From Luteolibacter flavescens (GTDB lineage Bacteria > Verrucomicrobiota > Verrucomicrobiia > Verrucomicrobiales > Akkermansiaceae): 64,000 nt of DNA. Under the pieces are notes generated by a model, which saw nothing but the letters and a program-made list of their open reading frames with translations, was not told the origin of the DNA and searched no databases. Positions 1-64,000 of this stretch are shown piece after piece. The translations under genes were made by a program, and so were the position numbers. The stretch's first letter is position 1. Every line of letters begins with the position of its first letter. The stretch is from positions 1 to 64,000 of the forward strand of contig NZ_JAPDDS010000014.1 of assembly GCF_025950085.1 (NCBI RefSeq). Direction: 5' to 3'.

Positions 1-55
1 GCCCTCATCCACCTGTCGATGTCGAGGCGCATGCTGGCGAGAATTACAGCATGAG
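1..55 (-). other. Sequence beyond the hsdS stop at the window edge
   Basis: On the minus strand, the bases after the hsdS stop do not continue the expected end of a type I specificity subunit in any frame. One frame stays open to the window edge and reads MRLDIDRWMR after its only ATG. It may be the start of another gene or part of whatever truncated hsdS. Too little is present to assign it. Confidence 0.3.
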
Positions 56-1105
56 TTATTTTTCAGACGGCTTCTTATCCCTTTGCAGCCAGTAGTAGAG
101 GTATGTGTTTTCCAAGCACTTCGCCTTGCACCTCCAAGCCATGAAATGCTGACTCACTGCCATTGAGTCTCCCAAAATCGCGCTCTTACCGACCCCAGCA
201 TCCCGGGATAAAATCACAGTCCCCTTGGGGTGCAAAACGGCAGACGAGTTCTCCAAGCCAAGCTCACTAATCTCCTTCTCGGTTTCATGAATGAAGAGCC
301 GATCGAGGCTACTGGAATCCGCAAGGGAGACCCACTTGACACCTCCATTCCAGTAGGACGGATTCCTTTTGCTAGGTGTGTGCCCACTGCCCCTTTCTGA
401 GAGGCTATCTAGAAAACTCACCTCCCACTCCATCGGGATCCTGCCCAACGGCGAGTCCTTGAACTTATGGGTTTTCTCGGAGCGGAGGTTGCCGTGCTCA
501 TCGATGCCGTGGGTGAGGAGATCCTGCATCAGCCCGGTCTTGAGGCGCTGCTGCTTGGCGATCAGCGCCTCCGTCTGCTCAATGGCCCGGTCCACCGTCG
601 AGAGGATCTCGGCGATCTTGGTTTGTTCGGGTTTGAGGGGCGTTGGGATCTCGACCGACTCAATCGCCGACACGGGCAGGCCATATCGTGTGGATCCGCT
701 CGCCTGCAGCGAAAAATATCGAGCCACTTTTGACGTCGAACGCTGCTTGGCCAAATAGACCGAATCAAGTTCGTCGGCCTTTGGTCGAATGAGGGCGAGG
801 TGGTAGCCGCATACCAAGCCGTCGACCTTTTCAGAGATCACGGCAGGAATCCCAATGTCGTCCGGAGTTTCGGAATCCTTAGTGATAACCACATCGCCAG
901 CGACAAGACCGAAGCGCTCAATCTCTTCGGGTGTCGCGGTCGCGACCATGAAGTCAATCCGCCCGGTTACATACTCATTGGAATAGACATCCATGTAGTT
1001 GCAGAGCTTGACGGGCACCTCACTGGGGTAGGTCTTCTTGTCGACATTACTGGCTCGAACATCAGCAATTTGTCGAAGTTTCCGAATGGGCCAAGGCGCA
1101 CTCAT
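56..1105 (-). CDS. hsdS: Type I restriction-modification specificity subunit (HsdS), C-terminally truncated
   Basis: This is the DNA-recognition subunit of a type I restriction-modification complex; it would direct HsdM to a bipartite target. The start is the ATG at 1105, which overlaps the hsdM stop as ATGA and implies translational coupling. The 349 residues hold a first target-recognition domain (about 1-165), a first conserved helical region ([20 protein letters not shown], then LMQDLLTHG), and most of a second recognition domain with the common [12 protein letters not shown] and [13 protein letters not shown] stretches. It stops right after [15 protein letters not shown]. Family members are usually 400-450 residues and end with a second helical region, which is missing here. 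Either the gene is a pseudogene, or it works as a one-and-a-half-domain subunit. Family assignment is firm; function is doubtful. Confidence 0.85.
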
Positions 1106-3780
1106 TTCAAATACCCCAGTCCGGTGAGAAACCCATTCAACGTCACGAGTGTCTCGGTTCGCTCCGCTTCCAAGACTCGACTGGAAACGGCGTATTTGTC
1201 CCACAGATTCTCGACCGCCCGGATCAGCTCCCGCTTGCCGGCATTGAGGTAGCGGTCGAGCTGGCCGGTCGCGAGGTCGTGGAGCTTTTTCAAGATGAGT
1301 GTCTTCGCTTCCTCGTCCGTGAGCTTGCCACCGATACCCGCGAACACCGCGTCGGTCTTGGCCAACCGTGCATCAAGGGAAGCCGCGTCTCGCTGCAGGG
1401 CGGCGAGCTTCTTCTTGTCCTCTTTCTTCGTCGGGTCGAGATCGGCCATCTGGTCCGCCACCTGTTGGAGAAGAGCCAAACTCTCCGCCTTGAAGTCGGC
1501 GTCCCCCACTCGCTTGAGCTGGAGCTTGAGATCAAGTTCATCGGCCAGAAGCTTGAGCTCGGCCTTGCCGTCCTTGATCCGCTTTTCGAGTGCGGTGATC
1601 GCCCGCTCCTGAGCTTGCAAAGCCTTCAGCTCCTTCTTCGCCGACTCACCGGTGCTGCCCTTGAGATCGTCGATGAGCTCCTTGAGTGCCTTCTTGATCA
1701 CGGCAGCGGTGACGGTCTCGTCTTCCTCCGCCTCATAGGCGGCGGTTTCCTGGGCCGTCTCGACGGCCTCAGCCAGCTCACCCTGGAGTTCGCCGATCTT
1801 TCCCTCCAACGCATCGATGGCATCCGCCTCGGCCTGAAAGAAGGCGGCAATGAGGTAGGCGTCCGGGATGAGGGTGTGGTGCCAGCCGGTGGAAACGATG
1901 GTTTTCAGGTCGTAGCGGATCTGCTGCCACCAATTCACGAACACGCCGGCGCTCTGGAATTCATCGAGCACCCCGAGCGGGATGAGGCTGGCCTTCAGGC
2001 CGGCGAGCAACTCGTGGCGTACCTCCGGCATCTTTTTGCCGCTGCGCAGCAGAGCGAAGTCATCGCGGGCAACCTCCCACCACGCCTCCAGCGTCTCGCG
2101 ATGACGGGTAAAGGTGAAGCGCAACGCGGGATCTGCCTCCAGCGTTGCCTTGATCGCCGGACGGCCGACGATGGCCGGCAGGAAGCCGAGGTAGCCCGGC
2201 CGATCATCAAGCCCCGCGAAGAGCAGGTGCGGAGAAATGCCGAACTTGCCGAAGTGGCCGTGGCAGGCCTCAACCTCGCTTTCCGGCACGCCGCCGATCA
2301 GGTGGGCCTGGACGTCCTCCGGCTCCGGGTCCGGCGTGTTGTCCACGTAGCGGCGGATGTTCAGGTTGAAATCGTGCTTTCCGACAATCTCCGACTTGGG
2401 CACCAGCCGGCTGTATTTCGGCAGGGTGAGCTTGTGGGTGAAGACGTGGTCGATCTTCTCGATGTCCTCGGGCCGGAGCTTGTTCTGGTTCTTGCCCTCG
2501 GCGAACTCGCGGTCGGCATTGATGAAGAGGATCTGCTCCTGCAGCGCGTCCGGCTTGTTCTTGTTCAGGACCAGCACACAGGCCGGGATACCGGTGCCGT
2601 AGAAGAGCCCCGGCGGCAGGCTGATGATGGCCTCGATCACGTCGTCCTCGACCAGCAGCTCGCGGATCAGCTTTTCCTTTCCGCCGCGGAATAGGACTCC
2701 GTGCGGCATCACGGTGGCCATGTGTCCATCGGCCTTGAGGCTGGCCAGCATGTGCTGGACGAACATGAGGTCGGCCTTCTTCCCGGTCTCCGGGCACCAC
2801 TCGCGGAAGTGGGCGGGAAACTTCAGGGTGACCCGGCTGTAGTTCTGCGAGAACGGCGGATTCGCCAGCACGCGGTTGAACTTCTTCGGGCTGGCATTCT
2901 CCAGGATCAGCGGTTCCTCTAGCGTGTCCCCGTTCTCGATGGTGAAGCGGGTGATGTTGTGGAGGATCATGTTCATCACGCAGATCGACCACACGGTACC
3001 GTTGGCCTCCTGGCCGTAGAGGGCGAGGTCGTTCGCATTCTCGCCCTGCTCCTCGACATACTGGTGGCTCTGGATCAGGAAGCCGCCCGAACCGACAGTC
3101 GGGTCGTAAATCGTGTTCCCCGCCTCCGGCTTCACGATCTGCACCAGCAGCCGAACGACCTCGGCCGGCGTGTAGAACTCCCCGCCCTTCTTGCCCGCAC
3201 TGTCGGCGAAGTACTTGATCAGGTACTCGTACGCCGCACCGAGCAGGTCCGGGAACTCGAAGTTGTCATTCACCAGCCGGAAGCCCGGCTGGCTGAAGTG
3301 GTCGAGCAGGTCCTTCCACTTATGATCGGGGATCTTGGTCTTCCCCTTCACCGCGTTGAAATCGATGTTGTTCTTCAGCACCCCGGCAAGCGCGTCGTTC
3401 TCATCCTCCACCGCAGCGATCGCCTTGTTGAGCATGCCACCGATGTCCTGCTTCAGGTCCTTCAGCGCCGGCACCTCGTCGCCGTTGTCGTCCGTCCACG
3501 ACTCGTTCCACCGGGCCCGCGCCGGCACGAAGAAGGTCTCGCCGTAGGTCGCCTTGTCCTCCAACAGCTCCCGCAGCAGCGCCGACTGACTGGCAAGGTG
3601 CGCATAGTCGCGTTTGATCGCCTCGCGCTTCAGGTCGAACTCGTCCGACAAGCGCTTGAGGAACAGCATGCCGAAGATGAATTCCTTGAATTCCGAGGCA
3701 TCCATCTTCCCCCGGAGGATGTCCGCGGACTTGAAGAGGAAGGATTCGAGCTGCGAGAGGGTGATCTTTTCGCGGGTCAT
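1102..3780 (-). CDS. hsdM: Type I restriction-modification DNA methyltransferase subunit (HsdM), long form
   Basis: This N6-adenine DNA methyltransferase would modify host DNA and form the core of a type I complex. From the chosen start (ATG at 3780, [11 protein letters not shown]) it is 892 residues. A helical HsdM N-terminal domain (about 1-150) precedes the methyltransferase domain (about 155-480). That domain has the S-adenosylmethionine motif [10 protein letters not shown] and the catalytic motif NPPF in [12 protein letters not shown]. The C-terminal 400 residues are an extension rich in coiled coil (about 640-830, with [16 protein letters not shown] and similar heptads), longer than the classic ~520-residue HsdM. 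It is followed by hsdS with a 4-base overlap. No hsdR is visible in the window; it could lie off the left edge. The in-frame ATG 24 bases upstream is a possible alternative start. Confidence 0.93.
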
Positions 3781-4213
3781 GGAAGCACGGGAAGCCCCGC
3801 CCACCCAGAGGCGGCGGCAGCGCCCAAATCAGACAAATTAGACGTGCATTTGGCAACCATCTAGGTCCGCAAGTAAACTCTGCATCTGGTTCGGAGGTGT
3901 AAGCGGTCCACGACCGCTGGGATTACAATTAATTCGAGTGCGTCACGCATGCCGCCTCGTGTTTCCAGCTACGGAATAGCCTGAAGCTTGGCGACGTAGT
4001 AATTCCAATAGGTTCCGATGGTCCAGTTTATGAGGGATGACGCCGCGAGAACAAACCTCCATCCCTTGAGCGTCGAGAAGCGGGACGCTTCCCAACAAGC
4101 CAACGAATTCACACCAAGGAAACAGTGGTAGAGCTAAGTGGCAGGGTCCTAGCAGCTCATAAAAAACCGGTTAGTCCGCTTGGGTTGTGGGATTCTTACT
4201 GTAATGCCAGCTA
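3781..4213. other. Intergenic region between hsdM and the trypsin cluster
   Basis: About 430 bases without a convincing gene. It contains a perfect 7-bp hairpin (AGCGGTC at 3902-3908, CAC loop, GACCGCT at 3912-3918) about 120 bases upstream of the hsdM start. This could be an operator or a weak transcript end for the cluster upstream. The region is locally less GC-rich than the genes on either side. I see no sigma70-like promoter that I would defend. Confidence 0.4.
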
Positions 4214-7200
4214 CTATCTCAGGATCGGGTGGTAACTTCCGCTTTGGCGCACGCGGCTCCAATCGAAATCCGGGCCCGGATCCGTCTTAGGAATATCCCT
4301 CTGGATGCCTCGGGATATTGCAGAATCTCCAGCGATTTCGTCATGACCTACGACGTGGGTGATTGGGTGTCTCCCGCAAATGTTCAAGAGCAGCGAGCGC
4401 AGGGATTCGTATTGCTCCGGAGTGTATCCCTTTCCCTTCTCCGGATCGGCAAGCCTAGGGTAGTTCGATGGATGCATGCCGATCAGCTCGATGCCAATGG
4501 AGAAGTCGTTCACCTTGGTGCGATCGTCCGGTGCGGGCATTTTGGAAACTCCGGCGTGCCACGCGGCCAAGCTTTCCGGGACCAACCGGAAGACTTGGCC
4601 TTCCCGATCAATCATATAGTGACAGGAGACACCCGAGCCCAGAAAGATGGCCCGGCAGAGTTCCGGAGAGAAGGCCTTCGCGTCACCATGCAGGGTTGCG
4701 GCCTGAGACGCCATTTCGGCTTTGATCTCCTCGTTGATTCCCGCTCCGGGCTCATCCCAGTTGATGGCACTGACATGATGGATCACCACCGTGTCGATCT
4801 TAACTTCCGAGGGACGAAGCGCGGAATAGGTCTCCGTTTTCCCCCCGAAGATCCGGCTCTCCGGCATCATCAGCCGGTCCGTGACCCCGGCAAGCCCGGG
4901 ACTGATCGTCGCCGGCGGAGCGGCAGCCACCACGACGTGGCTTACGGTGGGCGAGATGATCGCGAGCTCCTGTTGGTTGATGTAGCTACCAAATGGCTTG
5001 ATCTCGGCCGCGCTGGTCCAAGGGGAACGCATGGTCAAGTTGGTCGCCGAGAGGGAAGTTCGAGGGCTCCTGAACTCGTCTGCAGGCTGATTGTCATCAG
5101 CTTGAACCATGCGGCCTTCGCTGGTGTTGTTCAGGAATTCCGATTCTTGGATCTTCACATCAGTCCCCAGATCGACGGCGATCTCCGAGCCATGCGAAGC
5201 CCAAGTTGATTTCGGATTCGCCAAGTGGGCTAGCGCGCGGTTGTTGGTAAAAGTACCGCCCGCAATATCGACCGTCGTCCTGTAGCCGGACTCTGGATTC
5301 ATCGGCCGGATGGTGCCTTGAAAACGGGGCGTGGAAGACAGGGCATAGATGGCTCCGCCTGCGTTTGAGGCGACATTGTTCTTGAAATGGCAGTCAACGA
5401 TCGAACAGGAAGCCCAAAAGCCGGCATAGATCGCGCCTCCGCAACTGAAGCGGGCTAGGCTCTGGTTTCCGGTGAATTGGCAGCCACGGAAGTTGATCGA
5501 GTGCGAATCCTGCAGGAAAACCGCGCCACCGGGCGAAGCCGTCCGAATCGGCCGTTGGCTTACGGGCACCTGGGCACTACTATATTCAGAGTAGGCTAGG
5601 TTCCCCTCGAAGCGGCAGCTTACGAAATGCAGTTCATTGGATTTGTGGATATAGGCAGCCCCTCCGGCCTGAGAGAGGTTCCGGGTGAACAAGCAATTCT
5701 CCAACTGAACGCCCTGGGCTTCGGAAAATACCAACCCGCCACCGGCAGGCAGCCCCTTCGGATCGGGAGGATTCGGAGCAGAAAAGAAGCGACCGTCGCT
5801 TCCCGCTACCACGGCGAACGAGTCAACATTGAATGCAAGTGGGGTCCCCCGTCCGCAGGAGACCTCGGAGTAGTCGAGCTTGCTTCCCTTGACCCCCGGC
5901 CCGCGGAAGAGAATGCCACGCCACCCCTCGGCTGGCGCGGCAGCGGTAAAGACGATGTTTTTCCCGGGTTCAGCCCCACCCTTCGCTTTCAGCACCCCGT
6001 GCACCTCCAACCCAGTCCCCGGATCGAAGGAGAGATGTGCGCCCGGCTCGATTACGAGGGTTCCGCCTTGCTCCACGACGATGCGCCGGCGGACCGGGAT
6101 CTCCGTCCCTGAGAGGGTGACCGTTTGATAGTGTCGAACCATCTCCGGAGCGTTGCGAGTCGTCACCCGGGCATTCAATCCCTCGTTAAAGACATGCCGG
6201 TTGTTGTCGCTCCAGCTCCTCTGGAACCGCGACCGGAAGCCACTGCTCCCCTGGGCGACACTTCCAAAGGTACCGCATTCGAGCATCCCAAGGGAGACCA
6301 TGATTGCGCACACGCTGCCGCCGCTTGCGGTGGCAAGGTACTCTTTCCGGTGTTTGGCGGGATGTTGCGAGATGACCGAAACCCAATGTCCGATCTTCTT
6401 TTGCCAACGCGCCAATCCGGTATCAACGGTGGGTACCAAGGTTTGGATGCGCGAAGAACCGGAAACAGCGGCTCCACCAACCCCGCCATTGATTGCTGTG
6501 GTGATACTCAGAGGGGGGAGCGGAATGACTTCGGTGCTCTCAGCGTATCGTATCGGACGGAGCTTCTTGTGACTGAGAAGCCATTTCTCGATCTCGTCCG
6601 CTTCGATCGCTCCGCGGCGCATGGCGACGTCGGTCGAGCTGCGGTGAATGCCGACAAGCTTGTTGTTCCAGAACACGCCGCCTCCGCTCATTCCAGGCCT
6701 TACTTCATCGTCGCCAATGTAGTCAATCAGGCCGGGAGGAGAGTTCCCCTTTGCCTCAAAGTCCTCGGGCGCCGCAGGCTCGATCGGATAGCCTGAGATC
6801 CAATAGTGCGCTTTCCCGTGCTCGTCCTTCCTCCTTGCGGCCTCTTTGCCGGCAATCGTACCGGCGCCGCCGGGATATCCGATCACTTTCAAGGATTCGT
6901 CCATCTTTACCTGCGCCCAGCCCAAAGCCGAATCCTGCTTCTGGAAGCGTTCTTCAATGCTCGGTGCCTCGTCATCGATCTCCAAAAGGACCCAATCGTC
7001 CTGCGACGCCGCTTGCAAACTCTCCGGACGAGCACCCAAAGTTCCGCCGCAAGGTGACAAGCTGGATACCCGTGCCAATCGAGCGAAACTCTCGCTCAAT
7101 GAGCCTGATCGACGCGAATCCTTTTCCGTCCGCAAATAGCCTTTGCCCGGTGGAAAGCAGACGATCTCCCGAAGCAGCGAGTCATCACTATCACGGCGCA

Positions 7201-7393
7201 CCACATGGGCACAGGTAAGGATATATTTTTTGATTCGTCGGGGGGCATACGAATTTGACTCTCCGTCCAACTGCTCAAGCTCCACGACTACACCGCTGCC
7301 CATTTTCTCCGGGTCCGCCGGGGCCATGCCATTTTCGTTCCAAGGCCTGGCCTCGATATACCAAACCGCGCTCGCGGGATACTCAACGATCAT
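4214..7393 (-). CDS. Trypsin-like protease / beta-helix / N-acetylmuramoyl-L-alanine amidase fusion
   Basis: A 1059-residue three-part protein. Residues 1-285 are a trypsin-fold peptidase with an intact triad: H63 in CAHVVRR, D133 in QDDWVLLEI, S236 in PGMSGGGV. Residues about 354-378 are hydrophobic and small-residue rich, a possible membrane segment. Residues about 420-800 form a right-handed parallel beta-helix (GGAVFLQDSHSINFRGCQF, GGAIYAGFWASCSIVDCHF and further rungs). Residues about 870-1059 are an Amidase_2/PGRP domain with zinc ligands in VVIHHVSA, in VVGHDEIAGD and in KTDPGPDFDW; these enzymes cut the lactoyl-amide bond of peptidoglycan. The protease is closely related to that of the ATPase fusion at 15245-16882. 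It is the last gene of the six-gene cluster. I infer a cell-wall-directed effector released or activated by proteolysis. There is no signal peptide at the N terminus, so how the amidase meets the wall is unclear. Confidence 0.85.
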   Translation of the reverse strand: MIVEYPASAVWYIEARPWNENGMAPADPEKMGSGVVVELEQLDGESNSYAPRRIKKYILTCAHVVRRDSDDSLLREIVCFPPGKGYLRTEKDSRRSGSLSESFARLARVSSLSPCGGTLGARPESLQAASQDDWVLLEIDDEAPSIEERFQKQDSALGWAQVKMDESLKVIGYPGGAGTIAGKEAARRKDEHGKAHYWISGYPIEPAAPEDFEAKGNSPPGLIDYIGDDEVRPGMSGGGVFWNNKLVGIHRSSTDVAMRRGAIEADEIEKWLLSHKKLRPIRYAESTEVIPLPPLSITTAINGGVGGAAVSGSSRIQTLVPTVDTGLARWQKKIGHWVSVISQHPAKHRKEYLATASGGSVCAIMVSLGMLECGTFGSVAQGSSGFRSRFQRSWSDNNRHVFNEGLNARVTTRNAPEMVRHYQTVTLSGTEIPVRRRIVVEQGGTLVIEPGAHLSFDPGTGLEVHGVLKAKGGAEPGKNIVFTAAAPAEGWRGILFRGPGVKGSKLDYSEVSCGRGTPLAFNVDSFAVVAGSDGRFFSAPNPPDPKGLPAGGGLVFSEAQGVQLENCLFTRNLSQAGGAAYIHKSNELHFVSCRFEGNLAYSEYSSAQVPVSQRPIRTASPGGAVFLQDSHSINFRGCQFTGNQSLARFSCGGAIYAGFWASCSIVDCHFKNNVASNAGGAIYALSSTPRFQGTIRPMNPESGYRTTVDIAGGTFTNNRALAHLANPKSTWASHGSEIAVDLGTDVKIQESEFLNNTSEGRMVQADDNQPADEFRSPRTSLSATNLTMRSPWTSAAEIKPFGSYINQQELAIISPTVSHVVVAAAPPATISPGLAGVTDRLMMPESRIFGGKTETYSALRPSEVKIDTVVIHHVSAINWDEPGAGINEEIKAEMASQAATLHGDAKAFSPELCRAIFLGSGVSCHYMIDREGQVFRLVPESLAAWHAGVSKMPAPDDRTKVNDFSIGIELIGMHPSNYPRLADPEKGKGYTPEQYESLRSLLLNICGRHPITHVVGHDEIAGDSAISRGIQRDIPKTDPGPDFDWSRVRQSGSYHPILR

Positions 7394-7667
7394 ACAGGGG
7401 GAGGTTTAATGAACTCAGGGGTCGCTTCTTGATCCGGGTCAACACCGCCAAGTGTGCCGGCGCACTCTACGATGTCGATGACTCCGGAGCCAGCATCTCC
7501 GAAGTCATACCGCCACTCCCCTTTCCTACCCCGCCCGGCATGAACATGCCCTCAGGGTGCGGAAGGCGACTCCAGAGAACCGCACCCAGTCCGAAAGACC
7601 GGGCGGCGCTCTGGAGGTAGGGGAGATCGAACATCAAGCGCTACTGGAGCCCATATATGAAACGGCC

Positions 7668-9503
7668 CTACAGTGCAATATCGGCGTTGCCGGAGATGAG
7701 GCGGATCGGCTGTCCCTCAGCTTGATTCAAGGGGTCGTAGCGGGTCAGGTCGCCGAAGCTGAGGCCGGTCTTTTCAGCCACTTGAGCCAGCGGAAGCTGG
7801 TAGGTGCGGAATTCGCCGAACACGAACTCAAGATCTCCCAGGTAGTCGGCTTGGCTGAGCAAGTAGCCGGTGGCACTGAGCTGGCCCGTGTGCGAGCTCA
7901 CGATCACAACGACCTTCCAGTACTCCTCCGGAATCAGGGCCCCACGGTATTCCCGGTCCGTACCGGCCATTACCGGCCCGGTGAATACGGTGACCTTCAA
8001 GTCATGCGTTGTCGCATTGCCAAGGACGTAGTCCTCCAGGCTCAACCAGGTCCGCTGGTTGAGGCGGCTGTGTTGGGGCGTACAGTTCGTGAAGTAGAAG
8101 GTGTCCTCCTCGCCACGCTTGGCTTCTTCGCGGCTATCTCCCCACGCAGGGTCCAACCGTCGCACGAGGTGACCGCGGTCCAGCGGGTTGCGCCCGTAGA
8201 GATCCTCGCCGATCTGGAAGGCTTCGTCGATCCGCGCGTCGAAGAACCACTGGTCGTTGCCACGGGTGAAGTTGAACATCTTGCCACCATCGATATTGCA
8301 GGCCGTGAAGTAGGGCATGCGCCGGCGGGAATTCATGACGATCGAGAAGTGAGTGTACTTGAGCTCTCCTTCCTCCGATCCCGTGACGGGAGCGATGTCG
8401 ACCGCGGCGGTGATCTCCGGCAGGGGAATCTCGAAGTCTGCCCCCAGGAAGACCGGGTCGTACCCCAAGGTCTCGACCTCTTCCGTAGGCTGGCGTTTGT
8501 CCGGAGCCGGTGCCACGGAAGGGATGCTGATGAGCCGGTTCGACCCGATCTCCGCGAGCCGTGCCTTCAGCCAACCGACGGAGACGGCGTAGTTGTTGAC
8601 GCGGTAGTCTCCCGAGAAATGGAGGCCACAGGCTTTTCCAGTATTGAGATTGAAGACCACCGAGCCGGAGTTTCCCCCGAGCGTGGTGCAATCGTGCATC
8701 AGTCGTTTTCCATCGAAGTCCACGCCGCGGACCTTGCCAGGACTGAGCCGCTTCACCTTGTAGACGCCCCGGAAGATGTCCTGCATGGCGAAGGCATCGT
8801 TGCGCGGGTCCTCCGCCGGGTAGCCGATGACGGCAATGTCGGTATCGAACTCTGGATTCGCATCATCGAGCTCAACGGGTTCCGGCAATGACCCGCCGTT
8901 CGGGGCGAGGCGCACCATCGCCATGTCCGGACGGACGCCTCCCTTCTCCTCAAGATAGATGATTTCCGAAATTTGGGCGAAGGCGGTGTCGCTGCGCTGA
9001 TACTCCCGCTTGAAGTCCACCCGGGCCTGGAGAACCTGCTGGTCCGGATCCCGGCGGAAGGAGAAGACATTGCCACTGCGCTCGGCGAATACCTCGGCCA
9101 CGTGGCGATTGGTGATCATCACGCCTTCATCGATCATCCAGCCGGTGCCGACGTAGTTGCTGCGGTCCACGACTTCTACCCGCCCAACCTTTGGGATCAG
9201 CTTTTTGAGTGCGTCGGCCGACTTGTCGAGCCGCTTGCGGATAGAGGCAAGCTCGGGAGTTTGCCAAACACCATCCTGGATGATCAGCGGAGGACGGCCG
9301 GTCAGCAGGATGATCGCCTCGGTCTGGGTATAGGCGCCCTCGCTAAGCGCGGATTCGTCTCCGCCCAGCAGAACGTCGAGGGTCGATTCGGAGCCATCGG
9401 TGGCAGCCTCGGTCCGGGTTGCCATGTTACCGTGGGCGCTGCGGATCTCCTCCATCACTTCTTGATCGGCGAGGAGGTTCTTGAGTGGGGATTTGCTGTT
9501 CAT
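7668..9503 (-). CDS. Trypsin-like protease / DNA-RNA non-specific endonuclease fusion (copy 1)
   Basis: A 611-residue fusion. Residues about 40-85 are a short N-terminal module also present in the proteins at 9772-15255 and 16997-19195. Residues about 105-330 are a trypsin-fold peptidase with the triad H134 (TNRHVAEVF), D193 (RPDMAMVRL) and S279 (LGGNSGSVVF). Residues about 375-600 are a NUC1/EndoG-type endonuclease with the hallmark DRGH (442-445), whose His is the general base, and the metal-binding Asn region TNCTPQHSRLNQ. Such nucleases cut DNA and RNA without sequence preference, so expression must be restrained in cis. A protease fused to it suggests activation by self-cleavage or protection by it. 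It lies 274 bases upstream of the amidase fusion. The start ATG at 9503 has no Shine-Dalgarno. Confidence 0.9.
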   Translation of the reverse strand: MNSKSPLKNLLADQEVMEEIRSAHGNMATRTEAATDGSESTLDVLLGGDESALSEGAYTQTEAIILLTGRPPLIIQDGVWQTPELASIRKRLDKSADALKKLIPKVGRVEVVDRSNYVGTGWMIDEGVMITNRHVAEVFAERSGNVFSFRRDPDQQVLQARVDFKREYQRSDTAFAQISEIIYLEEKGGVRPDMAMVRLAPNGGSLPEPVELDDANPEFDTDIAVIGYPAEDPRNDAFAMQDIFRGVYKVKRLSPGKVRGVDFDGKRLMHDCTTLGGNSGSVVFNLNTGKACGLHFSGDYRVNNYAVSVGWLKARLAEIGSNRLISIPSVAPAPDKRQPTEEVETLGYDPVFLGADFEIPLPEITAAVDIAPVTGSEEGELKYTHFSIVMNSRRRMPYFTACNIDGGKMFNFTRGNDQWFFDARIDEAFQIGEDLYGRNPLDRGHLVRRLDPAWGDSREEAKRGEEDTFYFTNCTPQHSRLNQRTWLSLEDYVLGNATTHDLKVTVFTGPVMAGTDREYRGALIPEEYWKVVVIVSSHTGQLSATGYLLSQADYLGDLEFVFGEFRTYQLPLAQVAEKTGLSFGDLTRYDPLNQAEGQPIRLISGNADIAL

Positions 9504-9698
9504 CTTACAGTTGGGGATATGAGATTAGGGGGGGAGAATCTTGCGGGGGCGTTCATGGACCTCCATGGACTCCAAATGGATGCACGATGAATCGGTATTG
9601 CCGGTGCCGCCGGGACTCCGCAGTGACAACCGCCGTTCATCGGCGATGGCGGGATGTGATCCCAAGCGGAATTGAAGATGGCACCGTTGTCGGGAACC

Positions 9699-9726
9699 GG
9701 CATCGGGAACCTCTCTTCCCGATGCC
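9699..9726 (-). terminator. Perfect 11-bp stem-loop after the STAND gene
   Basis: GGCATCGGGAA (9699-9709), a six-base loop, then TTCCCGATGCC (9716-9726). It lies about 45 bases past the stop of the 1827-residue protein. No T-run follows on the minus strand, so it may be an RNA-stability element or attenuator rather than a classic terminator. A second small stem (AGGCGA 9751-9756 / TCGCCT 9761-9766) sits between it and the stop codon. Together they suggest that the two halves of the cluster are not always on one equal transcript. Confidence 0.5.
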
Positions 9727-9771
9727 TGATGGGGGCGGGCTGCTCGCCCAAGGCGAGAGGTCGCCTAGGAA

Positions 9772-12700
9772 TTACTTGATCAGCTTGCTGATCTTGTCCG
9801 CCACCTTCGCGAAGTACTCGTCGGTGGGGTGGAACTCATCGTGCCAGCACTTGCCTTCGGTCGGGATGGTCTTCCGGTTGTCGACGAAGGACACCTTGAA
9901 GGAGGTGCCATCGGTGGCCTGGGCGATGCCGGACTTGATGGCGGACTGGATGTCATCGACGATGACCTTCATGATGGAGAACTGGAGGGTGCGGTCCCGG
10001 ATGCCGAGCTCTTCCATCGGCTTGCCGAGCCAAGGACCGCGCTTGCTGTCCGGAATAGCGTAGGCGTAGCCGTGGCAAATCACGTGAATCGTTGGGCTCT
10101 CGCGGAAGATCAGCGTGAGGATGTCCTTGTAGAGCCGCGTGATGCGAGCTCGAAAAGCGGTGTAATTGTCGTTAAGGTATTGCGCCGGTTTCAGCTTTGG
10201 GTCGTACTTTTTCAGCAGGAGTCGAAGGCCCTGACCATCGACCAAGTCATTGCCGCCGCCGCTAAGCAGGAAATACTTTGGCTTCTCCGAGCGGATCGCT
10301 TCCACGAATTGAGGATTCGCCACCATGTTGCTGAGCACGTCACCCGCGGCGCTGAAACAACGAATGGCGAGATCCGGACGCTCACTGAGCTTGTCGATGA
10401 CATCCCACAGGATCTTCGGATACTGGAACCAGGAGTCGCCCTCTGCGATCGCACGAATCAGATTGGGACCGCCTTTCTTGATCTTCTTCTCATATTCCAC
10501 CTTGCGCAGCCAAGCAAAGAGCTTGTTGGCGGAATTCATCAAGAGCGCGGATTCCAAAGTCTCTTCCTCGGGAGGAACGATGACCTTCTCGGGATTGAGG
10601 ATGAACTTCGGCTCGAGACTCTCCCCATCGGGAGGCAACTCGATGAAGTAGGTGCCCAGCTCCATGGTCGAGATATTACCTTCCAGCACTTCCTGCTGGA
10701 GTTCATCCATCGTGATAGGTCCTGACTTTTTCTTGGCTGCTTTTTTCATTGAGGAAGAGATTGGTGGTGGTGTTTTTCGGGCGACCCCAGGTGGGCGTGT
10801 CTTTTTCGGGCGAGTGGCGGGAGCAGGGGAAAGCTTGTCGTAGTACCACTTGTCGAATGACTTGCGGAGCATCTTGAAAACCTTCGAGTCCGCGCCCATC
10901 AGGACGCCGACGCCATCGATGAGTTCGGGGAGGCGTTGGAACTCATTCGCACGTCTTATGATCTCTTGGGCGGTCGCCTTCTGGTCCAGACCGTAGCCCA
11001 GCCTGGAAATGTCATCGTGGAGTACATGCCGCGCAATTGTGTCCAGCCACTCGGCCGGAGCATGGGAAATGAGCGAGGTCAGTTGCTTGAGAAAAACGCT
11101 GTCTATCCTAAGCACTTGCCGTGACTTTGTGGATCGCGTCGGGACCGAATTGCTCACCGAACGGGAAGGCGTGTACTCTTTGCGCAGGGCAGCATCAACC
11201 GATCTGCGGAAGAGATCCTGCAGGGCGATATAAAAGGGCTTGAGCGCTGAAGAGCGCCTCTGATGCAAACGTTCCTCGAATCTACTGCGGGCCATCCTTA
11301 CCAGCTCCGCCTGGCGCCCCACAGCGGAGAGCAGCTCCCACTCCTTTCGGTCGATCATTTGCATCGACTGCATCATCTCCAGCACCTCGGCAGGCGGCAC
11401 GGATGAAAGCACCTCATCCAGCAAAATTCCTGATGCCAATCGAAGAAACGAAGGCTCAGCAACTCCCAGTTCGGCCGCCAACTCGCGCAACAAGGAAGGA
11501 CTGCCACTGAGCAGGGAATCCGGCACGGCGTGGGCTGCCTTGAGCAGGGTCTTGGGTGGGGCAAGGTAGGCCGATTGCTTCCTGCCACCCCTCATCGTGT
11601 TTAGCCGCTGTAGACGGCGCACACGGAGTTGAGCGCGCAGATGCATGAGCTTGTCATCCGTTTGACGACTGATGATCACTGCCTCTGCCACCGCTGTACG
11701 GGCCTCCTCAAATTCCCCGCGCCGCTCATGAATGAAGCCAACAAGAAGCGCGAGGTCCACCGCCATAGCCTTGGACTTATCGCGGCAGGCAGAAATTCCT
11801 TCCCAAGCGATTTCCAGCGCCCGATTGTCGTCGCCGGCGAAAAGATGAGCACGACTCTCCAGGGCAAAAAGCGGACTTCCCGGAAGACGCTCCTCACGCC
11901 GTGAAAGGACGTTGAGCGCCCCTTGCGGATTGTTCTCGATCAGGAGACGTTGGGACTCGATCGCCGTTTGCTGTTCCCAGTCGGCTTGGCTCACCTCGGC
12001 GGACTCTTCTGAGTTCAGAACAACGTTCAGCTTCTGTGCGAGCCAGAGCTTCTGCCGGGAACCCTCAGGCAATTCTTCAAGCACTGAGCGCAGGAGCTGC
12101 CCAGCCTCCGGAATCCAGCGGCCCTGCAGCTTCTCCACATCCTCGCTCAGGCGTAGTCGATGATAGATCTCTTCGGCCCGTGCGATGAAGCCTTCTTGCT
12201 TCGTCCACCAGACCACGGCCTCCTTGTGGACCCTGCGTGCCTTGGCGGATAGATGGTTGTTGCGCTCGCGCAACATTATCATGCGAATATCATGCCGGTA
12301 GCGGAACCCATCACCCACGTCGCTGCCTGGTTCCACCAGGGTGATCTCTCGGCGCAGGCGCGAGAAAAGTTTGGTTGCGACCTCCTCGCTCAATTCCTCC
12401 AAGCCGCACGGACCGGCCAGAACCTCGCGTATTACCGCAGGGCTGATCACACGCAGTTCCAAGCTGGGCAACATGATCTTCTCCAGCTTGCGATCATGAA
12501 GATGCGCCACGATGCGGCTCACCAGATACTTTTGGCGCGCTTCTTCCGCAATTGTCGAAAGCTTTGCGGCATTTTTGGCACCTTCGGCGACGAGAACGGG
12601 AGCGGCGAGTCTCAGCGTGAGAGGATTTCCCCCGAGAATGTTTGCCGCCTGGGGAATCAACTTGGCCTCGAGCTTGGAAGGTGCGTTGGAGACTCTCTCT

Positions 12701-15255
12701 TCCTGGCTAACAAGTCGTTCCAGGAGATCAGTGGCATTGGATTGCGGGAGTTCCTTCAAAACGAGCGCATTCAAAGGCGGATCGTCCTGAGCGAGAATAA
12801 AGAGCGAAGTGCCCGGTTCCGGTAGCTGCGATCCTTTCTGCTTGCTCGCCACCTCCAGTGTCGGCGGCAAAGCCCGGCCCGAAATCAAAACGCGGATCTT
12901 CGGCTGGATGTGGGTCAGCTGGCTAGCCATCGAAATCAAACGGTTGGCCACGGAGTCTCCAAGATACTGGGCTTCTTCAAACGTATCGATCCACAACAGC
13001 AGGCGCTGTGTGGACGACGCTAGGATCTGCGAACAGATATTCGCGAACTGCTCCCAAAGATCCGACTCGAAATCGTGCGGGGAAGACGACTCGAGGGAAA
13101 CCCGATCCTGACGGATCTCCTGGCTTCCAGCCAAATTCACAAACTCCATCAGCCAGCTCGAATAGTTCGGATGAGACCTCATCAGCTGCTGGGCGGCCTG
13201 ACGGAGCACGCTTGAAGGATTCTCGGGATTCACCATTGAGTGGTGCATGTCCACCCGGACCCAGAGATGGTCGGGCTGATGAATCGACGGCGGCTGGGCG
13301 AAAAGATCCACTGTCGGGAGTCGCTCCCACTGCAGCAGAGCCCGGGAGATCAGAGCGGACTTTCCCATCCCGCCGTAGCCGGCGATGAAGCACACCTCGG
13401 GAATTGTCGTCATTAGGTGCACTTGTATCCAGTCTATCTCATCCTGCCTGCCTACAAAGGTATCGCTGACAAGACGCCCTAGCAGCGCGCGATCGCGGCG
13501 GCTCTCGATCTCGGGCAAAATCGCGGATGGTGGCGGAAGAGGTCTCCCCGGCTCGGTGCCTTCCAACCATTCGGACACCGTTGCGAGCAGATTGAGCTCC
13601 GCGACGTCCATGCTTGAAAGGTCGAAGGTTTTCATCCGGATGGCGTGCTCAAGCACCTCTTGGATGGGGATGTCTGTCGCCTGCCCCGGATTGTGGGCGA
13701 GTGCTTCCTGCATCTTCGCCGCGGTCTGCAATTCACGCAGTGCCTGCTTGCGCGGACCGGGTGCCAAGCTCCACCTCAGATCCTCGTCTTCTTCAGCATA
13801 GGGATTCGGCAAGCTGTCTGCCTGAAGGAAGTGAGCGGCCTCTTCCTTCCGTAACGGCTTCTTCTCGCCAAATGCACGCAATTTCTCCGGATAGAAAGCT
13901 GCGAGTACTGCGGCGGCATGATGGAGCCGGGTACTGAGGCTTAACTCTTCAGCCACATTCGCTGAAGCAGAGCGTAAGCGATCAAGGCGAGCCGCGATCT
14001 CACCCTCGGCATAGGGAACCGGCCCGGATGAGCCGACGACTGACGCTGGCAAAGCCTCCAGCGCAGTCGAGGAGGAGCCTCTCGAAGAGCCTTTCTCGGA
14101 CTGCATGAAGTCGACAGCCTCCCAGTATCTATCCCACCCTCCAGATGAATTGGGCACGCCGGAAAAATTGATACCCTGTTCAACAATGCTTGGGTCGCAA
14201 GCAAGTAAACCCATAGGAAGTGCCCAGCTGTTCTCCAAGGTTTGCCGTTGGATCCGCATGCCGATGACCTCGCCGCTGTCGACGTCCAAGATCACAGAAC
14301 CGCCAAACGCACCGACTGTCGAAACATCGCATTTGAGCACGGCCACCTTGCGACCTCCACCGCCGAAGCTGTTGACTTCACCCAGCCCCAGAATCGTTCC
14401 AGGCCCGATTCGCTTCACACCAAAAACGCCACCAAAGGTCTGCATCTCCAGATCAAGATACAATGGTCCTTGTGCAGCCGACTTGCCGGGATATCCGATG
14501 ATCGTGATCTCACGCCCTGAGAGCGACTCCGGTGTCGCGGTAGAAATTCTCAGCGGCTTGATCTCTGGCGGCAACGAATCAACCTCCAGCAATGCCAAAT
14601 CAAATACAGGATGAATCATCCTGATCCCGGTAATCCGAAGCAATTGGCTTTGGATCGATATGTCATCACTGAAATCCACCCATGCCGAGCGGTCGGAAAT
14701 GAATTCCGCGGGCCCTCCCTTGCTTGGCCTTCTTGCAAAGACCTCGGCAACTTGCCGTCCGGTCATCACCATCTTTTCACCGACCAAGAAGCCACTTCCG
14801 ACCGTCATCGGTGCCCCTACGGATTCCGTTGATACTATTATACGCCCGACGGACGGGAGTGCCGATTCAACGTTCCGGCGGACTTCCCCATCATTGAAAT
14901 GCGTCCACGGAGGCGGCAGATCATTGAAGCGCCCTCGGGAGACGATGGCAAGCGGCCGGAGTTCCCGCTCGGCGATGGCAAGCAAGAGCCATTCCTCCTG
15001 ACTGGATAGCTGTTCAAATTCGTCGTTCTGGATCTTGCGGAGCGCTTCACCGTCACCTTTCCAAACGGAGTCATCCTCCCACGCCTCATGCTGATTAGGT
15101 GGAGCTGAACCGGTCGCCAATGAGGCTAGACCTTCCGATCCTACCGAAGCCGTTAGTCTCTCGCGCAGGGCGACCAAGCGTGTGATCCTTTCGGCACTGG
15201 CCGGATCGGAAAGGTTGGGAGAAGACGTCATCATGGCAGTGGCCTCAGAGAACAC
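9772..15255 (-). CDS. Pseudo-trypsin / STAND NTPase / helical repeat / SGNH hydrolase giant protein
   Basis: An 1827-residue protein and the likely hub of the cluster. Residues about 70-120 are the N-terminal module shared with the two nuclease fusions. Residues about 130-360 are a trypsin fold whose active site is lost: Q168 replaces His (TGRQVAEVF, against TNRHVAEVF in the nuclease fusion), and G318 replaces Ser (VGAFGGS, against AGNSGS); D219 remains. An NTPase of STAND/NACHT type begins near 598 (VGRQDEIDWI), with Walker A GYGGMGKS (626-633) and Walker B LLLWIDTFE (752-760). Helical, TPR-like repeats follow (about 1070-1400). The last 222 residues are an SGNH hydrolase: S1608 in GDSW, a glycine block near AAGDVL, N1669 in GGGND, D1806 and H1809 in HDEFHP. 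I infer that repeats sense a trigger, the NTPase oligomerises, and the hydrolase and/or partner proteins act. The start is uncertain: 15255 overlaps the upstream gene by 11 bases, and ATGs at 15234 and 15231 are alternatives. Confidence 0.88.
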   Translation of the reverse strand: MFSEATAMMTSSPNLSDPASAERITRLVALRERLTASVGSEGLASLATGSAPPNQHEAWEDDSVWKGDGEALRKIQNDEFEQLSSQEEWLLLAIAERELRPLAIVSRGRFNDLPPPWTHFNDGEVRRNVESALPSVGRIIVSTESVGAPMTVGSGFLVGEKMVMTGRQVAEVFARRPSKGGPAEFISDRSAWVDFSDDISIQSQLLRITGIRMIHPVFDLALLEVDSLPPEIKPLRISTATPESLSGREITIIGYPGKSAAQGPLYLDLEMQTFGGVFGVKRIGPGTILGLGEVNSFGGGGRKVAVLKCDVSTVGAFGGSVILDVDSGEVIGMRIQRQTLENSWALPMGLLACDPSIVEQGINFSGVPNSSGGWDRYWEAVDFMQSEKGSSRGSSSTALEALPASVVGSSGPVPYAEGEIAARLDRLRSASANVAEELSLSTRLHHAAAVLAAFYPEKLRAFGEKKPLRKEEAAHFLQADSLPNPYAEEDEDLRWSLAPGPRKQALRELQTAAKMQEALAHNPGQATDIPIQEVLEHAIRMKTFDLSSMDVAELNLLATVSEWLEGTEPGRPLPPPSAILPEIESRRDRALLGRLVSDTFVGRQDEIDWIQVHLMTTIPEVCFIAGYGGMGKSALISRALLQWERLPTVDLFAQPPSIHQPDHLWVRVDMHHSMVNPENPSSVLRQAAQQLMRSHPNYSSWLMEFVNLAGSQEIRQDRVSLESSSPHDFESDLWEQFANICSQILASSTQRLLLWIDTFEEAQYLGDSVANRLISMASQLTHIQPKIRVLISGRALPPTLEVASKQKGSQLPEPGTSLFILAQDDPPLNALVLKELPQSNATDLLERLVSQEERVSNAPSKLEAKLIPQAANILGGNPLTLRLAAPVLVAEGAKNAAKLSTIAEEARQKYLVSRIVAHLHDRKLEKIMLPSLELRVISPAVIREVLAGPCGLEELSEEVATKLFSRLRREITLVEPGSDVGDGFRYRHDIRMIMLRERNNHLSAKARRVHKEAVVWWTKQEGFIARAEEIYHRLRLSEDVEKLQGRWIPEAGQLLRSVLEELPEGSRQKLWLAQKLNVVLNSEESAEVSQADWEQQTAIESQRLLIENNPQGALNVLSRREERLPGSPLFALESRAHLFAGDDNRALEIAWEGISACRDKSKAMAVDLALLVGFIHERRGEFEEARTAVAEAVIISRQTDDKLMHLRAQLRVRRLQRLNTMRGGRKQSAYLAPPKTLLKAAHAVPDSLLSGSPSLLRELAAELGVAEPSFLRLASGILLDEVLSSVPPAEVLEMMQSMQMIDRKEWELLSAVGRQAELVRMARSRFEERLHQRRSSALKPFYIALQDLFRRSVDAALRKEYTPSRSVSNSVPTRSTKSRQVLRIDSVFLKQLTSLISHAPAEWLDTIARHVLHDDISRLGYGLDQKATAQEIIRRANEFQRLPELIDGVGVLMGADSKVFKMLRKSFDKWYYDKLSPAPATRPKKTRPPGVARKTPPPISSSMKKAAKKKSGPITMDELQQEVLEGNISTMELGTYFIELPPDGESLEPKFILNPEKVIVPPEEETLESALLMNSANKLFAWLRKVEYEKKIKKGGPNLIRAIAEGDSWFQYPKILWDVIDKLSERPDLAIRCFSAAGDVLSNMVANPQFVEAIRSEKPKYFLLSGGGNDLVDGQGLRLLLKKYDPKLKPAQYLNDNYTAFRARITRLYKDILTLIFRESPTIHVICHGYAYAIPDSKRGPWLGKPMEELGIRDRTLQFSIMKVIVDDIQSAIKSGIAQATDGTSFKVSFVDNRKTIPTEGKCWHDEFHPTDEYFAKVADKISKLIK

Positions 15256-16882
15256 CGTTCTCCAGTATCAAGGTTGTTTGCTGCGTCACCGCTGCCATCC
15301 GTTCTGCGTTGAACGATCCGGTTGCACCACCGGTGATCATCAGCATGAGCATTGAGTGCTCCTGAAGGGACAAGGAGCGGTTCACACCAGCAGCGTAATC
15401 CGTTAGAAATTCAGCGACATGCTCGTGGGTGAGTGGCTGTAAGTGCTCCTCTAATACAAATGGCTTTGTCGGCAGATCCGCAGGGAAAGTGCTTCCGGCC
15501 AAGATCAAAATCAGGCCACACGATCCGGAGACCGCCTTCAACTCCTCGATTAGTGGTGCAATAAGTTGCTCATAAAGCACCGAATAAGCTCCATCGCCCG
15601 TATGAATTCCGTCGACCATCAGAATTGATCGGGGCGGGGGAATTGCTGGCGGAGCGGGAGGTGAGGTAGCGTCTATCAACCAATAAGCGAATTTCTGGCC
15701 GATTGTCTCTTCGGTTGCCTGATCCTCGAGCACGAGCTTCTCCATCCCGCTCACATCGAGCCTCAAGTCACGGGCAAGTCTCCTGCAGGCCATCGCAATA
15801 GTCTGCCCTGCAGATAGATTGAGCAATGCCATCGGCATTCCTTTTTCCGCAGCCACGTGCCGGACCAGATGAACGGACCAGCTCTTCCCGCTCGCGTTGG
15901 GCCCGGTGAGCGAAACGGCCCTGAACTCACTCGCAGGATCACTGATCTTTTGCAGTATTCCTCGGAAAGTGGTCCGGTTGATAAATGGGATCACCGATCC
16001 CCTGCCTGGCGATAACGACATGCACGGATTTGACGGTAGAGGCGACGGAGGCAGCACACCACCAACCGGTCCTCCACCATTCCAGGGCCAAAGCCTTACT
16101 GGATTGGCCTGGGACAAGCGCTCCCGGATAAGTTCGATGGAAATCGAATGACGGACCAGGATACCATCGCGTGATCCCCGGTGCAGTCCAAGCAAACAGC
16201 CGGTGACTTGACCGAACACTCCACCACCGCTCATCCCCGGTCGGGTTTCATCTGGTCCTTCGAGCTTGAGCATCCCCTTGTTCGGTGTCCGTGTTTGCCT
16301 GAAGCTTTCAGCGGAATGGGGAGCTACTACATGGTCCGGCCAAGCGGGCGAGTCCAAGTGACCTGCGCCTCCCGGATAGCCGATCACCTGCATGAAGAGA
16401 TTCGGTTCGACGACAGACCAAAGCTTTACCGCAGGGTAGTCTTGAAACCCTCCGTCCCGGACTTCCAGGAGTGCCCAGTCATTGGTTTCCCGCCGCTGAG
16501 ATTCAGGCACCGTACCAGCTCCGTGGGGAGAACTTGGATGAATGTCCGCAAACATCGCCTTCTGATGTTCGCCGGATTTCCGGCCACCTTCCGTCGTGAA
16601 GACGTATCCTTCATGGGGAGGAAAGCATAGGATCTCTCCAAACCTCATCCCCCAACCATCCTTGTCTCCCGCATCTGCCTTCTGCCGAACCACATGGCCG
16701 CACGTCAGCAAGTATTTCCTGACCTCTTTGGTTCCATCATCCCTGATCGATTCCAGCTCAACTGCCACGGCCGACCCCATAGAAGTGGAGTCGGAAGGCG
16801 CAAAGTCTGGGTCTTGAGAGCCGTTCTTTGTCGCGAACGGCCTGCACTCGATGTACCAAACCCAATCGCGCGCATCACTCAT
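15245..16882 (-). CDS. Trypsin-like protease / P-loop ATPase fusion
   Basis: A 545-residue protein. Residues 1-260 are a trypsin-fold peptidase with the triad H63 (TCGHVVRQ), D135 (NDWALLEV) and S218 (PGMSGGGVF). It aligns well with the protease of the amidase fusion at 4214-7393, from the opening VWYIECRPF / VWYIEARPW to the shared FPP.GY segment. Residues about 300-530 are a P-loop NTPase with Walker A GPNASGKS (327-334) and a Walker B-like RSILMVDGIH. Residues around 265-295 are a Gly/Pro-rich linker. It carries no obvious nuclease, lipase or cell-wall domain, so it looks like a regulatory or relay component rather than an effector. It overlaps the start of the STAND gene by 11 bases, implying coupled translation and a fixed ratio of the two. 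Confidence 0.85.
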   Translation of the reverse strand: MSDARDWVWYIECRPFATKNGSQDPDFAPSDSTSMGSAVAVELESIRDDGTKEVRKYLLTCGHVVRQKADAGDKDGWGMRFGEILCFPPHEGYVFTTEGGRKSGEHQKAMFADIHPSSPHGAGTVPESQRRETNDWALLEVRDGGFQDYPAVKLWSVVEPNLFMQVIGYPGGAGHLDSPAWPDHVVAPHSAESFRQTRTPNKGMLKLEGPDETRPGMSGGGVFGQVTGCLLGLHRGSRDGILVRHSISIELIRERLSQANPVRLWPWNGGGPVGGVLPPSPLPSNPCMSLSPGRGSVIPFINRTTFRGILQKISDPASEFRAVSLTGPNASGKSWSVHLVRHVAAEKGMPMALLNLSAGQTIAMACRRLARDLRLDVSGMEKLVLEDQATEETIGQKFAYWLIDATSPPAPPAIPPPRSILMVDGIHTGDGAYSVLYEQLIAPLIEELKAVSGSCGLILILAGSTFPADLPTKPFVLEEHLQPLTHEHVAEFLTDYAAGVNRSLSLQEHSMLMLMITGGATGSFNAERMAAVTQQTTLILENGVL

Positions 16883-16996
16883 GGGTTCGGTCGCAGTAAA
16901 AGGCGGATGAATCGATGCCGCTCAAAACAGCGGTGCCGAAACCGCTAGAGCGATGGCAACCAAGACGTGTCCGGAAGTAGAACATGGTGCAAACTC

Positions 16997-19195
16997 TTAC
17001 CTCTTGACGTCATGCTTCTTACACCAGTCCAGAGACACGAGTCCGCCAAGAGCCGACTCGATCTCCTTGATGCTGACTAGGTGATCTTCCCACTCCTCAG
17101 GCAGGATCATTTCCTCGGTGGTGGGAACGCCCGAAAGATCCTGCTCCGGGAGAAAGCCGTAGGCCTTAACGCCATCCGGAGTCATGGCGACAATGATCTT
17201 CCAGAAGCGGCGTGGAACCTGGATCTTCAACGGCCCGCTCTCGGTGACCCCCAGGAAAAATCGGTCGTCTTTGGCAAGCACAGGGCCGGAGAAAAGGATC
17301 GCCTTCTCCGCCTTCGTCGCTTTCTGAATCATGTTCTCGAGGTCGCCCCAGTTGTAATCGCCAAACGGCGCCTGATTGAACCCCTTCACCTGCGGCGAAC
17401 AATTGGTGGTGTAGTAGGTGTCGCCGTTTGCCATCTGAATGTCCTCGAAAGAAGATCCCCAGGCCATGTCATCGCGGCGGACGAGATGCCCCTTGTCGAA
17501 CGCCTTGTTGTCACGCGTGAAGAAAATGTCGGGAAGCTGCTGGTCCTCCGGGATGCGGTCGTCGGTGACCCATTGTTCACTCACCCCTTCCGGTATCCCG
17601 CTGAGTTCCCCGCGCGTAGGCTTGCTCCCGTTGACCATAGGGCTGGCCCTTCGCCAATCGAGGTTTGCCGCGGTGAAAAGTGCCAGGCGTCGCTTCTTGT
17701 GCATGACGATCGAGAAGTGATGGTACTTCAGCTCGAAGTCCTCTCCTTCCTGAACCCTGGCCACCACCTTTTCGCCCTTGGCGGTGAGCTTCGGAAGTGG
17801 AACCTCCGATCCATCCTCAAACTCGAGGAAAGCGGGATCGTAGCCGGTGCGTTCGTCCATTCCATCGTACATCACCGGAATCTGGAATGACTCCAGGGCC
17901 TCTGCTCCCGCTGTCGCATCGGACAATTCTGCCGTACCTTGAGTGACTTGGCCGAGGGACACGGACACATTGAGCGGAATGGTCAGGGTGAAATCGTTTG
18001 CTGAACCCGTGACACCAAAGCCCATCCCGCGCGAAGGCACGGCCGCTGCTGCCTTGCGCACACCCGGAGTCCTCGGTTTCACTAGGATGGCTTCCTCTGC
18101 TACCGGGTTGTTCCAGAAATCATCCCACGCGTTGGTAGCGGGTACGATGCCCTCGAACTCCAAAAGTTCCGTCACCCGACGATCGCGGGCGAGCTCATGC
18201 ATCGGAACCGAAAAGTTTGCCTCGAGGGTGATCCCCTTGAAGTGCAGACCAAGCACCAGCCCAGAGTCCACCGCCACTAGTGCCGAGCCTGAATTACCCG
18301 CCAGCGTGCTGCAGTCATGAATCATGGAGGGCACCTGGTGCTTGTAGCTGAGGGTGCTCTCCCGGCCATCGATCTCCCCCGGGGCGATCCGCTTCACACC
18401 GAAGATGTCTCCGAAGTTCTTCTCTTCCAACTCGACCGCTTTCGCCGAACGATCGTTGCCGCGACCGGGATAGCCGATCACGGCGATATTGCGGCTGATC
18501 AGTTCCTCCGGTGACTCAACGGAAAGCTTCAGGGGCTTGATGCCCGAGGGCACGTCCGTGACCTCCAACAAAGCCATGTCCCAGAAGGGATGGATCATCC
18601 GGATGCCGGTGATTTTCAAAGTCCCCATGAGATCGGTAGGGATGAAATCGCGCTCCCGACCAAAGTCCAACGCCGGAGAAATGCCGGGAATGAATGCCAG
18701 CTGTGATCCGGTCCCGACTCCCTTCACAAACGCCGCAGCGACATGGCGGTTCGTCATCATCAAACCATTACCCACGATGAAGCCGGTGCCGACATGCTTC
18801 GTGGACAGGCCGCTGGCGGAGAAGCGCTCTACCCGGCCAATCGCAGGAATCGCGGATTCGATGTTCGTACGGAAGAGACCTACATTGAGATGGAGCCAAG
18901 GATCCGGCAGATCTTCAAAGCTGCCGTTAATAACGAAGGATACCTGGCGACCGTTCTCTTCCACCACGGCTTCGGTGAGCTCGAAATCGCCTTCGCGCAT
19001 GGCGTCGAAGTCTCCCTGGACGACTTTGTCCAGCGCCTCGATCTTGGCTCCGCGCAGACCATCGATGTCCATGCTTTCGAGGCTCTCCTCGCCGCCACCT
19101 TGGACGAGCGATTCGAGGTCGCCGGCGGAGTTAATGAGCTTTTGAAGTTTCTTACGCCTGGCTTCGAGCCGGGCTTGGGAGGGAGGAGTTTTCAT
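16997..19195 (-). CDS. Trypsin-like protease / DNA-RNA non-specific endonuclease fusion (copy 2)
   Basis: A 732-residue paralogue of the fusion at 7668-9503. The first ~60 residues are basic and helical, followed by the shared N-terminal module (about 55-105, containing NGSFEDLPDPW). The trypsin domain (about 115-345) has H151 (TNRHVAAAF), D206 (FWDMALLEV) and S302 (LAGNSGSALV). A linker of about 90 residues holds the segment FTLTIPLNVSVSLGQ (402-416). The NUC1 endonuclease (about 450-720) has DKGH (567-570) and the Asn-containing TNCSPQVKGFNQ. The linker is longer than in copy 1, so the two are old duplicates rather than a recent copy. The protease is closest to the degenerate one on the STAND protein. 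It lies 114 bases upstream of the trypsin-ATPase gene and 105 bases downstream of the lipase gene. Confidence 0.9.
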   Translation of the reverse strand: MKTPPSQARLEARRKKLQKLINSAGDLESLVQGGGEESLESMDIDGLRGAKIEALDKVVQGDFDAMREGDFELTEAVVEENGRQVSFVINGSFEDLPDPWLHLNVGLFRTNIESAIPAIGRVERFSASGLSTKHVGTGFIVGNGLMMTNRHVAAAFVKGVGTGSQLAFIPGISPALDFGRERDFIPTDLMGTLKITGIRMIHPFWDMALLEVTDVPSGIKPLKLSVESPEELISRNIAVIGYPGRGNDRSAKAVELEEKNFGDIFGVKRIAPGEIDGRESTLSYKHQVPSMIHDCSTLAGNSGSALVAVDSGLVLGLHFKGITLEANFSVPMHELARDRRVTELLEFEGIVPATNAWDDFWNNPVAEEAILVKPRTPGVRKAAAAVPSRGMGFGVTGSANDFTLTIPLNVSVSLGQVTQGTAELSDATAGAEALESFQIPVMYDGMDERTGYDPAFLEFEDGSEVPLPKLTAKGEKVVARVQEGEDFELKYHHFSIVMHKKRRLALFTAANLDWRRASPMVNGSKPTRGELSGIPEGVSEQWVTDDRIPEDQQLPDIFFTRDNKAFDKGHLVRRDDMAWGSSFEDIQMANGDTYYTTNCSPQVKGFNQAPFGDYNWGDLENMIQKATKAEKAILFSGPVLAKDDRFFLGVTESGPLKIQVPRRFWKIIVAMTPDGVKAYGFLPEQDLSGVPTTEEMILPEEWEDHLVSIKEIESALGGLVSLDWCKKHDVKR

Positions 19196-19300
19196 TCGAG
19201 CATACTATTGGTGGAGAGTGGCAGATGGGAAACGGAGGAACAGTGGGGCGAGGGCACACGACTCCACGGAATGACTGCCCATGAGCATGGGCCACAGGGA

Positions 19301-20374
19301 CTAGAAGCCGGCGTGACGGGCGGTCTTCGCCACGTAGAGATCCATGCTGTGATCAGAGACGCTCGGCAGGAAGCCCTCCACGCCTTCTTCTCCAGCCGAC
19401 TCCAGCACGGCTTGCTCCACGCTTTCTTTGTCCAAGTTTGCGCCGCCTTGTTGAGAGCGTGCCAATAGGAGGCGCGCGCGCAACTGGTCGAACTCCGCCT
19501 CGGTCATCATCGGCGTATCCGCATTGACGGTGCCGAAATCAATCCCCAAGGACTCCAGCTCCTCGCTGCCAAGGGCATTTTCCAAGCTCCCGTCTTCGGA
19601 GTAGTGGATCAATTCTCCAGCATGCCGATACAAGGGTGGAATCATCGGCACGACATCCTGGTCGTTGACAAACCGGTAGTACTTCTCGTCGTAGCGCGCG
19701 GTGAGGAAGTCCTTGAAGCTCTTCTTGCCCACAGCCGGCTGCCCAAAGGTATGGATCCAGGATGGACGAATTGAATCACTCCATTCCGCCGCCGCGATAA
19801 GCGCCAAGGCTCCACCCAAGCTATGGCCGGTCAGCAGGACTTTCTTGCCGGGATGATTCGCCAGTTCGCCGAGCAACTGCTGCTCGACAACTTTGAATGC
19901 CCCAAGAAAGCCACGATGGACCCGGCCATAGGACTGAGTGGTTCCGATCACATTGAGGTTCGACATCCAGTCACCGAGATTCTCCGTGCCACGAAATGAA
20001 ACCACCACGGCATGCTGCGAGGAAGCGAGGAAGCACTGGGTGTCATCGAAATCGAAGAAGCTACAAGATCCGAGACCCCATCCGCGGGTAACGCGCCTCA
20101 CCTCCTCCTCGTTCGCATACGCTAGCCTTGCGGCGAGTGCCAGGGAGAGCGCGGCGTGCCAATCAAAATCCCTGCTGGTCAACGAGGAAATGCTGAACTT
20201 GTCGAGATACGAGTCCCGAGCACTCTCAGTCGATTCCGCGGCATCTCTCGTCGTTCGACCCGTAGCGAGCGCTCGCGTTTTACCGACCGCTAGAGCAGCA
20301 GCAGCGGTTGCTTTTGGCACTGGTGTACCAAGCGAAATTCTGATGTGGAGAGGGACGGTGCATTCTTGGGACAT
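19301..20374 (-). CDS. Class 3 lipase (alpha/beta hydrolase), first gene of the cluster
   Basis: A 357-residue lipase of the Lipase_3 family. The nucleophile motif is GHSLGGA (Ser near residue 183). The oxyanion region VVSFRGTENLGDWMSN is typical. The acid is probably in NDQDVVPMIP, and a His lies in the following YRHAGELIHYS region. Such enzymes hydrolyse acyl esters of glycerolipids; here the target could be the cell's own membrane. There is no signal peptide. The N-terminal 80 residues are an Ala/Thr-rich extension that opens with CTVPLHIRISLGTP, close to the TIPLNVSVSLG linker segment of the neighbouring nuclease fusion. This is the only protein of the six without a trypsin domain, so it may be a substrate of the others. 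It is the first gene of the minus-strand cluster. Confidence 0.85.
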   Translation of the reverse strand: MSQECTVPLHIRISLGTPVPKATAAAALAVGKTRALATGRTTRDAAESTESARDSYLDKFSISSLTSRDFDWHAALSLALAARLAYANEEEVRRVTRGWGLGSCSFFDFDDTQCFLASSQHAVVVSFRGTENLGDWMSNLNVIGTTQSYGRVHRGFLGAFKVVEQQLLGELANHPGKKVLLTGHSLGGALALIAAAEWSDSIRPSWIHTFGQPAVGKKSFKDFLTARYDEKYYRFVNDQDVVPMIPPLYRHAGELIHYSEDGSLENALGSEELESLGIDFGTVNADTPMMTEAEFDQLRARLLLARSQQGGANLDKESVEQAVLESAGEEGVEGFLPSVSDHSMDLYVAKTARHAGF

Positions 20375-20867
20375 ATTCGATAGGGGGAGGATGCATTGAC
20401 TCGACGATGCCTAACTGCGAATCTGGGGGATTCTCGATGATACCCGACGGGAGGCATATCCATGGAGTTCAAGCTAATTAACGTTAGGTAGCGCAAGGAT
20501 TCCCAGTCAATGAAATTGAGGGCGGCTCCAAACGGAGGTGCTGAATCTCCGTCATATGGATTTTTCAGAGCACTTGGGAAAGGCCGAGTGCGGCATTGGG
20601 GTCAGCCTCGTGATCTCCCCCAGAAGAGCCAATCCGCCCAAAGTTCCAGAGCTGCGTCGACTAAAGTGGGTTGCCTCAACGCACTTATGCCAGCCAATCC
20701 GAATCTTTGCCTAGGACGCTAAACGCCTGCCCAGTCACGACCGCCATCACTCGGCTGAGCGCCTGAAACATGTTAGACCAAGCGAGCGCTTTTCAGAAGT
20801 GGCACACTATTGGCATCCTATGCTTTCGGCACCATCAATACCCAATACTTAATTCATTGATAATAAG
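20375..20867. other. Intergenic region upstream of the lipase gene
   Basis: About 490 bases with no convincing gene. The cluster promoter should lie here on the minus strand, but I cannot identify -10/-35 boxes with confidence. AGGGGGAGG at 20382-20390 (plus strand), just upstream of the lipase ATG, is repeated at 7396-7404 before the amidase-fusion ATG. The right end runs into the partial tRNA-Leu copy. Confidence 0.4.
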
Positions 20868-20923
20868 TGCCACCGGCCGGACTCGAACCGGCACGCAGGT
20901 TACCCTGCAACGGATTTTAAGTC
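20868..20923 (-). repeat. Partial tRNA-Leu copy: attachment-site direct repeat (distal end of island)
   Basis: These 56 bases are identical to 33905-33960, the 3' part of the tRNA-Leu(TAA) gene from the anticodon loop through the variable loop and T arm to the discriminator base. Identity stops abruptly after GATTTTAAGTC, where the tRNA would continue with its anticodon stem and D arm. This is the classic footprint of an element that integrated into the 3' end of a tRNA gene. The segment between the copies (about 13 kb) would be the element. The copy is not a functional tRNA. Confidence 0.85.
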
Positions 20924-21075
20924 AGATACTGCATTCACAACCGTCTATTGTTCAATTCCTCCGATTCTCGGAATTCTCTGATTTCGGGCATTTCTCAATT
21001 TTTAAAGGCAATAAAGGCACCACCTCTTTTATCCATTTCCGATGCCAACGGATCCGAGCACCCTTAGCGTCTTTG

Positions 21076-21294
21076 ATGAAGCAGCATCTCGAGCGCCTTC
21101 TCTCGGGGGACGCGAGTGCGGAAAACGTTGAACTCGTCACCCTTGTCTCCCTTGACCGACTCCTCGGCCGAACCCGCGGCACCCTTCAGGGCAGGAAGCT
21201 CGAGCTCGCCGTCGAGGAGGCCAAGCCCGACTTCGGCGGACGGCTGCGCTTCCGCGGCCGCATTCTCGAAGCGCCCGCAACCGTCAAATCCTGA
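21076..21294 (+). CDS. Small protein upstream of the HUH gene
   Basis: A 72-residue open frame beginning MKQHLERLLSGDASAEN and ending 15 bases before the next gene on the same strand. Its codons follow the GC-rich third-position pattern of neighbouring real genes, in contrast to the AT-rich stretch just upstream. I do not recognise the family. Position and spacing suggest a two-gene unit with the Rep-like protein, perhaps a copy-control or accessory protein. The frame stays open further upstream to 20770, but that part overlaps the partial tRNA and is unlikely to be translated. Confidence 0.45.
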   Translation: MKQHLERLLSGDASAENVELVTLVSLDRLLGRTRGTLQGRKLELAVEEAKPDFGGRLRFRGRILEAPATVKS

Positions 21295-21309
21295 CCCGTC
21301 CAAGCCGTC

Positions 21310-21825
21310 ATGGAAATCCCCGAAATCCACGTGCTCAACCGCATCCGCTGGCAATTCTTCGGCACGCTCACCTTCAAGAGCGCCCGGATCTCCGACCGCA
21401 AGCGGCACCACATGTGGTACGCCTACTTGCGCCAGACCGCGCGGTGGCTCAAGATCGGGGATTTCCAGCGGCTGCTCTGGGTACTGCGCGCCGAGGAGGG
21501 CGAGCGCACCGGACGCTTCCACTTCCATTACTTTCTCGCAGGCCTGCCGACCCGCATGGCCAACCCGACCACCTGCTTCTTCCTCATGGACCTCTGGGAA
21601 GAGCTGCGCGGCGGGATGGCACGGGGCAGCGTGTTCGACCCCCAGCTGAACGCGGGGGCTTACATCACCAAGGACCTCGCCGCCTCCAACGAATCCCCGG
21701 TGATGCGGGGGTTCCACGAGTCCGGCAAGGTGTCGTGGGGGGACTGCCAGCTCACGATCGCCAACTCGGGCTGGAAAGCCGCTGCCAACCAGTTGCTCCA
21801 GCAGGAGACACGCACCCGGCGATAG
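21310..21825 (+). CDS. HUH endonuclease-like protein related to rolling-circle replication initiators
   Basis: A 171-residue protein with the three motifs of HUH single-strand endonucleases in order: motif 1 FFGTLTF (about 18-24), motif 2 with paired metal-binding histidines in GRFHFHYFLAG (about 74-84), and motif 3 with the catalytic Tyr in AGAYITKDLA (about 118-127). These enzymes nick one DNA strand, stay linked through the Tyr and start rolling-circle replication or transposition. The protein is shorter than plasmid Rep proteins and has no helicase domain. It lies about 390 bases inside the tRNA-bounded island and is followed by GC-rich hairpins that could be its target. It may be a remnant of a small plasmid or phage, or a domesticated nickase. 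Confidence 0.65.
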   Translation: MEIPEIHVLNRIRWQFFGTLTFKSARISDRKRHHMWYAYLRQTARWLKIGDFQRLLWVLRAEEGERTGRFHFHYFLAGLPTRMANPTTCFFLMDLWEELRGGMARGSVFDPQLNAGAYITKDLAASNESPVMRGFHESGKVSWGDCQLTIANSGWKAAANQLLQQETRTRR

Positions 21826-21840
21826 GGCGCGTCCAGCAAA

Positions 21841-21915
21841 CGCGGGCGTCAACACGCCGCGCTTGAAACCGGTTCCTTCCACGCCGCCCGGGCGCGGATG
21901 CGCGCAACAGCGCGC
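21841..21915. repeat. Pair of GC-rich hairpins downstream of the HUH gene
   Basis: The first hairpin is at 21841-21861: GGCGT, loop CAAC, ACGCC, extended by three more pairs past a bulged G. The second is at 21900-21915: GCGCGC, loop AACA, GCGCGC. Both have small A/C loops and lie within 90 bases of the HUH gene stop. Hairpins of this kind serve as nicking origins for HUH enzymes; here that role is inference from position only. Confidence 0.4.
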
Positions 21916-22075
21916 GCCGCTCCGGGCTGCGGGGAAGGTCGCTTGAAGGGGAGCTGTGTACACATGACAAAGATGAAAAACGGAGGGAATGCGGACATCC
22001 AGAAAACATAACAAATTTCAATTTTCAAGGACTGACAATGAATGCGTGGTGCGTAACAGGGAAAGGAATTTTACA

Positions 22076-22555
22076 CTAGAGTCCATCATAACCGCGCAGC
22101 AGCGGATCTCGAGGCATTCTATACAAAAATACGCCTTCGTCCGCGGAAACATCGTAATTCACCACGACTAATCGACAGCCATATTTTCGACAACTTGCGT
22201 AACTCGGGGATTTGTCATCAAAATCAGTTGATTTACAGCTATAATACATGCCACTTACCGGCTTACCATAGACAATACAATAACTGTATGCATTGAAGTC
22301 CAGAGCTTCTACATCCGGCATATCCATCCTTATACTTCTCGCTCTGGTCGTTCTGTTAAAAAAACTCCTGTATGATTCTGCCGAATGAAAAAACTCATAT
22401 GCATCTGGCAAGAAGCCGTCGCTTGCATTGGAGCATCTGGCTACTAACTCAAACCCCAAAAACGATTTCCTTAAATAACAGCATGCCAACGTCCCTACCC
22501 CTAAAGAGACAAGACACAAAGCAATTGCCAAACCGTAGTTTATACGCCTAATCAT
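22076..22555 (-). CDS. Small membrane-anchored protein, candidate immunity protein for the RHS toxin
   Basis: A 159-residue protein whose ATG at 22555 overlaps the RHS stop by 8 bases, the usual place for an immunity gene. An N-terminal hydrophobic segment (YGLAIALCLVSLGVGTLACCY, about 7-27, split here as one helix) would anchor it in the inner membrane with the rest outside the cytoplasm. The exported part is rich in Cys, Tyr and Asp (MYYSCKSTDFDD, SCRKYGCRLVVVNYD). Its DNA is clearly more AT-rich than the RHS core, as is the adjoining RHS tip, consistent with tip and immunity gene having been acquired together. I recognise no family. The 25 in-frame codons upstream lie inside the RHS gene and are unlikely to be used. 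Confidence 0.6.
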   Translation of the reverse strand: MIRRINYGLAIALCLVSLGVGTLACCYLRKSFLGFELVARCSNASDGFLPDAYEFFHSAESYRSFFNRTTRARSIRMDMPDVEALDFNAYSYCIVYGKPVSGMYYSCKSTDFDDKSPSYASCRKYGCRLVVVNYDVSADEGVFLYRMPRDPLLRGYDGL

Positions 22556-25500
22556 CGTTCTTTTCTTGAAGCGTTTGTCCTGGGGCCAACATAAACGAAA
22601 TGGGACGACAATAAACTCTCCACACTCCATCCTCAGGATACGGAGTCAAATATTGAGGGCTGGATTTTGCTGTGCCAGTCCGCCAAGAATGGTAATTTAC
22701 AGAGCCAGCAGTCCCATAGACACGCTCAAATGGGAATTTGTTAAAAAAGGCCTGAGCTACGGTTTCCCCTGTTCCAGCCAAATCCCCCTGCCTATGGTCT
22801 CCTGTACCGTGCGCCTTTTTTTCACAGTCGTCTGAGTGACACGAATACAGATACAGAACAGCCTTGCGAATATTGCCCTTAGGTTGAGGCAAATCTTGCA
22901 CATTCGGCGCAATACTTTTTGAAATATTAGTGCGCCCATCCCCCGTGCTAGTCATTTGCTGGGCCGCGCTTGAAAGTCTAATGGATTGATTTTTCCCGTG
23001 AACCATAATCATTACCCGGCCAATTTCACCATCCATTTTCGCCCAATCATCCTTGAAATTATCTGTAGTATCAGTCTTGCTCATTGCAACTCCTGCAACT
23101 CCATCATGCGCTACCGCATTCTGATATTGAATCAATGCTTGCTCTGAGAAATCCTTGGCATCAACAAAAATATAGGTGACAACCTTCGCAAGATCTTGAT
23201 CCGGTATTTGCACCCCGTTTCCGTCTACCCATATCCGCCCATCAGTATCTAGATATCGAATTCCGTCATTGCCGACGAACCCATACAAATTCACCCCTCC
23301 TCTTTCCTCAATCGGATCCCTTGATGGCCACCTCCCGGTCACCGGGTCGTAGTATCGGTAGCCGTAATAGTACAGCCCCGTCTCCGCATCCATTGGCTTG
23401 GTGGAGAAGCCGTAGAGAGGAGTATTATCGGATCCTGCGACCTGACGGCCAAAGGGGTCATACTCGTAGTGGGGCGCGTTTTCATACCCGTCCTCCAGAT
23501 CCTCAGAAAGGTATTCGGTGACGTTCCCATTGCCATCGTAGGTCGGATAGGAGCTATATCCCCACACCCGGTTCCCCGAGCCATCCGTGCTGGGGGCAGC
23601 ATGGTAGCAGAGAAGCCCGCCGACCCCGCCAGCCCCTTGGAATGACCCGCTGAGATCCTGGCCCCAGGTGAAGGCAAGTCGCGGCGTGATGGCAGGGCCA
23701 CTGCCGATGATATACTGCATCACCACATTCCAGCCGTCGTAAAGGTAGCCGATGTCCCAAGCTCCGCCATTCGCCGCTGCGGTCGTGGTCCTACGGATGC
23801 GCCGACTCAGATGGTCATATTTGTAGGTGGCCAGCAGGACGTCGTCACCGTTCCGAACTTCCTTGAGCCGATTCTCGCCATCCCAAGAGAACTTCAGCTC
23901 GTAACCGAGGGAGTTGATCCCTGCATCTTCCGTCAGGTTCCCGTCGTCATCATAGACAGGCATCACCAATGGAGCCTGGCGGTCCACCTCATAGTATTGG
24001 TTGAGGTTGTTGGGAGAATAGGTCGTCATGAATTCGCCGGGTCCACTGCCGTCGGTGGCGGTAAGGCGATTCCCCCTGCTGTCGTAGGTGTAGGCGCGAT
24101 TCTTCGAAGCGGGATCTTCGTTATGGATCGCGGACACGAGCTGGCCCTTCTCATCGTAGGACCACTCCCAACTGGGATTCCAGCTTCCAAATGCTGTTCC
24201 CTCGGGATTCATGTGCGTCCGCTGACCCAAGTTGTTCACCGTATAATTATACCGCGAAACCGTCGTGGCTCCAACCTTATTCAATTTGTCGGCCAGGACA
24301 TCACGATCGGAGAACCACGAATTCGTGACGGTGTGGTGCGGGCTGGTGACGGTGGCGAGCAGCCCGAAGCTGCCGGAGGTATAGCCATAGCTGAAGGACT
24401 TGCCAGCACCGGTGACCCCGCCAAGGCGCCCGGCACTGTCGTAGCCATAGCTCACCTCATGGTCGATATCCGGATCAGCGGCTGTGCCGACCTCAATCCC
24501 GAAAGGACGCCCCAGGGTATCGTAGGACCGGGTGAGGACGCGCTCCAGGGAGGTGCCTGCCACCGGATGGGTCTCGGACTCGAGTCTCAGGGTCGTCGCA
24601 TTGTACTTGTAGGTCCAGGTGACGCCGTCCCTCGTGACTGTCTCCAGCATTCCCGGCACGTGGTTGTTATCACCCGGAAACGCATCGTAGTTGTAGGTTA
24701 CGTCGGGGGTGTCGTCATTGTAGTCGATCGACGTCAGCAGCCCGTAGGTGTATCCATAGGTCGTGGTGAGCTTCACCCCGGAAGAGGGGCCGGACTCGCG
24801 GACCCACTCCCTCGTTTTGAGCCGGCCACCGGGCGTATAGGTGTAGGATGGCCCGTACTCGTCATCCACGCTATTGTTTGAGAAATCATAGCGTTTCCCC
24901 ATCAACTGGCCGTTCAGGGAGGAGTAGTTCCACCTGGTGACCGAGCTCGCACCGGTATTCAGGGTCAACATCCTGCCCGCGTAGTCGTAGGTGTAGGCCT
25001 GCTGGTAAGTCTGGGCACCGGACACTTCCTTGACATTGCCAGACGGGAAATAGGAATAGGTGGTGGTCTGGCTCATCGGGGCACCGACAGCCGTCCGACG
25101 TCCCCGGTGATCATAGGTAAAGGACGTGGCCTGACTGGCACCTGCAGGCGGGGTGGTCAGAACCACTGCATCTGAAATATTCGAGAGGTAGCCGGTAACC
25201 GTCACACCCGTGCGGGAGTCCTTGCTGTGGGTAGGACGATTGAAGCTGTCGTAGCCGCGGTCTCCATTCACCTTGCGGGCAGAGGTGGAGGCAACGATGC
25301 CATTGCTGGAGTTTCTGATCTCGGTCTTGTCCCACAATCCGCCGATGTGGGTCTCGACTGTTTTGCTCAGATCCACCGCCACCGACTCCACGGTCCAGTC
25401 ACCTCCACCGGCCAAGGTGACCGTCGAGGTTTCCTCACCCGTGACGCCGATGCTCGAGGACCATGTCCTCAGGCCGTCCGCACTCCGATCGACTGTCGAA

Positions 25501-28349
25501 ACGACGGACCCGCCGGAAGCGCTGGTGTCCCCATCCTTCCAGACTTTCGTCACGGTGCGAAGAACATGGACATTCGGCGAGCTGCTTCTCTTCACGGCGA
25601 AAGTCTCCGTGGACGTGATCTGATCCTTCCCCCAGGTGATCTCCCCGGTGAGATTGTTCATCTTCCGTGCCGAGATCGTGCGCTCTCCTTTCAAATTGTA
25701 TCCGAATCGACTGTGAAAACCATCGGCATCGACCGTGCGTTCAAGTTGTCCGATGGAATTGTAGAAGTAGGAGGTGTTCCACCTCGCTGGCTTGAATTCA
25801 CGGGATGTCCGGCCAGCATGGTCGTAGTAGGTGTATGTCGGCTCCCTCAAAGTCCCGCCTGTACCTGATGCGGATATCCCCTCGATCAGCGACTCGTAGG
25901 TATATGGCCCGGTGGAGCCGATCAGGTATGACATCTGCACCGAAGGCTGCAGATCCCCCCAAGAGCGATAGAGCTTGCCGTCGAAATAATTGAGCGAGGT
26001 CTGCTTCGGCGGGTTCGGGCCATCTCCAGTCACTTGGATCACCTGGTTCTCGACTTTCGAGCCGATCCCTGCACCCAGGCTGACCACTGTCCCAACGGGA
26101 TTCCGATAAGTGGTGGTGGTGGTCGACTGCTGCACCAGGAATCCGGTTTGAGGCGATGCCCCCCACGAGCCGGTCACAGTCCCTGCTAGATTGGAAGTCG
26201 ACCTTGAGATCTCATTGGCAAGGCCGGAGCCGAACAAGCCCCCCGATACCACCTCGGGGTAACGATATCGGGACACGGTCAAGCCCTGATACTTGACGGC
26301 ATCGGTGATGCCCAGACGATTTGTCCGGATCACGCGATGGAGTTCGTCGTACTTGTATTTGGTCTCGATCCCGTAGCGATCGGTCTCCGAAGAGAGTCCA
26401 CAACAGTCGTATGCTCGCGTCGTCACCCAGGGATTTGGCTGGGACGAGAACCATGTAATCTCTTCAGGGCGACCAAGGTGATCCACGTCTGTAGCCTTCC
26501 AATCTTCAATAACCGCACCATGTCTCTCGAGCTGTGCCGCTTGTTCCGCGGGGTTGGTCGCACCGGTGCTGATGGCGGTTGTCCATACTTTCTCGGTGTT
26601 TCCATCAGGATTGATTGTAGTTTGCCGGCTCGTGCCCTCGACAATAGCGCCAAGGCTCACGGCATTCTCGGTGATGACCCGGTATCCATTTCCATCCAAT
26701 GAGTAATAATAAAGAACACCTGTGCCGTCGGGCCGGGTGATCGACTTGGGCTTGTTCCCCGTACCGGCACCACCGGCTCCCGACTGATGAAACTGGTAAA
26801 CCGTCGTGAGAAAATTGGTCGCATTAGTGTAGACCTTCACCGACTTGGAGATGGTCGCTGCGGGACGACTCCAAGCCGTCTCGGTCTTGCGAAGAAGGAA
26901 CCCAGGTGTCGAATCTGTAACCACCTCGATGCCGGTGTCTGGATCCCATGTACTCGTCCTGGTCATGGTACCAGACCCATAGGGCATCTGCACCCAGTGA
27001 TAACGCCCCTTCAGTCCATACTCGGCATAGCTGTGCCTCTCGAAATACCCGTCGTAGCGGTCATGATCCTTGAGACGGCCCACGCCAACATACGATGCGG
27101 CACCGGTAAGCTCCCCATCCAGGTAGTAAGTCCAGGTACTCACGAGATTGACTCCGTCCGGATCCTTGCGAGTCTTGACGATTTGCCATGCACCGCCGAT
27201 GCGGTGATATTCCCGGATCTCATCCGAAACAAGAAGGTACGAAAGCGGAGGAATGGTATCGTCAGAATCCAATTCGTAAATCTTCTCGCGATAGCTATGA
27301 GCAGAGTTGGTGGCTTCCAGAATAACCTTTTCCACCTTTCTCAAGGCATTTCCAGTAGGCGAGGACAAGCCCGAGATGAAGGTCCAGGTGCTTCCGGTCT
27401 TGGTCCATTGCATGATCCGGGTGCTCCCCCCGACCATCACCGATGTCACCTGAAAGATGTCGCCTGCCAGTTTCTCAACCGTCACCGTCCTGAAAACCGA
27501 GGTCGAAGGGTCAGGAGCAGTTGGGTTAGACGATACTGAAATAGTGTAAGCATTCGGATCAGCTGCCGTTGGAGCGGCCGCCACCGAGACATGGCTGCTC
27601 TGGGTGGTCACTGAGAGTATCGCTCCGCTTCCATCGAGTGTCTTGGTGATTCCATCCCATCCGTTCAACTCCAAGGCCGACGGACCAGGATTGTCGGTGG
27701 AATCCAAATGGACATTGAGAGCTGCTGAGATGCTGCCGAAATTTGACTTTCCAACGGGTACGGTGAAACGCACCGAGCCATTTTCGCCATGCACTTCACC
27801 TGCACCCGACGCAATCGAACCATCAGGACATGTTGAGCAAGATGAATCACAACCCTTGAAACAAAATTTGAAATGGAAACATGCGGACTTCTCGGATGAC
27901 CCCTCCCTGGCACAAAACAAGGTCACAACGATAGGGCCATCCCATTCTGCTGTATCCAAGCTCCATTGCGGTGCCGGCGCATCTTCATCAATGGTCATGG
28001 TCTGTTCCTTTACGCCGTTTTCTTCCCTCAGCGTCACAATCAGATAGGACGTCCCGCAATCAGAGCAGTTCGAGGTTGTCTTTGTGGGCAGCTGAAGCTG
28101 AACCTGAATCTTTCCTTCCGAATCAGGAGAGACCTTTTTGCATTCTGACGGAAGGTCCGTGTTGCTCTCAAGGACGACTCCTCCTGCCGTCAATTTAGCA
28201 TCATCATTATAACACGTACAACATCCGCAGACAACCGGCGGATTGTCAGGAGCCGTTCCAGTAGCCCATGAAAGGCCGATCCCTGAAAGGAGCAGCACCC
28301 CCAAGGCAACGCAAAATCTTAAGGGAGAAAATCTGATGTCGTGTTTCAT
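22548..28349 (-). CDS. RHS/YD-repeat polymorphic toxin with a variable C-terminal tip
   Basis: A 1933-residue exported protein. An N-terminal signal sequence (MKHDIRFSPLRFC, then a hydrophobic run ending SWATG) is followed by a Cys-rich domain (VVCGCCTCYN, GCDSSCSTC). A long array of YD/RHS repeats then forms the usual beta-cage. The core ends with the standard boundary YYDPVTGRWPSRDPIEERGG and NLYGFVGND. The last ~235 residues are the tip. It contains VMIMVHGKNQ and, about 50 residues later, AVLYLYSCHSDD: a strand-HG and strand-SC pair like the His-Cys dyad of clan CD cysteine peptidases (caspase/CHAT/DUF4347-like). The tip and downstream gene are AT-rich; the core is GC-rich. The start is taken as the ATG at 28349; an in-frame TTG at 28382 would add 11 residues. 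It follows the helical-repeat gene by 29 bases. Confidence 0.85.
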   Translation of the reverse strand: MKHDIRFSPLRFCVALGVLLLSGIGLSWATGTAPDNPPVVCGCCTCYNDDAKLTAGGVVLESNTDLPSECKKVSPDSEGKIQVQLQLPTKTTSNCSDCGTSYLIVTLREENGVKEQTMTIDEDAPAPQWSLDTAEWDGPIVVTLFCAREGSSEKSACFHFKFCFKGCDSSCSTCPDGSIASGAGEVHGENGSVRFTVPVGKSNFGSISAALNVHLDSTDNPGPSALELNGWDGITKTLDGSGAILSVTTQSSHVSVAAAPTAADPNAYTISVSSNPTAPDPSTSVFRTVTVEKLAGDIFQVTSVMVGGSTRIMQWTKTGSTWTFISGLSSPTGNALRKVEKVILEATNSAHSYREKIYELDSDDTIPPLSYLLVSDEIREYHRIGGAWQIVKTRKDPDGVNLVSTWTYYLDGELTGAASYVGVGRLKDHDRYDGYFERHSYAEYGLKGRYHWVQMPYGSGTMTRTSTWDPDTGIEVVTDSTPGFLLRKTETAWSRPAATISKSVKVYTNATNFLTTVYQFHQSGAGGAGTGNKPKSITRPDGTGVLYYYSLDGNGYRVITENAVSLGAIVEGTSRQTTINPDGNTEKVWTTAISTGATNPAEQAAQLERHGAVIEDWKATDVDHLGRPEEITWFSSQPNPWVTTRAYDCCGLSSETDRYGIETKYKYDELHRVIRTNRLGITDAVKYQGLTVSRYRYPEVVSGGLFGSGLANEISRSTSNLAGTVTGSWGASPQTGFLVQQSTTTTTYRNPVGTVVSLGAGIGSKVENQVIQVTGDGPNPPKQTSLNYFDGKLYRSWGDLQPSVQMSYLIGSTGPYTYESLIEGISASGTGGTLREPTYTYYDHAGRTSREFKPARWNTSYFYNSIGQLERTVDADGFHSRFGYNLKGERTISARKMNNLTGEITWGKDQITSTETFAVKRSSSPNVHVLRTVTKVWKDGDTSASGGSVVSTVDRSADGLRTWSSSIGVTGEETSTVTLAGGGDWTVESVAVDLSKTVETHIGGLWDKTEIRNSSNGIVASTSARKVNGDRGYDSFNRPTHSKDSRTGVTVTGYLSNISDAVVLTTPPAGASQATSFTYDHRGRRTAVGAPMSQTTTYSYFPSGNVKEVSGAQTYQQAYTYDYAGRMLTLNTGASSVTRWNYSSLNGQLMGKRYDFSNNSVDDEYGPSYTYTPGGRLKTREWVRESGPSSGVKLTTTYGYTYGLLTSIDYNDDTPDVTYNYDAFPGDNNHVPGMLETVTRDGVTWTYKYNATTLRLESETHPVAGTSLERVLTRSYDTLGRPFGIEVGTAADPDIDHEVSYGYDSAGRLGGVTGAGKSFSYGYTSGSFGLLATVTSPHHTVTNSWFSDRDVLADKLNKVGATTVSRYNYTVNNLGQRTHMNPEGTAFGSWNPSWEWSYDEKGQLVSAIHNEDPASKNRAYTYDSRGNRLTATDGSGPGEFMTTYSPNNLNQYYEVDRQAPLVMPVYDDDGNLTEDAGINSLGYELKFSWDGENRLKEVRNGDDVLLATYKYDHLSRRIRRTTTAAANGGAWDIGYLYDGWNVVMQYIIGSGPAITPRLAFTWGQDLSGSFQGAGGVGGLLCYHAAPSTDGSGNRVWGYSSYPTYDGNGNVTEYLSEDLEDGYENAPHYEYDPFGRQVAGSDNTPLYGFSTKPMDAETGLYYYGYRYYDPVTGRWPSRDPIEERGGVNLYGFVGNDGIRYLDTDGRIWVDGNGVQIPDQDLAKVVTYIFVDAKDFSEQALIQYQNAVAHDGVAGVAMSKTDTTDNFKDDWAKMDGEIGRVMIMVHGKNQSIRLSSAAQQMTSTGDGRTNISKSIAPNVQDLPQPKGNIRKAVLYLYSCHSDDCEKKAHGTGDHRQGDLAGTGETVAQAFFNKFPFERVYGTAGSVNYHSWRTGTAKSSPQYLTPYPEDGVWRVYCRPISFMLAPGQTLQEKNDD

Positions 28350-28378
28350 CGTCGCGGTGAAAGTAGGAAAGGGTGAAA

Positions 28379-29365
28379 TCAATTTTTCGGGGGTCGGGGG
28401 AGGTGACGCAGTGCTCCGGCGATACGGGGGTCGTGAGAGGTCAGGGTGCGCAAGACATCAAGATCGGACGGATCACCAATACGGCCGAGGGCCGCGATGG
28501 CTGACATGCGCTCCAAGGCATGGGCGCTTTCATTTTTTGCGAGCTTGAGCAGAGGAACACGCATATCGTCCATTCCCCGTTCTCCGGAGATTCGGCATGC
28601 CACCATTCTGGACCGGACCGAGGCATCGCCGGTATCCACATCGTCGGTGAGAATCGACCTCACTTCGAAGTTCATGGTTGAAAGGTCCATTCCGCTCCGC
28701 TGGTCAGGATCAAGCAGGTGCAAGCTGAGCAAGGCGGTTGGATAGAGCGCGCCACGAGCAGCCAGCAACTCCTCGAAGGTCGCTTCGATCGCACGCCGTA
28801 AGCTATTGTTCTCGCCTGCGCTCTCCCATGCCCTGCGCAAATGTTGGAGGGCGTAGTCCCGTGTGGTGGCGTCACGGTTCACATCGCGAGCAACGGTCGC
28901 CAGTACTTCGGAGAAAACCTGCAAGTCCACCGGCTGTCGATGCAGGACATTCGCTACTTCGTGAAACCAAGTAGACATGGCTGCGATCGAATCACCTTTG
29001 CCGGGGGTTACTAAAAGCGCGCGCAGCAACTCCTCGAGCTCGTCCGGAGAGAGTTGACCGCGGATGGTCATAAGCTCGCGCGTTCTGACGTTGGTGGTTA
29101 GCTCTCCCGAAAGACCCAAGGCGGAGGTGAGGTCGGGGCGCAAGATCTCGCCGCGATTCGACTCGGAACTCTCGCGAGGATGGAGATCAGTGAGAGGCAG
29201 CGAGCGAACCATCGACGGAGGCGTAGCGCCTCCCCGGAAGACGTTTTCACGCAGAAGCCACAGCGAACCTGCTGCAAGCACGCAGCCCGCAGCTAGAAGC
29301 ATGAGCCGACGCTCACGCCAGAAGCGTTTCGCACGCTCCAGCATCATTGGTTGCGGTGAACTCAC
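28379..29365 (-). CDS. Membrane-anchored helical (HEAT-like) repeat protein of the RHS operon
   Basis: A 328-residue protein. The GTG at 29365 overlaps the upstream stop as GTGA, so translation is probably coupled; ATGs at 29347 and 29344 are alternatives. A single membrane helix (about 22-40, LMLLAAGCVLAAGSLWLL) follows a basic N terminus. The rest is helical, with HEAT-like units near the C terminus (SAIAALGRIGDPSDLDVLRTL). No enzyme motif is visible. Sitting between the surface protein and the RHS toxin, it may act in assembly or retention of the toxin at the envelope. That role is inferred from position only. Confidence 0.65.
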   Translation of the reverse strand: MSSPQPMMLERAKRFWRERRLMLLAAGCVLAAGSLWLLRENVFRGGATPPSMVRSLPLTDLHPRESSESNRGEILRPDLTSALGLSGELTTNVRTRELMTIRGQLSPDELEELLRALLVTPGKGDSIAAMSTWFHEVANVLHRQPVDLQVFSEVLATVARDVNRDATTRDYALQHLRRAWESAGENNSLRRAIEATFEELLAARGALYPTALLSLHLLDPDQRSGMDLSTMNFEVRSILTDDVDTGDASVRSRMVACRISGERGMDDMRVPLLKLAKNESAHALERMSAIAALGRIGDPSDLDVLRTLTSHDPRIAGALRHLPRPPKN

Positions 29366-32300
29366 TCAGCTTCACCGGTTGGAGTTTCAGCGTCAGTGGA
29401 TTCAGAAGTGCTCTCATCCCTTTCATCAGGGCCGTCACCGAAGGGCCTGATCCAGTGGCATACATACGGGGTGTCATTTCCGGGTGCCTTGTAGATTTCA
29501 AAGCTGGCAGCTCCGTTCTCATCGAAGTCATCCGCCGTCAGCTGCAACCATGATCCACCATTGGCAAAGACAGCGTCAGGAACATACATCTCGATCCATA
29601 TCGAGAGGTCGGGCGGAATCTCTCCATCCAGGACGTAGCCGACACGGACCACACGGGTGCCATCTGGAAGAGTCTCGATCAGTTGGTGATCACCCGTCCA
29701 TGTCGCCGAAGCGAACAAGAAGCCATGGATATTGGTAGCATCGAGAATGGCTCCTCCCTCCGGCAGGCGGGCAATCACCCGGCTTGACGTTTCACGCGCT
29801 ATGCCGAAAGAGGCGTCAAAGGATCGCTTGCCGTCCGACGGCAATTCGGAAAGCAACAGATTATCGTCACTCTGTATGACTGCAGCCTCGGGCAATATCG
29901 AAGGTGTCCAAGCGCGGCTACGATCATATGGAACATGGAAGTCCGCCCCAAGGTCGGCATCTACCACAACAAATCTGACAGATGATGTCAGGACCTCTCC
30001 TGCTGGCCCCTTTGCTGAAGTAGCCAACTCGTAAGATCCTTCTTTCGAGAACCGGTGCATGAAGGGCAATGTGGAGGAACCCGAGTGCAGCGATTTTCCA
30101 TCAAGACTTAGAGAGAATTGCCATCCATCTGCACCTCCCGAAGGATCGCAGGCCATCAGACGCACCGAGTCGCCCCTGCGAATGTACCTGTGATCCACAC
30201 CGTCAAGCAGGTTGATCGCTTTCCATACGAGATCGATTTCCTCGGTGATCGCGCCGCCTTCATAGGAGAGCTTTGCGGTGGTGGGAGAACCCAAGGCATC
30301 CAATTCAACATCGGCAAACCATCCTTTGCCGACACCTCGTGTGGCTTTAACCACGCGATCTCCTGAAGTGATTGATAAATCTTCAAAAAACCGTGACACA
30401 CCTTCAAGGTTCGCTGGAGACGTTTCAAATCCAGCTTCGGAGACACTTACGCGATTTAGATCTCGATAGTATCTCTCCAGCCAATCGGGCAATCCATTGG
30501 CGTTCGCATCTTCGCCTGTCTGGGCAAGTATTTCGATCGATTGAATCACCATTGAAACCCCAGACCGGACATTTCGGTTCACGATGGTGATCTGATGCCG
30601 TCCGGCAGAGAGCCACGGAGTTAGGAAAGAGAGTTTGGTGAGCGTAGACGTGAGATCGCCTTCACCAACCACAACTCCGTCGACTTTGATTGTGACCGCT
30701 ATTGGCGAAGCATGAGGCTCCGCAGAAATTGAATTTCCCGCCAGATCCACTTGATAGATTCCTGGCTCCGAAACCTCGAATTCCCAGTTCGACTGACCAC
30801 GACGCGCAAGTGAATAGACCGCCCCATCCCTTACATAGGGGAGCCATGTCATTGTGCCTGACACAGCCCCTCCAGGAGCGAGGCTTGTCACTACTTTCGG
30901 AGGAGATGCGTCTTTGACCGTAGGATCGCTTCCATACACCTGAACTTCTGCCCGGTCATCCACACCGTCCCCGTCGCTATCTGCCAGACACGGGTTGGTT
31001 CCCAGCAGGAACTCTTCTCTGTTCGTGAGGCCGTCATTATCGAAGTCACCGTTCTCTCCCTGCTTCACCGGATCCTTCGACCCATTGTCTTGTGGATCAA
31101 GTCCGTAGTCCTTCTCCCAAGAGTCCGGCAAGTAATCGTCATCAAGATCGTCGTCATCGCCCGGGAAAGAACGAAGCATCTCGGTGGGGATCACTTCCCG
31201 CTCGCTCCACTCCCCACCGCTATCGCGATACTGCCATGCGATGGCCACGTGATCCTTGTCGCCTGCATCCTTGTGAAGGATCTCGAGGAAGCGCTCTTCG
31301 CCTTCATCGAGAAAGTTAGAACCGGATTTCTGCGCTGCACGTTCATCCCACGCTTCCGGTTCAGTCCAAGCGTCAGCATCAGGGCTAGCCCAAGTTGACG
31401 GCAGGATCCAAGCAATCTTCCGCTTCAGAAACTTCTGCTCCGAATCCGACAGCCACAGTTCGCAGTGGTCGTCGCCAGCGATCCAGAAGCGATATTCACC
31501 TGCCACGGGTGCCTTCACGGAACCACGGATGCGGGAGGTGAAGTGATCCGTCGTATTCATCTCCGACCTCGCACCGTCGGTGAGGGTAAACATCGACGGC
31601 GGCCTGAGAAGGTCTCCCGCTTCCCGGCTGCGCTGGAGTGAAACCCCGGGCGTCCGGAACCACCACTCACGCGACAGAGCACCGGGAACCGAGGTCCTGG
31701 AATAGGGATCGGTCCCGATCTGGTACTCGAGAAGATTGGACAATCCGTCGCCATCCGGATCTCCGCTCTCCGTCAAGAATGGAGCGCCGGCACCAGCCTG
31801 AGCCTCCATCTCGCGGACCCACGAGTCCGGCAGCCCGTTGCCATCGGCATCATCGGCATCCTTCGCGGGTGACCGCAGGAACTGGGGCAGCACCGCCTTG
31901 AAGTCCTTCTCCCCTTCCATGCGCCAACCGAGGGCCGACCAGCCGGGCTGGACCGCGTCCTTGTGGATGACTTCGAAATAATACTCCCGGCCCGCCTCCA
32001 GCTCGAGCACGGGCGTACGCTGGGACGGGATCTTCGACCATTCCTTCTCCGCTGCATCGCCCCGCCAGTAGTCATTGAACGCGACACGCTTCTTGTTGAA
32101 CTTCGACGCATCCTCGGAGAACCAGAGCTCGACGGTATCGTCGCCGGCCACGGCGAGTTCATACTTGCCAGACTCGGTGGGCACCAGATAGCCGCTCAGC
32201 CTGCTGCCGAAATGGCTGGCCTCCAGCGAGGGCACCGCCGCTCCCTGGATGAACAGGGCCTCATGCGGAGTTTGGGAGAAACGAGGATCCCGCCGGAGTT

Positions 32301-33201
32301 CCTGAACTTCCCGCCCCCATGACCCATACCAGATCTCCATGAGGAGGAAGCCATTGAGCGGCTGGTCATCCATCGGATCGGTATGGCCGATGAATTCGTC
32401 GAAATTGCTGACCCCGTCACCGTCGGCATCCTGCCACCATGCGGCATCGGGTCGGCCCGCCAGGCCGGTTGCGCGCTGCCATTCATCCGGCAGACCGTCG
32501 TCATCCGCATCCTCGTCCGACCCCATCCACGGTGTCAGCACGTCCACGGGAACCTCAGCCGGCTTCTCGTCTTCATCGAATTGCCACAGCAATTCGAAGT
32601 GATCGTCCCCGGCACCCTCCTTGTGATATGCCTCCACATAATACGATTGGCCCTTCTCCACGCGGATCGGGGCGCTCCACTGGCTGTTGATCCTGCCGGT
32701 GTGACCACGGGGTGAGGATCCGAACCAACCCGGTCCTGTGATCCAAGCGATCTTCTTCTTGGAGAACGGACTGGCTGACGGGGACAACCAGAGTTCGGAA
32801 TTGTCATCAGAGACCAGAACGAAGCGGACGGTGCCGGAGCGGGGAGCCACGAGCTGTCCCCGCATCCTGACCCCGAAGTCCTTGCCATCGCCCGCAGGCA
32901 GCATCGTGGCGGGAGAGACGCCCTTCACTGCCGGAGCCTTCCTCATCTCGGCAGACTCCAACATCTCCCTTACCGTCTGGCCACCAATGCCCTCCCAACG
33001 TTCGTAGAGCAGCCCGGAAGGAGAGACCTCCCCCCGGTCGAACTCCGTCGGATATGGCAGGAGCCACGTCGAGGGCTCGAGGCGGGTCTCATTCTCGGGC
33101 GGGGCGGACGGTTCCTCTGCTTGAACTGACGCCATCATCAGCATCGCCCCGGTGACGGCTGAGAACTTGCAGGGACGGAGGAATGCTGAGGGAGGTCTCA
33201 T
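29362..33201 (-). CDS. Large secreted surface protein with PA14 domains and thrombospondin type 3 repeats
   Basis: A 1279-residue exported protein; the signal peptide ends near SVQAEE. Three PA14-like carbohydrate-binding domains can be seen, each with the signature DDNSELWLS, DDTVELWFS or DDHCELWLS and a following YVEAYHKEG/YFEVIHKDA/FLEILHKDA strand (about 60-235, 285-460, 530-720). Between and after them lie Asp-rich calcium-binding segments of TSP3 type (DADDDGLPDEW, DPDGDGLSNLLEY, DSDGDGVDD). A carbohydrate-binding-like domain (about 770-910) and a PKD-like region follow, and the C terminus is acidic and Ser/Thr-rich. It is the first gene of the four-gene operon, with a GTGA overlap to the next. 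It probably binds surface glycans, perhaps to bring the RHS protein to its target. Confidence 0.8.
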   Translation of the reverse strand: MRPPSAFLRPCKFSAVTGAMLMMASVQAEEPSAPPENETRLEPSTWLLPYPTEFDRGEVSPSGLLYERWEGIGGQTVREMLESAEMRKAPAVKGVSPATMLPAGDGKDFGVRMRGQLVAPRSGTVRFVLVSDDNSELWLSPSASPFSKKKIAWITGPGWFGSSPRGHTGRINSQWSAPIRVEKGQSYYVEAYHKEGAGDDHFELLWQFDEDEKPAEVPVDVLTPWMGSDEDADDDGLPDEWQRATGLAGRPDAAWWQDADGDGVSNFDEFIGHTDPMDDQPLNGFLLMEIWYGSWGREVQELRRDPRFSQTPHEALFIQGAAVPSLEASHFGSRLSGYLVPTESGKYELAVAGDDTVELWFSEDASKFNKKRVAFNDYWRGDAAEKEWSKIPSQRTPVLELEAGREYYFEVIHKDAVQPGWSALGWRMEGEKDFKAVLPQFLRSPAKDADDADGNGLPDSWVREMEAQAGAGAPFLTESGDPDGDGLSNLLEYQIGTDPYSRTSVPGALSREWWFRTPGVSLQRSREAGDLLRPPSMFTLTDGARSEMNTTDHFTSRIRGSVKAPVAGEYRFWIAGDDHCELWLSDSEQKFLKRKIAWILPSTWASPDADAWTEPEAWDERAAQKSGSNFLDEGEERFLEILHKDAGDKDHVAIAWQYRDSGGEWSEREVIPTEMLRSFPGDDDDLDDDYLPDSWEKDYGLDPQDNGSKDPVKQGENGDFDNDGLTNREEFLLGTNPCLADSDGDGVDDRAEVQVYGSDPTVKDASPPKVVTSLAPGGAVSGTMTWLPYVRDGAVYSLARRGQSNWEFEVSEPGIYQVDLAGNSISAEPHASPIAVTIKVDGVVVGEGDLTSTLTKLSFLTPWLSAGRHQITIVNRNVRSGVSMVIQSIEILAQTGEDANANGLPDWLERYYRDLNRVSVSEAGFETSPANLEGVSRFFEDLSITSGDRVVKATRGVGKGWFADVELDALGSPTTAKLSYEGGAITEEIDLVWKAINLLDGVDHRYIRRGDSVRLMACDPSGGADGWQFSLSLDGKSLHSGSSTLPFMHRFSKEGSYELATSAKGPAGEVLTSSVRFVVVDADLGADFHVPYDRSRAWTPSILPEAAVIQSDDNLLLSELPSDGKRSFDASFGIARETSSRVIARLPEGGAILDATNIHGFLFASATWTGDHQLIETLPDGTRVVRVGYVLDGEIPPDLSIWIEMYVPDAVFANGGSWLQLTADDFDENGAASFEIYKAPGNDTPYVCHWIRPFGDGPDERDESTSESTDAETPTGEAE

Positions 33202-33904
33202 TCTTGAGGCTGGTCCCTACAGGCTATTCGCATTATCTGTCGATGCTTTCTCGCAACAATATTGACACATTTTCGCAATGTCTGATTTCAACCCCATATC
33301 CCACTCCCAAGCGCTCATTCCAAAACGAGCGAGTTTTGGCAATGATGCCTGACCTCGCTCAACGATGAAAGATCCTAAAGCCCAGCTTGATATGACTTGC
33401 AGCCTCTTGCCCGACCAGCCTAGCCGACTGAAGACAGGTATTGTTTGCACCGACATGGGCAAGGCCGTTGCGGGGCCTTCCGGATTCTCCACGGACACGT
33501 AAAGTAAAAGGGCTGTTCAGGCCACGATCCATCTCTTAGACAGGACCTTCAGTCCCTTCCCTTCGCCTTGTCCATTGCGACATGGCGATCTCAAGATATC
33601 ACTCCGCCGGTGCCGGTCTTGCCGAGGCATATCGCCTTCCAAAGCTCTAGCGTAACCCCCATCGGCCCAGATTTTCCTCAGCAGTCGTAACGCCTCGTCA
33701 ACGGCTCGAACAGAAGACGTGCCTTATCGCAATCCAGTATGTCGGCCGAAGTGATCTTCACCGACAGCAAGCTGCCGATTTCACTCGCTCGGCATTGCCC
33801 ATTTCCTGCCAGAGATACATGCTCACTGACTCCACACGGTTCTTCTCTGTTCCCCCCAAAAACCCACAGGGATATCGCCTCAACCTCTTGGAAAATAAAT
33901 AGCA
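33202..33904. other. Intergenic region between the RHS operon and tRNA-Leu
   Basis: About 700 bases, lower in GC than the flanking genes. No frame here looks coding. The promoter of the RHS operon should lie near 33205-33330, where AT-rich stretches occur, but I cannot define its boxes. The right end holds the 3' flank of the tRNA gene. I see no integrase remnant. Confidence 0.45.
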
Positions 33905-33960
33905 TGCCACCGGCCGGACTCGAACCGGCACGCAGGTTACCCTGCAACGGATTTTAAGTC
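33905..33960 (-). repeat. Attachment-site direct repeat inside tRNA-Leu (tRNA-proximal end of island)
   Basis: The 56-bp segment shared with 20868-20923. It keeps the tRNA intact, as expected for the end of an element that restores the gene on insertion. The flank beyond 33960 completes the tRNA, whereas the flank beyond 20923 does not. Confidence 0.85.
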
Positions 33961-33990
33961 CGCGGCGTCTACCGATTCCGCCACGGTGGC
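33905..33990 (-). tRNA. tRNA-Leu (anticodon TAA)
   Basis: An 86-nt class II tRNA. The acceptor arms GCCACCG and CGGTGGC pair, followed by discriminator A. The D arm (GGCGGAATCGGTAGACGCC) is followed by an anticodon arm with loop CTTAAAA, giving anticodon TAA. The long variable arm is typical of leucine tRNAs, and the T arm is GCCGGTTCGAGTCCGGC. CCA is not encoded. Positions 33905-33960 are repeated exactly at 20868-20923, marking this gene as the integration site of the island to its left. Confidence 0.97.
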
Positions 33991-34139
33991 AATGGTCCCG
34001 CGCGTTGACGGGGGGAGACGCGGGCGACTATGGGCAGAGGCGGGGAGGCGTCGAGCCGGAATGATGTGCTTCGCGATGATAAGGCAGACGCGGGGCTTTC
34101 CTCCGCATCGCGCATGAAGGATGCTGGCATCCGACACGC

Positions 34140-35876
34140 ATGCCCCTGATCGACCTACTTCCCCTCGCCTCCGGCGGTACCGGCATCACTCCTTTCTTCG
34201 GCATGCTGGCGATGGTCCTGGTACTGGCGGTCTTTGTATCGCTGGCGCTGGTGAAGCTCCGCCAGAGCCTGCTGGTGGGCTATTTCCTCTGCGGCATTTT
34301 GATCGCGAACAGCGGCGTGCTGGTGCTGGTCGGCATCGGGCCGGAGGACCCCACGATCGCGAATCTCGGCGAACTGGGCGTGATCCTGCTGATGTTCACG
34401 CTCGGGCTGGAGTTCTCGCTGGAAGAGTTCCGCCATCTCTGGCGGCAGGCGATCTTCGGCGGCGGGCTGCAAGTGGCGCTGACGACGATCGTCGCGGTGG
34501 TCATCTCCCGCTGGACGGGCCTGCCGTGGCCGGAAACGATCGTCCTCTCGGTGGCGGTCTCGCTGAGTTCCACGGCCGTCGCCATGAAGTCCTTCCAGGA
34601 ACTCGGGCAGCCGAGCAATCCCGGGGCGCGCTTCTCGCTCGGTGTCGCGCTTTTCCAGGATCTGGCGGTCATCCTCTTCATCCTGCTGCTGCCTGCGATC
34701 TACGGCAGGGACAGCGGCTCGACGGTCGGGCAGATCGCCTGGGCGATGGGGAAAGGCGTGCTCTTCCTCGGGGCTGCCATCCTGCTCGGTCGCTATGGCA
34801 ATACGCCGCTGCTGCACGCCGTGGCCCGCACACGCAGCCGGGAGCTCTTCACGCTCACCATCATCGGCACCTGTGCTGCGGTGGCGCTGGCCGGGGAGGC
34901 GCTCCAGCTCAGCCTGGCGCTCGGGGCCTTCGCCGCCGGGCTGGTGCTCAGCGAGTCGATCTACTCGCACCGCATCATGGCGGACATCCTGCCCTTCAAG
35001 GATCTATTCCTCACGATCTTCTTCGTCTCCGTGGGCCTGATGATCGACCTGAATGCGCTCGCGGCACATTGGGTCTTCGTGCTGCTGGGAACGGCGCTGA
35101 TCATCGCGGTGAAAGGCGGCATCATCTTCGGAGTGACGAAGATCCTGAAGGTCCCGCTGCGCCCTGCCATCCTCGCCACCGCGAGTCTGGCGAGCACGGG
35201 GGAATTCTCGCTGGTGCTGTTGAAGAAGGCGGATACTTTCCGGGACTTCGACCCCGCCATCGAGCAGCTCCTGCTCGCCTGCACCGCCGTGACGATGGGG
35301 CTGGTGCCGACGCTGATGCGCGGGGCTGCGCCCTTTGGCCGGCTGCTGGAGAGCAAGGGCATGAAATCCCCCGTCCGCCCCTCACCGGACACGGCCCCGA
35401 CCGCCGCCGTCCGGAAAATCAACGACCACGCCATCATCTGCGGCTACGGCCCGGTCGGCCAGAGCCTCAATGAGGCGATGCGCCGCTGCGATATCCCCAC
35501 GCTGGTGATGGAGCTGAATTCCGACACCGTCCGCGAACTGAAATCCGCCGGGCAGCCGGTCCTTTTCGCCGACGCCGCCCACCCGGAAGCGCTCGACCTG
35601 GCCGGGATCGAGCGCGCGCGCTTCGTCGCCTTCACCTTCCCCGCCGTGCCGATCACCCTCGCCGCGCTGCCGCTGATCCGCGAAAAGAATCCCGGCATCC
35701 TCGTTTTCGCCCGGGCGAAATTCCAGACCGAGGTCGAGCAGCTCCGCGCCCACGACGTGCAGGTGATCCACGACGAGCGGGAGAGCTCCATCGCCATGAT
35801 CGAAAATGCCATGGGTGCCTACCAGCGGGCGGACCTGTCGCATGAGGACGTGCTGACAATCGTGGACCGAAAGTGA
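34140..35876 (+). CDS. CPA2-family cation:proton antiporter with C-terminal RCK (TrkA-N) domain
   Basis: A 578-residue KefB/YbaL-type transporter that exchanges K+ or Na+ for protons across the inner membrane. Residues about 15-390 hold roughly 12 membrane helices, with the family features LGELGVILLMFTLGLEFSLE and LSLALGAFAAGLVLSES. Residues about 420-560 are a Rossmann-fold TrkA-N domain (IICGYGPVGQSLNEAM), which binds a nucleotide and gates transport. It stands alone between the tRNA and a strong terminator. The start ATG at 34140 gives a conventional N terminus. Ion specificity cannot be told from sequence. Confidence 0.9.
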   Translation: MPLIDLLPLASGGTGITPFFGMLAMVLVLAVFVSLALVKLRQSLLVGYFLCGILIANSGVLVLVGIGPEDPTIANLGELGVILLMFTLGLEFSLEEFRHLWRQAIFGGGLQVALTTIVAVVISRWTGLPWPETIVLSVAVSLSSTAVAMKSFQELGQPSNPGARFSLGVALFQDLAVILFILLLPAIYGRDSGSTVGQIAWAMGKGVLFLGAAILLGRYGNTPLLHAVARTRSRELFTLTIIGTCAAVALAGEALQLSLALGAFAAGLVLSESIYSHRIMADILPFKDLFLTIFFVSVGLMIDLNALAAHWVFVLLGTALIIAVKGGIIFGVTKILKVPLRPAILATASLASTGEFSLVLLKKADTFRDFDPAIEQLLLACTAVTMGLVPTLMRGAAPFGRLLESKGMKSPVRPSPDTAPTAAVRKINDHAIICGYGPVGQSLNEAMRRCDIPTLVMELNSDTVRELKSAGQPVLFADAAHPEALDLAGIERARFVAFTFPAVPITLAALPLIREKNPGILVFARAKFQTEVEQLRAHDVQVIHDERESSIAMIENAMGAYQRADLSHEDVLTIVDRK

Positions 35877-36011
35877 GGGCGGCCTTCCCATTTGCAGCGC
35901 TCATACTTGGGGAAAAATCGGCCCCTATGTGACGAAAATTCCAGAATGTTCGCCGGGACTTGGCACGCCCGCAGCTTTATCACAACCCACATAGGTTCGT
36001 GGCGAACGGTT

Positions 36012-36085
36012 GGTTTCTTGGGTTTCACCTTCCAGTTTGTAGCGAACCGATCCAGAACGCGGCCGGCACGGGGTTTCTTGGGTTT
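36012..36085 (+). repeat. Imperfect tandem duplication with a 14-bp direct repeat
   Basis: GGTTTCTTGGGTTT occurs at 36012-36025 and again at 36072-36085, exactly 60 bases apart. A GCGAAC motif precedes each copy at a different spacing. The second copy forms the loop of the strong hairpin at 36061-36100; the first is followed by CACC, which may pair weakly with upstream GGTG-like bases. It looks like a duplicated RNA element in the antiporter 3' region. Confidence 0.5.
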
Positions 36086-36105
36086 ACCCCCGTGCCGGCC
36101 GTGAG
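36061..36105 (+). terminator. Rho-independent terminator after the antiporter gene
   Basis: GGCCGGCACGGGG (36061-36073) pairs perfectly with CCCCGTGCCGGCC (36088-36100) around a 14-base loop. GTGAG and a run of T residues follow. It lies about 185 bases past the antiporter stop and just before the start of the Tat-exported protein, so it may also act as an attenuator for that gene. Confidence 0.7.
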
Positions 36106-36209
36106 TTTTTGGGATGAGAGGCTCTTTCCGGCCCTCGGAAGAATGAAACGGGGGCGACTTGCGGTCCGGATTGTCCGAGTCCAAGTTCCCCGATGGTTTC
36201 CCAAGGACT

Positions 36210-37700
36210 ATGACCGGCGATTTCACACGGCGGGGCTTCATGGCGACGAGCGCACTCGGCGGGCTCGGATTTCTCGCGGGCCTGCCCCCCGTCTCCGCGA
36301 ATGACGCGAAGCTCGACCCGACAGCCGTGCGCTTCCTGCCGGAAATCGAGCCCCTCGTCCGCCTGCTCGAGGATACCTCGCGTGACCGGCTGCTGGAGGA
36401 AGTCGGCGCGAAGATCCGGAGCGGCACCACGCACCGGGACATCGTCACGGCGCTGCTGCTCGCGGGCATCCGGAATATCCAGCCCCGGCCCGTGGGATTC
36501 AAGTTTCACGCGGTGCTGGTCATCAATTCCGCCCACCTTGCCAGCCTGAGCGCGCCGGATGGCGACCGCTGGCTGCCGGTCTTCTGGGCGCTCGACCAAT
36601 TCAAGTCATCGCAAGCGCGGGACAAGGAGGCAGGCGATTGGACGATGGAGAGTGTCTTCGAGCCAGCCGTGCCGGCCGCGGACCGGGCGGCGGCGGCATT
36701 TTCCACGGGCATGGATTCGTGGGACGTCGGCTGTGCCGACACGGCCGCGGCAGCGCTGGCAAGAAACGGCGACACGCAGGCGGCCTTCGATCTCTTCTGC
36801 CGCTACGGCGCGCGCGACTACCGGGACATCGGGCACAAGGCCATCTACGTCGCGAACTCCTGGCGGCTGCTCAATGTGATCGGCTGGCAGCACGCCGAGC
36901 CCGTGCTGCGCTCGCTTTCCTACGCCCTGCTCGCCCACGACGGCGGCAATCCCGCAGAGGCAGACGAGCTCGCCGACCAGCCGGGACGGAAGAACCAGGA
37001 GCGGGTCAAGGACCTGCGGGTCACTTGGAACGGCGGCGAAAACCGGCCGGAAGCGACCGCCGACATGCTCGCCACCCTGCGCACCGGCACATGGGACGAG
37101 GCATCGGCGAAAGCCGTGGAACTCATCAATGCCGGAAGCAGCCCGCAGCCGGTGTGGGATGCGATGTTCCAGGCGGCGGCGGAGCTGCTGATGCGACGGC
37201 CCGGCATCATCTCGCTGCACGCGTCCACCACCACGAATGCACTTCACTACGCCTACCGGCACGCGGCGAATGACGAGACCCGGCGCTTCCTGATGCTCCA
37301 GAATGCATCCTTCCTCCCGCTCTTCCGCGATGATGCCCGGGCGAAGGACGGCATCCGTATCGATACCTTCGAGCCCGTGCCGGAGGGTCGCCCCGCACCG
37401 GAAGCCGTGGAGGAGATCTTCGCCGGGCTGATGGAAGATCGCCCGCTGGCCGCGCGCCGCACCCTCGCCTACCTCGATGCCGGAGGCGACCCGAAGGTCT
37501 TCACCGATGCAGCGCGGCGGCTGATCTATCTGAAGGGAACGGACTCGCACGACTACAAATTCAGCACCGCTGTGATGGAAGACTGGCACTCGCTCTCGCC
37601 CGCCTTCCGCCATCGCTTCCTCGCCGCGAGCGTGCATTGGCTGAAGGGCACGACGGCACCGGACTCCCCGCTGGTGGCGAGGACGCGGGCGGCGCTGTAG
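36210..37700 (+). CDS. Tat-exported protein of unknown function
   Basis: From the ATG at 36210 this is a 496-residue protein with a twin-arginine signal (FTRRGFMATSALGGLGFLAG, ending near VSANDA), so it should leave the cytoplasm already folded. The upstream in-frame ATG at 36159 would bury this signal and lies next to the terminator hairpin. The mature part is mainly helical, with no enzyme motif that I recognise; it mentions conserved-looking segments such as HAVLVINSAHLASL and RRPGIISLHASTTTNALHY, the latter rich in His and possibly ligand-binding. Tat export often goes with a bound cofactor, but none can be assigned. It is followed by two plus-strand genes for a membrane protein and a hydrolase. 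Confidence 0.65.
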   Translation: MTGDFTRRGFMATSALGGLGFLAGLPPVSANDAKLDPTAVRFLPEIEPLVRLLEDTSRDRLLEEVGAKIRSGTTHRDIVTALLLAGIRNIQPRPVGFKFHAVLVINSAHLASLSAPDGDRWLPVFWALDQFKSSQARDKEAGDWTMESVFEPAVPAADRAAAAFSTGMDSWDVGCADTAAAALARNGDTQAAFDLFCRYGARDYRDIGHKAIYVANSWRLLNVIGWQHAEPVLRSLSYALLAHDGGNPAEADELADQPGRKNQERVKDLRVTWNGGENRPEATADMLATLRTGTWDEASAKAVELINAGSSPQPVWDAMFQAAAELLMRRPGIISLHASTTTNALHYAYRHAANDETRRFLMLQNASFLPLFRDDARAKDGIRIDTFEPVPEGRPAPEAVEEIFAGLMEDRPLAARRTLAYLDAGGDPKVFTDAARRLIYLKGTDSHDYKFSTAVMEDWHSLSPAFRHRFLAASVHWLKGTTAPDSPLVARTRAAL

Positions 37701-37785
37701 CCACCGGCACTGCTGTCAGGCTTCACCGCTTTTTCACACCCGCCTCATGGCAAGTCCTTGGGGCGGCGGTTTTTTCATCCGGAGC

Positions 37786-39114
37786 ATGAAGAAACTAGTC
37801 CTGCGCACCCTCGCCGCGCTGATCCTGACACCCACCCTGGCATTCGTCGTCTTCCCCTTTGCAAAGACCGCCTGGTATCTCGTCACGGACACCGGACTCC
37901 GCTCGGCCGCCCCTTCGACTTTCGCCTTCAATCTGCACGCCTCCCTCTCCCGCCGGCTGCCGGGATACGTGGACGAGCGCATCGCCTCCGGGGTGGCGGA
38001 GACGCTGAAGGTGAATCAGATCACCGCGACCGAGTCGCCGGTCTATGGTGCCTTCTTCTACCTGCTCGCGACGGAAAACCTGCAGGCGCAGTGGGAGGCT
38101 GACCCGACGCTTTCAAGACGTCCGCCGAAGGAGACGGGGAAGGATGCCATCGAGGCCTGCACCCGCATCATCCTCGATCCGGGCCATGCCCACTGGGTGC
38201 GGACCTATTGGGGCGACGACTACCTCGACGACCCGAATTGCTTCTACCGCATGCTCGTGATCGGCTCGCTCGCGGCGCATCACCACCTGACGGGAAAAAC
38301 GGAGCACCTGCCCATCCTGAAACAACTCACCGCCGACCTGGCCGCGGACATCGATGCCTCTCCCTACGGCCTCGTGGATGACTACCCCTCGCAGTGTTTC
38401 CCCGCCGATGTGGTCGCCGGGATCGCGATGATCCGCCGCGCGGACCCGTCGCGTGCGGAATGGGCAAGAAAGGCCTTCCACCGGATGATGGAGAATTTCC
38501 CGGGCCAGCTCCCGCCCTACATGGCCATCGCGGAGACGGGCGAAGCATGGGGTCCCTCGCGCGGCTGCACGAATGGCTTCTTCTTTTCCTACGCCCGCGA
38601 TCTCGACCCGGCGGCTGCCGATGCACTCTACGGGAAACTGGTGACCGACTTCTGGCAGGTGAATCGCCTCGCCGCGGGCTGGCGGGAATTTCCAAACGAC
38701 GGCAATCACCCCGACAGCTACATCGATGCCGACTCCGGGCCGGTGATCTGGGGCTTTGGCACCGGCGCGACCGGGCTCGGCATCGGGAGCACGCGGATTC
38801 ATGGAGATCACGAGAAGGCGGGCATGCTCGGCGCGGAGATGCTCGCGGGCAGCATCCCGCTGCCGGATGGATCGCTGCTGCTGCCGCTGATGGTGTCCGA
38901 TCTCGAGCACGCCCCGCATTTCGCGGAGACCGTGATCCTCCACCAACTTTCGCTCAGCGGCGGCGGCGAGCCCATGCGGCGGGCACCGCTCACCGGGGCG
39001 GTGTGGCTGATCCTCGGCGTGGAGCTGGTCCTCGGTATCTTGCTGCTGCGTCTGGTGAGGCACTTGTTCCGGCGATCCCGGAGTCGGATCGACTGCCCTC
39101 CGCTCCCGGCGTGA
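37786..39114 (+). CDS. Membrane protein with a large helical-barrel-like external domain
   Basis: From the ATG at 37786 (MKKLVLRTL) the protein has 442 residues. It has an N-terminal membrane helix (about 5-28), a long middle domain and a second helix near the C terminus (about 405-425, VWLILGVELVLGILLLRL) followed by a basic tail. The middle domain has conserved-looking aromatic and acidic segments (WVRTYWGDDYLDDPNCFYRM, GEAWGPSRGCTNGFFFSYA) that recall linalool dehydratase/isomerase-like alpha/alpha barrels. This resemblance is from memory of the pattern and is weak. An upstream in-frame ATG at 37747 would add 13 residues before the signal-anchor. Confidence 0.55.
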   Translation: MKKLVLRTLAALILTPTLAFVVFPFAKTAWYLVTDTGLRSAAPSTFAFNLHASLSRRLPGYVDERIASGVAETLKVNQITATESPVYGAFFYLLATENLQAQWEADPTLSRRPPKETGKDAIEACTRIILDPGHAHWVRTYWGDDYLDDPNCFYRMLVIGSLAAHHHLTGKTEHLPILKQLTADLAADIDASPYGLVDDYPSQCFPADVVAGIAMIRRADPSRAEWARKAFHRMMENFPGQLPPYMAIAETGEAWGPSRGCTNGFFFSYARDLDPAAADALYGKLVTDFWQVNRLAAGWREFPNDGNHPDSYIDADSGPVIWGFGTGATGLGIGSTRIHGDHEKAGMLGAEMLAGSIPLPDGSLLLPLMVSDLEHAPHFAETVILHQLSLSGGGEPMRRAPLTGAVWLILGVELVLGILLLRLVRHLFRRSRSRIDCPPLPA

Positions 39115-39185
39115 TGTGCCCGGGTGTCGGCACTGATGGAGGCGGGCGCTTGCCATCTTCGATCCGGCAGAGGCAACATTGCCAC

Positions 39186-41423
39186 ATGATCCGACTTATC
39201 TCCTCCCTATCGGTCGCGCTCGCCATGATGCTGGTCCCCGCTTCGGCGGAGCCTGCCGCCCTCACCAAGGCCCGCGAGGGGCACGTGACGAAGCTGCTCA
39301 AGAAGGAGTCGGAAGATCAAGCCGCGCCCGACCCGCCGAAGGGAGTCTTCGAGAAAATCTCCTACACCTCCCCCGCCGGAAAGCTGGTGGCCTACATCAG
39401 CCCCGCGCCGAAGGACGGAAAGAAGCACCCGCTGGTGATCTGGCTCACCGGTGGCTTTGGCAACAGCATCTCGCAGATCGCCTGGGAAGACATGCCGCCG
39501 GAGAACGACCAATCCGCCGCCGCCTTCCGCAAGGCAGGGCTGGCGATGATGTATCCCTCGTTGCGAGGCGGGAATGACAACCCCGGGAGCAAGGAAGGCT
39601 TCTATGGCGAGGTGGACGACGTGCTCGCCGCGATCAACCACGCGGCCAAGCTCCCGTGGGTGGACCCGCAGCGGATCTACCTCGGCGGTCACAGCACCGG
39701 CGGCACGCTCGCACTGCTGGTCGCGGAGGCGGCACCGGAAAAGCGCCTGCGGGCCGTCTTCGCATTCGGCCCCGTGGAGGATCCCGCGGGCTACGGGCAG
39801 GAAATCCTTCCCTACGATCTGAAGAATGCGAAGGAGCGGCGCCTGCGTGCGCCCCTGCACTATCTGGACGCGATCACCTGCACCACGCTGGTGATGGAGG
39901 GCGCGGACGGCAACGCCGACTCGCTCAAGGCGCTGGAGCGGCGTAACCGGAACAAGAATGGCAAGCTGGGCTTCATCACCGTGGAGGGAGAGGATCACTT
40001 CACCATCCTCGGGCCCACCAACGGGCTGCTGGCCACGAAGATCCTCGCGGACAAAGGCGACGAGTGCTCGATCACGATCACCGCCGGGGAAATCTCCGCC
40101 GCCACCGCGCAGGCCAAGGCGGACAACTTCCAGCCGAAGGGCGACCTGCGCGCGAAGGGCACCGGCATCGGCATCGTCTTCTACTACGCGCCTGACCCGC
40201 TCGTCCCGCCGATGGAGGCACTGCGCAAGGCGGTGGAGAAGGAGATGAAAGGCACTCCGGTTTTCGACAGCTTCGACGACGCGACCGAGCCGCCCTTCAT
40301 CGTGATGATGGAGGAGCAGGCACCGCTGAAAGACTACCCGGTGCCGGATGAGGACTACTTCCAATACAAGGGACACGGCCTGGATGAAGCGGAGGTGAAG
40401 GCGATCCAGAAGACATCCCGCGCTTCCATCGTGATGCTGGTGACACCTGCCGATGGCCTGTGGCAGCGGGCGAAGGCTTTTAACAAGGTGGCCCATGCCT
40501 ACGCCGTGGCGACCGGCGCGCACGTATGGGACAGCGCGACCCGCGAGTGCTTCCATCGCGACGCCTGGAAGGCACGGCGCATCGACACGTGGGGAAGCGG
40601 CGAGATCCCCGACATCCGCCACCAGATCACCATTCACAGCTATGAGAATGGCGACTCCGGCCACGTGCGCTCGGTCACCCTCGGCATGGAGAAATTCGCG
40701 TTGCCCGACGTGGCGGTGGAGCGCTCGGTGAAGTCCGAGAATCGCTCCGTTGGCGGCATCATCAATGTCTTCTGCCAGACGATCGCGAAGGACTCCGTGC
40801 TGGAAGATCCCTCGAAATTCACGCTTTCGCTCGACGCATTGCCCGCTGCCCTCGCGAAGGATTACCGCGAGACCCTGATCGAAGGTGGCTCCGGCAAGGC
40901 CGATCTCGCGATCATGCGCGGCACCCCGGATGAAGGCGACACGGACAATGCGCAGGTTGCTCTCGACTTCCGCCACGGCAAGGGAGCCGACGATGACGAG
41001 CGGCGCGCGGAGATTGTCCACCGCTTCTGGGGATCGAAGGATGAGATCTTCGGGATCGAGCACGACGATGCGATCGAGAGGGCCTCGGAAGAAGCACGCC
41101 GCAAGCTCACCGCGATGAAGGCGGACTTCCGGAAAGGCCTGCCCGTGGGATCGAACCTGATGGTGAAGGGCCCCTTCGCCCGTGATGACGAGGGCTCCGA
41201 GTGGATGTGGGTGGAAGTGCTGAAGTGGAGCGACGACGACGTGCTCAGCGGCTCGCTGCAGAACACGCCCTTCCACATCAAGAACCTGAAGGCAGGGGCG
41301 AATGTCTCCGTAAAACTTGCCGAGGCATTCGACTATATCCTGCGGAATCCCGATGGCAGCATGGAGGGAAACAAGACCGGCGAACTGATGCAGGAACAAC
41401 TCAAGGAGCGCGGCGAGGAATGA
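39186..41423 (+). CDS. Exported alpha/beta hydrolase fused to a DUF2314 domain
   Basis: A 745-residue protein with a signal peptide (MIRLISSLSVALAMMLVPASA). Residues about 40-290 are an alpha/beta hydrolase of prolyl-oligopeptidase/acetyl-esterase type, with nucleophile motif GGHSTGGT, a candidate Asp in MEGADGNADS and a candidate His in GEDHFTIL. Residues about 640-740 match the DUF2314 pattern (SEWMWVEVLKWSDDDVLSG, then NTPFHIKNLKAG). Between them lies a region of unknown fold with a second DUF2314-like tract (MLVTPADGLWQRAKAFNKVA). The open frame extends far upstream, but that part overlaps the previous gene. The stop overlaps the next start as ATGA/TGATG, so the two are co-translated. The substrate is unknown. 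Confidence 0.7.
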   Translation: MIRLISSLSVALAMMLVPASAEPAALTKAREGHVTKLLKKESEDQAAPDPPKGVFEKISYTSPAGKLVAYISPAPKDGKKHPLVIWLTGGFGNSISQIAWEDMPPENDQSAAAFRKAGLAMMYPSLRGGNDNPGSKEGFYGEVDDVLAAINHAAKLPWVDPQRIYLGGHSTGGTLALLVAEAAPEKRLRAVFAFGPVEDPAGYGQEILPYDLKNAKERRLRAPLHYLDAITCTTLVMEGADGNADSLKALERRNRNKNGKLGFITVEGEDHFTILGPTNGLLATKILADKGDECSITITAGEISAATAQAKADNFQPKGDLRAKGTGIGIVFYYAPDPLVPPMEALRKAVEKEMKGTPVFDSFDDATEPPFIVMMEEQAPLKDYPVPDEDYFQYKGHGLDEAEVKAIQKTSRASIVMLVTPADGLWQRAKAFNKVAHAYAVATGAHVWDSATRECFHRDAWKARRIDTWGSGEIPDIRHQITIHSYENGDSGHVRSVTLGMEKFALPDVAVERSVKSENRSVGGIINVFCQTIAKDSVLEDPSKFTLSLDALPAALAKDYRETLIEGGSGKADLAIMRGTPDEGDTDNAQVALDFRHGKGADDDERRAEIVHRFWGSKDEIFGIEHDDAIERASEEARRKLTAMKADFRKGLPVGSNLMVKGPFARDDEGSEWMWVEVLKWSDDDVLSGSLQNTPFHIKNLKAGANVSVKLAEAFDYILRNPDGSMEGNKTGELMQEQLKERGEE

Positions 41424-42061
41424 TGAAAGCACTCGTCATCGGAGCCACCGGTGCCACAGGCAAAGACCTCGTCGATGTCCTGCTGGGCGATCCGGGCTAC
41501 TCGGAGGTGGTTGCCTTTGTCCGTCGCCCGGGCGGACGCCAGCACGCGAAGTATTCGGAAGTCGTGACGGATTTCGACAAGCTCGATGAGGTGTCGGACC
41601 ACATCCGGGGAGACGTCTGGTTCTCGTGCCTCGGCACCACCTTGAAGGCAGCGGGCTCTCAGGAGAGGCAGTGGCATATCGACCACGATATCCCCGCGCG
41701 CTTCGCCGACATCGCGAAGAAGAACGGCATCCCGCGTGCGGCGGTGCTCTCCGCCTACGGGGCATCGACCGCGAGCAAGGTCTTCTACTCCCGGATGAAG
41801 GGCAGCCTCGACGGTCACATCACCCGCCTCGGCTTCGACCAATGCATCATCTTCCGTCCGGGCCTGCTGCTGCGAAAGGACACGGATCGCGCGGGCGAGC
41901 GGATCAGCGCTGCCGTGCTGAAGCTCGCGAATGCTCTCGGACTGTTCCGGAGATTCAGCCCGATGCCCACTTCAACGCTCGCGGAAAAGCTGGCGAAGTC
42001 GCCCGTGGCCCGCGGCCCCGGAATGCACGTGATCGAGCTGGATGAAATCTTCAGCGTCTGA
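41423..42061 (+). CDS. NAD(P)-binding Rossmann-fold oxidoreductase (atypical SDR, HTATIP2-like)
   Basis: A 212-residue protein starting with a nucleotide-binding glycine motif (MKALVIGATGATGKDLVDVL), characteristic of NmrA/HTATIP2-like atypical short-chain dehydrogenases. It also has a conserved central stretch (WFSCLGTTLKAAGS) and VLSAYGASTASKVFYSRMKG, where Y and K could form the usual catalytic pair. It probably acts in the cytoplasm on a small carbonyl compound, or only senses NAD(P)H. The start overlaps the hydrolase stop, so the two are coupled; an ATG one codon earlier (41420) is equally possible. A bidirectional terminator follows. Confidence 0.8.
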   Translation: MKALVIGATGATGKDLVDVLLGDPGYSEVVAFVRRPGGRQHAKYSEVVTDFDKLDEVSDHIRGDVWFSCLGTTLKAAGSQERQWHIDHDIPARFADIAKKNGIPRAAVLSAYGASTASKVFYSRMKGSLDGHITRLGFDQCIIFRPGLLLRKDTDRAGERISAAVLKLANALGLFRRFSPMPTSTLAEKLAKSPVARGPGMHVIELDEIFSV

Positions 42062-42082
42062 CCGCTGACCACGGGAAAAAGA

Positions 42083-42113
42083 AAAGCCCGGCCCTCGTGA
42101 AGGACCGGGCTTT
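42083..42113. terminator. Bidirectional stem-loop terminator
   Basis: AAAGCCCGG (42083-42091) pairs with CCGGGCTTT (42105-42113), with three more inner pairs past one mismatch and a short loop. It is A-rich on one side and T-rich on the other, so it can end both the plus-strand oxidoreductase transcript and the minus-strand dehydrogenase transcript, which converge here. Confidence 0.8.
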
Positions 42114-42132
42114 CCCACGGATCATGCGTTGA

Positions 42133-45100
42133 TCACAGGCTCTTCAGATACGCGGTGATGTCCGCCACGGACTGCGCGGACAGGCCGAGCATGGCGGGCG
42201 TGTACATGAGGGACTTGTCCATCTTCTTCATGCTCGCGATGCGGGACTTCGCGATGGTCTGGGTCTGTCCGCCGAGGCTCTTCATGATGACCGGGTCACC
42301 GTCGCTGAGGGCGATGCCCACGATGGTGAGTCCGTCGGTCGTTTTGATCTCGGTGCCGTCATAGCCGTGCGAGACATCCGCCGAGGGATTCACGATCGCC
42401 TCGATGATGACTTCCGCGGGCTGCTGCTTGCCGAAGCTGGTGAGATCCGGACCGTAATCGACTCCCGTGTCACCAAGGCGGTGGCACATGTAGCAGGCGG
42501 CCACGGCTGTTTTGCCACGCGCAGCATCGCCCTGGAGCTTCAGGATCTCGGCGGTCGGCGGCAGCTTTGGCACACCCGCGGGCTCGGCAGGCATCTCCAC
42601 GGCGGTGAGCTTCACATTCGCCGGATCCTGCCCCATCGCCTTGAGGATGCCGTCCACGTCGTAGGCCTTCCACAGGTTGCCCTTGCGGTTGTTCACCCAC
42701 CAGCCGGCCAGCTCCTTCTGGGAGAAGCTCGCGGTATTCGCCAGCTCGATCATCGCGGCGGCGGCGGCGGCGCTGTTCGTGAATCCGAGCGCGGTGAGCG
42801 TGAGCTTCACCTGCTCCGCGCTGACCTTTCCGGAAAGCGCGCGCGCCTTCTGGTCGGCCACGGCCTGCGGTGCATGCAGGCGCCAGGCGAGCCAAGCGAA
42901 GGTATCCGTCCACATCTCCGGCGAGGCGGTCACCTTGCTACGAAGGGCATCGTAGATGGCGGCCTCCTTGCCCGTGCAGCCGAGACCGAAGGCCTCAAGA
43001 TAGGCGCGGTCCTTGCCGTCGAATTTCTCGCCGATCGTGACGAGGAAGGGCAGCGACTTCCCCACCGGCACGTCGCGCAGCGAGAGGGCGATCTCGCGGC
43101 GCACCATCGGGGAAGGATCCGCTGCCATCTTCTCCGCCAGCTTCACTACGTCGGCACCGGCAGCACGAACCGCGCGGCAGGCGACGAGACGCATGCGGGC
43201 ATCCTCCGAGGAAAGCAGCCCGGTGACGACCTGCTCGCCGGACGGCCCCATCTGCGCGAGCAGCCACACGGCGCGGGCCGCGATGTAGGGGTTCTTGTCC
43301 TTCAGCAGATCGGCCACCGCGGGCACGGCCTTTTCACCCTGCTCCTTCAGGCGGACGAAGCCGCTGTTGCGGACATTCACCGCCGGGCTCTTCAGCGCGG
43401 CGATCTGGCCTTCGGTGGTATTCAGGTCGATCTTCGGCAGCACGGGTTTGAAGCCCTTCGGTGCGATGCGGTAGATGGTGCCGGAGCCGGACTTGTCCAT
43501 CGTGCCATGACCGCCGACGCGCGGGTCGAACCAGTCCGCGACATACAGCGCACCATCCGGACCCACCGCGACATCGGCCGGGCGGAAGAGCGTCTTCAGC
43601 TCGCCGCTCGGCCCGCCGATGAAGTCGGAACCCGAGAATTGCTTCTCCTTGTTCGACGTCAGGAAGTCGATGCGCTGGAGCTTGAAGCCCGCGCCATCCG
43701 GCACCGGCAGGTAGCCGTAGATCACATTCTTGCCCGCCTCGCAGGCCAGCAGCAGGCCCTGCCACTTGTCGCCCAGCGCGCCATTCTCATAGAAGGCCAC
43801 GCCGGTCGGCGAGCCGCCGCCGTAGATATCGCCCGCGGGCATGGTGCCCGGGTCTTCCTGGCGCCACTCGGCGGTCGGCACATCCTGGCCGGGGCGGCGG
43901 TCGGCACCCCACGAGCGCTTGCCATCGGCGGAGGAGAAGCCGGCATTGCCACCCTCGATCACCTCGGTCACGCGGCAGGCCGGCGGGTCGTCATTGTCGC
44001 TCTGGAACATATCGCCGAATGACGTGAGCGCCTGCTCGTAGGAGTTCCGGTAGTTGTGGCCCACGATGCGGGCATTCGTGCCGTCCGGATTCATGCGGAC
44101 GGAGAAGCCGCCGACCCACACGTTGCCATCGTCGCTCGGCTGACCGGCGATCGAGCGGACGTCCTGGTACCAGGTGCCGCCGCCGTCCTTGTAGTAGCCG
44201 CTGCCGATGCGGAAGGTCTTCCCGGACTTGTCCGTGAAGATCGCGCCGCAGTTGCCGTTGTTGAAATTCCACAAGCCGTCCGGACCCACCGTCACGCTGT
44301 GCAGCGAGTGGTCGTGCTGGCGCGCATTGAAGCCGGTGAGCAGCACCTCGCGCTTGTCCACCGCGGGGTCGAATTTCCGGTCTCCATTCACGTCGGTATA
44401 GACGATCAGGTCCGGCGGTTGCGAGACGATGACCTTGTTCTCCAGCACCGCGATGCCCAGCGGCGACTCCAGGTTCTTGTCCTGCGTGAAGACCTCGGTG
44501 GTATCGGCCATGCCATTGCCATCCGTGTCGGAAAGGATCACCACGCGGTCGCCTTCCGGCCTCGCATTGCTCGCGTGGCGGTAGTTCACGCCCTCGGCGA
44601 CATACATGCGACCCTCGGCGTCGAAGTCGATGTTGGTCGGGTTCCGAAGCATCGGCGTGGTCGCCCACACGGTCACCTCGAGATTGTCGTCCGGCGTCGA
44701 GAAGAGATCCTCGGGCACCAGCGTCTCGGCGCTGTCACCAGCCTCCGGCGGCTTCTCGGTATAGACTGCGAATTTCACGTTCGCAGGCTTGGCCTCGCCA
44801 TTCTGGAACATGCCGCCGTCATCGATGCCTACCTTCGCGGTGAAGCCGCGCACGTTCTCCGGCAGCTTGTAAACGATCGTCGAGGATGCGTGCGTCCCGA
44901 TGCCCTTCTCGTAGGTCTTCTTGTCGATGGTCAGTGCGTTTCCGCCGACATTCTTGCCGACCTTCGCCTCCCCCCAGCCGGTGGTCACCGAGGTCCACGG
45001 AAGATCCGTGAGATCCTTCGACGAGCCATCCTTGAAGTAGATCTTCGGCTCGATCCAGTTTGCCCAGTCGTAGGCCATGTCGCCATTGTCGGAGACGACC

Positions 45101-46209
45101 AGATAGAGCTCCTTCGCGTCCTCGATCCGTGCCTTGATTTCCTCCAGGCGTGGCGTCCGGGCGTTCATCGCCGCGGTCTCGGCCACCGGCTTTGCTGGTG
45201 GGCCCTTGCGCGCGGCAGGCTGCCGTCCGCCATTCTCGAACTTCTGGGGGCCGACCTGTGGGAATGCCGCCTCACGCTTCACATCCACCTGCGCGGCCGG
45301 GATCTGCTTGACCTCGCCGGGCTTCACGAGCGTGAGCCGCGGTGCATTGCCCTTCTCGTCCAGATTCGCATTCAGCTCGTCCTCGGTCAGTGGCTTCGAA
45401 GTCACGCCGTCCTTCGGGATCTCCACGCCCGCGGTCCAGACGATGGCATTGAGAACGATCTTGCGGAAGCCATCGACCGACCAGTTCCGGTGGTAGTGAC
45501 CGCCGGTGAAGCCCACGCCGCGGCCGCCGTCCGGGCGCTCGATTCCCCACATCAGCGTCTGCTTCTTGCCGAGGCCGTCCACGCCGTGCTGGTTCCAGAG
45601 ATTGATGTAGCGCTTCATGCGCTCGCGGTCCGGCACGGCGGTGACGAGTTCCGCGATGTTTGCCGTCTGCGCGGCGAAGCGCATGTTGTAGTAAAACTCG
45701 TCGTAGGCCTCCACCAGCGAACCGACACCACGGGAGACCGGGTGATTTGGCAGCACCTTCAGGTCGGCCACCCAATGCGGGTTCACCGAGAAATCATCCT
45801 CGAAGGCCCCGCCGATCCATGGCCGGTAATACTTGTCGCCCTCCTCCTTCGACGGATGCACGGCGTAGTGCATGAACATCAGGCCCACGCCGCTCTTTGC
45901 CATCTGGTCCACCTTGTCCCAGCCCTTGCCGACCACGCTGGTGCCATCGGCGTAGATGATCAGCGCCTTGGCACCGTCGAGGACCTTCTCGTCGGACGGC
46001 CAACCGCTATGAACCTCGGCCTGCACGTCGAGGCCGCTCTCGTTCAGCGCCTCGGCGAGTAGCATGCAGCCGGCGCGGAATTCATGCTCGCCCGGACCGT
46101 GGCTTTTGCCCCCGGCGAGGAAGACGATTTTGTTCGCGGCATGCGCCTGGGCCACCATCAGGAGGCCGGCGGCGAGGAGACGGGCGAAGCCCGGCATGGG
46201 TGTTTTCAT
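42133..46209 (-). CDS. PVC-type ThuA / NPCBM / membrane dehydrogenase / HEAT / cytochrome c multidomain protein
   Basis: From the ATG at 46209 (MKTPMPGFARLLAAG, signal peptide ending AQAHA) the protein has 1358 residues. Domains in order: ThuA-like class I glutamine amidotransferase fold (about 25-260; VFLAGGKSHGPGEHEF), NPCBM-type carbohydrate-binding domain (about 350-460; TYEKGIGTHASSTIVYKLP), PQQ-type beta-propeller dehydrogenase of the PVC family (about 500-930), HEAT repeats (about 950-1150), and a C-terminal cytochrome c with CYMCH (1239-1243), covalent haem and a Met ligand near the end. Such proteins are typical of Planctomycetes and Verrucomicrobia and are thought to oxidise sugars or sugar derivatives in the periplasm, passing electrons to the haem. 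The frame is open 90 codons upstream, but the signal peptide fixes the start. It is monocistronic. Confidence 0.9.
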   Translation of the reverse strand: MKTPMPGFARLLAAGLLMVAQAHAANKIVFLAGGKSHGPGEHEFRAGCMLLAEALNESGLDVQAEVHSGWPSDEKVLDGAKALIIYADGTSVVGKGWDKVDQMAKSGVGLMFMHYAVHPSKEEGDKYYRPWIGGAFEDDFSVNPHWVADLKVLPNHPVSRGVGSLVEAYDEFYYNMRFAAQTANIAELVTAVPDRERMKRYINLWNQHGVDGLGKKQTLMWGIERPDGGRGVGFTGGHYHRNWSVDGFRKIVLNAIVWTAGVEIPKDGVTSKPLTEDELNANLDEKGNAPRLTLVKPGEVKQIPAAQVDVKREAAFPQVGPQKFENGGRQPAARKGPPAKPVAETAAMNARTPRLEEIKARIEDAKELYLVVSDNGDMAYDWANWIEPKIYFKDGSSKDLTDLPWTSVTTGWGEAKVGKNVGGNALTIDKKTYEKGIGTHASSTIVYKLPENVRGFTAKVGIDDGGMFQNGEAKPANVKFAVYTEKPPEAGDSAETLVPEDLFSTPDDNLEVTVWATTPMLRNPTNIDFDAEGRMYVAEGVNYRHASNARPEGDRVVILSDTDGNGMADTTEVFTQDKNLESPLGIAVLENKVIVSQPPDLIVYTDVNGDRKFDPAVDKREVLLTGFNARQHDHSLHSVTVGPDGLWNFNNGNCGAIFTDKSGKTFRIGSGYYKDGGGTWYQDVRSIAGQPSDDGNVWVGGFSVRMNPDGTNARIVGHNYRNSYEQALTSFGDMFQSDNDDPPACRVTEVIEGGNAGFSSADGKRSWGADRRPGQDVPTAEWRQEDPGTMPAGDIYGGGSPTGVAFYENGALGDKWQGLLLACEAGKNVIYGYLPVPDGAGFKLQRIDFLTSNKEKQFSGSDFIGGPSGELKTLFRPADVAVGPDGALYVADWFDPRVGGHGTMDKSGSGTIYRIAPKGFKPVLPKIDLNTTEGQIAALKSPAVNVRNSGFVRLKEQGEKAVPAVADLLKDKNPYIAARAVWLLAQMGPSGEQVVTGLLSSEDARMRLVACRAVRAAGADVVKLAEKMAADPSPMVRREIALSLRDVPVGKSLPFLVTIGEKFDGKDRAYLEAFGLGCTGKEAAIYDALRSKVTASPEMWTDTFAWLAWRLHAPQAVADQKARALSGKVSAEQVKLTLTALGFTNSAAAAAAMIELANTASFSQKELAGWWVNNRKGNLWKAYDVDGILKAMGQDPANVKLTAVEMPAEPAGVPKLPPTAEILKLQGDAARGKTAVAACYMCHRLGDTGVDYGPDLTSFGKQQPAEVIIEAIVNPSADVSHGYDGTEIKTTDGLTIVGIALSDGDPVIMKSLGGQTQTIAKSRIASMKKMDKSLMYTPAMLGLSAQSVADITAYLKSL

Positions 46210-46436
46210 CGGATTCGGGCGGAAGGTGCGGGTTTGGTCGAAGAAAAGGGTGACGATGCTTTTAACCACCCGGCGTAAAAACGGGAAGCCCCCACATTCG
46301 GGGCAGGCGGTGCGAAACAATGTCCCCCCACCCCCGTGACCTGACATTTTTCTCCGGGAAAATCGGAGAATGACTCCGTCGCGGCCGTCCCGGGAAGCTC
46401 CTTGCAAAAGACCCTCCGCACCGATACCCTCGCCGC

Positions 46437-46646
46437 ATGAAGGCGAGTTCCCGCCAAGCACCGATCTCAACCGGCGCAACCCCTCTGCCGTCCAAGAGCT
46501 TGAGGGATGCGCTGGGGAACGCCGCTCTGGAGGGAATCACCCCCGACGCGGAAGCGATGATCGATCTGGAGGCAGTCGCTGCCGGTACCATGACGCCGGA
46601 ACAGTACCGGCAACGCGTGAAGGCAAGGTATGGGGTACAGGAATGA
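46437..46646 (+). CDS. VbhA-type antitoxin (orphan)
   Basis: A 69-residue protein whose C-terminal 50 residues match the antitoxin VbhA family, a small helical inhibitor that blocks the ATP site of Fic AMP-transferases. Visible features are LRDALGNAALEGITPDAEA and MTPEQYRQRVKARYGV. The N-terminal 20 residues are polar and probably disordered. Its end overlaps the remnant of a fic gene by 17 bases, the arrangement of intact vbhA-vbhT pairs. Since the toxin is gutted, the antitoxin has no partner here. It could be a relic or could guard against related Fic toxins from elsewhere. Confidence 0.75.
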   Translation: MKASSRQAPISTGATPLPSKSLRDALGNAALEGITPDAEAMIDLEAVAAGTMTPEQYRQRVKARYGVQE

Positions 46647-46805
46647 CTCCGGCGATCCCTATGTGGATCCGGAGACCGGCGTTTTAAGATCCGGTGGGAC
46701 CGGATGACCCAGAGGCAGATGGTGGACGCCTCCATCGCATCCTTCGAAGGAGACGACGGCCCTTTGGAGAACTTGCTGAGGAAGAATCTGGTTTCTGGGG
46801 AATGA
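46630..46805 (+). pseudogene. fic: fic toxin remnant with a large internal deletion
   Basis: From the ATG at 46630 the first frame reads MGYRNDSGDPYVDPETGVLR, a typical Fic/cell-filamentation N terminus, then stops by 46707. In another frame, 46692-46805 reads RWDRMTQRQMVDASIASF and continues DDGPLENLLRKNL to a stop, a typical Fic C terminus. The intervening core, including the HxFx(D/E)GNGRxxR motif, is absent. The simplest reading is one internal deletion of well over 100 codons that also shifted the frame near 46690. It cannot encode an active AMP-transferase. The pairing with the VbhA antitoxin just upstream supports the identification. Confidence 0.7.
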
Positions 46806-46900
46806 GGCTCCCTTTCCATCCGTAACGGTCCCACCTACTTTTGCATCGCGTCCGCACCCCTTGCGAGGCATGGGTAGAGTGAGCCGGAGGCCCCGTCGTC

Positions 46901-47515
46901 ATGTCGCATTCGCTGAGTCTAGCCAATACCCCCGACCGCCTGCTGGCGGTCGGCGGGGAAAACGCGTTGGCCGGGCAGGATGCCGAGCGGGTGCGGCGAT
47001 TCTCCGAGCTCTGGCAGCAGTCCCAGCACGCGGTCCGGGCGTATCTCGCCAGCTTCGTGCCGGACGGCAGCCTGCGGGACGATTGCGTGCAGGAAGTCGC
47101 CCTCGTCGCTTGGCGGAAAGGTCCGCTCGATCAGGATGAGCAGGCATTCCTCCACCACGCGCTGGCCTGCGCCCGGCACATCGGCATGGCCGCCCGCCGA
47201 AAATTCCACGGCAGCCGCCTCCAGCTCCTCGCTCCGGATGTCGCCCAGTCGCTGGCCGACTCGGTGGCCGCCCAGGAGCGCCCCGCGCCCACCGAGGCGA
47301 CCGAGCGGGTGGAAGCACTCCGCCACTGCATCAGCCGCCTGACTCCCGACCAGCAGTCGCTGATTCGTCTGCGCTACGGCGAGGAAAGCGCCGCCGCTCT
47401 TTCCAAGGAGGCACAGCGCGCCGGGAAATCGCTGGAAACCCTCTACAAGCGCCTCGAACGGCTGCGCGGACTCCTGCGGGACTGCGTGACCCGCCAGATG
47501 ACCCCGACGGAATGA
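46901..47515 (+). CDS. RNA polymerase sigma factor, ECF-type
   Basis: A 204-residue sigma-70 family protein of the extracytoplasmic-function kind found in PVC bacteria. Region 2 spans about 28-95 (QQSQHAVRAYLASFVP, then DDCVQEVALVAWRK). Region 4 spans about 130-195, with a helix-turn-helix (LTPDQQSLIRLRYGEESAA, then KEAQRAGKSLETLYKRLERL). It would direct RNA polymerase to a small regulon. The stop overlaps the next gene (a membrane-anchored FecR-like protein) as ATGA, the usual sigma/anti-sigma arrangement. The in-between domain is longer than in minimal ECF factors and contains an Ala/Glu-rich stretch. Confidence 0.85.
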   Translation: MSHSLSLANTPDRLLAVGGENALAGQDAERVRRFSELWQQSQHAVRAYLASFVPDGSLRDDCVQEVALVAWRKGPLDQDEQAFLHHALACARHIGMAARRKFHGSRLQLLAPDVAQSLADSVAAQERPAPTEATERVEALRHCISRLTPDQQSLIRLRYGEESAAALSKEAQRAGKSLETLYKRLERLRGLLRDCVTRQMTPTE

Positions 47516-48519
47516 GCGACCTGCCCGCCCATCCCCCCGAAGCCGACGAGCTGTCCGAGCTCTTCGCCAGATTCCTCGACCAGCGGCTGGACGAGAAAGG
47601 GCACCGTCGTCTGGAAGATCTGCTGCGCGATGATCCCGCCGCCCGCGACCGCTGCGCGAAGCTCCTGCTCTTCGACGCGGAGATGAAGGACGCGCTGGAA
47701 CCCAGCGAACTGGAGTGGCTGGAGACCCGGCGCGTCGTCCTCGCCCGCCGCGATGGCCGCCCGGCGATGGAGATCCAGCGCAGCCAGGAGCTTCGCGTGG
47801 GCCCGCGCGCCAGGCTGGAAAACTCGCGCCCGGGAAAGCGGAGGAAAGCCGCTGCGATCTTCGGCAGCTTCGCGGTCCTCGCCGCAGCCGCCGCCTTCCT
47901 CGTGCCGCGTTTCCTCCACCCGGTCGCCGCGCCGGTGCTGCGGAATCCCGGATTCGAAATCACCGACCTCTCGCTGAATACCACGGGAAACACCACCGCG
48001 CTCATCGAGTGGCAGGACTACTTCTCCACGCTGGATGCCGACCTCTGCGAGATCGGCCGCGTGAGCGGAGGGCGCGTCTTCGCGAAGTCCGGGCGGAATG
48101 TCGCGCGGCTGAAAAGAGGAGGCCACCTCACCCAGCGCCTGCAGGATGAGCATGGCAAGCCCATCACCGCCCGGCCCGGCGCGCGCTACGTGCTCACCGG
48201 CTGGGCCTACACCGATGGCACCGGGACTCACGTCCTGCGCCCCGCCCTGCGTGTGGTCGCCAGCGGCTGGCCCGCGATGATTCAGTACGAAGCCGCCACC
48301 CAGCGCCACGAACTCCCGCAAAAAGACGGCTGGCAGCAATTCCGCGTCGAATTCGACCTTGGTCAAGACCTCGAGCGGGAACCCAGCGACGTGACCATCA
48401 CCGAGCGCCCCACCCTGGACCTGAAGGGACGCGAAATGACCCTCTCCCTCGACTCCCGCGGCGACAAGGGCTCGGTCTTCTACCTCGACGACCTGTCGCT
48501 GGAGGTGAAAGGGGACTGA
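47512..48519 (+). CDS. Membrane-anchored anti-sigma-like protein with external carbohydrate-binding-like domain
   Basis: A 335-residue protein coupled to the sigma gene by a 4-base overlap. Residues 1-100 are cytoplasmic, helical and acidic (SELFARFLDQRLDEKGHRRL), like the anti-sigma part of FecR-type proteins of PVC bacteria. A single membrane helix follows a basic stretch (about 117-138, AAIFGSFAVLAAAAAFLVP). The external part (about 145-335) is beta-rich, beginning VLRNPGFEITDLSLNTTG and ending YLDDLSLEVKGD, the pattern of galactose-binding-like domains. The FecR ring domain is not evident, so this domain may replace it as a ligand sensor. Role inferred from layout. Confidence 0.7.
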   Translation: MSDLPAHPPEADELSELFARFLDQRLDEKGHRRLEDLLRDDPAARDRCAKLLLFDAEMKDALEPSELEWLETRRVVLARRDGRPAMEIQRSQELRVGPRARLENSRPGKRRKAAAIFGSFAVLAAAAAFLVPRFLHPVAAPVLRNPGFEITDLSLNTTGNTTALIEWQDYFSTLDADLCEIGRVSGGRVFAKSGRNVARLKRGGHLTQRLQDEHGKPITARPGARYVLTGWAYTDGTGTHVLRPALRVVASGWPAMIQYEAATQRHELPQKDGWQQFRVEFDLGQDLEREPSDVTITERPTLDLKGREMTLSLDSRGDKGSVFYLDDLSLEVKGD

Positions 48520-48695
48520 TGATCGATCCAGGTTAACGGAAGGCACGGAATTAACAGGCAAGTACCGACCCGGTGCTATCCGCCTATGGACACGACCGCG
48601 GCTCCAGCATAGTGTACCGACGCGACGACAATCCGAATTTCACGGAGTGCCGAATTCACCTCTAATTCTGCTTAAATCATTCAAAACTGATCAAA

Positions 48696-49322
48696 ATGAA
48701 TATTAACAATTTGATTGCCAGCATTATATTCGGGGTGAATTTATTCTCAGTTTCACATGCGCAAAATTCGACCGAGAGTAATGATTATAGTTCTCCAAGG
48801 ATAGGCAGATTACTGAAAGTCGCAAGACTGAATTCGACCGGACAGGATCCGAATCGATACATGCGTCTTCTAGAAAAACAAGGGGCCGATTGTGATATAG
48901 CTACGGAGCTGGATCCGGCGAGCTTCAGGGTTATTAGAGTTTGGAGTTTGGGCGAATCCGCCGACATCCTCAGAACTATAAAAATCTTTAAAGACGGATC
49001 GATGAAGATGGCGCTGAAACGATATCCATCCGACCCGGCGAATGAGCATGGATTTAAGCCCGTTGATTTTGACGACACAGTAAAGAAGATCGATTCTTTA
49101 CTAAAAGAACCAATCTCTTTCAGAAAGACATCCGTTAGCATTGGAAGTAACGGCGTTGATTTCATTGTTGAGTCTATCAAAAAAGGAGAGTATCTTTGGG
49201 CGGTTCGGGAGGCTGATTATTCCGACGGAGACGAATATCGTGCAATGGGGGAAATAATAGATGGGCTTAGCGCCAAAGGCAGTGCATCACAAAAGCCCGT
49301 CCCTCAGAAAAAGGAAAAATGA
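48696..49322 (+). CDS. Exported protein of unknown function on AT-rich DNA
   Basis: A 208-residue protein with a signal peptide (MNINNLIASIIFGVNLFSVSHA, cut before QN). The mature part has no recognised domain. It has a mixed alpha/beta look with FRVIRVWSLGESADILRTI and a Lys-rich tail. Its DNA is strikingly more AT-rich than its neighbours (codons such as ATA, AAA, GAT), and it is flanked by non-coding stretches on both sides, which suggests recent transfer of a single gene. No clear Shine-Dalgarno precedes the ATG. Confidence 0.65.
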   Translation: MNINNLIASIIFGVNLFSVSHAQNSTESNDYSSPRIGRLLKVARLNSTGQDPNRYMRLLEKQGADCDIATELDPASFRVIRVWSLGESADILRTIKIFKDGSMKMALKRYPSDPANEHGFKPVDFDDTVKKIDSLLKEPISFRKTSVSIGSNGVDFIVESIKKGEYLWAVREADYSDGDEYRAMGEIIDGLSAKGSASQKPVPQKKEK

Positions 49323-49649
49323 ATCCACGCGCCAACTAATGGCACTGACCGTGCCAACCCGTTTTTTGAAGCAAAACGCCGATAGTTTCTCGACTAGAAA
49401 TATCCCCTTGCCCGCCACCTTGGCAGCCTTCGGGCAATGCGGGTTACTTACAGTCTCGCCGCATGGCGTGAGGATGCCTTCACGTATTCCTCACGACCAA
49501 CAGCGACGAGACAGTCGTCTATTTTCCCTCCTGAGAGCGATCTTGAGAAAACCGGATGAACACGAATGCAGCCGGACAGATTTCTCCTTGGTTGGTTTTG
49601 TAACGGGACGATGACCCAGCAGAGAGGAAGCCTGATCCCGGAGTCGCCC
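49323..49649. other. Intergenic region after the AT-rich gene
   Basis: About 330 bases. No frame looks convincingly coding. The in-frame codons from 49566, or from the ATG at 49611, could extend the following membrane protein at its N terminus, but they add a polar stretch before the first helix. Confidence 0.35.
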
Positions 49650-50084
49650 ATGCCATTGCGAATCCTCCGGCTGGGGCTGCTGGTCAGCAGCATCGGCTGG
49701 GGCATCTCGTTCCTGTTCACCTTTGCCCCGTGGAGCACGGCGGCGGATCAGCTCTACCTGATGGGGGCGGACCGCATCCACTATCAGCCCCTGCTCGACT
49801 ACTGGCTGAAGATGGCGTCCGCGACCTTCGGCTGCATCGGCATCGCCTCGGCCCTGGCATGCCTGACGCCAGCTCGCTTCGCAGGCCTGATCTACCTCCT
49901 CGGGCCATTCCACGCAGTGATCGGGACGGTGCTGGTCGTCGCCGCGATATCCAATGACCTGAGCACCGACCGGCATCCCACCTTTCCGGCGGACATCACA
50001 TTCTGCTTCGTCACCGCAGCGCTGATTTCCGCACCGCTTCTCGTGACACTGCGGAAAAGCAGGTCCACGGGGCATCCTTCTTGA
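49650..50084 (+). CDS. Small four-helix integral membrane protein
   Basis: About 144 residues from the ATG at 49650 (MPLRILRLGLLVSSIGW). Four membrane helices are visible: LLVSSIGWGISFLFTF, FGCIGIASALACL, LIYLLGPFHAVIGTVLVVAA and ITFCFVTAALISAPLLVTL. It has an external loop with polar and aromatic residues (LYLMGADRIHYQPLLDYW). The family is unknown to me; it could be a DUF-type inner-membrane protein. It precedes the TerC gene by 124 bases on the same strand. Alternative starts are 49611 and 49566. Confidence 0.55.
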   Translation: MPLRILRLGLLVSSIGWGISFLFTFAPWSTAADQLYLMGADRIHYQPLLDYWLKMASATFGCIGIASALACLTPARFAGLIYLLGPFHAVIGTVLVVAAISNDLSTDRHPTFPADITFCFVTAALISAPLLVTLRKSRSTGHPS

Positions 50085-50208
50085 GGCTGAGTTGCCAAGC
50101 GCGGGGGAGGGGGATTTTTCGGGCTTGCGATGGAGGGGCCTTCACTCCATTCGTCGCCCAAGTCAAAAGCCATCCATCGCGACAACTACATTTTCCGCGT
50201 AAGATTCC

Positions 50209-51171
50209 ATGCTTCAACACGCTCTCGACAGTTTCGCCGGCATCAAAGGTGTTGAAATCCTGGCCTTCATCATCCCCTTCCTGCTGGCCATCTGGATCGA
50301 TCTGAGGGCCCACCGCGCCAGCCACGCCATCACGATGCGGGATGCCGCCATGTGGTCGGTGATCTGGGTCCTCTGCGCGATGGCATTCGGTGCCTTCATC
50401 TACTTCGAGCGGGGAGGCGAGGCCGCCAGCCTCTACGTCACTGGCTATGTCCTGGAGAAGGCCCTCGCGGTGGACAATCTCTTCGCCTTCTTCCTCATCT
50501 TCAAGTCATTCGGCCTCACCCAGGAGCAAAACCAGCCGCTCCAGCACCGTATCCTCTACTGGGGAATTCTGGGAGCCATCGTCTTCCGCGTCCTTTTCCT
50601 CGGGATCGGAGCGATGGTGGTGAATCTCAGCCCCTACGTGCTCATCGCCTTCGCTCTCATCGTCCTCTGGACGGTCTACAAGATGTGGCAGAGCGACGAC
50701 GACGACGAGGAAGTGGACTACACCAAGCACTGGTCGGTGGCCCTCGTGAAGAGATTCACCAGGGTGAATCCATCCATCGAATCGAAGCGGTTCTTCTCCA
50801 ACGGAGCCACGCCGCTTTTCCTCTGCCTCATCTGCATCGAGGTCTGCGACGTCATCTTCGCCTTCGACTCGATGCCGGTCATCGTCGCGGTGGTGAAGGA
50901 TCCCTTCCTGATGATCACCTCCAGCCTCTGGGCCGCTGCCGGCTTGCGGAGCCTCTACTTCCTGCTCATCGCCGCGCAGAACAAATTCTGGGCGCTGGAG
51001 AAAGCCGTCATGCTGCTGCTCGTTTTCGTCTCGGGCAAGCTGATCGGCAGCGCCTTCCTCTACCACCTGCCGAATGCCGTGAGCCTCAGCATCGTCGGCG
51101 TGATCCTGGCCACCGGCATCATCTGGTCCCTCGTCTACCCGATCAAGGAGGAGCCAGGAAAGAAGCCGTGA
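50209..51171 (+). CDS. TerC/Alx family integral membrane protein
   Basis: A 320-residue inner-membrane protein with about nine helices. Diagnostic segments are YVLEKALAVDNLFAFFLIF, with the conserved acidic EKxLAVDN motif, and CIEVCDVIFAFDSMPVIVAV in the second half, with the matching acidic residues. Members of this family export manganese or other divalent metals, or protect against tellurite and alkaline stress. Many are controlled by the yybP-ykoY manganese riboswitch, but I cannot see its conserved core in the 124-base leader. A cytoplasmic acidic loop (WQSDDDDEEVDY) separates the two halves. Confidence 0.92.
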   Translation: MLQHALDSFAGIKGVEILAFIIPFLLAIWIDLRAHRASHAITMRDAAMWSVIWVLCAMAFGAFIYFERGGEAASLYVTGYVLEKALAVDNLFAFFLIFKSFGLTQEQNQPLQHRILYWGILGAIVFRVLFLGIGAMVVNLSPYVLIAFALIVLWTVYKMWQSDDDDEEVDYTKHWSVALVKRFTRVNPSIESKRFFSNGATPLFLCLICIEVCDVIFAFDSMPVIVAVVKDPFLMITSSLWAAAGLRSLYFLLIAAQNKFWALEKAVMLLLVFVSGKLIGSAFLYHLPNAVSLSIVGVILATGIIWSLVYPIKEEPGKKP

Positions 51172-51286
51172 GCCTTTCGCTTCGTCGCCGCGGACATCCA
51201 TCCGCCGCGACCGATGCGTCATCCACGCTGCGGACCGCCGGAATTCCGCATTTCCATTCCCCGTCCGGGCCATTCATCCTCCGCGC

Positions 51287-52258
51287 ATGGATTTTCTCGC
51301 GAAGGCATGGCAGGTCATCGAGATCGAGACCGGGGCGCTGCAGGGCATGGCGGCCCGGCTCGATGGCGGCTTCTCGCGGGCGGTGGAAATCCTGAAGGAC
51401 ACCCTCGACCGCCGCGGCAAGATCATCGTCGCGGGCATCGGGAAATCCGGGAACATCGGCCACAAGATCGCAGCCACGCTGAACTCCACCGGCGCTACCG
51501 CCGTGGTGCTGAATTCCCAGAACGCGCTCCATGGCGACCTCGGTATCCTCTCCGATGGTGACGCCGTGCTGATGCTCTCCTACTCCGGCGAGACCTCCGA
51601 ACTGCTCGACCTGCTGCCGCACGTGAAGCGCTTCGACGTGCAGGTGATCGCCCTGACCGGCAAGCCTTCCTCGACCCTCGCCGAGCACAGCGACGTGACG
51701 CTGGATACCTCCGTGGACCGGGAAGCCTGCCCGCTGAATCTCGCACCCACCTCCTCCTCCACCGCGATGCTGGTGATGGGCGACGCGCTGGCAATGGTGC
51801 TGCTGGAGGCGCGCGGCTTCACGGAGAAGCAATTCGCGCGCTTCCACCCCGGCGGGGCGCTGGGCCGCGCGCTGCTGACAAAGGTGGCCGACATCATGCG
51901 CGCGGGCGACCAGCTCGCGCAGATCGTGGAGGGAGCCACGGTGCGCGACGCGCTGGTGGCGATGTCCCAAGCCCGCTCCGGTGCGTGCGTGGTGACTGCG
52001 GCGGATGGCAAGCTGGCGGGCATTTTCACCCACGGCGACTTCGCCCGCAGCTACCAGAGCGATCCTCATGTGGGCGATCGTCCGGTGGCGGATTTCATGA
52101 CTCGCAGGCCGATCAGCGTATCGGCGGATTCGCTCGCGGTGGAGGCGGTCCAGACCATCGGCTCGCACCGTGTGGACGACGTGGTGGTACTGGATGGCGA
52201 AGGCCGCGCGGTGGGCCTCGTGGACACCCAGGACCTCGCCCGGCTCAAGATCGTTTGA
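51287..52258 (+). CDS. kdsD: D-arabinose 5-phosphate isomerase (KdsD/KpsF/GutQ family)
   Basis: A 323-residue enzyme that converts D-ribulose 5-phosphate to D-arabinose 5-phosphate, the first step to the lipopolysaccharide sugar Kdo. Residues about 25-185 are a SIS (sugar isomerase) domain (VAGIGKSGNIGHKIAATLNS, LMLSYSGETSELLDLLPHVK), and the family signature FHPGGALGRALL follows. Residues about 200-320 are two CBS domains (VRDALVAMSQARSGACVV, and ISVSADSLAVEAVQTIGSHR), which may bind a nucleotide regulator. Length and domain order match the family. Confidence 0.93.
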   Translation: MDFLAKAWQVIEIETGALQGMAARLDGGFSRAVEILKDTLDRRGKIIVAGIGKSGNIGHKIAATLNSTGATAVVLNSQNALHGDLGILSDGDAVLMLSYSGETSELLDLLPHVKRFDVQVIALTGKPSSTLAEHSDVTLDTSVDREACPLNLAPTSSSTAMLVMGDALAMVLLEARGFTEKQFARFHPGGALGRALLTKVADIMRAGDQLAQIVEGATVRDALVAMSQARSGACVVTAADGKLAGIFTHGDFARSYQSDPHVGDRPVADFMTRRPISVSADSLAVEAVQTIGSHRVDDVVVLDGEGRAVGLVDTQDLARLKIV

Positions 52259-52312
52259 ACACCTATTCGATCTTGATTCCTTAAGCATCCCGAAGTAATC
52301 ACCTCGTCGCGC

Positions 52313-53230
52313 ATGGCGAGGACCCCCAAGAAACAGATCCGGCTGGGCTCGACGACAGGGAACGCCCGTCGCCGCCGACGCCAGACATTCTCCGAGGTAC
52401 TCTCGAAAGCGAACGCCCGCGCGCATGACCGGATCAACCGCCGCCTGAACCAGCGCGACCTGAAGCATGTGCGCGCGGCCATCGCCGGGAGCGCCGTGCT
52501 GGGCTATGAGGATCCGCCTACGGGCATGCTGACGCGGGTCTCCCGCTGGATCCTCGGCCTGGTCCTGCTGCCGCTCTGCTGGATCACCACGTGGACTTTC
52601 TTCCAGCAATTCAGCGACGCGACGCTGGATCATGCCTTCTGGAAGATGCCCTCCTTCTGGTACTTCGCCACCGGCGTGCTGCTGATGACGGGGTGGTTCT
52701 TCTGCGGGCTGCTGCGGTCCTTCTTCCTCTACCTCTACGTGCTCGGCCATGAGCTGACGCACATCCTCTCCATCTGGGCCTTCCGCGGCCGGGTCAGCGA
52801 CTGGGGCGTGAGCCTCGACGGCGGCTACGTGACGACGAACAAGTCGAACATCTTCATCGCGCTCTCGCCCTACTTCATCCCGCTGTGGGCGGCGCTCGGC
52901 GTGCTGGTCTACCTGCTGCTCGGCATCGCCTTCCCGCTGCCGCCGGTGTCGGACAAGATCCTCTTCGGCTGGGTCGGCTTCTTCTGGGCCTTCCACCTGC
53001 TGTGGACACTCTGGATGATCCCGCGCGACCAGCCCGACCTGCGGGAAAACGGCACCTTTCTCTCGCTGGTGATCATCTATCTGGCGAACCAGCTCGTGCT
53101 CGCGGGCCTGCTCTGCGCCGCCGCCAAGCCGCTCGGCTTCGGGGAGTTCGGCGAGGAATGGATGGCAAACGCTGCCCGCAGCATGGAAGGCGTGCTGCGC
53201 GTGGTGCGGGAGATCCGCTACGGGCTTTAA
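52313..53230 (+). CDS. Integral membrane protein with an HExxH motif, putative membrane metalloprotease
   Basis: A 305-residue protein. The first 75 residues are basic and cytoplasmic. About six membrane helices follow (ILGLVLLPLCWITTW, FATGVLLMTGWFFCGLL, FIPLWAALGVLVYLLLG and others). At the end of the second or third helix lies YVLGHELTHILSIWAF, containing HELTH, which fits the zinc-binding HExxH of membrane metalloproteases such as the M50 group. A possible third ligand is not obvious; the loop after it (VSLDGGYVTTNKSN) resembles the region after the M50 motif. I infer a membrane protease, but a non-catalytic homologue is possible. Confidence 0.55.
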   Translation: MARTPKKQIRLGSTTGNARRRRRQTFSEVLSKANARAHDRINRRLNQRDLKHVRAAIAGSAVLGYEDPPTGMLTRVSRWILGLVLLPLCWITTWTFFQQFSDATLDHAFWKMPSFWYFATGVLLMTGWFFCGLLRSFFLYLYVLGHELTHILSIWAFRGRVSDWGVSLDGGYVTTNKSNIFIALSPYFIPLWAALGVLVYLLLGIAFPLPPVSDKILFGWVGFFWAFHLLWTLWMIPRDQPDLRENGTFLSLVIIYLANQLVLAGLLCAAAKPLGFGEFGEEWMANAARSMEGVLRVVREIRYGL

Positions 53231-53275
53231 TGGCGAAGGGTTGCGGACACGCCGATCCGCCGCTATGAGGAAGTC

Positions 53276-53497
53276 GTGAGAACAGAATTTGCCAAACTCC
53301 TGGAATTGAGCCGGGCCGAGCGAATCGAACTCGTCGAAGACCTCTGGGACAGCCTCGCAGACGAGAAGACCACCGAGGATGTGAGCGCCGAGAAAAAGAA
53401 GGAACTCGCGGACCGGCGCACCCGTTTTCAGGCGAATCCCGAATCGGGTCTCTCGTGGGACTCGGTGAAGAAGCTGGCGAGAAGCCGCCATGAGTGA
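53276..53497 (+). CDS. Antitoxin of the addiction-module component family
   Basis: A 73-residue protein that begins at a GTG (53276). The nearby ATG at 53265 leads to a stop after four codons. It has the family's N-terminal signature FAKLLELSRAERIELVEDLWDSL, followed by a charged tail (AEKKKELADRRTRFQANP) that would wrap the toxin. It would neutralise the ParE-like toxin and probably repress the shared promoter. It overlaps the toxin gene by 8 bases. Confidence 0.88.
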   Translation: MRTEFAKLLELSRAERIELVEDLWDSLADEKTTEDVSAEKKKELADRRTRFQANPESGLSWDSVKKLARSRHE

Positions 53498-53798
53498 CCG
53501 GATCATCTACACACCGGATTCCGCTCAGGACATCGCCGAATCCTACGACTGGTACGAAGGTCACGAGCCCGGACTCGGCGAACAATTCCTTCTCAGCGTC
53601 GAAGCCTGCGCCTCACGGATCCAGCGAAATCCGGCCGCCTATCCTCCGGTAGCCGATGGATTCAGGAAGGCCGCTTTGAAACGCTTCCCATTCGAAATCT
53701 TCTACGAAGCGACGCCGGACCACATCACGATTTACGCGGTTTATCACTTTTCCCGGGACCCGAAGAAGTGGCGCGCGCGGCTCAAGAAGCGGAAGTGA
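53490..53798 (+). CDS. ParE/RelE-family toxin
   Basis: A 102-residue toxin with the compact RelE/ParE fold: a helical start (DSAQDIAESYDWYEGHEPGL), EQFLLSVEACASRIQRNPAAY, the strand-rich FRKAALKRFPFEIFYEATPD and a C-terminal ITIYAVYHFSRDPKKW. It is the usual partner of addiction-module-component antitoxins. Family members either poison gyrase (ParE) or cut mRNA (RelE); sequence alone does not decide. Antitoxin first, 8-base overlap, so a complete type II module. It ends 5 bases from the convergent rhomboid gene. Confidence 0.9.
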   Translation: MSDRIIYTPDSAQDIAESYDWYEGHEPGLGEQFLLSVEACASRIQRNPAAYPPVADGFRKAALKRFPFEIFYEATPDHITIYAVYHFSRDPKKWRARLKKRK

Positions 53799-53803
53799 TC
53801 CTG

Positions 53804-55060
53804 CTACCCCACCATCTTCACGCACGCCAGCACCGCCGAGCCGATCAGCAGGCCGACAGCGGCGCCGCCGAGCACCAGATCGGCGGAGGTGGTGCGGGGA
53901 CGATGCGGGGATGAGGATTTCGGAAACACCACCGCGGCGTAAATCATGCCGGCGATGAGGCCGCCCGCGTGCGCGGCATTGTCGATGAAGTGCCGGAAGA
54001 CATAGCCGATGATGCCGGTCATCACGATGCCCGCGACCAGGCGCTTGCGTGCGCTCTCCGGGACGAGGCTGCGGTGCATCGACTCGAAGACGAGCAGGAA
54101 TCCGAGCAGCCCCATGAGCCCGCCGGAGATGCCGACCGACGTCTTGTCCATGAAGCGGGCCGATGCCTCACCACCCACCCACGCGGAAAGCAGCAGCACC
54201 ATCGCCATGTGCGGCCAGCGGGCGAAGCACTCCACGCGCTTGCCCAGGTAGGCGAGGGCGGACGCATTCATCAGCCAGTGCAACCAGTGGCCGTGCAGGA
54301 AGGGCGCGGTGAGCAGCCGCCACCAGTCGCCCGCGGCACCGTCGACCTTGGTGAGGCCTGCCTTCGCTATCGAAATACCGAAGGTGTCGAGCGTTCCGAA
54401 TCCGAGGACATAGTGCCACAGCCCGAGGAGGCCCTTCATTCCCTCCAAGCCATGCTTCCCGTTGTAATAAACAATCTCGGAGAAAAGTTGGACGATCGCC
54501 GCCACGACCATCAACCGGAACATCAGCCGGGTGACGGGCGTGTTCTGAATGGATAGCCAGGTCTCAAATCTCAGCACCGGCGCATCCACGGCCATCTCCC
54601 CTGCCGCCCAGCGCTTGGCGCGCTTGAGACGCTTGTAGCCCTGATACCACGGCAGCGCTCCCAGCAGGAAAAACAGCAGCACGCCCAGCCCCAGCGAGGC
54701 GTTGGCAGTGAGCTTGCCGGTGGAAAAGAAATTCCAAGCCACCATCACGACGAGGATCGCGCCAAAGATCGTCATCTGCTGCTTCCCCTCCCCCATCTCC
54801 CAGCGGGCCCAGCGGATGCGGGCCTCGCGCAGTGCAGGGTGGAGCTCCGGGATTTCCTCCGGCAGCACCCAGCCGCGGGCCGCGGGGGTCCACACCAGAT
54901 CGACCCGAGCACCACCGTCCTCGACGATGGCGCGGGACAGCTCCTCGAAGCTCCCGACCGGCACCTCGCGGCCCTTCCGGTCCACCCAGCCCCAGCCAGG
55001 GGCGGCTTCCGGAAAGGCATTCTCGCGCGCCCATACGGGAAGCTCGGAGTCAGGGGTCAT
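53804..55060 (-). CDS. Rhomboid intramembrane serine protease with N-terminal GYF-like domain
   Basis: A 418-residue protein from the ATG at 55060 (MTPDSELPVWARENA). A TTG five codons upstream is less likely. Residues 1-75 are a cytoplasmic GYF_2-like domain (WGWVDRKGREVPVGSFEEL). Membrane helices start near 100. The rhomboid core shows HGHWLHWLMNASALAYLG (oxyanion region with Asn), the nucleophile in VGISGGLMGLLGF (GxSG) and the catalytic His in IDNAAHAGGLIAGMIY. It would cut substrates within the membrane. GYF-rhomboid fusions are frequent in this phylum. It stands alone, with a terminator on each side or a convergent neighbour. Confidence 0.9.
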   Translation of the reverse strand: MTPDSELPVWARENAFPEAAPGWGWVDRKGREVPVGSFEELSRAIVEDGGARVDLVWTPAARGWVLPEEIPELHPALREARIRWARWEMGEGKQQMTIFGAILVVMVAWNFFSTGKLTANASLGLGVLLFFLLGALPWYQGYKRLKRAKRWAAGEMAVDAPVLRFETWLSIQNTPVTRLMFRLMVVAAIVQLFSEIVYYNGKHGLEGMKGLLGLWHYVLGFGTLDTFGISIAKAGLTKVDGAAGDWWRLLTAPFLHGHWLHWLMNASALAYLGKRVECFARWPHMAMVLLLSAWVGGEASARFMDKTSVGISGGLMGLLGFLLVFESMHRSLVPESARKRLVAGIVMTGIIGYVFRHFIDNAAHAGGLIAGMIYAAVVFPKSSSPHRPRTTSADLVLGGAAVGLLIGSAVLACVKMVG

Positions 55061-55119
55061 CGTCGGCTCAATCAAGCGCGGGCCGTGCCGGTGGCCAAGG
55101 GGAAATCCCGGCCAAAGAA

Positions 55120-55151
55120 AAAGGCGCGGGGCAAAACTGCCTCGCGCCTTT
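55120..55151 (-). terminator. Rho-independent terminator of secG
   Basis: A 14-bp stem (55120-55133 with 55138-55151, one G-T pair) with loop AAAC. On the minus strand it is followed by CTTTTTCTTT. It begins about 20 bases past the secG stop. Confidence 0.85.
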
Positions 55152-55172
55152 CCGTGAAAATCGTGATGTCGA

Positions 55173-55745
55173 TCAGGGCTCCTCGACCTTCGGAGCGTCC
55201 TCGGTCGGCTCGGTCACTTCAGCCGGGGGAGTCGCGTCGGAAGGCGGTGTCGGCTCGGCCTCGGGCTTCGGCTCTTCGGCCGGGGTGGTCTCCGGGGTCG
55301 GCTCGGGCGTCGGTGCCGGGGTTTCCTCAGGAGCTGCCGGGGTGGTCTCGGCGGGGACCGGTGCGGGCGGAGTCACCGGCTCGGGCTGGACTTCTCCGGC
55401 ATTCGCCGCTTCCTCGGAAATCGAGAGCGGCTTCTCTTCGACCTGTGCCGCGGGAACCTCGGCCTGCAGGGTGTGCTGGCTGGCGGTGCGCTTGTTCATC
55501 AGCACGGCGAGCGTGAGCGTGAGGACGAAGAACAGCGTGGAAAGATACACCGTGCCCTTCTGCAGCACGTTCGTGGTGCGGGCACCGAAGAGCTGGTCGG
55601 TCGTGCCCGAGCCGAAGGCCGCACCGAGGCCTTCATTCTTCGGGCGCTGCATCAGGATGATCATGCTCATCAGCAGGCAGACGATGACAAAGACGAACAG
55701 CAGCAGGTTGATGCTGATGTCGAGCCAGGTGGCGAGAACGGTCAT
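55173..55745 (-). CDS. secG: SecG preprotein translocase subunit with long Pro/Glu-rich tail
   Basis: A 190-residue protein (start MTVLATWLDISINLL at 55745). Residues 1-85 are canonical SecG: two membrane helices (LLLFVFVIVCLLMSMIILM and STLFFVLTLTLAVLM) joined by the conserved loop QRPKNEGLGAAFG and the phase-shifting TTDQLFGARTTNVL. It assists SecYE in protein export. The remaining ~100 residues are a Pro/Glu/Thr-rich low-complexity tail (PETTPAEEPKPEAEPTPP), unusual for SecG (normally 75-110 residues in total), though seen in some PVC bacteria. Confidence 0.92.
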   Translation of the reverse strand: MTVLATWLDISINLLLFVFVIVCLLMSMIILMQRPKNEGLGAAFGSGTTDQLFGARTTNVLQKGTVYLSTLFFVLTLTLAVLMNKRTASQHTLQAEVPAAQVEEKPLSISEEAANAGEVQPEPVTPPAPVPAETTPAAPEETPAPTPEPTPETTPAEEPKPEAEPTPPSDATPPAEVTEPTEDAPKVEEP

Positions 55746-55883
55746 GGGGCGCGCACTATAGGGGCGACCTCCCCCGTGTAAAGCCGGGTTTTTCAGGAGA
55801 AAACGCCGCCCTTTCCGCCTCCGGACGGCATGACGGAACTTCGCCCTTGGCAGTTTGCAAAGCCGCTCCAAGCTCCACCCACG

Positions 55884-56477
55884 ATGATCGCTCGCCTGCG
55901 CGGCAAGGTGCTGGAGGCCTATCCCAACCGTCTGGTGGTGGATGTGAATGGCGTGGGCTACGAGGTCCACGTCCCCATTTCGACATTCGACAAGCTGCAC
56001 CCCCACGAGGGCGTGGCGGTGGACCTGCGGACGCACCTGCACATCCGGGAGACGGCGCACACGCTGTATGGCTTCGCCACGGAGGAGGAGCGGGACCTTT
56101 TCCTGCTGCTCATCGACCGCGTCAGCGGCATCGGCCCGGCGATCGCCATGGCCATCCTGAGCGGCATGCCCGCCGGGCGCTTCAAGGCGTGCGTGGCCAA
56201 TGGCGAGATCACCGAACTTTCCAAAATCAAGGGCCTAGGGAAGAAGACCGCCGAGCGCATCGTGCTGGAGCTGAAGGACAAGGTGGGCGTGGCCGATACC
56301 TGGCAGGAAGTCGCCAGCGGCCAGATGGCCCCGGCCGCCGCGGACGCGGAGCTGGCACTGGTAGCGCTGGGCTACAAGCAGGTGGAGGCCCGCAAGGCCG
56401 TCCGCAAGGTGCTGGATGTCACTCCCGATGCCCCTGCCGAAGAACTGATCCGCGGTGCGCTGCGGGCGATGCAATGA
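55884..56477 (+). CDS. ruvA: Holliday junction branch migration protein RuvA
   Basis: A 197-residue subunit that binds the four-way junction and loads RuvB. Domain I is an OB fold (MIARLRGKVLEAYPNRLVV). Domain II has two helix-hairpin-helix motifs (VSGIGPAIAMAILSGMP and IKGLGKKTAERIVLELKDK). Domain III at the C terminus (ELALVALGYKQVEARKAV) contacts RuvB. The start at 55884 gives the normal length; the frame is open 18 codons upstream. Its stop overlaps the next start as ATGA. RuvB and RuvC are not in the window. Confidence 0.96.
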   Translation: MIARLRGKVLEAYPNRLVVDVNGVGYEVHVPISTFDKLHPHEGVAVDLRTHLHIRETAHTLYGFATEEERDLFLLLIDRVSGIGPAIAMAILSGMPAGRFKACVANGEITELSKIKGLGKKTAERIVLELKDKVGVADTWQEVASGQMAPAAADAELALVALGYKQVEARKAVRKVLDVTPDAPAEELIRGALRAMQ

Positions 56478-57754
56478 GCCTGACCCTCGACCAAATCCGT
56501 GCCGCGCTCCCGGAGGGCGGGCTTTTCGAAGGCAACTGGCAGTACTCGCCGGAGCCGCTGAAGCTCACCAAGGCGGAGGGCCGCTTCCTCCAATCGCTGG
56601 GGCACCCGCTGGCGCAATTCCAGCGCGCCTGCGACGACCTCTACCGGCGCAGCGCCGCGGGGAAGATGCCCGGGTGGATCGCCGAGCTGCTCGACACGGG
56701 GAAGCCGGCATGGATGGCGGACCTGCAGCGCGAGCCGGGTTTCCGCGAAGCGATGCCGCAGGTGATCCGGCCGGACCTCATCCTGATGGAGGATGGCTTT
56801 TCCCTCACCGAGCTGGACTCCGTGCCGGGCGGCATCGGGATCACGGCATGGCTGTCGCGGACGTATGCCGACGCGGGCTTCGACGTGCTGGGCGGCCGCG
56901 ACGGCATGCTCGCCGGATTCTCTTCCGTGCTGCCGGAGGACGGCGCGATCCTCATCGCCGAGGAAGCCGCCGACTACCGCCGCGAGCTGGAGTGGCTGGT
57001 CCGCGAGTCCGGCGGCGGTCGCACCGTGGAGTCCGCCGAGGAATACCAGCCGGACGGCCGCGCGCTCTACCGCTTTTTCGAGTGGTTCGACTGGGAGTCC
57101 GTCCCGGCAGCCCGTCGCCTCGCGGAAATGTCCGCCGCGGGCGAAATCCAGCTCACCCCGCCCTGCAAGCCCCACCTTGAGGACAAGCTGTGGCTCGCCC
57201 TGCTGTGGACCCCCGCGCTGAAAACCGTCTGGGAAAAGGCCCTCCGCGGCAGCCACCTCACCCGCGTCCGAGACATCGTGCCGCACGGCTGGGTGGTCGA
57301 TCCCGCACCACTGCCGCCGCAGGCCGCGCTGCCGGTGCTGGGGGTGAATTCCTGGGAGGAAGTGATCGCCTTCAGCCAGAAGCTGCGGCGGCTCGTTCTC
57401 AAGATCAGCGGATTCCACGAGACCGCCTGGGGCTCGCGCGGCGTACACGTGGGCCACGATCTCTCGCAGGCCGAGTGGGGCGAGCGGCTCCGCACCGCCA
57501 TGGACGACCATGGCCAGCAGCCGTGGATCATGCAGTCCTTCAGCGAAGGCCGCCTGATCGAGCACCCGGTCTATCGCGAGGACGGCAGCGTCTATCAGAT
57601 GAAGGGCCGCGTGCGGCTCTGCCCGTACTACTTCACCGACGCGAACGGAGTGACCACCCTCGCAGGCGCGCTGGCCACCCTCGCCCCCGCGGACAAGAAG
57701 AAGATCCATGGGATGCGAGACGCCGTGCTGCTGCCATGTTGCGTGGCGGACTGA
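56474..57754 (+). CDS. Conserved protein of unknown function coupled to ruvA
   Basis: A 426-residue soluble protein starting at the ATG at 56474, overlapping the ruvA stop by 4 bases. I do not recognise the family with certainty. Segments such as LILMEDGFSLTELDSVPGG, GGRDGMLAGFSSVLPED and LKISGFHETAWGSRGVHVGH, and the acidic PWIMQSFSEGRLIEHPVY, could fit an ATP-grasp-like ligase, with a nucleotide lysine in VLKISG and a metal-binding Glu late in the chain. That reading is tentative. It ends 7 bases before the convergent metalloprotease gene. Confidence 0.6.
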   Translation: MSLTLDQIRAALPEGGLFEGNWQYSPEPLKLTKAEGRFLQSLGHPLAQFQRACDDLYRRSAAGKMPGWIAELLDTGKPAWMADLQREPGFREAMPQVIRPDLILMEDGFSLTELDSVPGGIGITAWLSRTYADAGFDVLGGRDGMLAGFSSVLPEDGAILIAEEAADYRRELEWLVRESGGGRTVESAEEYQPDGRALYRFFEWFDWESVPAARRLAEMSAAGEIQLTPPCKPHLEDKLWLALLWTPALKTVWEKALRGSHLTRVRDIVPHGWVVDPAPLPPQAALPVLGVNSWEEVIAFSQKLRRLVLKISGFHETAWGSRGVHVGHDLSQAEWGERLRTAMDDHGQQPWIMQSFSEGRLIEHPVYREDGSVYQMKGRVRLCPYYFTDANGVTTLAGALATLAPADKKKIHGMRDAVLLPCCVAD

Positions 57755-57761
57755 TCCCGGC

Positions 57762-58499
57762 TCATTCGATCCCCATGTCCTTCCGCATCGCGGCGACCAT
57801 CTTCACGTGGCGCACGTCGTTCTCCTTGCTGGATTCGTTGTCGAAATTCAGACCGTAGGGCCAGAAGTGCATGCGGTCCGCGTGGAGCACCGCGTCCTTG
57901 CCGTCGAATTCGCGGAGCTGTTCCAGCGCGTGCTTCCCCGTCCACTTGCCGTCCTTGATATTCGCCTGCCAATTCCCGTGCGTGCCGATGCCGAGCGTGT
58001 GGCCGATCTCGTGCAGCGCGACGCGGGTATTGATGCTGCCTCCGAAATTGATCCAGCCGTCGTAGTTCGCGTCCGCCGTCGGGGTGCCCGGGCTGTTGTT
58101 CGCGGTGACGTGCTTCTTGAAGCTGCCGGTCTTGTTATAGAGCGCGACCGCGGCGTCCATCGCGTCGGTGATGCGTTTCTTCCGGTCCTCAGGCCACTTC
58201 TCGTGCCCGCCGGAAAGCTGGTACTTCAGGTCGGTGCGCACCTTCTCCTCCTTCGCATCCGCGGGAGCTTCGGCGGCGAGCTTCTGCTTCACGAATTCAC
58301 GGTCGGCAGCGCTGAGGAATTTCAGGCGGATGGAATGCTCACCGCCGTCCTTCTTTCGCAACACGACCGCCTCGGAGTTCGCGCGCAGGTACTCGCCCTC
58401 AATCGGGCGACCGTCATTCGAGACCCACGTGCGGGACTCGCTGGCTGTGGCGGCGAGCACCGCAATGCCAGCGACGAGAGAAAGCGGAAGGTACTTCAT
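57762..58499 (-). CDS. Exported metzincin-like zinc protease with SHD1 domain
   Basis: A 245-residue protein from the ATG at 58499 (MKYLPLSLVAGIAVLAATA, signal peptide). Residues about 22-75 are an SHD1 domain (RTWVSNDGRPIEGEY), common in PVC exported proteins. The C-terminal part holds HEIGHTLGIGTH (about 162-173), which fits the metzincin consensus HExxHxxGxxH/D with three His zinc ligands, followed by DRMHFWPYGLNFDNE. The Met of the metzincin turn may be the M in DRMHFWP. It probably degrades a periplasmic or extracellular protein, or cleaves the cell's own surface proteins. It is monocistronic. Confidence 0.7.
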   Translation of the reverse strand: MKYLPLSLVAGIAVLAATASESRTWVSNDGRPIEGEYLRANSEAVVLRKKDGGEHSIRLKFLSAADREFVKQKLAAEAPADAKEEKVRTDLKYQLSGGHEKWPEDRKKRITDAMDAAVALYNKTGSFKKHVTANNSPGTPTADANYDGWINFGGSINTRVALHEIGHTLGIGTHGNWQANIKDGKWTGKHALEQLREFDGKDAVLHADRMHFWPYGLNFDNESSKENDVRHVKMVAAMRKDMGIE

Positions 58500-58532
58500 G
58501 GCAGGCGGAGGATCTTCCGCCGGAAGCACCGG

Positions 58533-58564
58533 CCCGCCATGATGATTCAGCCAATCATGGCGGG
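58533..58564. repeat. Perfect 11-bp inverted repeat between helicase and metalloprotease genes
   Basis: CCCGCCATGAT (58533-58543) and ATCATGGCGGG (58554-58564) around a ten-base loop. It lies about 60 bases past the helicase stop and 34 bases upstream of the metalloprotease start, both on the minus strand. There is no T-run, so it may be an RNA 3' end structure or an operator for the downstream gene. Confidence 0.5.
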
Positions 58565-58624
58565 TTCACACCGGTCGTGCCGAATTGGCAGCCGGGACTG
58601 GTGAAGCGGCGGATGCCGCCGCAC

Positions 58625-60322
58625 TCACGCGCCGCGCGGACCACGGGGACCGCGGTCGAAATCGAGGATGAAATTCCGGCCGCGAAGCTGGGCACCCTTC
58701 GAGATCTGCACGAGGCGCTCGGCACAGTCGGCGCGGACGTCGATGCTGCTGTGCTTTGCGAAAAGCTTCACATGGCCGACAGCGCCATCCGGCAGGCCGG
58801 CTTCGCCGTAAAGCATGCCGATGATCTCGCCGACCTTCACGCCGTGGAATTTCCCGAGCGAGAAGAACAGCGGCACCATGTCCGCATTGTCGTGCGGTCC
58901 GTCGCGGCGCTCGCGCGGGGCACGCGGTTCGCGCTCGCGGAATTCACGCGGCTCGCGGCGATCACCACGTTGCTGCTGGCGACGATCGCGCGGGTCCTCG
59001 CGGTCCTCCTGGATCTCGCCGAATTCACGGCCACGGGCTTCACGCAGCAGCGTGAAGAGCACGCTGGCGATGTCCGTCGGCGTGTAGCCCTGCTCCAGCA
59101 GGCGGTCCACCTGCTCCTCGTGGGACTGGAATTCGCTCTTCTCGAGGCGCTCCTTGATCTCCTCGAAGGCGAGGTCGGCGAGGCGACCCTCGACCTGCTC
59201 CTGAGACGGGACCTTCTCGCGGCGGATGACCTGGCGCGTGTAGCGCTCGATCATCTCCAGGCGATGGATCTCGCGGCCGAAGACGAAGCTGACGGCACGG
59301 CCGCTGCGTCCGGCACGACCGGTACGGCCGATGCGGTGGACGTAGTCCTCCGGATCCTGCGGCAGGTCATAGTTGAAGACCACGTCGATGTTCTCCACGT
59401 CGAGACCGCGCGCGGCGACATCCGTGGCGACGAGCAACTCGATGGTCCCCTCGCGGAAGCGGCGCAGCACGCGCTCGCGCATCTGCTGGGTGATGTCGCC
59501 GTGCAGGCGGTCCACCGTGTAGCCGCGGGCGAGCAGCGACTCGGTGCACTCGTCCACGGAGCGCTTCGTATTGCAGAAGATGATGGCGAGGCGGGCCTGT
59601 TCCATGTCGAGCAGGCGGGAGAGCACTTCCACCTTCGAGCGCTCGCGCACCTCGAAGTAGGATTGATCGATGGTCGAGACGGTCTTCGCCTTCTGGTCGA
59701 TCTGGACGGTCTCGGGATTGTTGCCGAACTTGCCGATGAGGTGGGACACGCCCTTGCTCATCGTGGCGGAGAAGAACATCGACTGGCGCTCCTTCGGCAG
59801 CGAGCCGAGCAGCTCCTCCATCTCCTCACGGAAGCCGAGGTCGAGCATGCGGTCGGCCTCATCCAGCACGATGGTCTGGATTTCGCTCACGTCGAAAGAG
59901 CCGCGGCGCAGGTGATCCATCACGCGGCCGGGGGTGCCGACCACGACCTGCACGCCATCGCGCAAGGCACGGAGCTGGCGGTCCATCGGCGCGCCACCAT
60001 AGACCGGCACCGCGCGGAGCTGGCCGAGCTTCGAGCCGAGGCGGTGGACCTCCTCGCAGACCTGCACGGCCAGCTCGCGGGTCGGGCAGAGGATGAGCGC
60101 CTGGGGCAGGCGCTTCTTGAAATCGAGCTTTGCCAGCAGCGGCAGCGTGAAGGCGGCGGTCTTGCCGGAGCCGGTGTGCGAGAGACCGAGAATGTCGCGG
60201 CCGGTCAGCGCGACGGGGATCGCCTTTGCCTGGATCGGCGAAGGGCGCTCGAAGCCGAGCGATTCGACAGCGGCGAGAAGTTCGGACGGCAGGCCAAGTT
60301 CAGAGAACGGAGGTGTTTCCAT
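58625..60322 (-). CDS. DEAD-box ATP-dependent RNA helicase (DeaD/CsdA-like)
   Basis: A 565-residue helicase (ATG at 60322, [12 protein letters not shown]). The core shows the Q motif ([14 protein letters not shown]), motif I SHTGSGKT, motif II DEAD in [12 protein letters not shown], motif III SAT and motif [13 protein letters not shown] linker rich in Arg, Glu and Asp ([17 protein letters not shown], about 435-485) leads to a C-terminal DbpA-type RNA-binding domain ([20 protein letters not shown]) and a short RG tail. It would remodel structured RNA, for example in ribosome assembly or cold response. The frame is open 44 codons upstream of the chosen start. Confidence 0.95.
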
Positions 60323-60499
60323 ATAGGTAAGCAGTGTGATTTTCAGGACGGATGATCCTGGAAACCACAAACAGCTAGGCCTCCTGGATCGCACAAACGC
60401 CGCGCACTTCGGGCGGCGGGGCGCGGAGACTGGCCGCTTTTTCCCGGCTGGCAAGGAACATTTTCCGCCACTTTCACAAGCGGCCCACCGGAGCCATGG

Positions 60500-61783
60500 C
60501 TACACCCTCACCGTTTTCACGTTCACGAACTCGCGGATGCCATGCTCGCCGAGCTCGCGTCCCCAGCCGCTGTCCTTCACGCCGCCGAAGGGAAAACGCG
60601 GGTCGGACACGACCTGTGAGTTGATCGCCACGGTGCCGGTATCGAGTTGCGCGGCGACGCGGCGGGCTTTCCGCTCGTCCTTGGAAAAGACCGCCGCTCC
60701 CAATCCGAAAGACGACTGGTTCGCCCAGTGGATCGCCTCGAATTCATCATGAACCGCCATCACGGCGGCGACCGGCCCGAAGGTCTCCTCGTCGAATGCC
60801 CGCATGCCCGGCCCCACACCGGCAAGCAAGGTCGGGGGATAGTACGGTTTTCCTAGTAGTTCCAGCGGCTCTCCGCCGAGCAGCAGCCGGGCACCGGCCT
60901 TCACGCTATCCGTTACCTGTGCATGGAGTTCATCGCGGAGGCTTCGCTTGGCCATGAAGCCCAGTTTCGTCGCGGGATCAAGTGGATCACCCGGCTGGCA
61001 ATGCGCCATCTCCTGCTTCAAAAGATCGAGGAAATCCTGGTAGATATCCTCTGCCACGAGGAAGCGCTTCGCCGCGATGCAGCTCTGGCCGGCATTCACC
61101 ATGCGCGCGGCGGCGCAGGTCTTCGCGGCGTGATCGAGATCCGCATCATCCAGCACGAGGTAGGGGTCGCTGCCGCCTAGCTCCAGGACGGACTTCTTCA
61201 AATGACGGCCCGCCGCTGCGGCCACGGCGCGACCGACATCCGTGCTGCCGGTGAAGGTCACCGCCCGGATCCGCGGATCGGCGATCAGCGGCTCCACATC
61301 CTTTCCGGAGACGAAGACGGCCTGGAGGAAGTCATCGCGCCCGAAGGCCTTCGACATCACCTCGACGATGGCCGTCGCGCAGCCGCTCACGTTGGAGGCA
61401 TGCTTCAGCAGGATCGTATTTCCTGCCATCAGTGCGGGTGCGGCGAAGCGAAAGACCTGCCAGAAAGGGAAGTTCCACGGCATGATCGCCAGCACCGGGC
61501 CGAGCGGCTGGTGGAGCAACGTGGCTCCCTCGTCCAACTCTTGCGGGGCCAGCATCGCCTCGCCACGGTCGGCGTAGAAGCGGCAGGCGCTGGCGCACTT
61601 GGCGACTTCCGCGATGCCTTGCGTGACCGGCTTGCCCATCTCGCGCGCCATCCAACGGGCGAACTCTTCCTTTCCTTCCTCCAAGAGATCGGCGGCTCTC
61701 CGCAGTCCCGCCGCTCGCTGGGAAAAGGGCAAGTCGCGCAGTTCCACGAATCCAGCGGCGACGGCAGCAAGCGGCTCGGTCAT
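60500..61783 (-). CDS. NAD(P)-dependent aldehyde dehydrogenase (succinate-semialdehyde dehydrogenase-like)
   Basis: A 427-residue enzyme starting MTEPLAAVAAGFVELRD at 61783. It has the family features LAIMPWNFPFWQVFRFAAPA, FTGSTDVGRAVAAAAG (cofactor loop), the general-base Glu in VLELGGSDP, the catalytic Cys in VNAGQSCIAAKR and EETFGPVAAVM. It oxidises an aldehyde to the acid using NAD(P)+; the short length and sequence pattern are like Sad/GabD-type succinate-semialdehyde dehydrogenases, but the substrate is not certain. The upstream open frame (to 61831) is less likely. It is monocistronic and divergent from dps. Confidence 0.92.
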   Translation of the reverse strand: MTEPLAAVAAGFVELRDLPFSQRAAGLRRAADLLEEGKEEFARWMAREMGKPVTQGIAEVAKCASACRFYADRGEAMLAPQELDEGATLLHQPLGPVLAIMPWNFPFWQVFRFAAPALMAGNTILLKHASNVSGCATAIVEVMSKAFGRDDFLQAVFVSGKDVEPLIADPRIRAVTFTGSTDVGRAVAAAAGRHLKKSVLELGGSDPYLVLDDADLDHAAKTCAAARMVNAGQSCIAAKRFLVAEDIYQDFLDLLKQEMAHCQPGDPLDPATKLGFMAKRSLRDELHAQVTDSVKAGARLLLGGEPLELLGKPYYPPTLLAGVGPGMRAFDEETFGPVAAVMAVHDEFEAIHWANQSSFGLGAAVFSKDERKARRVAAQLDTGTVAINSQVVSDPRFPFGGVKDSGWGRELGEHGIREFVNVKTVRV

Positions 61784-61960
61784 GGCGCAAATCTGGACCT
61801 CAAACCGAAGGACGACAAGGGACGCAAACATGGATCATGCAAAACGCCGCGCACCGGCTCCCACCCACACCCATGAAACAACACGCAAGCAACTCACCAT
61901 CAATGATAACACATGCGTGGTCACGGCGGCGCATCATTTGCTAAGATAGCAGGTGCCATC

Positions 61961-62497
61961 ATGAAAAAGAACGCAGCCAAGAAAACCCCTGCCAAGACCA
62001 CCGCAGCCAACGCTTCCAAAACCACGGAATCCCTCGACATCGGTCTCGATGCGAAGATCCGCCAAGGCTCGGTGAAAGCGCTGTCCGGCATCCTCGCCGA
62101 CCAGCACGTGCTCTATCTCAAGACCCGCAATTTCCACTGGAACCTGACCGGCCACCGTTTCCATACGCTTCATGCGTTCTTCGAGGCCCAATACACGGCC
62201 CTCGCCGAGGCGATCGACGAGACCGCCGAGCGCATCCGCATGCTCGGCGCTGCCAGCCCGGGCTCGATGAAGGAATTCCTCGCCCTCGCCTCGCTGCAGG
62301 AATGCGCGGGCGAACTGATCGGCGGCGATGAAGCCATCGCCCTGCTCCGCGACGACCACGAAGCCGCCGCCCGTGCCTTGCGCGATGCCGTGGACTCAAC
62401 CGATGAGGCTGGCGACGCCGGCACCGCGGACTTCCTCACCAAGCTCCTCCAGAATCACGAGGAAGCCGCGTGGATGCTGCGCAGCTTCCTTGAGTAA
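61961..62497 (+). CDS. dps: Dps-family ferritin-like DNA-protection protein
   Basis: A 178-residue protein (ATG at 61961). A basic, Ala/Lys/Thr-rich N-terminal tail (MKKNAAKKTPAKTTAANAS) could bind DNA as in E. coli Dps. The body is a four-helix ferritin-like fold: the dinuclear ferroxidase region NFHWNLTGHRFHTLHAFFE, then AIDETAERIRMLGA with the partner Asp/Glu. Such proteins form dodecamers, oxidise Fe(II) with peroxide, store the iron and shield DNA in stress. A strong terminator follows. OxyR- or Fur-like sites cannot be told by eye. Confidence 0.93.
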   Translation: MKKNAAKKTPAKTTAANASKTTESLDIGLDAKIRQGSVKALSGILADQHVLYLKTRNFHWNLTGHRFHTLHAFFEAQYTALAEAIDETAERIRMLGAASPGSMKEFLALASLQECAGELIGGDEAIALLRDDHEAAARALRDAVDSTDEAGDAGTADFLTKLLQNHEEAAWMLRSFLE

Positions 62498-62515
62498 GCC
62501 TCATTTCCGCCCAAT

Positions 62516-62554
62516 AAAAAAGCCCGCCCGGCAATCTGCCGGAGCGGGCTTTTT
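62516..62554. terminator. Bidirectional terminator between dps and the entericidin-like gene
   Basis: AAAAAAGCCCGC (62516-62527) and CCGGCA (62528-62533) pair with TGCCGG (62537-62542) and GCGGGCTTTTT (62544-62554), with one bulged A and loop ATC. A-run and T-run on the two sides allow use from both strands, matching the convergent genes. Confidence 0.9.
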
Positions 62555-62568
62555 CGTCGCGGCTTGGA

Positions 62569-62763
62569 TCAGCGCGAGGCGGCTTCTTCGATCTTGTTGC
62601 CGGTCTTTTCCACGTCCTGACCGAAGCCGCGGGCGGTGGCGCAGGAGTTGAGGCCGAGAGTCACACCACCCAAGCAAAGGGCGATGAGGACCGGGCGGAA
62701 GCGAAGGCGGATCACTTCGGAGGAGCGGCAGACGAAAGAATTCGAGAGGAAGATGGGATTCAT
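62569..62763 (-). CDS. Entericidin-like small lipoprotein
   Basis: Up to 64 residues. A hydrophobic segment ends in the lipobox LNSC, and the mature peptide is CATARGFGQDVEKTGNKIEEAAS, shown here as the short amphipathic helix typical of the entericidin A/B family (C-x-T-x-x-G-x-G-x-D). The ATG at 62763 gives a long n-region; a GTG at 62715 would give a 48-residue protein closer to family length. These peptides sit in the cell envelope and have been linked to stress-related lysis in enterics. It converges on dps. Confidence 0.8.
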   Translation of the reverse strand: MNPIFLSNSFVCRSSEVIRLRFRPVLIALCLGGVTLGLNSCATARGFGQDVEKTGNKIEEAASR

Positions 62764-62985
62764 GATGGATCTCCCTTTCGCAAACTCCGGACCAATCCGG
62801 GAAAGCCTTGGAAATCCAACGAAACCACACTTTCAGCGCGTTAGATAATGTTGCATAGTGCCCTCCGCAATTTGCACTGGCGGCATTTCGCACGGCACGG
62901 CAAGCCGCCCGCTCATGGAAACGTTTGATGGAGGCTGATTTGCGATCACCTCGGGAGAGGCATGCAGGCTGTTAGGAGAGCCGGC

Positions 62986-63912
62986 ATGCCCCGATCCCTA
63001 CTGCTTCTGAACCGCGGCTCCGGCGGGAATGAGCGCGGCCTGCAAGCCGAGCAGGTCTGCGAAACCGTCGTCGCCGCCTTCCTCGAAAAGGGCCGCGAGA
63101 TCGACACCAGGATCGTCGAGCCCGGAAAGCTCGATGCCGCGCTCAAGGACGCCGTGAAGGCGAAGCCCGAGTCGCTCATCATCGCCGGCGGCGATGGCTC
63201 CGTCTCCGCAGCCGCGCGCCACCTCGGCGGCACCGGCCTGCCGCTGGGCATCCTGCCGATGGGCACCTTCAATCTCGCCGCGCGGGATCTGGGCGTGCCG
63301 CTGGACATCAAGGAAGCCGCCGCTTTCCTCGCCGCGGCGGAAGTCCACGCGATCGACGTGCTGGACGCCGCCGGCCATGCCTGCCTGTGCACCACCATCC
63401 TCGGCTTCTACCCGGAATTCGCGAATACCTTCGAGCGTCGCGACCACGGTGGCCGGTGGTGGAAGAAAACGCTGAAGCTGATCACCTCGCTCCCCCGCAC
63501 CTTTTCCGAGTCCCGGCCGATCCGGCTGACGTGGAGCGGCGATGGAGCCGAGGGCCAGGCCCGCACGAAATTCTCCGCCTTCGTCCCCGGACGCTATCAG
63601 GCGACCACGGGCATCGTCCCGGCGCGCACGGATTTCACCTCCGGAAAGATGACCGCCTACGTCGGTCGCCAGCGCCATGCCGCCGCCGCCCTGCGCGGGA
63701 TGCTGGATTATATCTTCGGGCGGCAGGAGGCGAATCCGGAGCTGACCATGTTCCAAGCATCGAACCTGGAGCTGCATGCGGGGAAGAAGAAGCGCCTCTC
63801 GGTCATGATCGACGGGGAAATCCTCCGCCTGCCTCTGCCCATCAAGCTGACGATCCAGCCCAAGCACTTGCACGTGCTGACCACGGCGGAAAAGCTCGCG
63901 CCCGCCGAATGA
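62986..63912 (+). CDS. Diacylglycerol kinase-like lipid kinase
   Basis: A 308-residue protein from the ATG at 62986 (MPRSLLLLNRGSGG). The N-terminal catalytic domain has LIIAGGDGSVSAAARHLGG, the ATP-binding GGDG motif, and LPLGILPMGTFNLAARDLGV, as in the DagK/YegS/sphingosine kinase superfamily. The C-terminal beta-rich domain carries VMIDGEILRLPLPIKLTI, close to the family's usual DGE end. It phosphorylates a lipid with a free hydroxyl; the exact lipid is not known. The stop overlaps the next gene as ATGA. The frame is open 8 codons upstream. Confidence 0.9.
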   Translation: MPRSLLLLNRGSGGNERGLQAEQVCETVVAAFLEKGREIDTRIVEPGKLDAALKDAVKAKPESLIIAGGDGSVSAAARHLGGTGLPLGILPMGTFNLAARDLGVPLDIKEAAAFLAAAEVHAIDVLDAAGHACLCTTILGFYPEFANTFERRDHGGRWWKKTLKLITSLPRTFSESRPIRLTWSGDGAEGQARTKFSAFVPGRYQATTGIVPARTDFTSGKMTAYVGRQRHAAAALRGMLDYIFGRQEANPELTMFQASNLELHAGKKKRLSVMIDGEILRLPLPIKLTIQPKHLHVLTTAEKLAPAE

Positions 63913-64000
63913 TCCGCCTTCTCCATCTGTCCGATCCGCACTTCGGAGCCGCAGACGAAGCCACCGCGCAGGCCTTCCTAGCCCGGGCGAAGGAGCTCGC
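63909..64000 (+). CDS. Metallophosphoesterase, 5' part only
   Basis: The first 30 codons (MIRLLHLSDPHFGAADEATA) of a calcineurin-like phosphoesterase; the motif LSDPHF is the first metal-binding block (D-x-H). It overlaps the lipid kinase stop by 4 bases, so the two are probably an operon, perhaps in lipid turnover (inferred). The rest lies beyond the window. Confidence 0.85.
   Translation, partial: MIRLLHLSDPHFGAADEATAQAFLARAKEL

What the first reader, a model, noticed from the sequence alone, without database searches (positions are those of the whole stretch)
20868..33960. 13-kb island bounded by a 56-bp tRNA-Leu duplication, without an integrase
A perfect 56-bp copy of the tRNA 3' part marks a former integration at tRNA-Leu(TAA). 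The segment between carries an RHS toxin operon and an HUH nickase but no tyrosine recombinase. The partial tRNA also sits right at the border of the trypsin defence island, so a second, older element in tandem at the same tRNA, with its far end beyond the window, is plausible.
Basis: partly seen in the sequence, partly recalled or inferred. Interest (0 to 1): 0.75.

Follow-up and report, generated by a model that had tools for sequence, protein, structure and literature searches.

The report
Integrase-less tRNA island with phage replication module
A 13-kb stretch of foreign DNA sits beside a leucine tRNA gene in a bacterium, most likely as the second of two stacked insertions, and it joins an RHS-type toxin operon to what looks like the DNA-copying module of a filamentous phage, a pairing also seen in two related bacteria.

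Summary
The 56-bp repeat is real: the 3' part of tRNA-Leu(TAA), ending in the anticodon arm. No integrase lies between the copies. A third copy sits near the end of another contig (C19:3161-3217), with a tyrosine integrase starting about 130-160 bp inside it. The contig gap was not closed. Five of 56 other genomes carry a 3' copy with the same endpoint; four have an integrase just inside it. E2 keeps a similar left arm but no integrase, as in cis-mobilizable elements.

New here: E2's "HUH nickase" belongs to an inovirus-type module: a small ORF whose relative is predicted as an OB fold, a pII-type Rep, and a covarying hairpin (21868-21957). All six short-Rep loci found have the hairpin; 7 of 12 longer-Rep relatives, mostly inovirus prophages, have a model match 3' of Rep (4 at E below 0.01). 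Three of the six, E2 included, face an RHS unit. I read E2 as a stranded, inovirus-satellite-like island with RHS cargo. Mobility is untested.

The parts
33904..33991 (-). intact tRNA-Leu(TAA); target gene, right end of E2
   Evidence: ARAGORN
33905..33960 (.). 56-bp repeat, tRNA copy
20868..20923 (.). 56-bp repeat, displaced 3' fragment; boundary of E1 and E2
   Evidence: third copy C19:3161-3217
20800..20815 (+). TGGCACACTATTGGCA, candidate right arm of E1 (type A integrase)
   Evidence: weak: the pattern was composed from this site and the C19 site after they were seen; one match each in the window and C19:1-20000 at 2 mismatches or fewer, 0.08 and 0.04 expected; local score 22 against shuffle maximum 21
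20949..21019 (+). left arm of E2, like the arms of type B integrase loci
   Evidence: 74-76% identity to G011, G012 and G016 arms, pairwise E 1e-5 to 9e-7
21076..21294 (+). small ORF, 72 aa, partner of Rep; pV/SSB-like; shorter at the N-terminus than its relatives
   Evidence: within ORF 20770-21294; alignment; relative in L097 modelled with pLDDT 83.6, best PDB hits OB folds, E 6.7e-3 and worse
21310..21825 (+). HUH endonuclease, 171 aa, pII-type Rep; H71, H73, Y118, K121 kept (catalytic roles recalled)
21868..21957 (+). conserved hairpin 42 bp after the Rep stop; candidate replication origin or packaging signal
22076..22630 (-). 184-aa ORF after the RHS gene; candidate immunity gene
   Evidence: position only; no Pfam, PHROG or NCBIfam match
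22548..28382 (-). RHS protein, 1944 aa, variable C-terminal domain
28379..29365 (-). HEAT-repeat protein, 328 aa
29362..33201 (-). 1279-aa protein with PA14 domains and TSP3 repeat
1..20867 (.). inferred right part of E1: type I RM genes (56-3804), five trypsin-domain proteins (4214-19195), lipase (19301-20374)
   Evidence: G+C 58.2% against 64.2% right of the tRNA
1..77 (.). multicopy repeat present at other contig ends; assembly break
34140..35876 (+). transporter gene (Kef-type by eye, not scanned) beside the tRNA; flank shared with G007 and G009

Best explanation
Two elements lie in tandem at tRNA-Leu(TAA). E1 (C19:3217 to window 20923) carries its own tyrosine integrase (type A) and defence cargo. 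E2 (20868 to 33960) went in between E1 and the tRNA by crossover in the anticodon arm; its left arm points to another integrase type (B) whose gene was lost or acted in trans. E2's payload is an inovirus-type replication module (pV-like ORF, pII-type Rep, hairpin) facing an RHS toxin operon. E2 keeps both repeat ends but no recombinase, so today it could move only together with E1 or with a foreign integrase. Shown: repeats, third copy with integrase, module, hairpin. Inferred: the C19-C14 join, order of events, loss of the integrase, function of the hairpin, mobility.
For: Third copy with an integrase just inside it. One full tRNA-Leu(TAA) and two 3' fragments in the genome by this search. 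Lower G+C on the inner sides: C19:1-3160 57.1% against 65.9% for C19:3301-20000; window 1-20867 58.2%, E2 56.3%, right flank 64.2%. Same endpoint in 5 of 56 other genomes, with a PHROG-integrase gene just inside in 4 of the 5. E2's left arm resembles type B arms. Six short-Rep loci, each with the hairpin; of 12 longer-Rep genome loci 10 have a Zot homologue nearby. The hairpin model built from the six matches L133 (7.8e-16), L128 (8e-7), L124 (0.0016) and L130 (0.003), which were not used to build it, 3' of the Rep stop. Covariation score 0.400 against 0.161 in shuffles, 0 of 500 as high.
Against: C19 and C14 are not shown to touch: no exact end overlap, both ends are repeats. The arm motif that ties them is barely above shuffles. 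The same arm test used as a control worked in G012 (34 against 20) but not in G016 (18 against 22). E2's tRNA-side flank shows no type B arm, so E2 may be a remnant or mosaic. No true empty site was found; the C19 permease gene and the tRNA match lie on different contigs in all four other genomes that have both. The small ORF is shorter than its relatives, so the module may be damaged. 5 of 12 longer-Rep loci show no hairpin match 3' of Rep.
Confidence: 0.7

Rival explanations
1. Ordinary decayed island: E2 is an old integrase-carrying island that lost its integrase; Rep, small ORF and hairpin are leftovers of an earlier phage with no bond to the RHS operon. (This overlaps with the best explanation on the site and differs on the meaning of the module.)
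For: No integrase and no right arm in E2; small ORF shortened; in 33202-33904 only a 93-aa ORF reaches 90 aa or more.
Against: Rep residues and hairpin are kept; 3 of 6 short modules face an RHS unit although these genomes show 0 to 3 RHS-repeat contigs each.
Confidence: 0.45
2. E2 was integrated and is mobilised in trans by the integrase of its neighbour E1, as in accretion of cis-mobilizable elements.
For: Same 56-57 bp core in all three copies; E1 has an integrase; Dehalococcoides has tandem ssrA islands, 15 of them without an integration module (PMC3146451, passages).
Against: E2's left arm resembles type B, not type A, arms; A and B integrases gave no blastp match at E 1.
Confidence: 0.3
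3. The C19 copy marks an unrelated insertion elsewhere and E2 stands alone at the tRNA.
For: Contigs not joined; the C19 permease is not near tRNA-Leu in other genomes; arm link weak and one of two controls failed.
Against: Only one full tRNA-Leu(TAA) is there to serve as the C19 element's other end; G+C drop on both inner sides.
Confidence: 0.15
4. The repeat is a simple partial duplication of the tRNA gene, not an attachment site.
For: Nothing beyond the absence of an integrase in the 13 kb.
Against: Same endpoint in five other genomes, four with an integrase just inside; third copy with integrase in this genome.
Confidence: 0.02

Closest known systems
Cis-mobilizable elements; tandem ssrA islands of Dehalococcoides (PMC3146451, passages seen)
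   Same: Islands in tandem at one RNA gene, bounded by short repeats of its 3' end, some without an integration module
   Different: There a serine recombinase at the tmRNA gene; here tyrosine integrases at tRNA-Leu(TAA), and the integrase-less island carries a phage-type replication module
Islander-type tDNA islands (PMC4383910, search listing with start of abstract)
   Same: Regenerated target and displaced fragment mark the ends
   Different: No integrase between the ends
Inoviruses (PMC6813254, passages seen)
   Same: pII-type Rep with a small partner gene; hairpin match 3' of Rep in 7 of 12 longer-Rep loci fetched here
   Different: No hit to Zot, secretin or pIII of L100 in the window, C19:1-40000, C14:64001-84000 or the other five short-Rep loci; cargo is RHS
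Filamentous-phage satellites of Vibrio (RS1, TLC; search listing, details recalled)
   Same: Replicons that keep a Rep and depend on a helper for packaging
   Different: E2 is 13 kb, at a tRNA, with a toxin operon; no helper identified
RHS polymorphic toxins (PMC3482391, passages seen)
   Same: RHS repeats, Rhs_assc_core domain, variable tip, small following ORF
   Different: Here next to a phage replication module; 'rolling circle', 'genomic island' and 'mobile element' have no occurrence in the held part of that paper (300,000 of 357,715 characters)

Membership tests
tRNA-targeted genomic island | displaced 3' fragment and intact tRNA as ends | tested here: met
tRNA-targeted genomic island | integrase gene between the ends | tested here: not met
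   E2:
cis-mobilizable element | both end repeats kept, no integrase of its own | tested here: met
cis-mobilizable element | neighbouring element with an integrase at the same site | tested here: inconclusive
   third copy with integrase exists, but across an open contig gap
cis-mobilizable element | mobilised by the neighbour | not testable with these tools
   needs culture
inovirus | Zot/pI and structural genes | tested here: not met
   tblastn with Zot, secretin and pIII of L100, no hits at E 0.01
inovirus satellite | inovirus-related Rep with its hairpin, no structural genes | tested here: met
inovirus satellite | intact single-strand-binding partner | tested here: inconclusive
   small ORF present but shorter than relatives
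inovirus satellite | packaged by a helper | not testable with these tools
   no second Rep of this family in the genome: one match in G000
RHS polymorphic toxin | RHS core domain followed by a variable tip | tested here: met
RHS polymorphic toxin | cognate immunity gene | tested here: inconclusive
   ORF in the right place, no family match

The most novel reading that the evidence does not exclude
A family of inovirus-derived satellites in this bacterial order carries RHS toxin units, including an orphan tip (L132), and so spreads or exchanges RHS warheads: a filamentous-phage route for polymorphic-toxin diversification. E2 is a member captured at tRNA-Leu.
Probability: 0.25. Interest if true: 0.75.

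Novelty: new variant of a known kind. Interest (0 to 1): 0.5.

Why it matters
How RHS tips move between bacteria is known to me mainly as recombination at resident rhs genes (general knowledge). A recurring pairing of RHS units with a small phage replicon would supply a vehicle, and it can be tested by looking for circular or single-stranded forms. The site itself adds tRNA-Leu(TAA) in this bacterial group as a target of at least two tyrosine integrase types.

Tried and rejected
Simple tRNA duplication: rejected on the shared endpoint and the integrases in relatives. Synteny proof of the C19-C14 join: failed. The C19 permease has homologues in 4 of 56 other genomes, each on another contig than the tRNA match; beyond the tRNA, L055 and L057 hold other genes. 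HsdR to bridge the gap: the only HSDR_N match in the genome lies 18.6 kb inside contig C1. HUH in phage and plasmid collections: no match; PHROGs: none. PDB sequence search with the HUH profile: one weak unrelated hit, E 0.075. HUH model poor (pLDDT 61.3); its best structural hits are Rep endonucleases, E 0.02 and worse, mixed with unrelated folds. Type B arm on the tRNA side of E2: not found. A second place with part of E2's left-end region, C19:25182-25274 (82%), has no tRNA copy and stays unexplained. Rfam on L132 and L097: tRNAs only.

Chance estimate for Rep beside an RHS end: 2e-8 for 3 of 6 within 1 kb. From Rep stop to RHS gene end it is 722 bp (window), 842 (L132) and 1164 (L099), so 1 kb is too tight; at 1.2 kb it is 3.6e-8. 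It assumes random placement, uses rough RHS counts (G338 set to 2 to include its orphan tip) and was made after seeing the pattern; clustering of cargo in islands would raise it. A guide only.

Full report
OBSERVATION. The tRNA-Leu(TAA) gene lies at 33904-33991 on the minus strand. Its 3' 56 bp are repeated exactly at 20868-20923. The window begins at the edge of contig C14; the genome has 71 contigs. The search with the tRNA gene gave one full copy, the 56-bp copy in the window and a third of 57 bp at C19:3161-3217; the other 14 matches were short, E 0.02 or worse. No integrase was found in the 13 kb.

THE SECOND ELEMENT. In window orientation the third copy has an FtsX-family permease gene on its left (C19:3315-6098) and a 441-aa tyrosine integrase on its right (C19:1707-3032): Pfam Phage_integrase E 3.4e-5, below that family's cut-off, and PHROG integrase E 5.4e-23. 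The ORF starts 128 bp inside the copy; the first ATG is about 160 bp inside. The contig ends 3.2 kb from the copy. C19:1-77 and C14:1-77 are multicopy repeats that also stand at other contig ends. G+C is 57.1% in C19:1-3160 and 65.9% in C19:3301-20000; 58.2% in window 1-20867; 56.3% in E2; 64.2% right of the tRNA. A 16-bp motif between the C19 copy and its integrase recurs 53 bp left of the middle copy. The pattern was composed from those two sites, and by local score it is hardly better than shuffles (22 against 21; one of 14 pairs compared). As controls, G012 and G016 also have partial copy plus integrase and full tRNA on different contigs: the arms match clearly in G012 (34 against 20) but not in G016 (18 against 22). 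I conclude that E1 most likely spans from C19 to 20923 and that E2 follows it. This join is inferred, not shown.

RELATIVES. Of 57 genomes searched (own included), 46 matched the tRNA query. Five others hold 3' fragments ending at query positions 55-57: G011, G012, G016, G026, G043. G011 gave no full-length match (its genome is 72% complete). In G011, G012 and G016 an integrase ORF of 391-418 aa (63-80% identical to one another) starts 116-152 bp inside the fragment; in G026 one of 418 aa starts 22 bp inside, counted from its first possible start. All four match PHROG integrase at E 2.3e-18 or better. In G043 none was seen before the contig end. E2's left flank aligns with the arms of G011, G012 and G016 (74-76%); its tRNA-side flank does not. 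G007 and G009 share the transporter gene beside the tRNA, have a single tRNA match each, and carry other genes on its 3' side. That is half of an empty site.

THE MODULE IN E2. The HUH ORF has a subthreshold match to REP_ORF2-G2P. Homologues were found in 18 of 386 genomes of the order and 2 of 260 of the family, own genome counted in both. The named-genome scan gave two loci titled Verrucomicrobiales bacterium (L097, L098), which by coordinates are the loci of G144 and G151, counted once here. The viral contigs gave one (L121), the same prophage as L100. Of the 18, six have a short Rep (window, L097, L098, L099, L122, L132; the last is cut by a contig edge) and twelve a longer one. Of the twelve, 10 have a Zot homologue in the fetched stretch (L100, L123-L130, L133; not L131 or L134). 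Zot of L100 is a Pfam match; secretin and pIII were named by eye. The six short loci had no hit to these three. Five of the six show the small ORF upstream. The L097 version is predicted with pLDDT 83.6 and a five-strand order, best hits OB folds of RPA and SSB, E 6.7e-3 and worse, none at 0.001; the other four of its five models were poor (mean pLDDT 44 or less). The window's version lacks the N-terminal part. L097 and L098 are small elements at tRNA-Asn(GTT) with repeats of 25 and 51 bp (the latter next to a run of N) and an integrase beside the tRNA.

THE HAIRPIN. All six short loci share a hairpin 38-54 bp after the Rep stop. As DNA each folds better than its shuffles, z -3.55 to -5.88; for the window 1 of 200 shuffles did as well, for the others none. 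Thirteen of 26 pairs change on both sides, against 5-8 when slid and 7.3 on average in shuffles (0 of 500 as high). The structure came from the same alignment, which favours it. A covariance model built from the six, run on 43 sources, gave 21 matches at E up to 1: the six at 2.7e-19 or better; and, 3' of the Rep stop (from 4 bp overlap to 206 bp beyond), L133 7.8e-16, L128 8e-7, L124 0.0016, L130 0.003, L129 0.033, L123 0.042, L100 and its duplicate L121 0.19. Three more were reverse-strand echoes (L122, L099, window). Four were elsewhere: L125 0.031, L056 0.040, L126 0.11 (inside Rep), and a second in L129 0.13; so matches at 0.03 or worse count by position only. Of the 12 longer-Rep loci 7 thus have a match 3' of Rep, 4 of them below 0.01, and 5 (L125, L126, L127, L131, L134) have none. 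A CTTGAA-type flank (CTTGTA in L128) is seen after the hairpin in the 11 sequences printed. Origin or packaging signal is an inference from position and conservation.

RHS. Beyond Rep and hairpin, and facing them, lies an RHS unit in the window, in L099 (a partial RHS gene, then a long one) and in L132 (an orphan tip with only positions 30-75 of the 76-position core model). A small ORF comes first, ending 250, 198 and 366 bp from the Rep stop; the RHS gene ends at 722, 1164 and 842 bp. Their core ends are alike (50-76% over 41-105 aa) while the tips gave no alignment. L122 has type I restriction-modification genes there, L097 an AAA ATPase, L098 other genes. RHS-repeat matches fall on 2 contigs in G000, 3 in G048, 1 in G338, 1 in G144, 1 in G167 and none in G151. 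Three of six is far more than random placement would give, with the cautions under Tried and rejected.

LITERATURE. Tandem ssrA islands without integration modules, called possible cis-mobilizable elements, are described for Dehalococcoides (PMC3146451, passages). The inovirus catalogue mentions toxin-antitoxin pairs; its held main text has no occurrence of 'satellite' or 'Verrucomicrobi' (PMC6813254, passages). Searches: inovirus + satellite + Rhs, no paper; inovirus + Verrucomicrobi, 20 papers, 10 seen as listing; Rhs + orphan + toxin + filamentous phage, 5, seen as listing; inovirus, satellite, replication initiation, integrase (three of four), 62, 12 seen as listing; polymorphic toxin, Rhs, Verrucomicrobi, mobile genetic element (three of four), 59, 10 seen as listing; six phrases for inovirus satellites, 1 paper, a phage-display review; Rhs, rolling-circle replication, polymorphic toxin, single-stranded DNA-binding (three of four), none. 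None of the titles listed describes this pairing; the papers behind most listings were not read, and only open-licence papers are held. That tRNA crossovers in the anticodon arm are a usual habit of tyrosine integrases is recalled.

VERDICT. The replication module with its hairpin, and its repeated place beside RHS units, is the part that a specialist may not expect.

Noticed in passing
window 4214-19195: Five proteins with Trypsin_2 domains (one below the cut-off), joined to amidase, DNA/RNA nuclease (two) or AAA/GDSL-like regions, or alone, next to type I RM genes; looks like a trypsin-based defence cluster in E1.
   Followed up: partly
window 56-3804: HsdS and HsdM at the contig edge without HsdR in the window; the only HSDR_N match in the genome is on C1.
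   Followed up: partly
L010:5182-5274 (C19:25182-25274): 82% copy of window 20994-21085 (part of E2's left arm up to the start of the 72-aa ORF), beside genes that look like an iron ABC transporter by eye, with no tRNA copy.
   Followed up: partly
L097:162-4955: Apparently complete 4.7-kb element at tRNA-Asn(GTT): 25-bp repeat, OB-fold-like ORF, Rep, hairpin, ATPase, HTH protein, integrase.
   Followed up: partly
L121 and L100: An IMG/VR viral contig is 100% identical in five proteins to the inovirus prophage of G051.
   Followed up: no
L122:11158-14516: Short Rep module followed by type I RM genes HsdM and HsdS.
   Followed up: no
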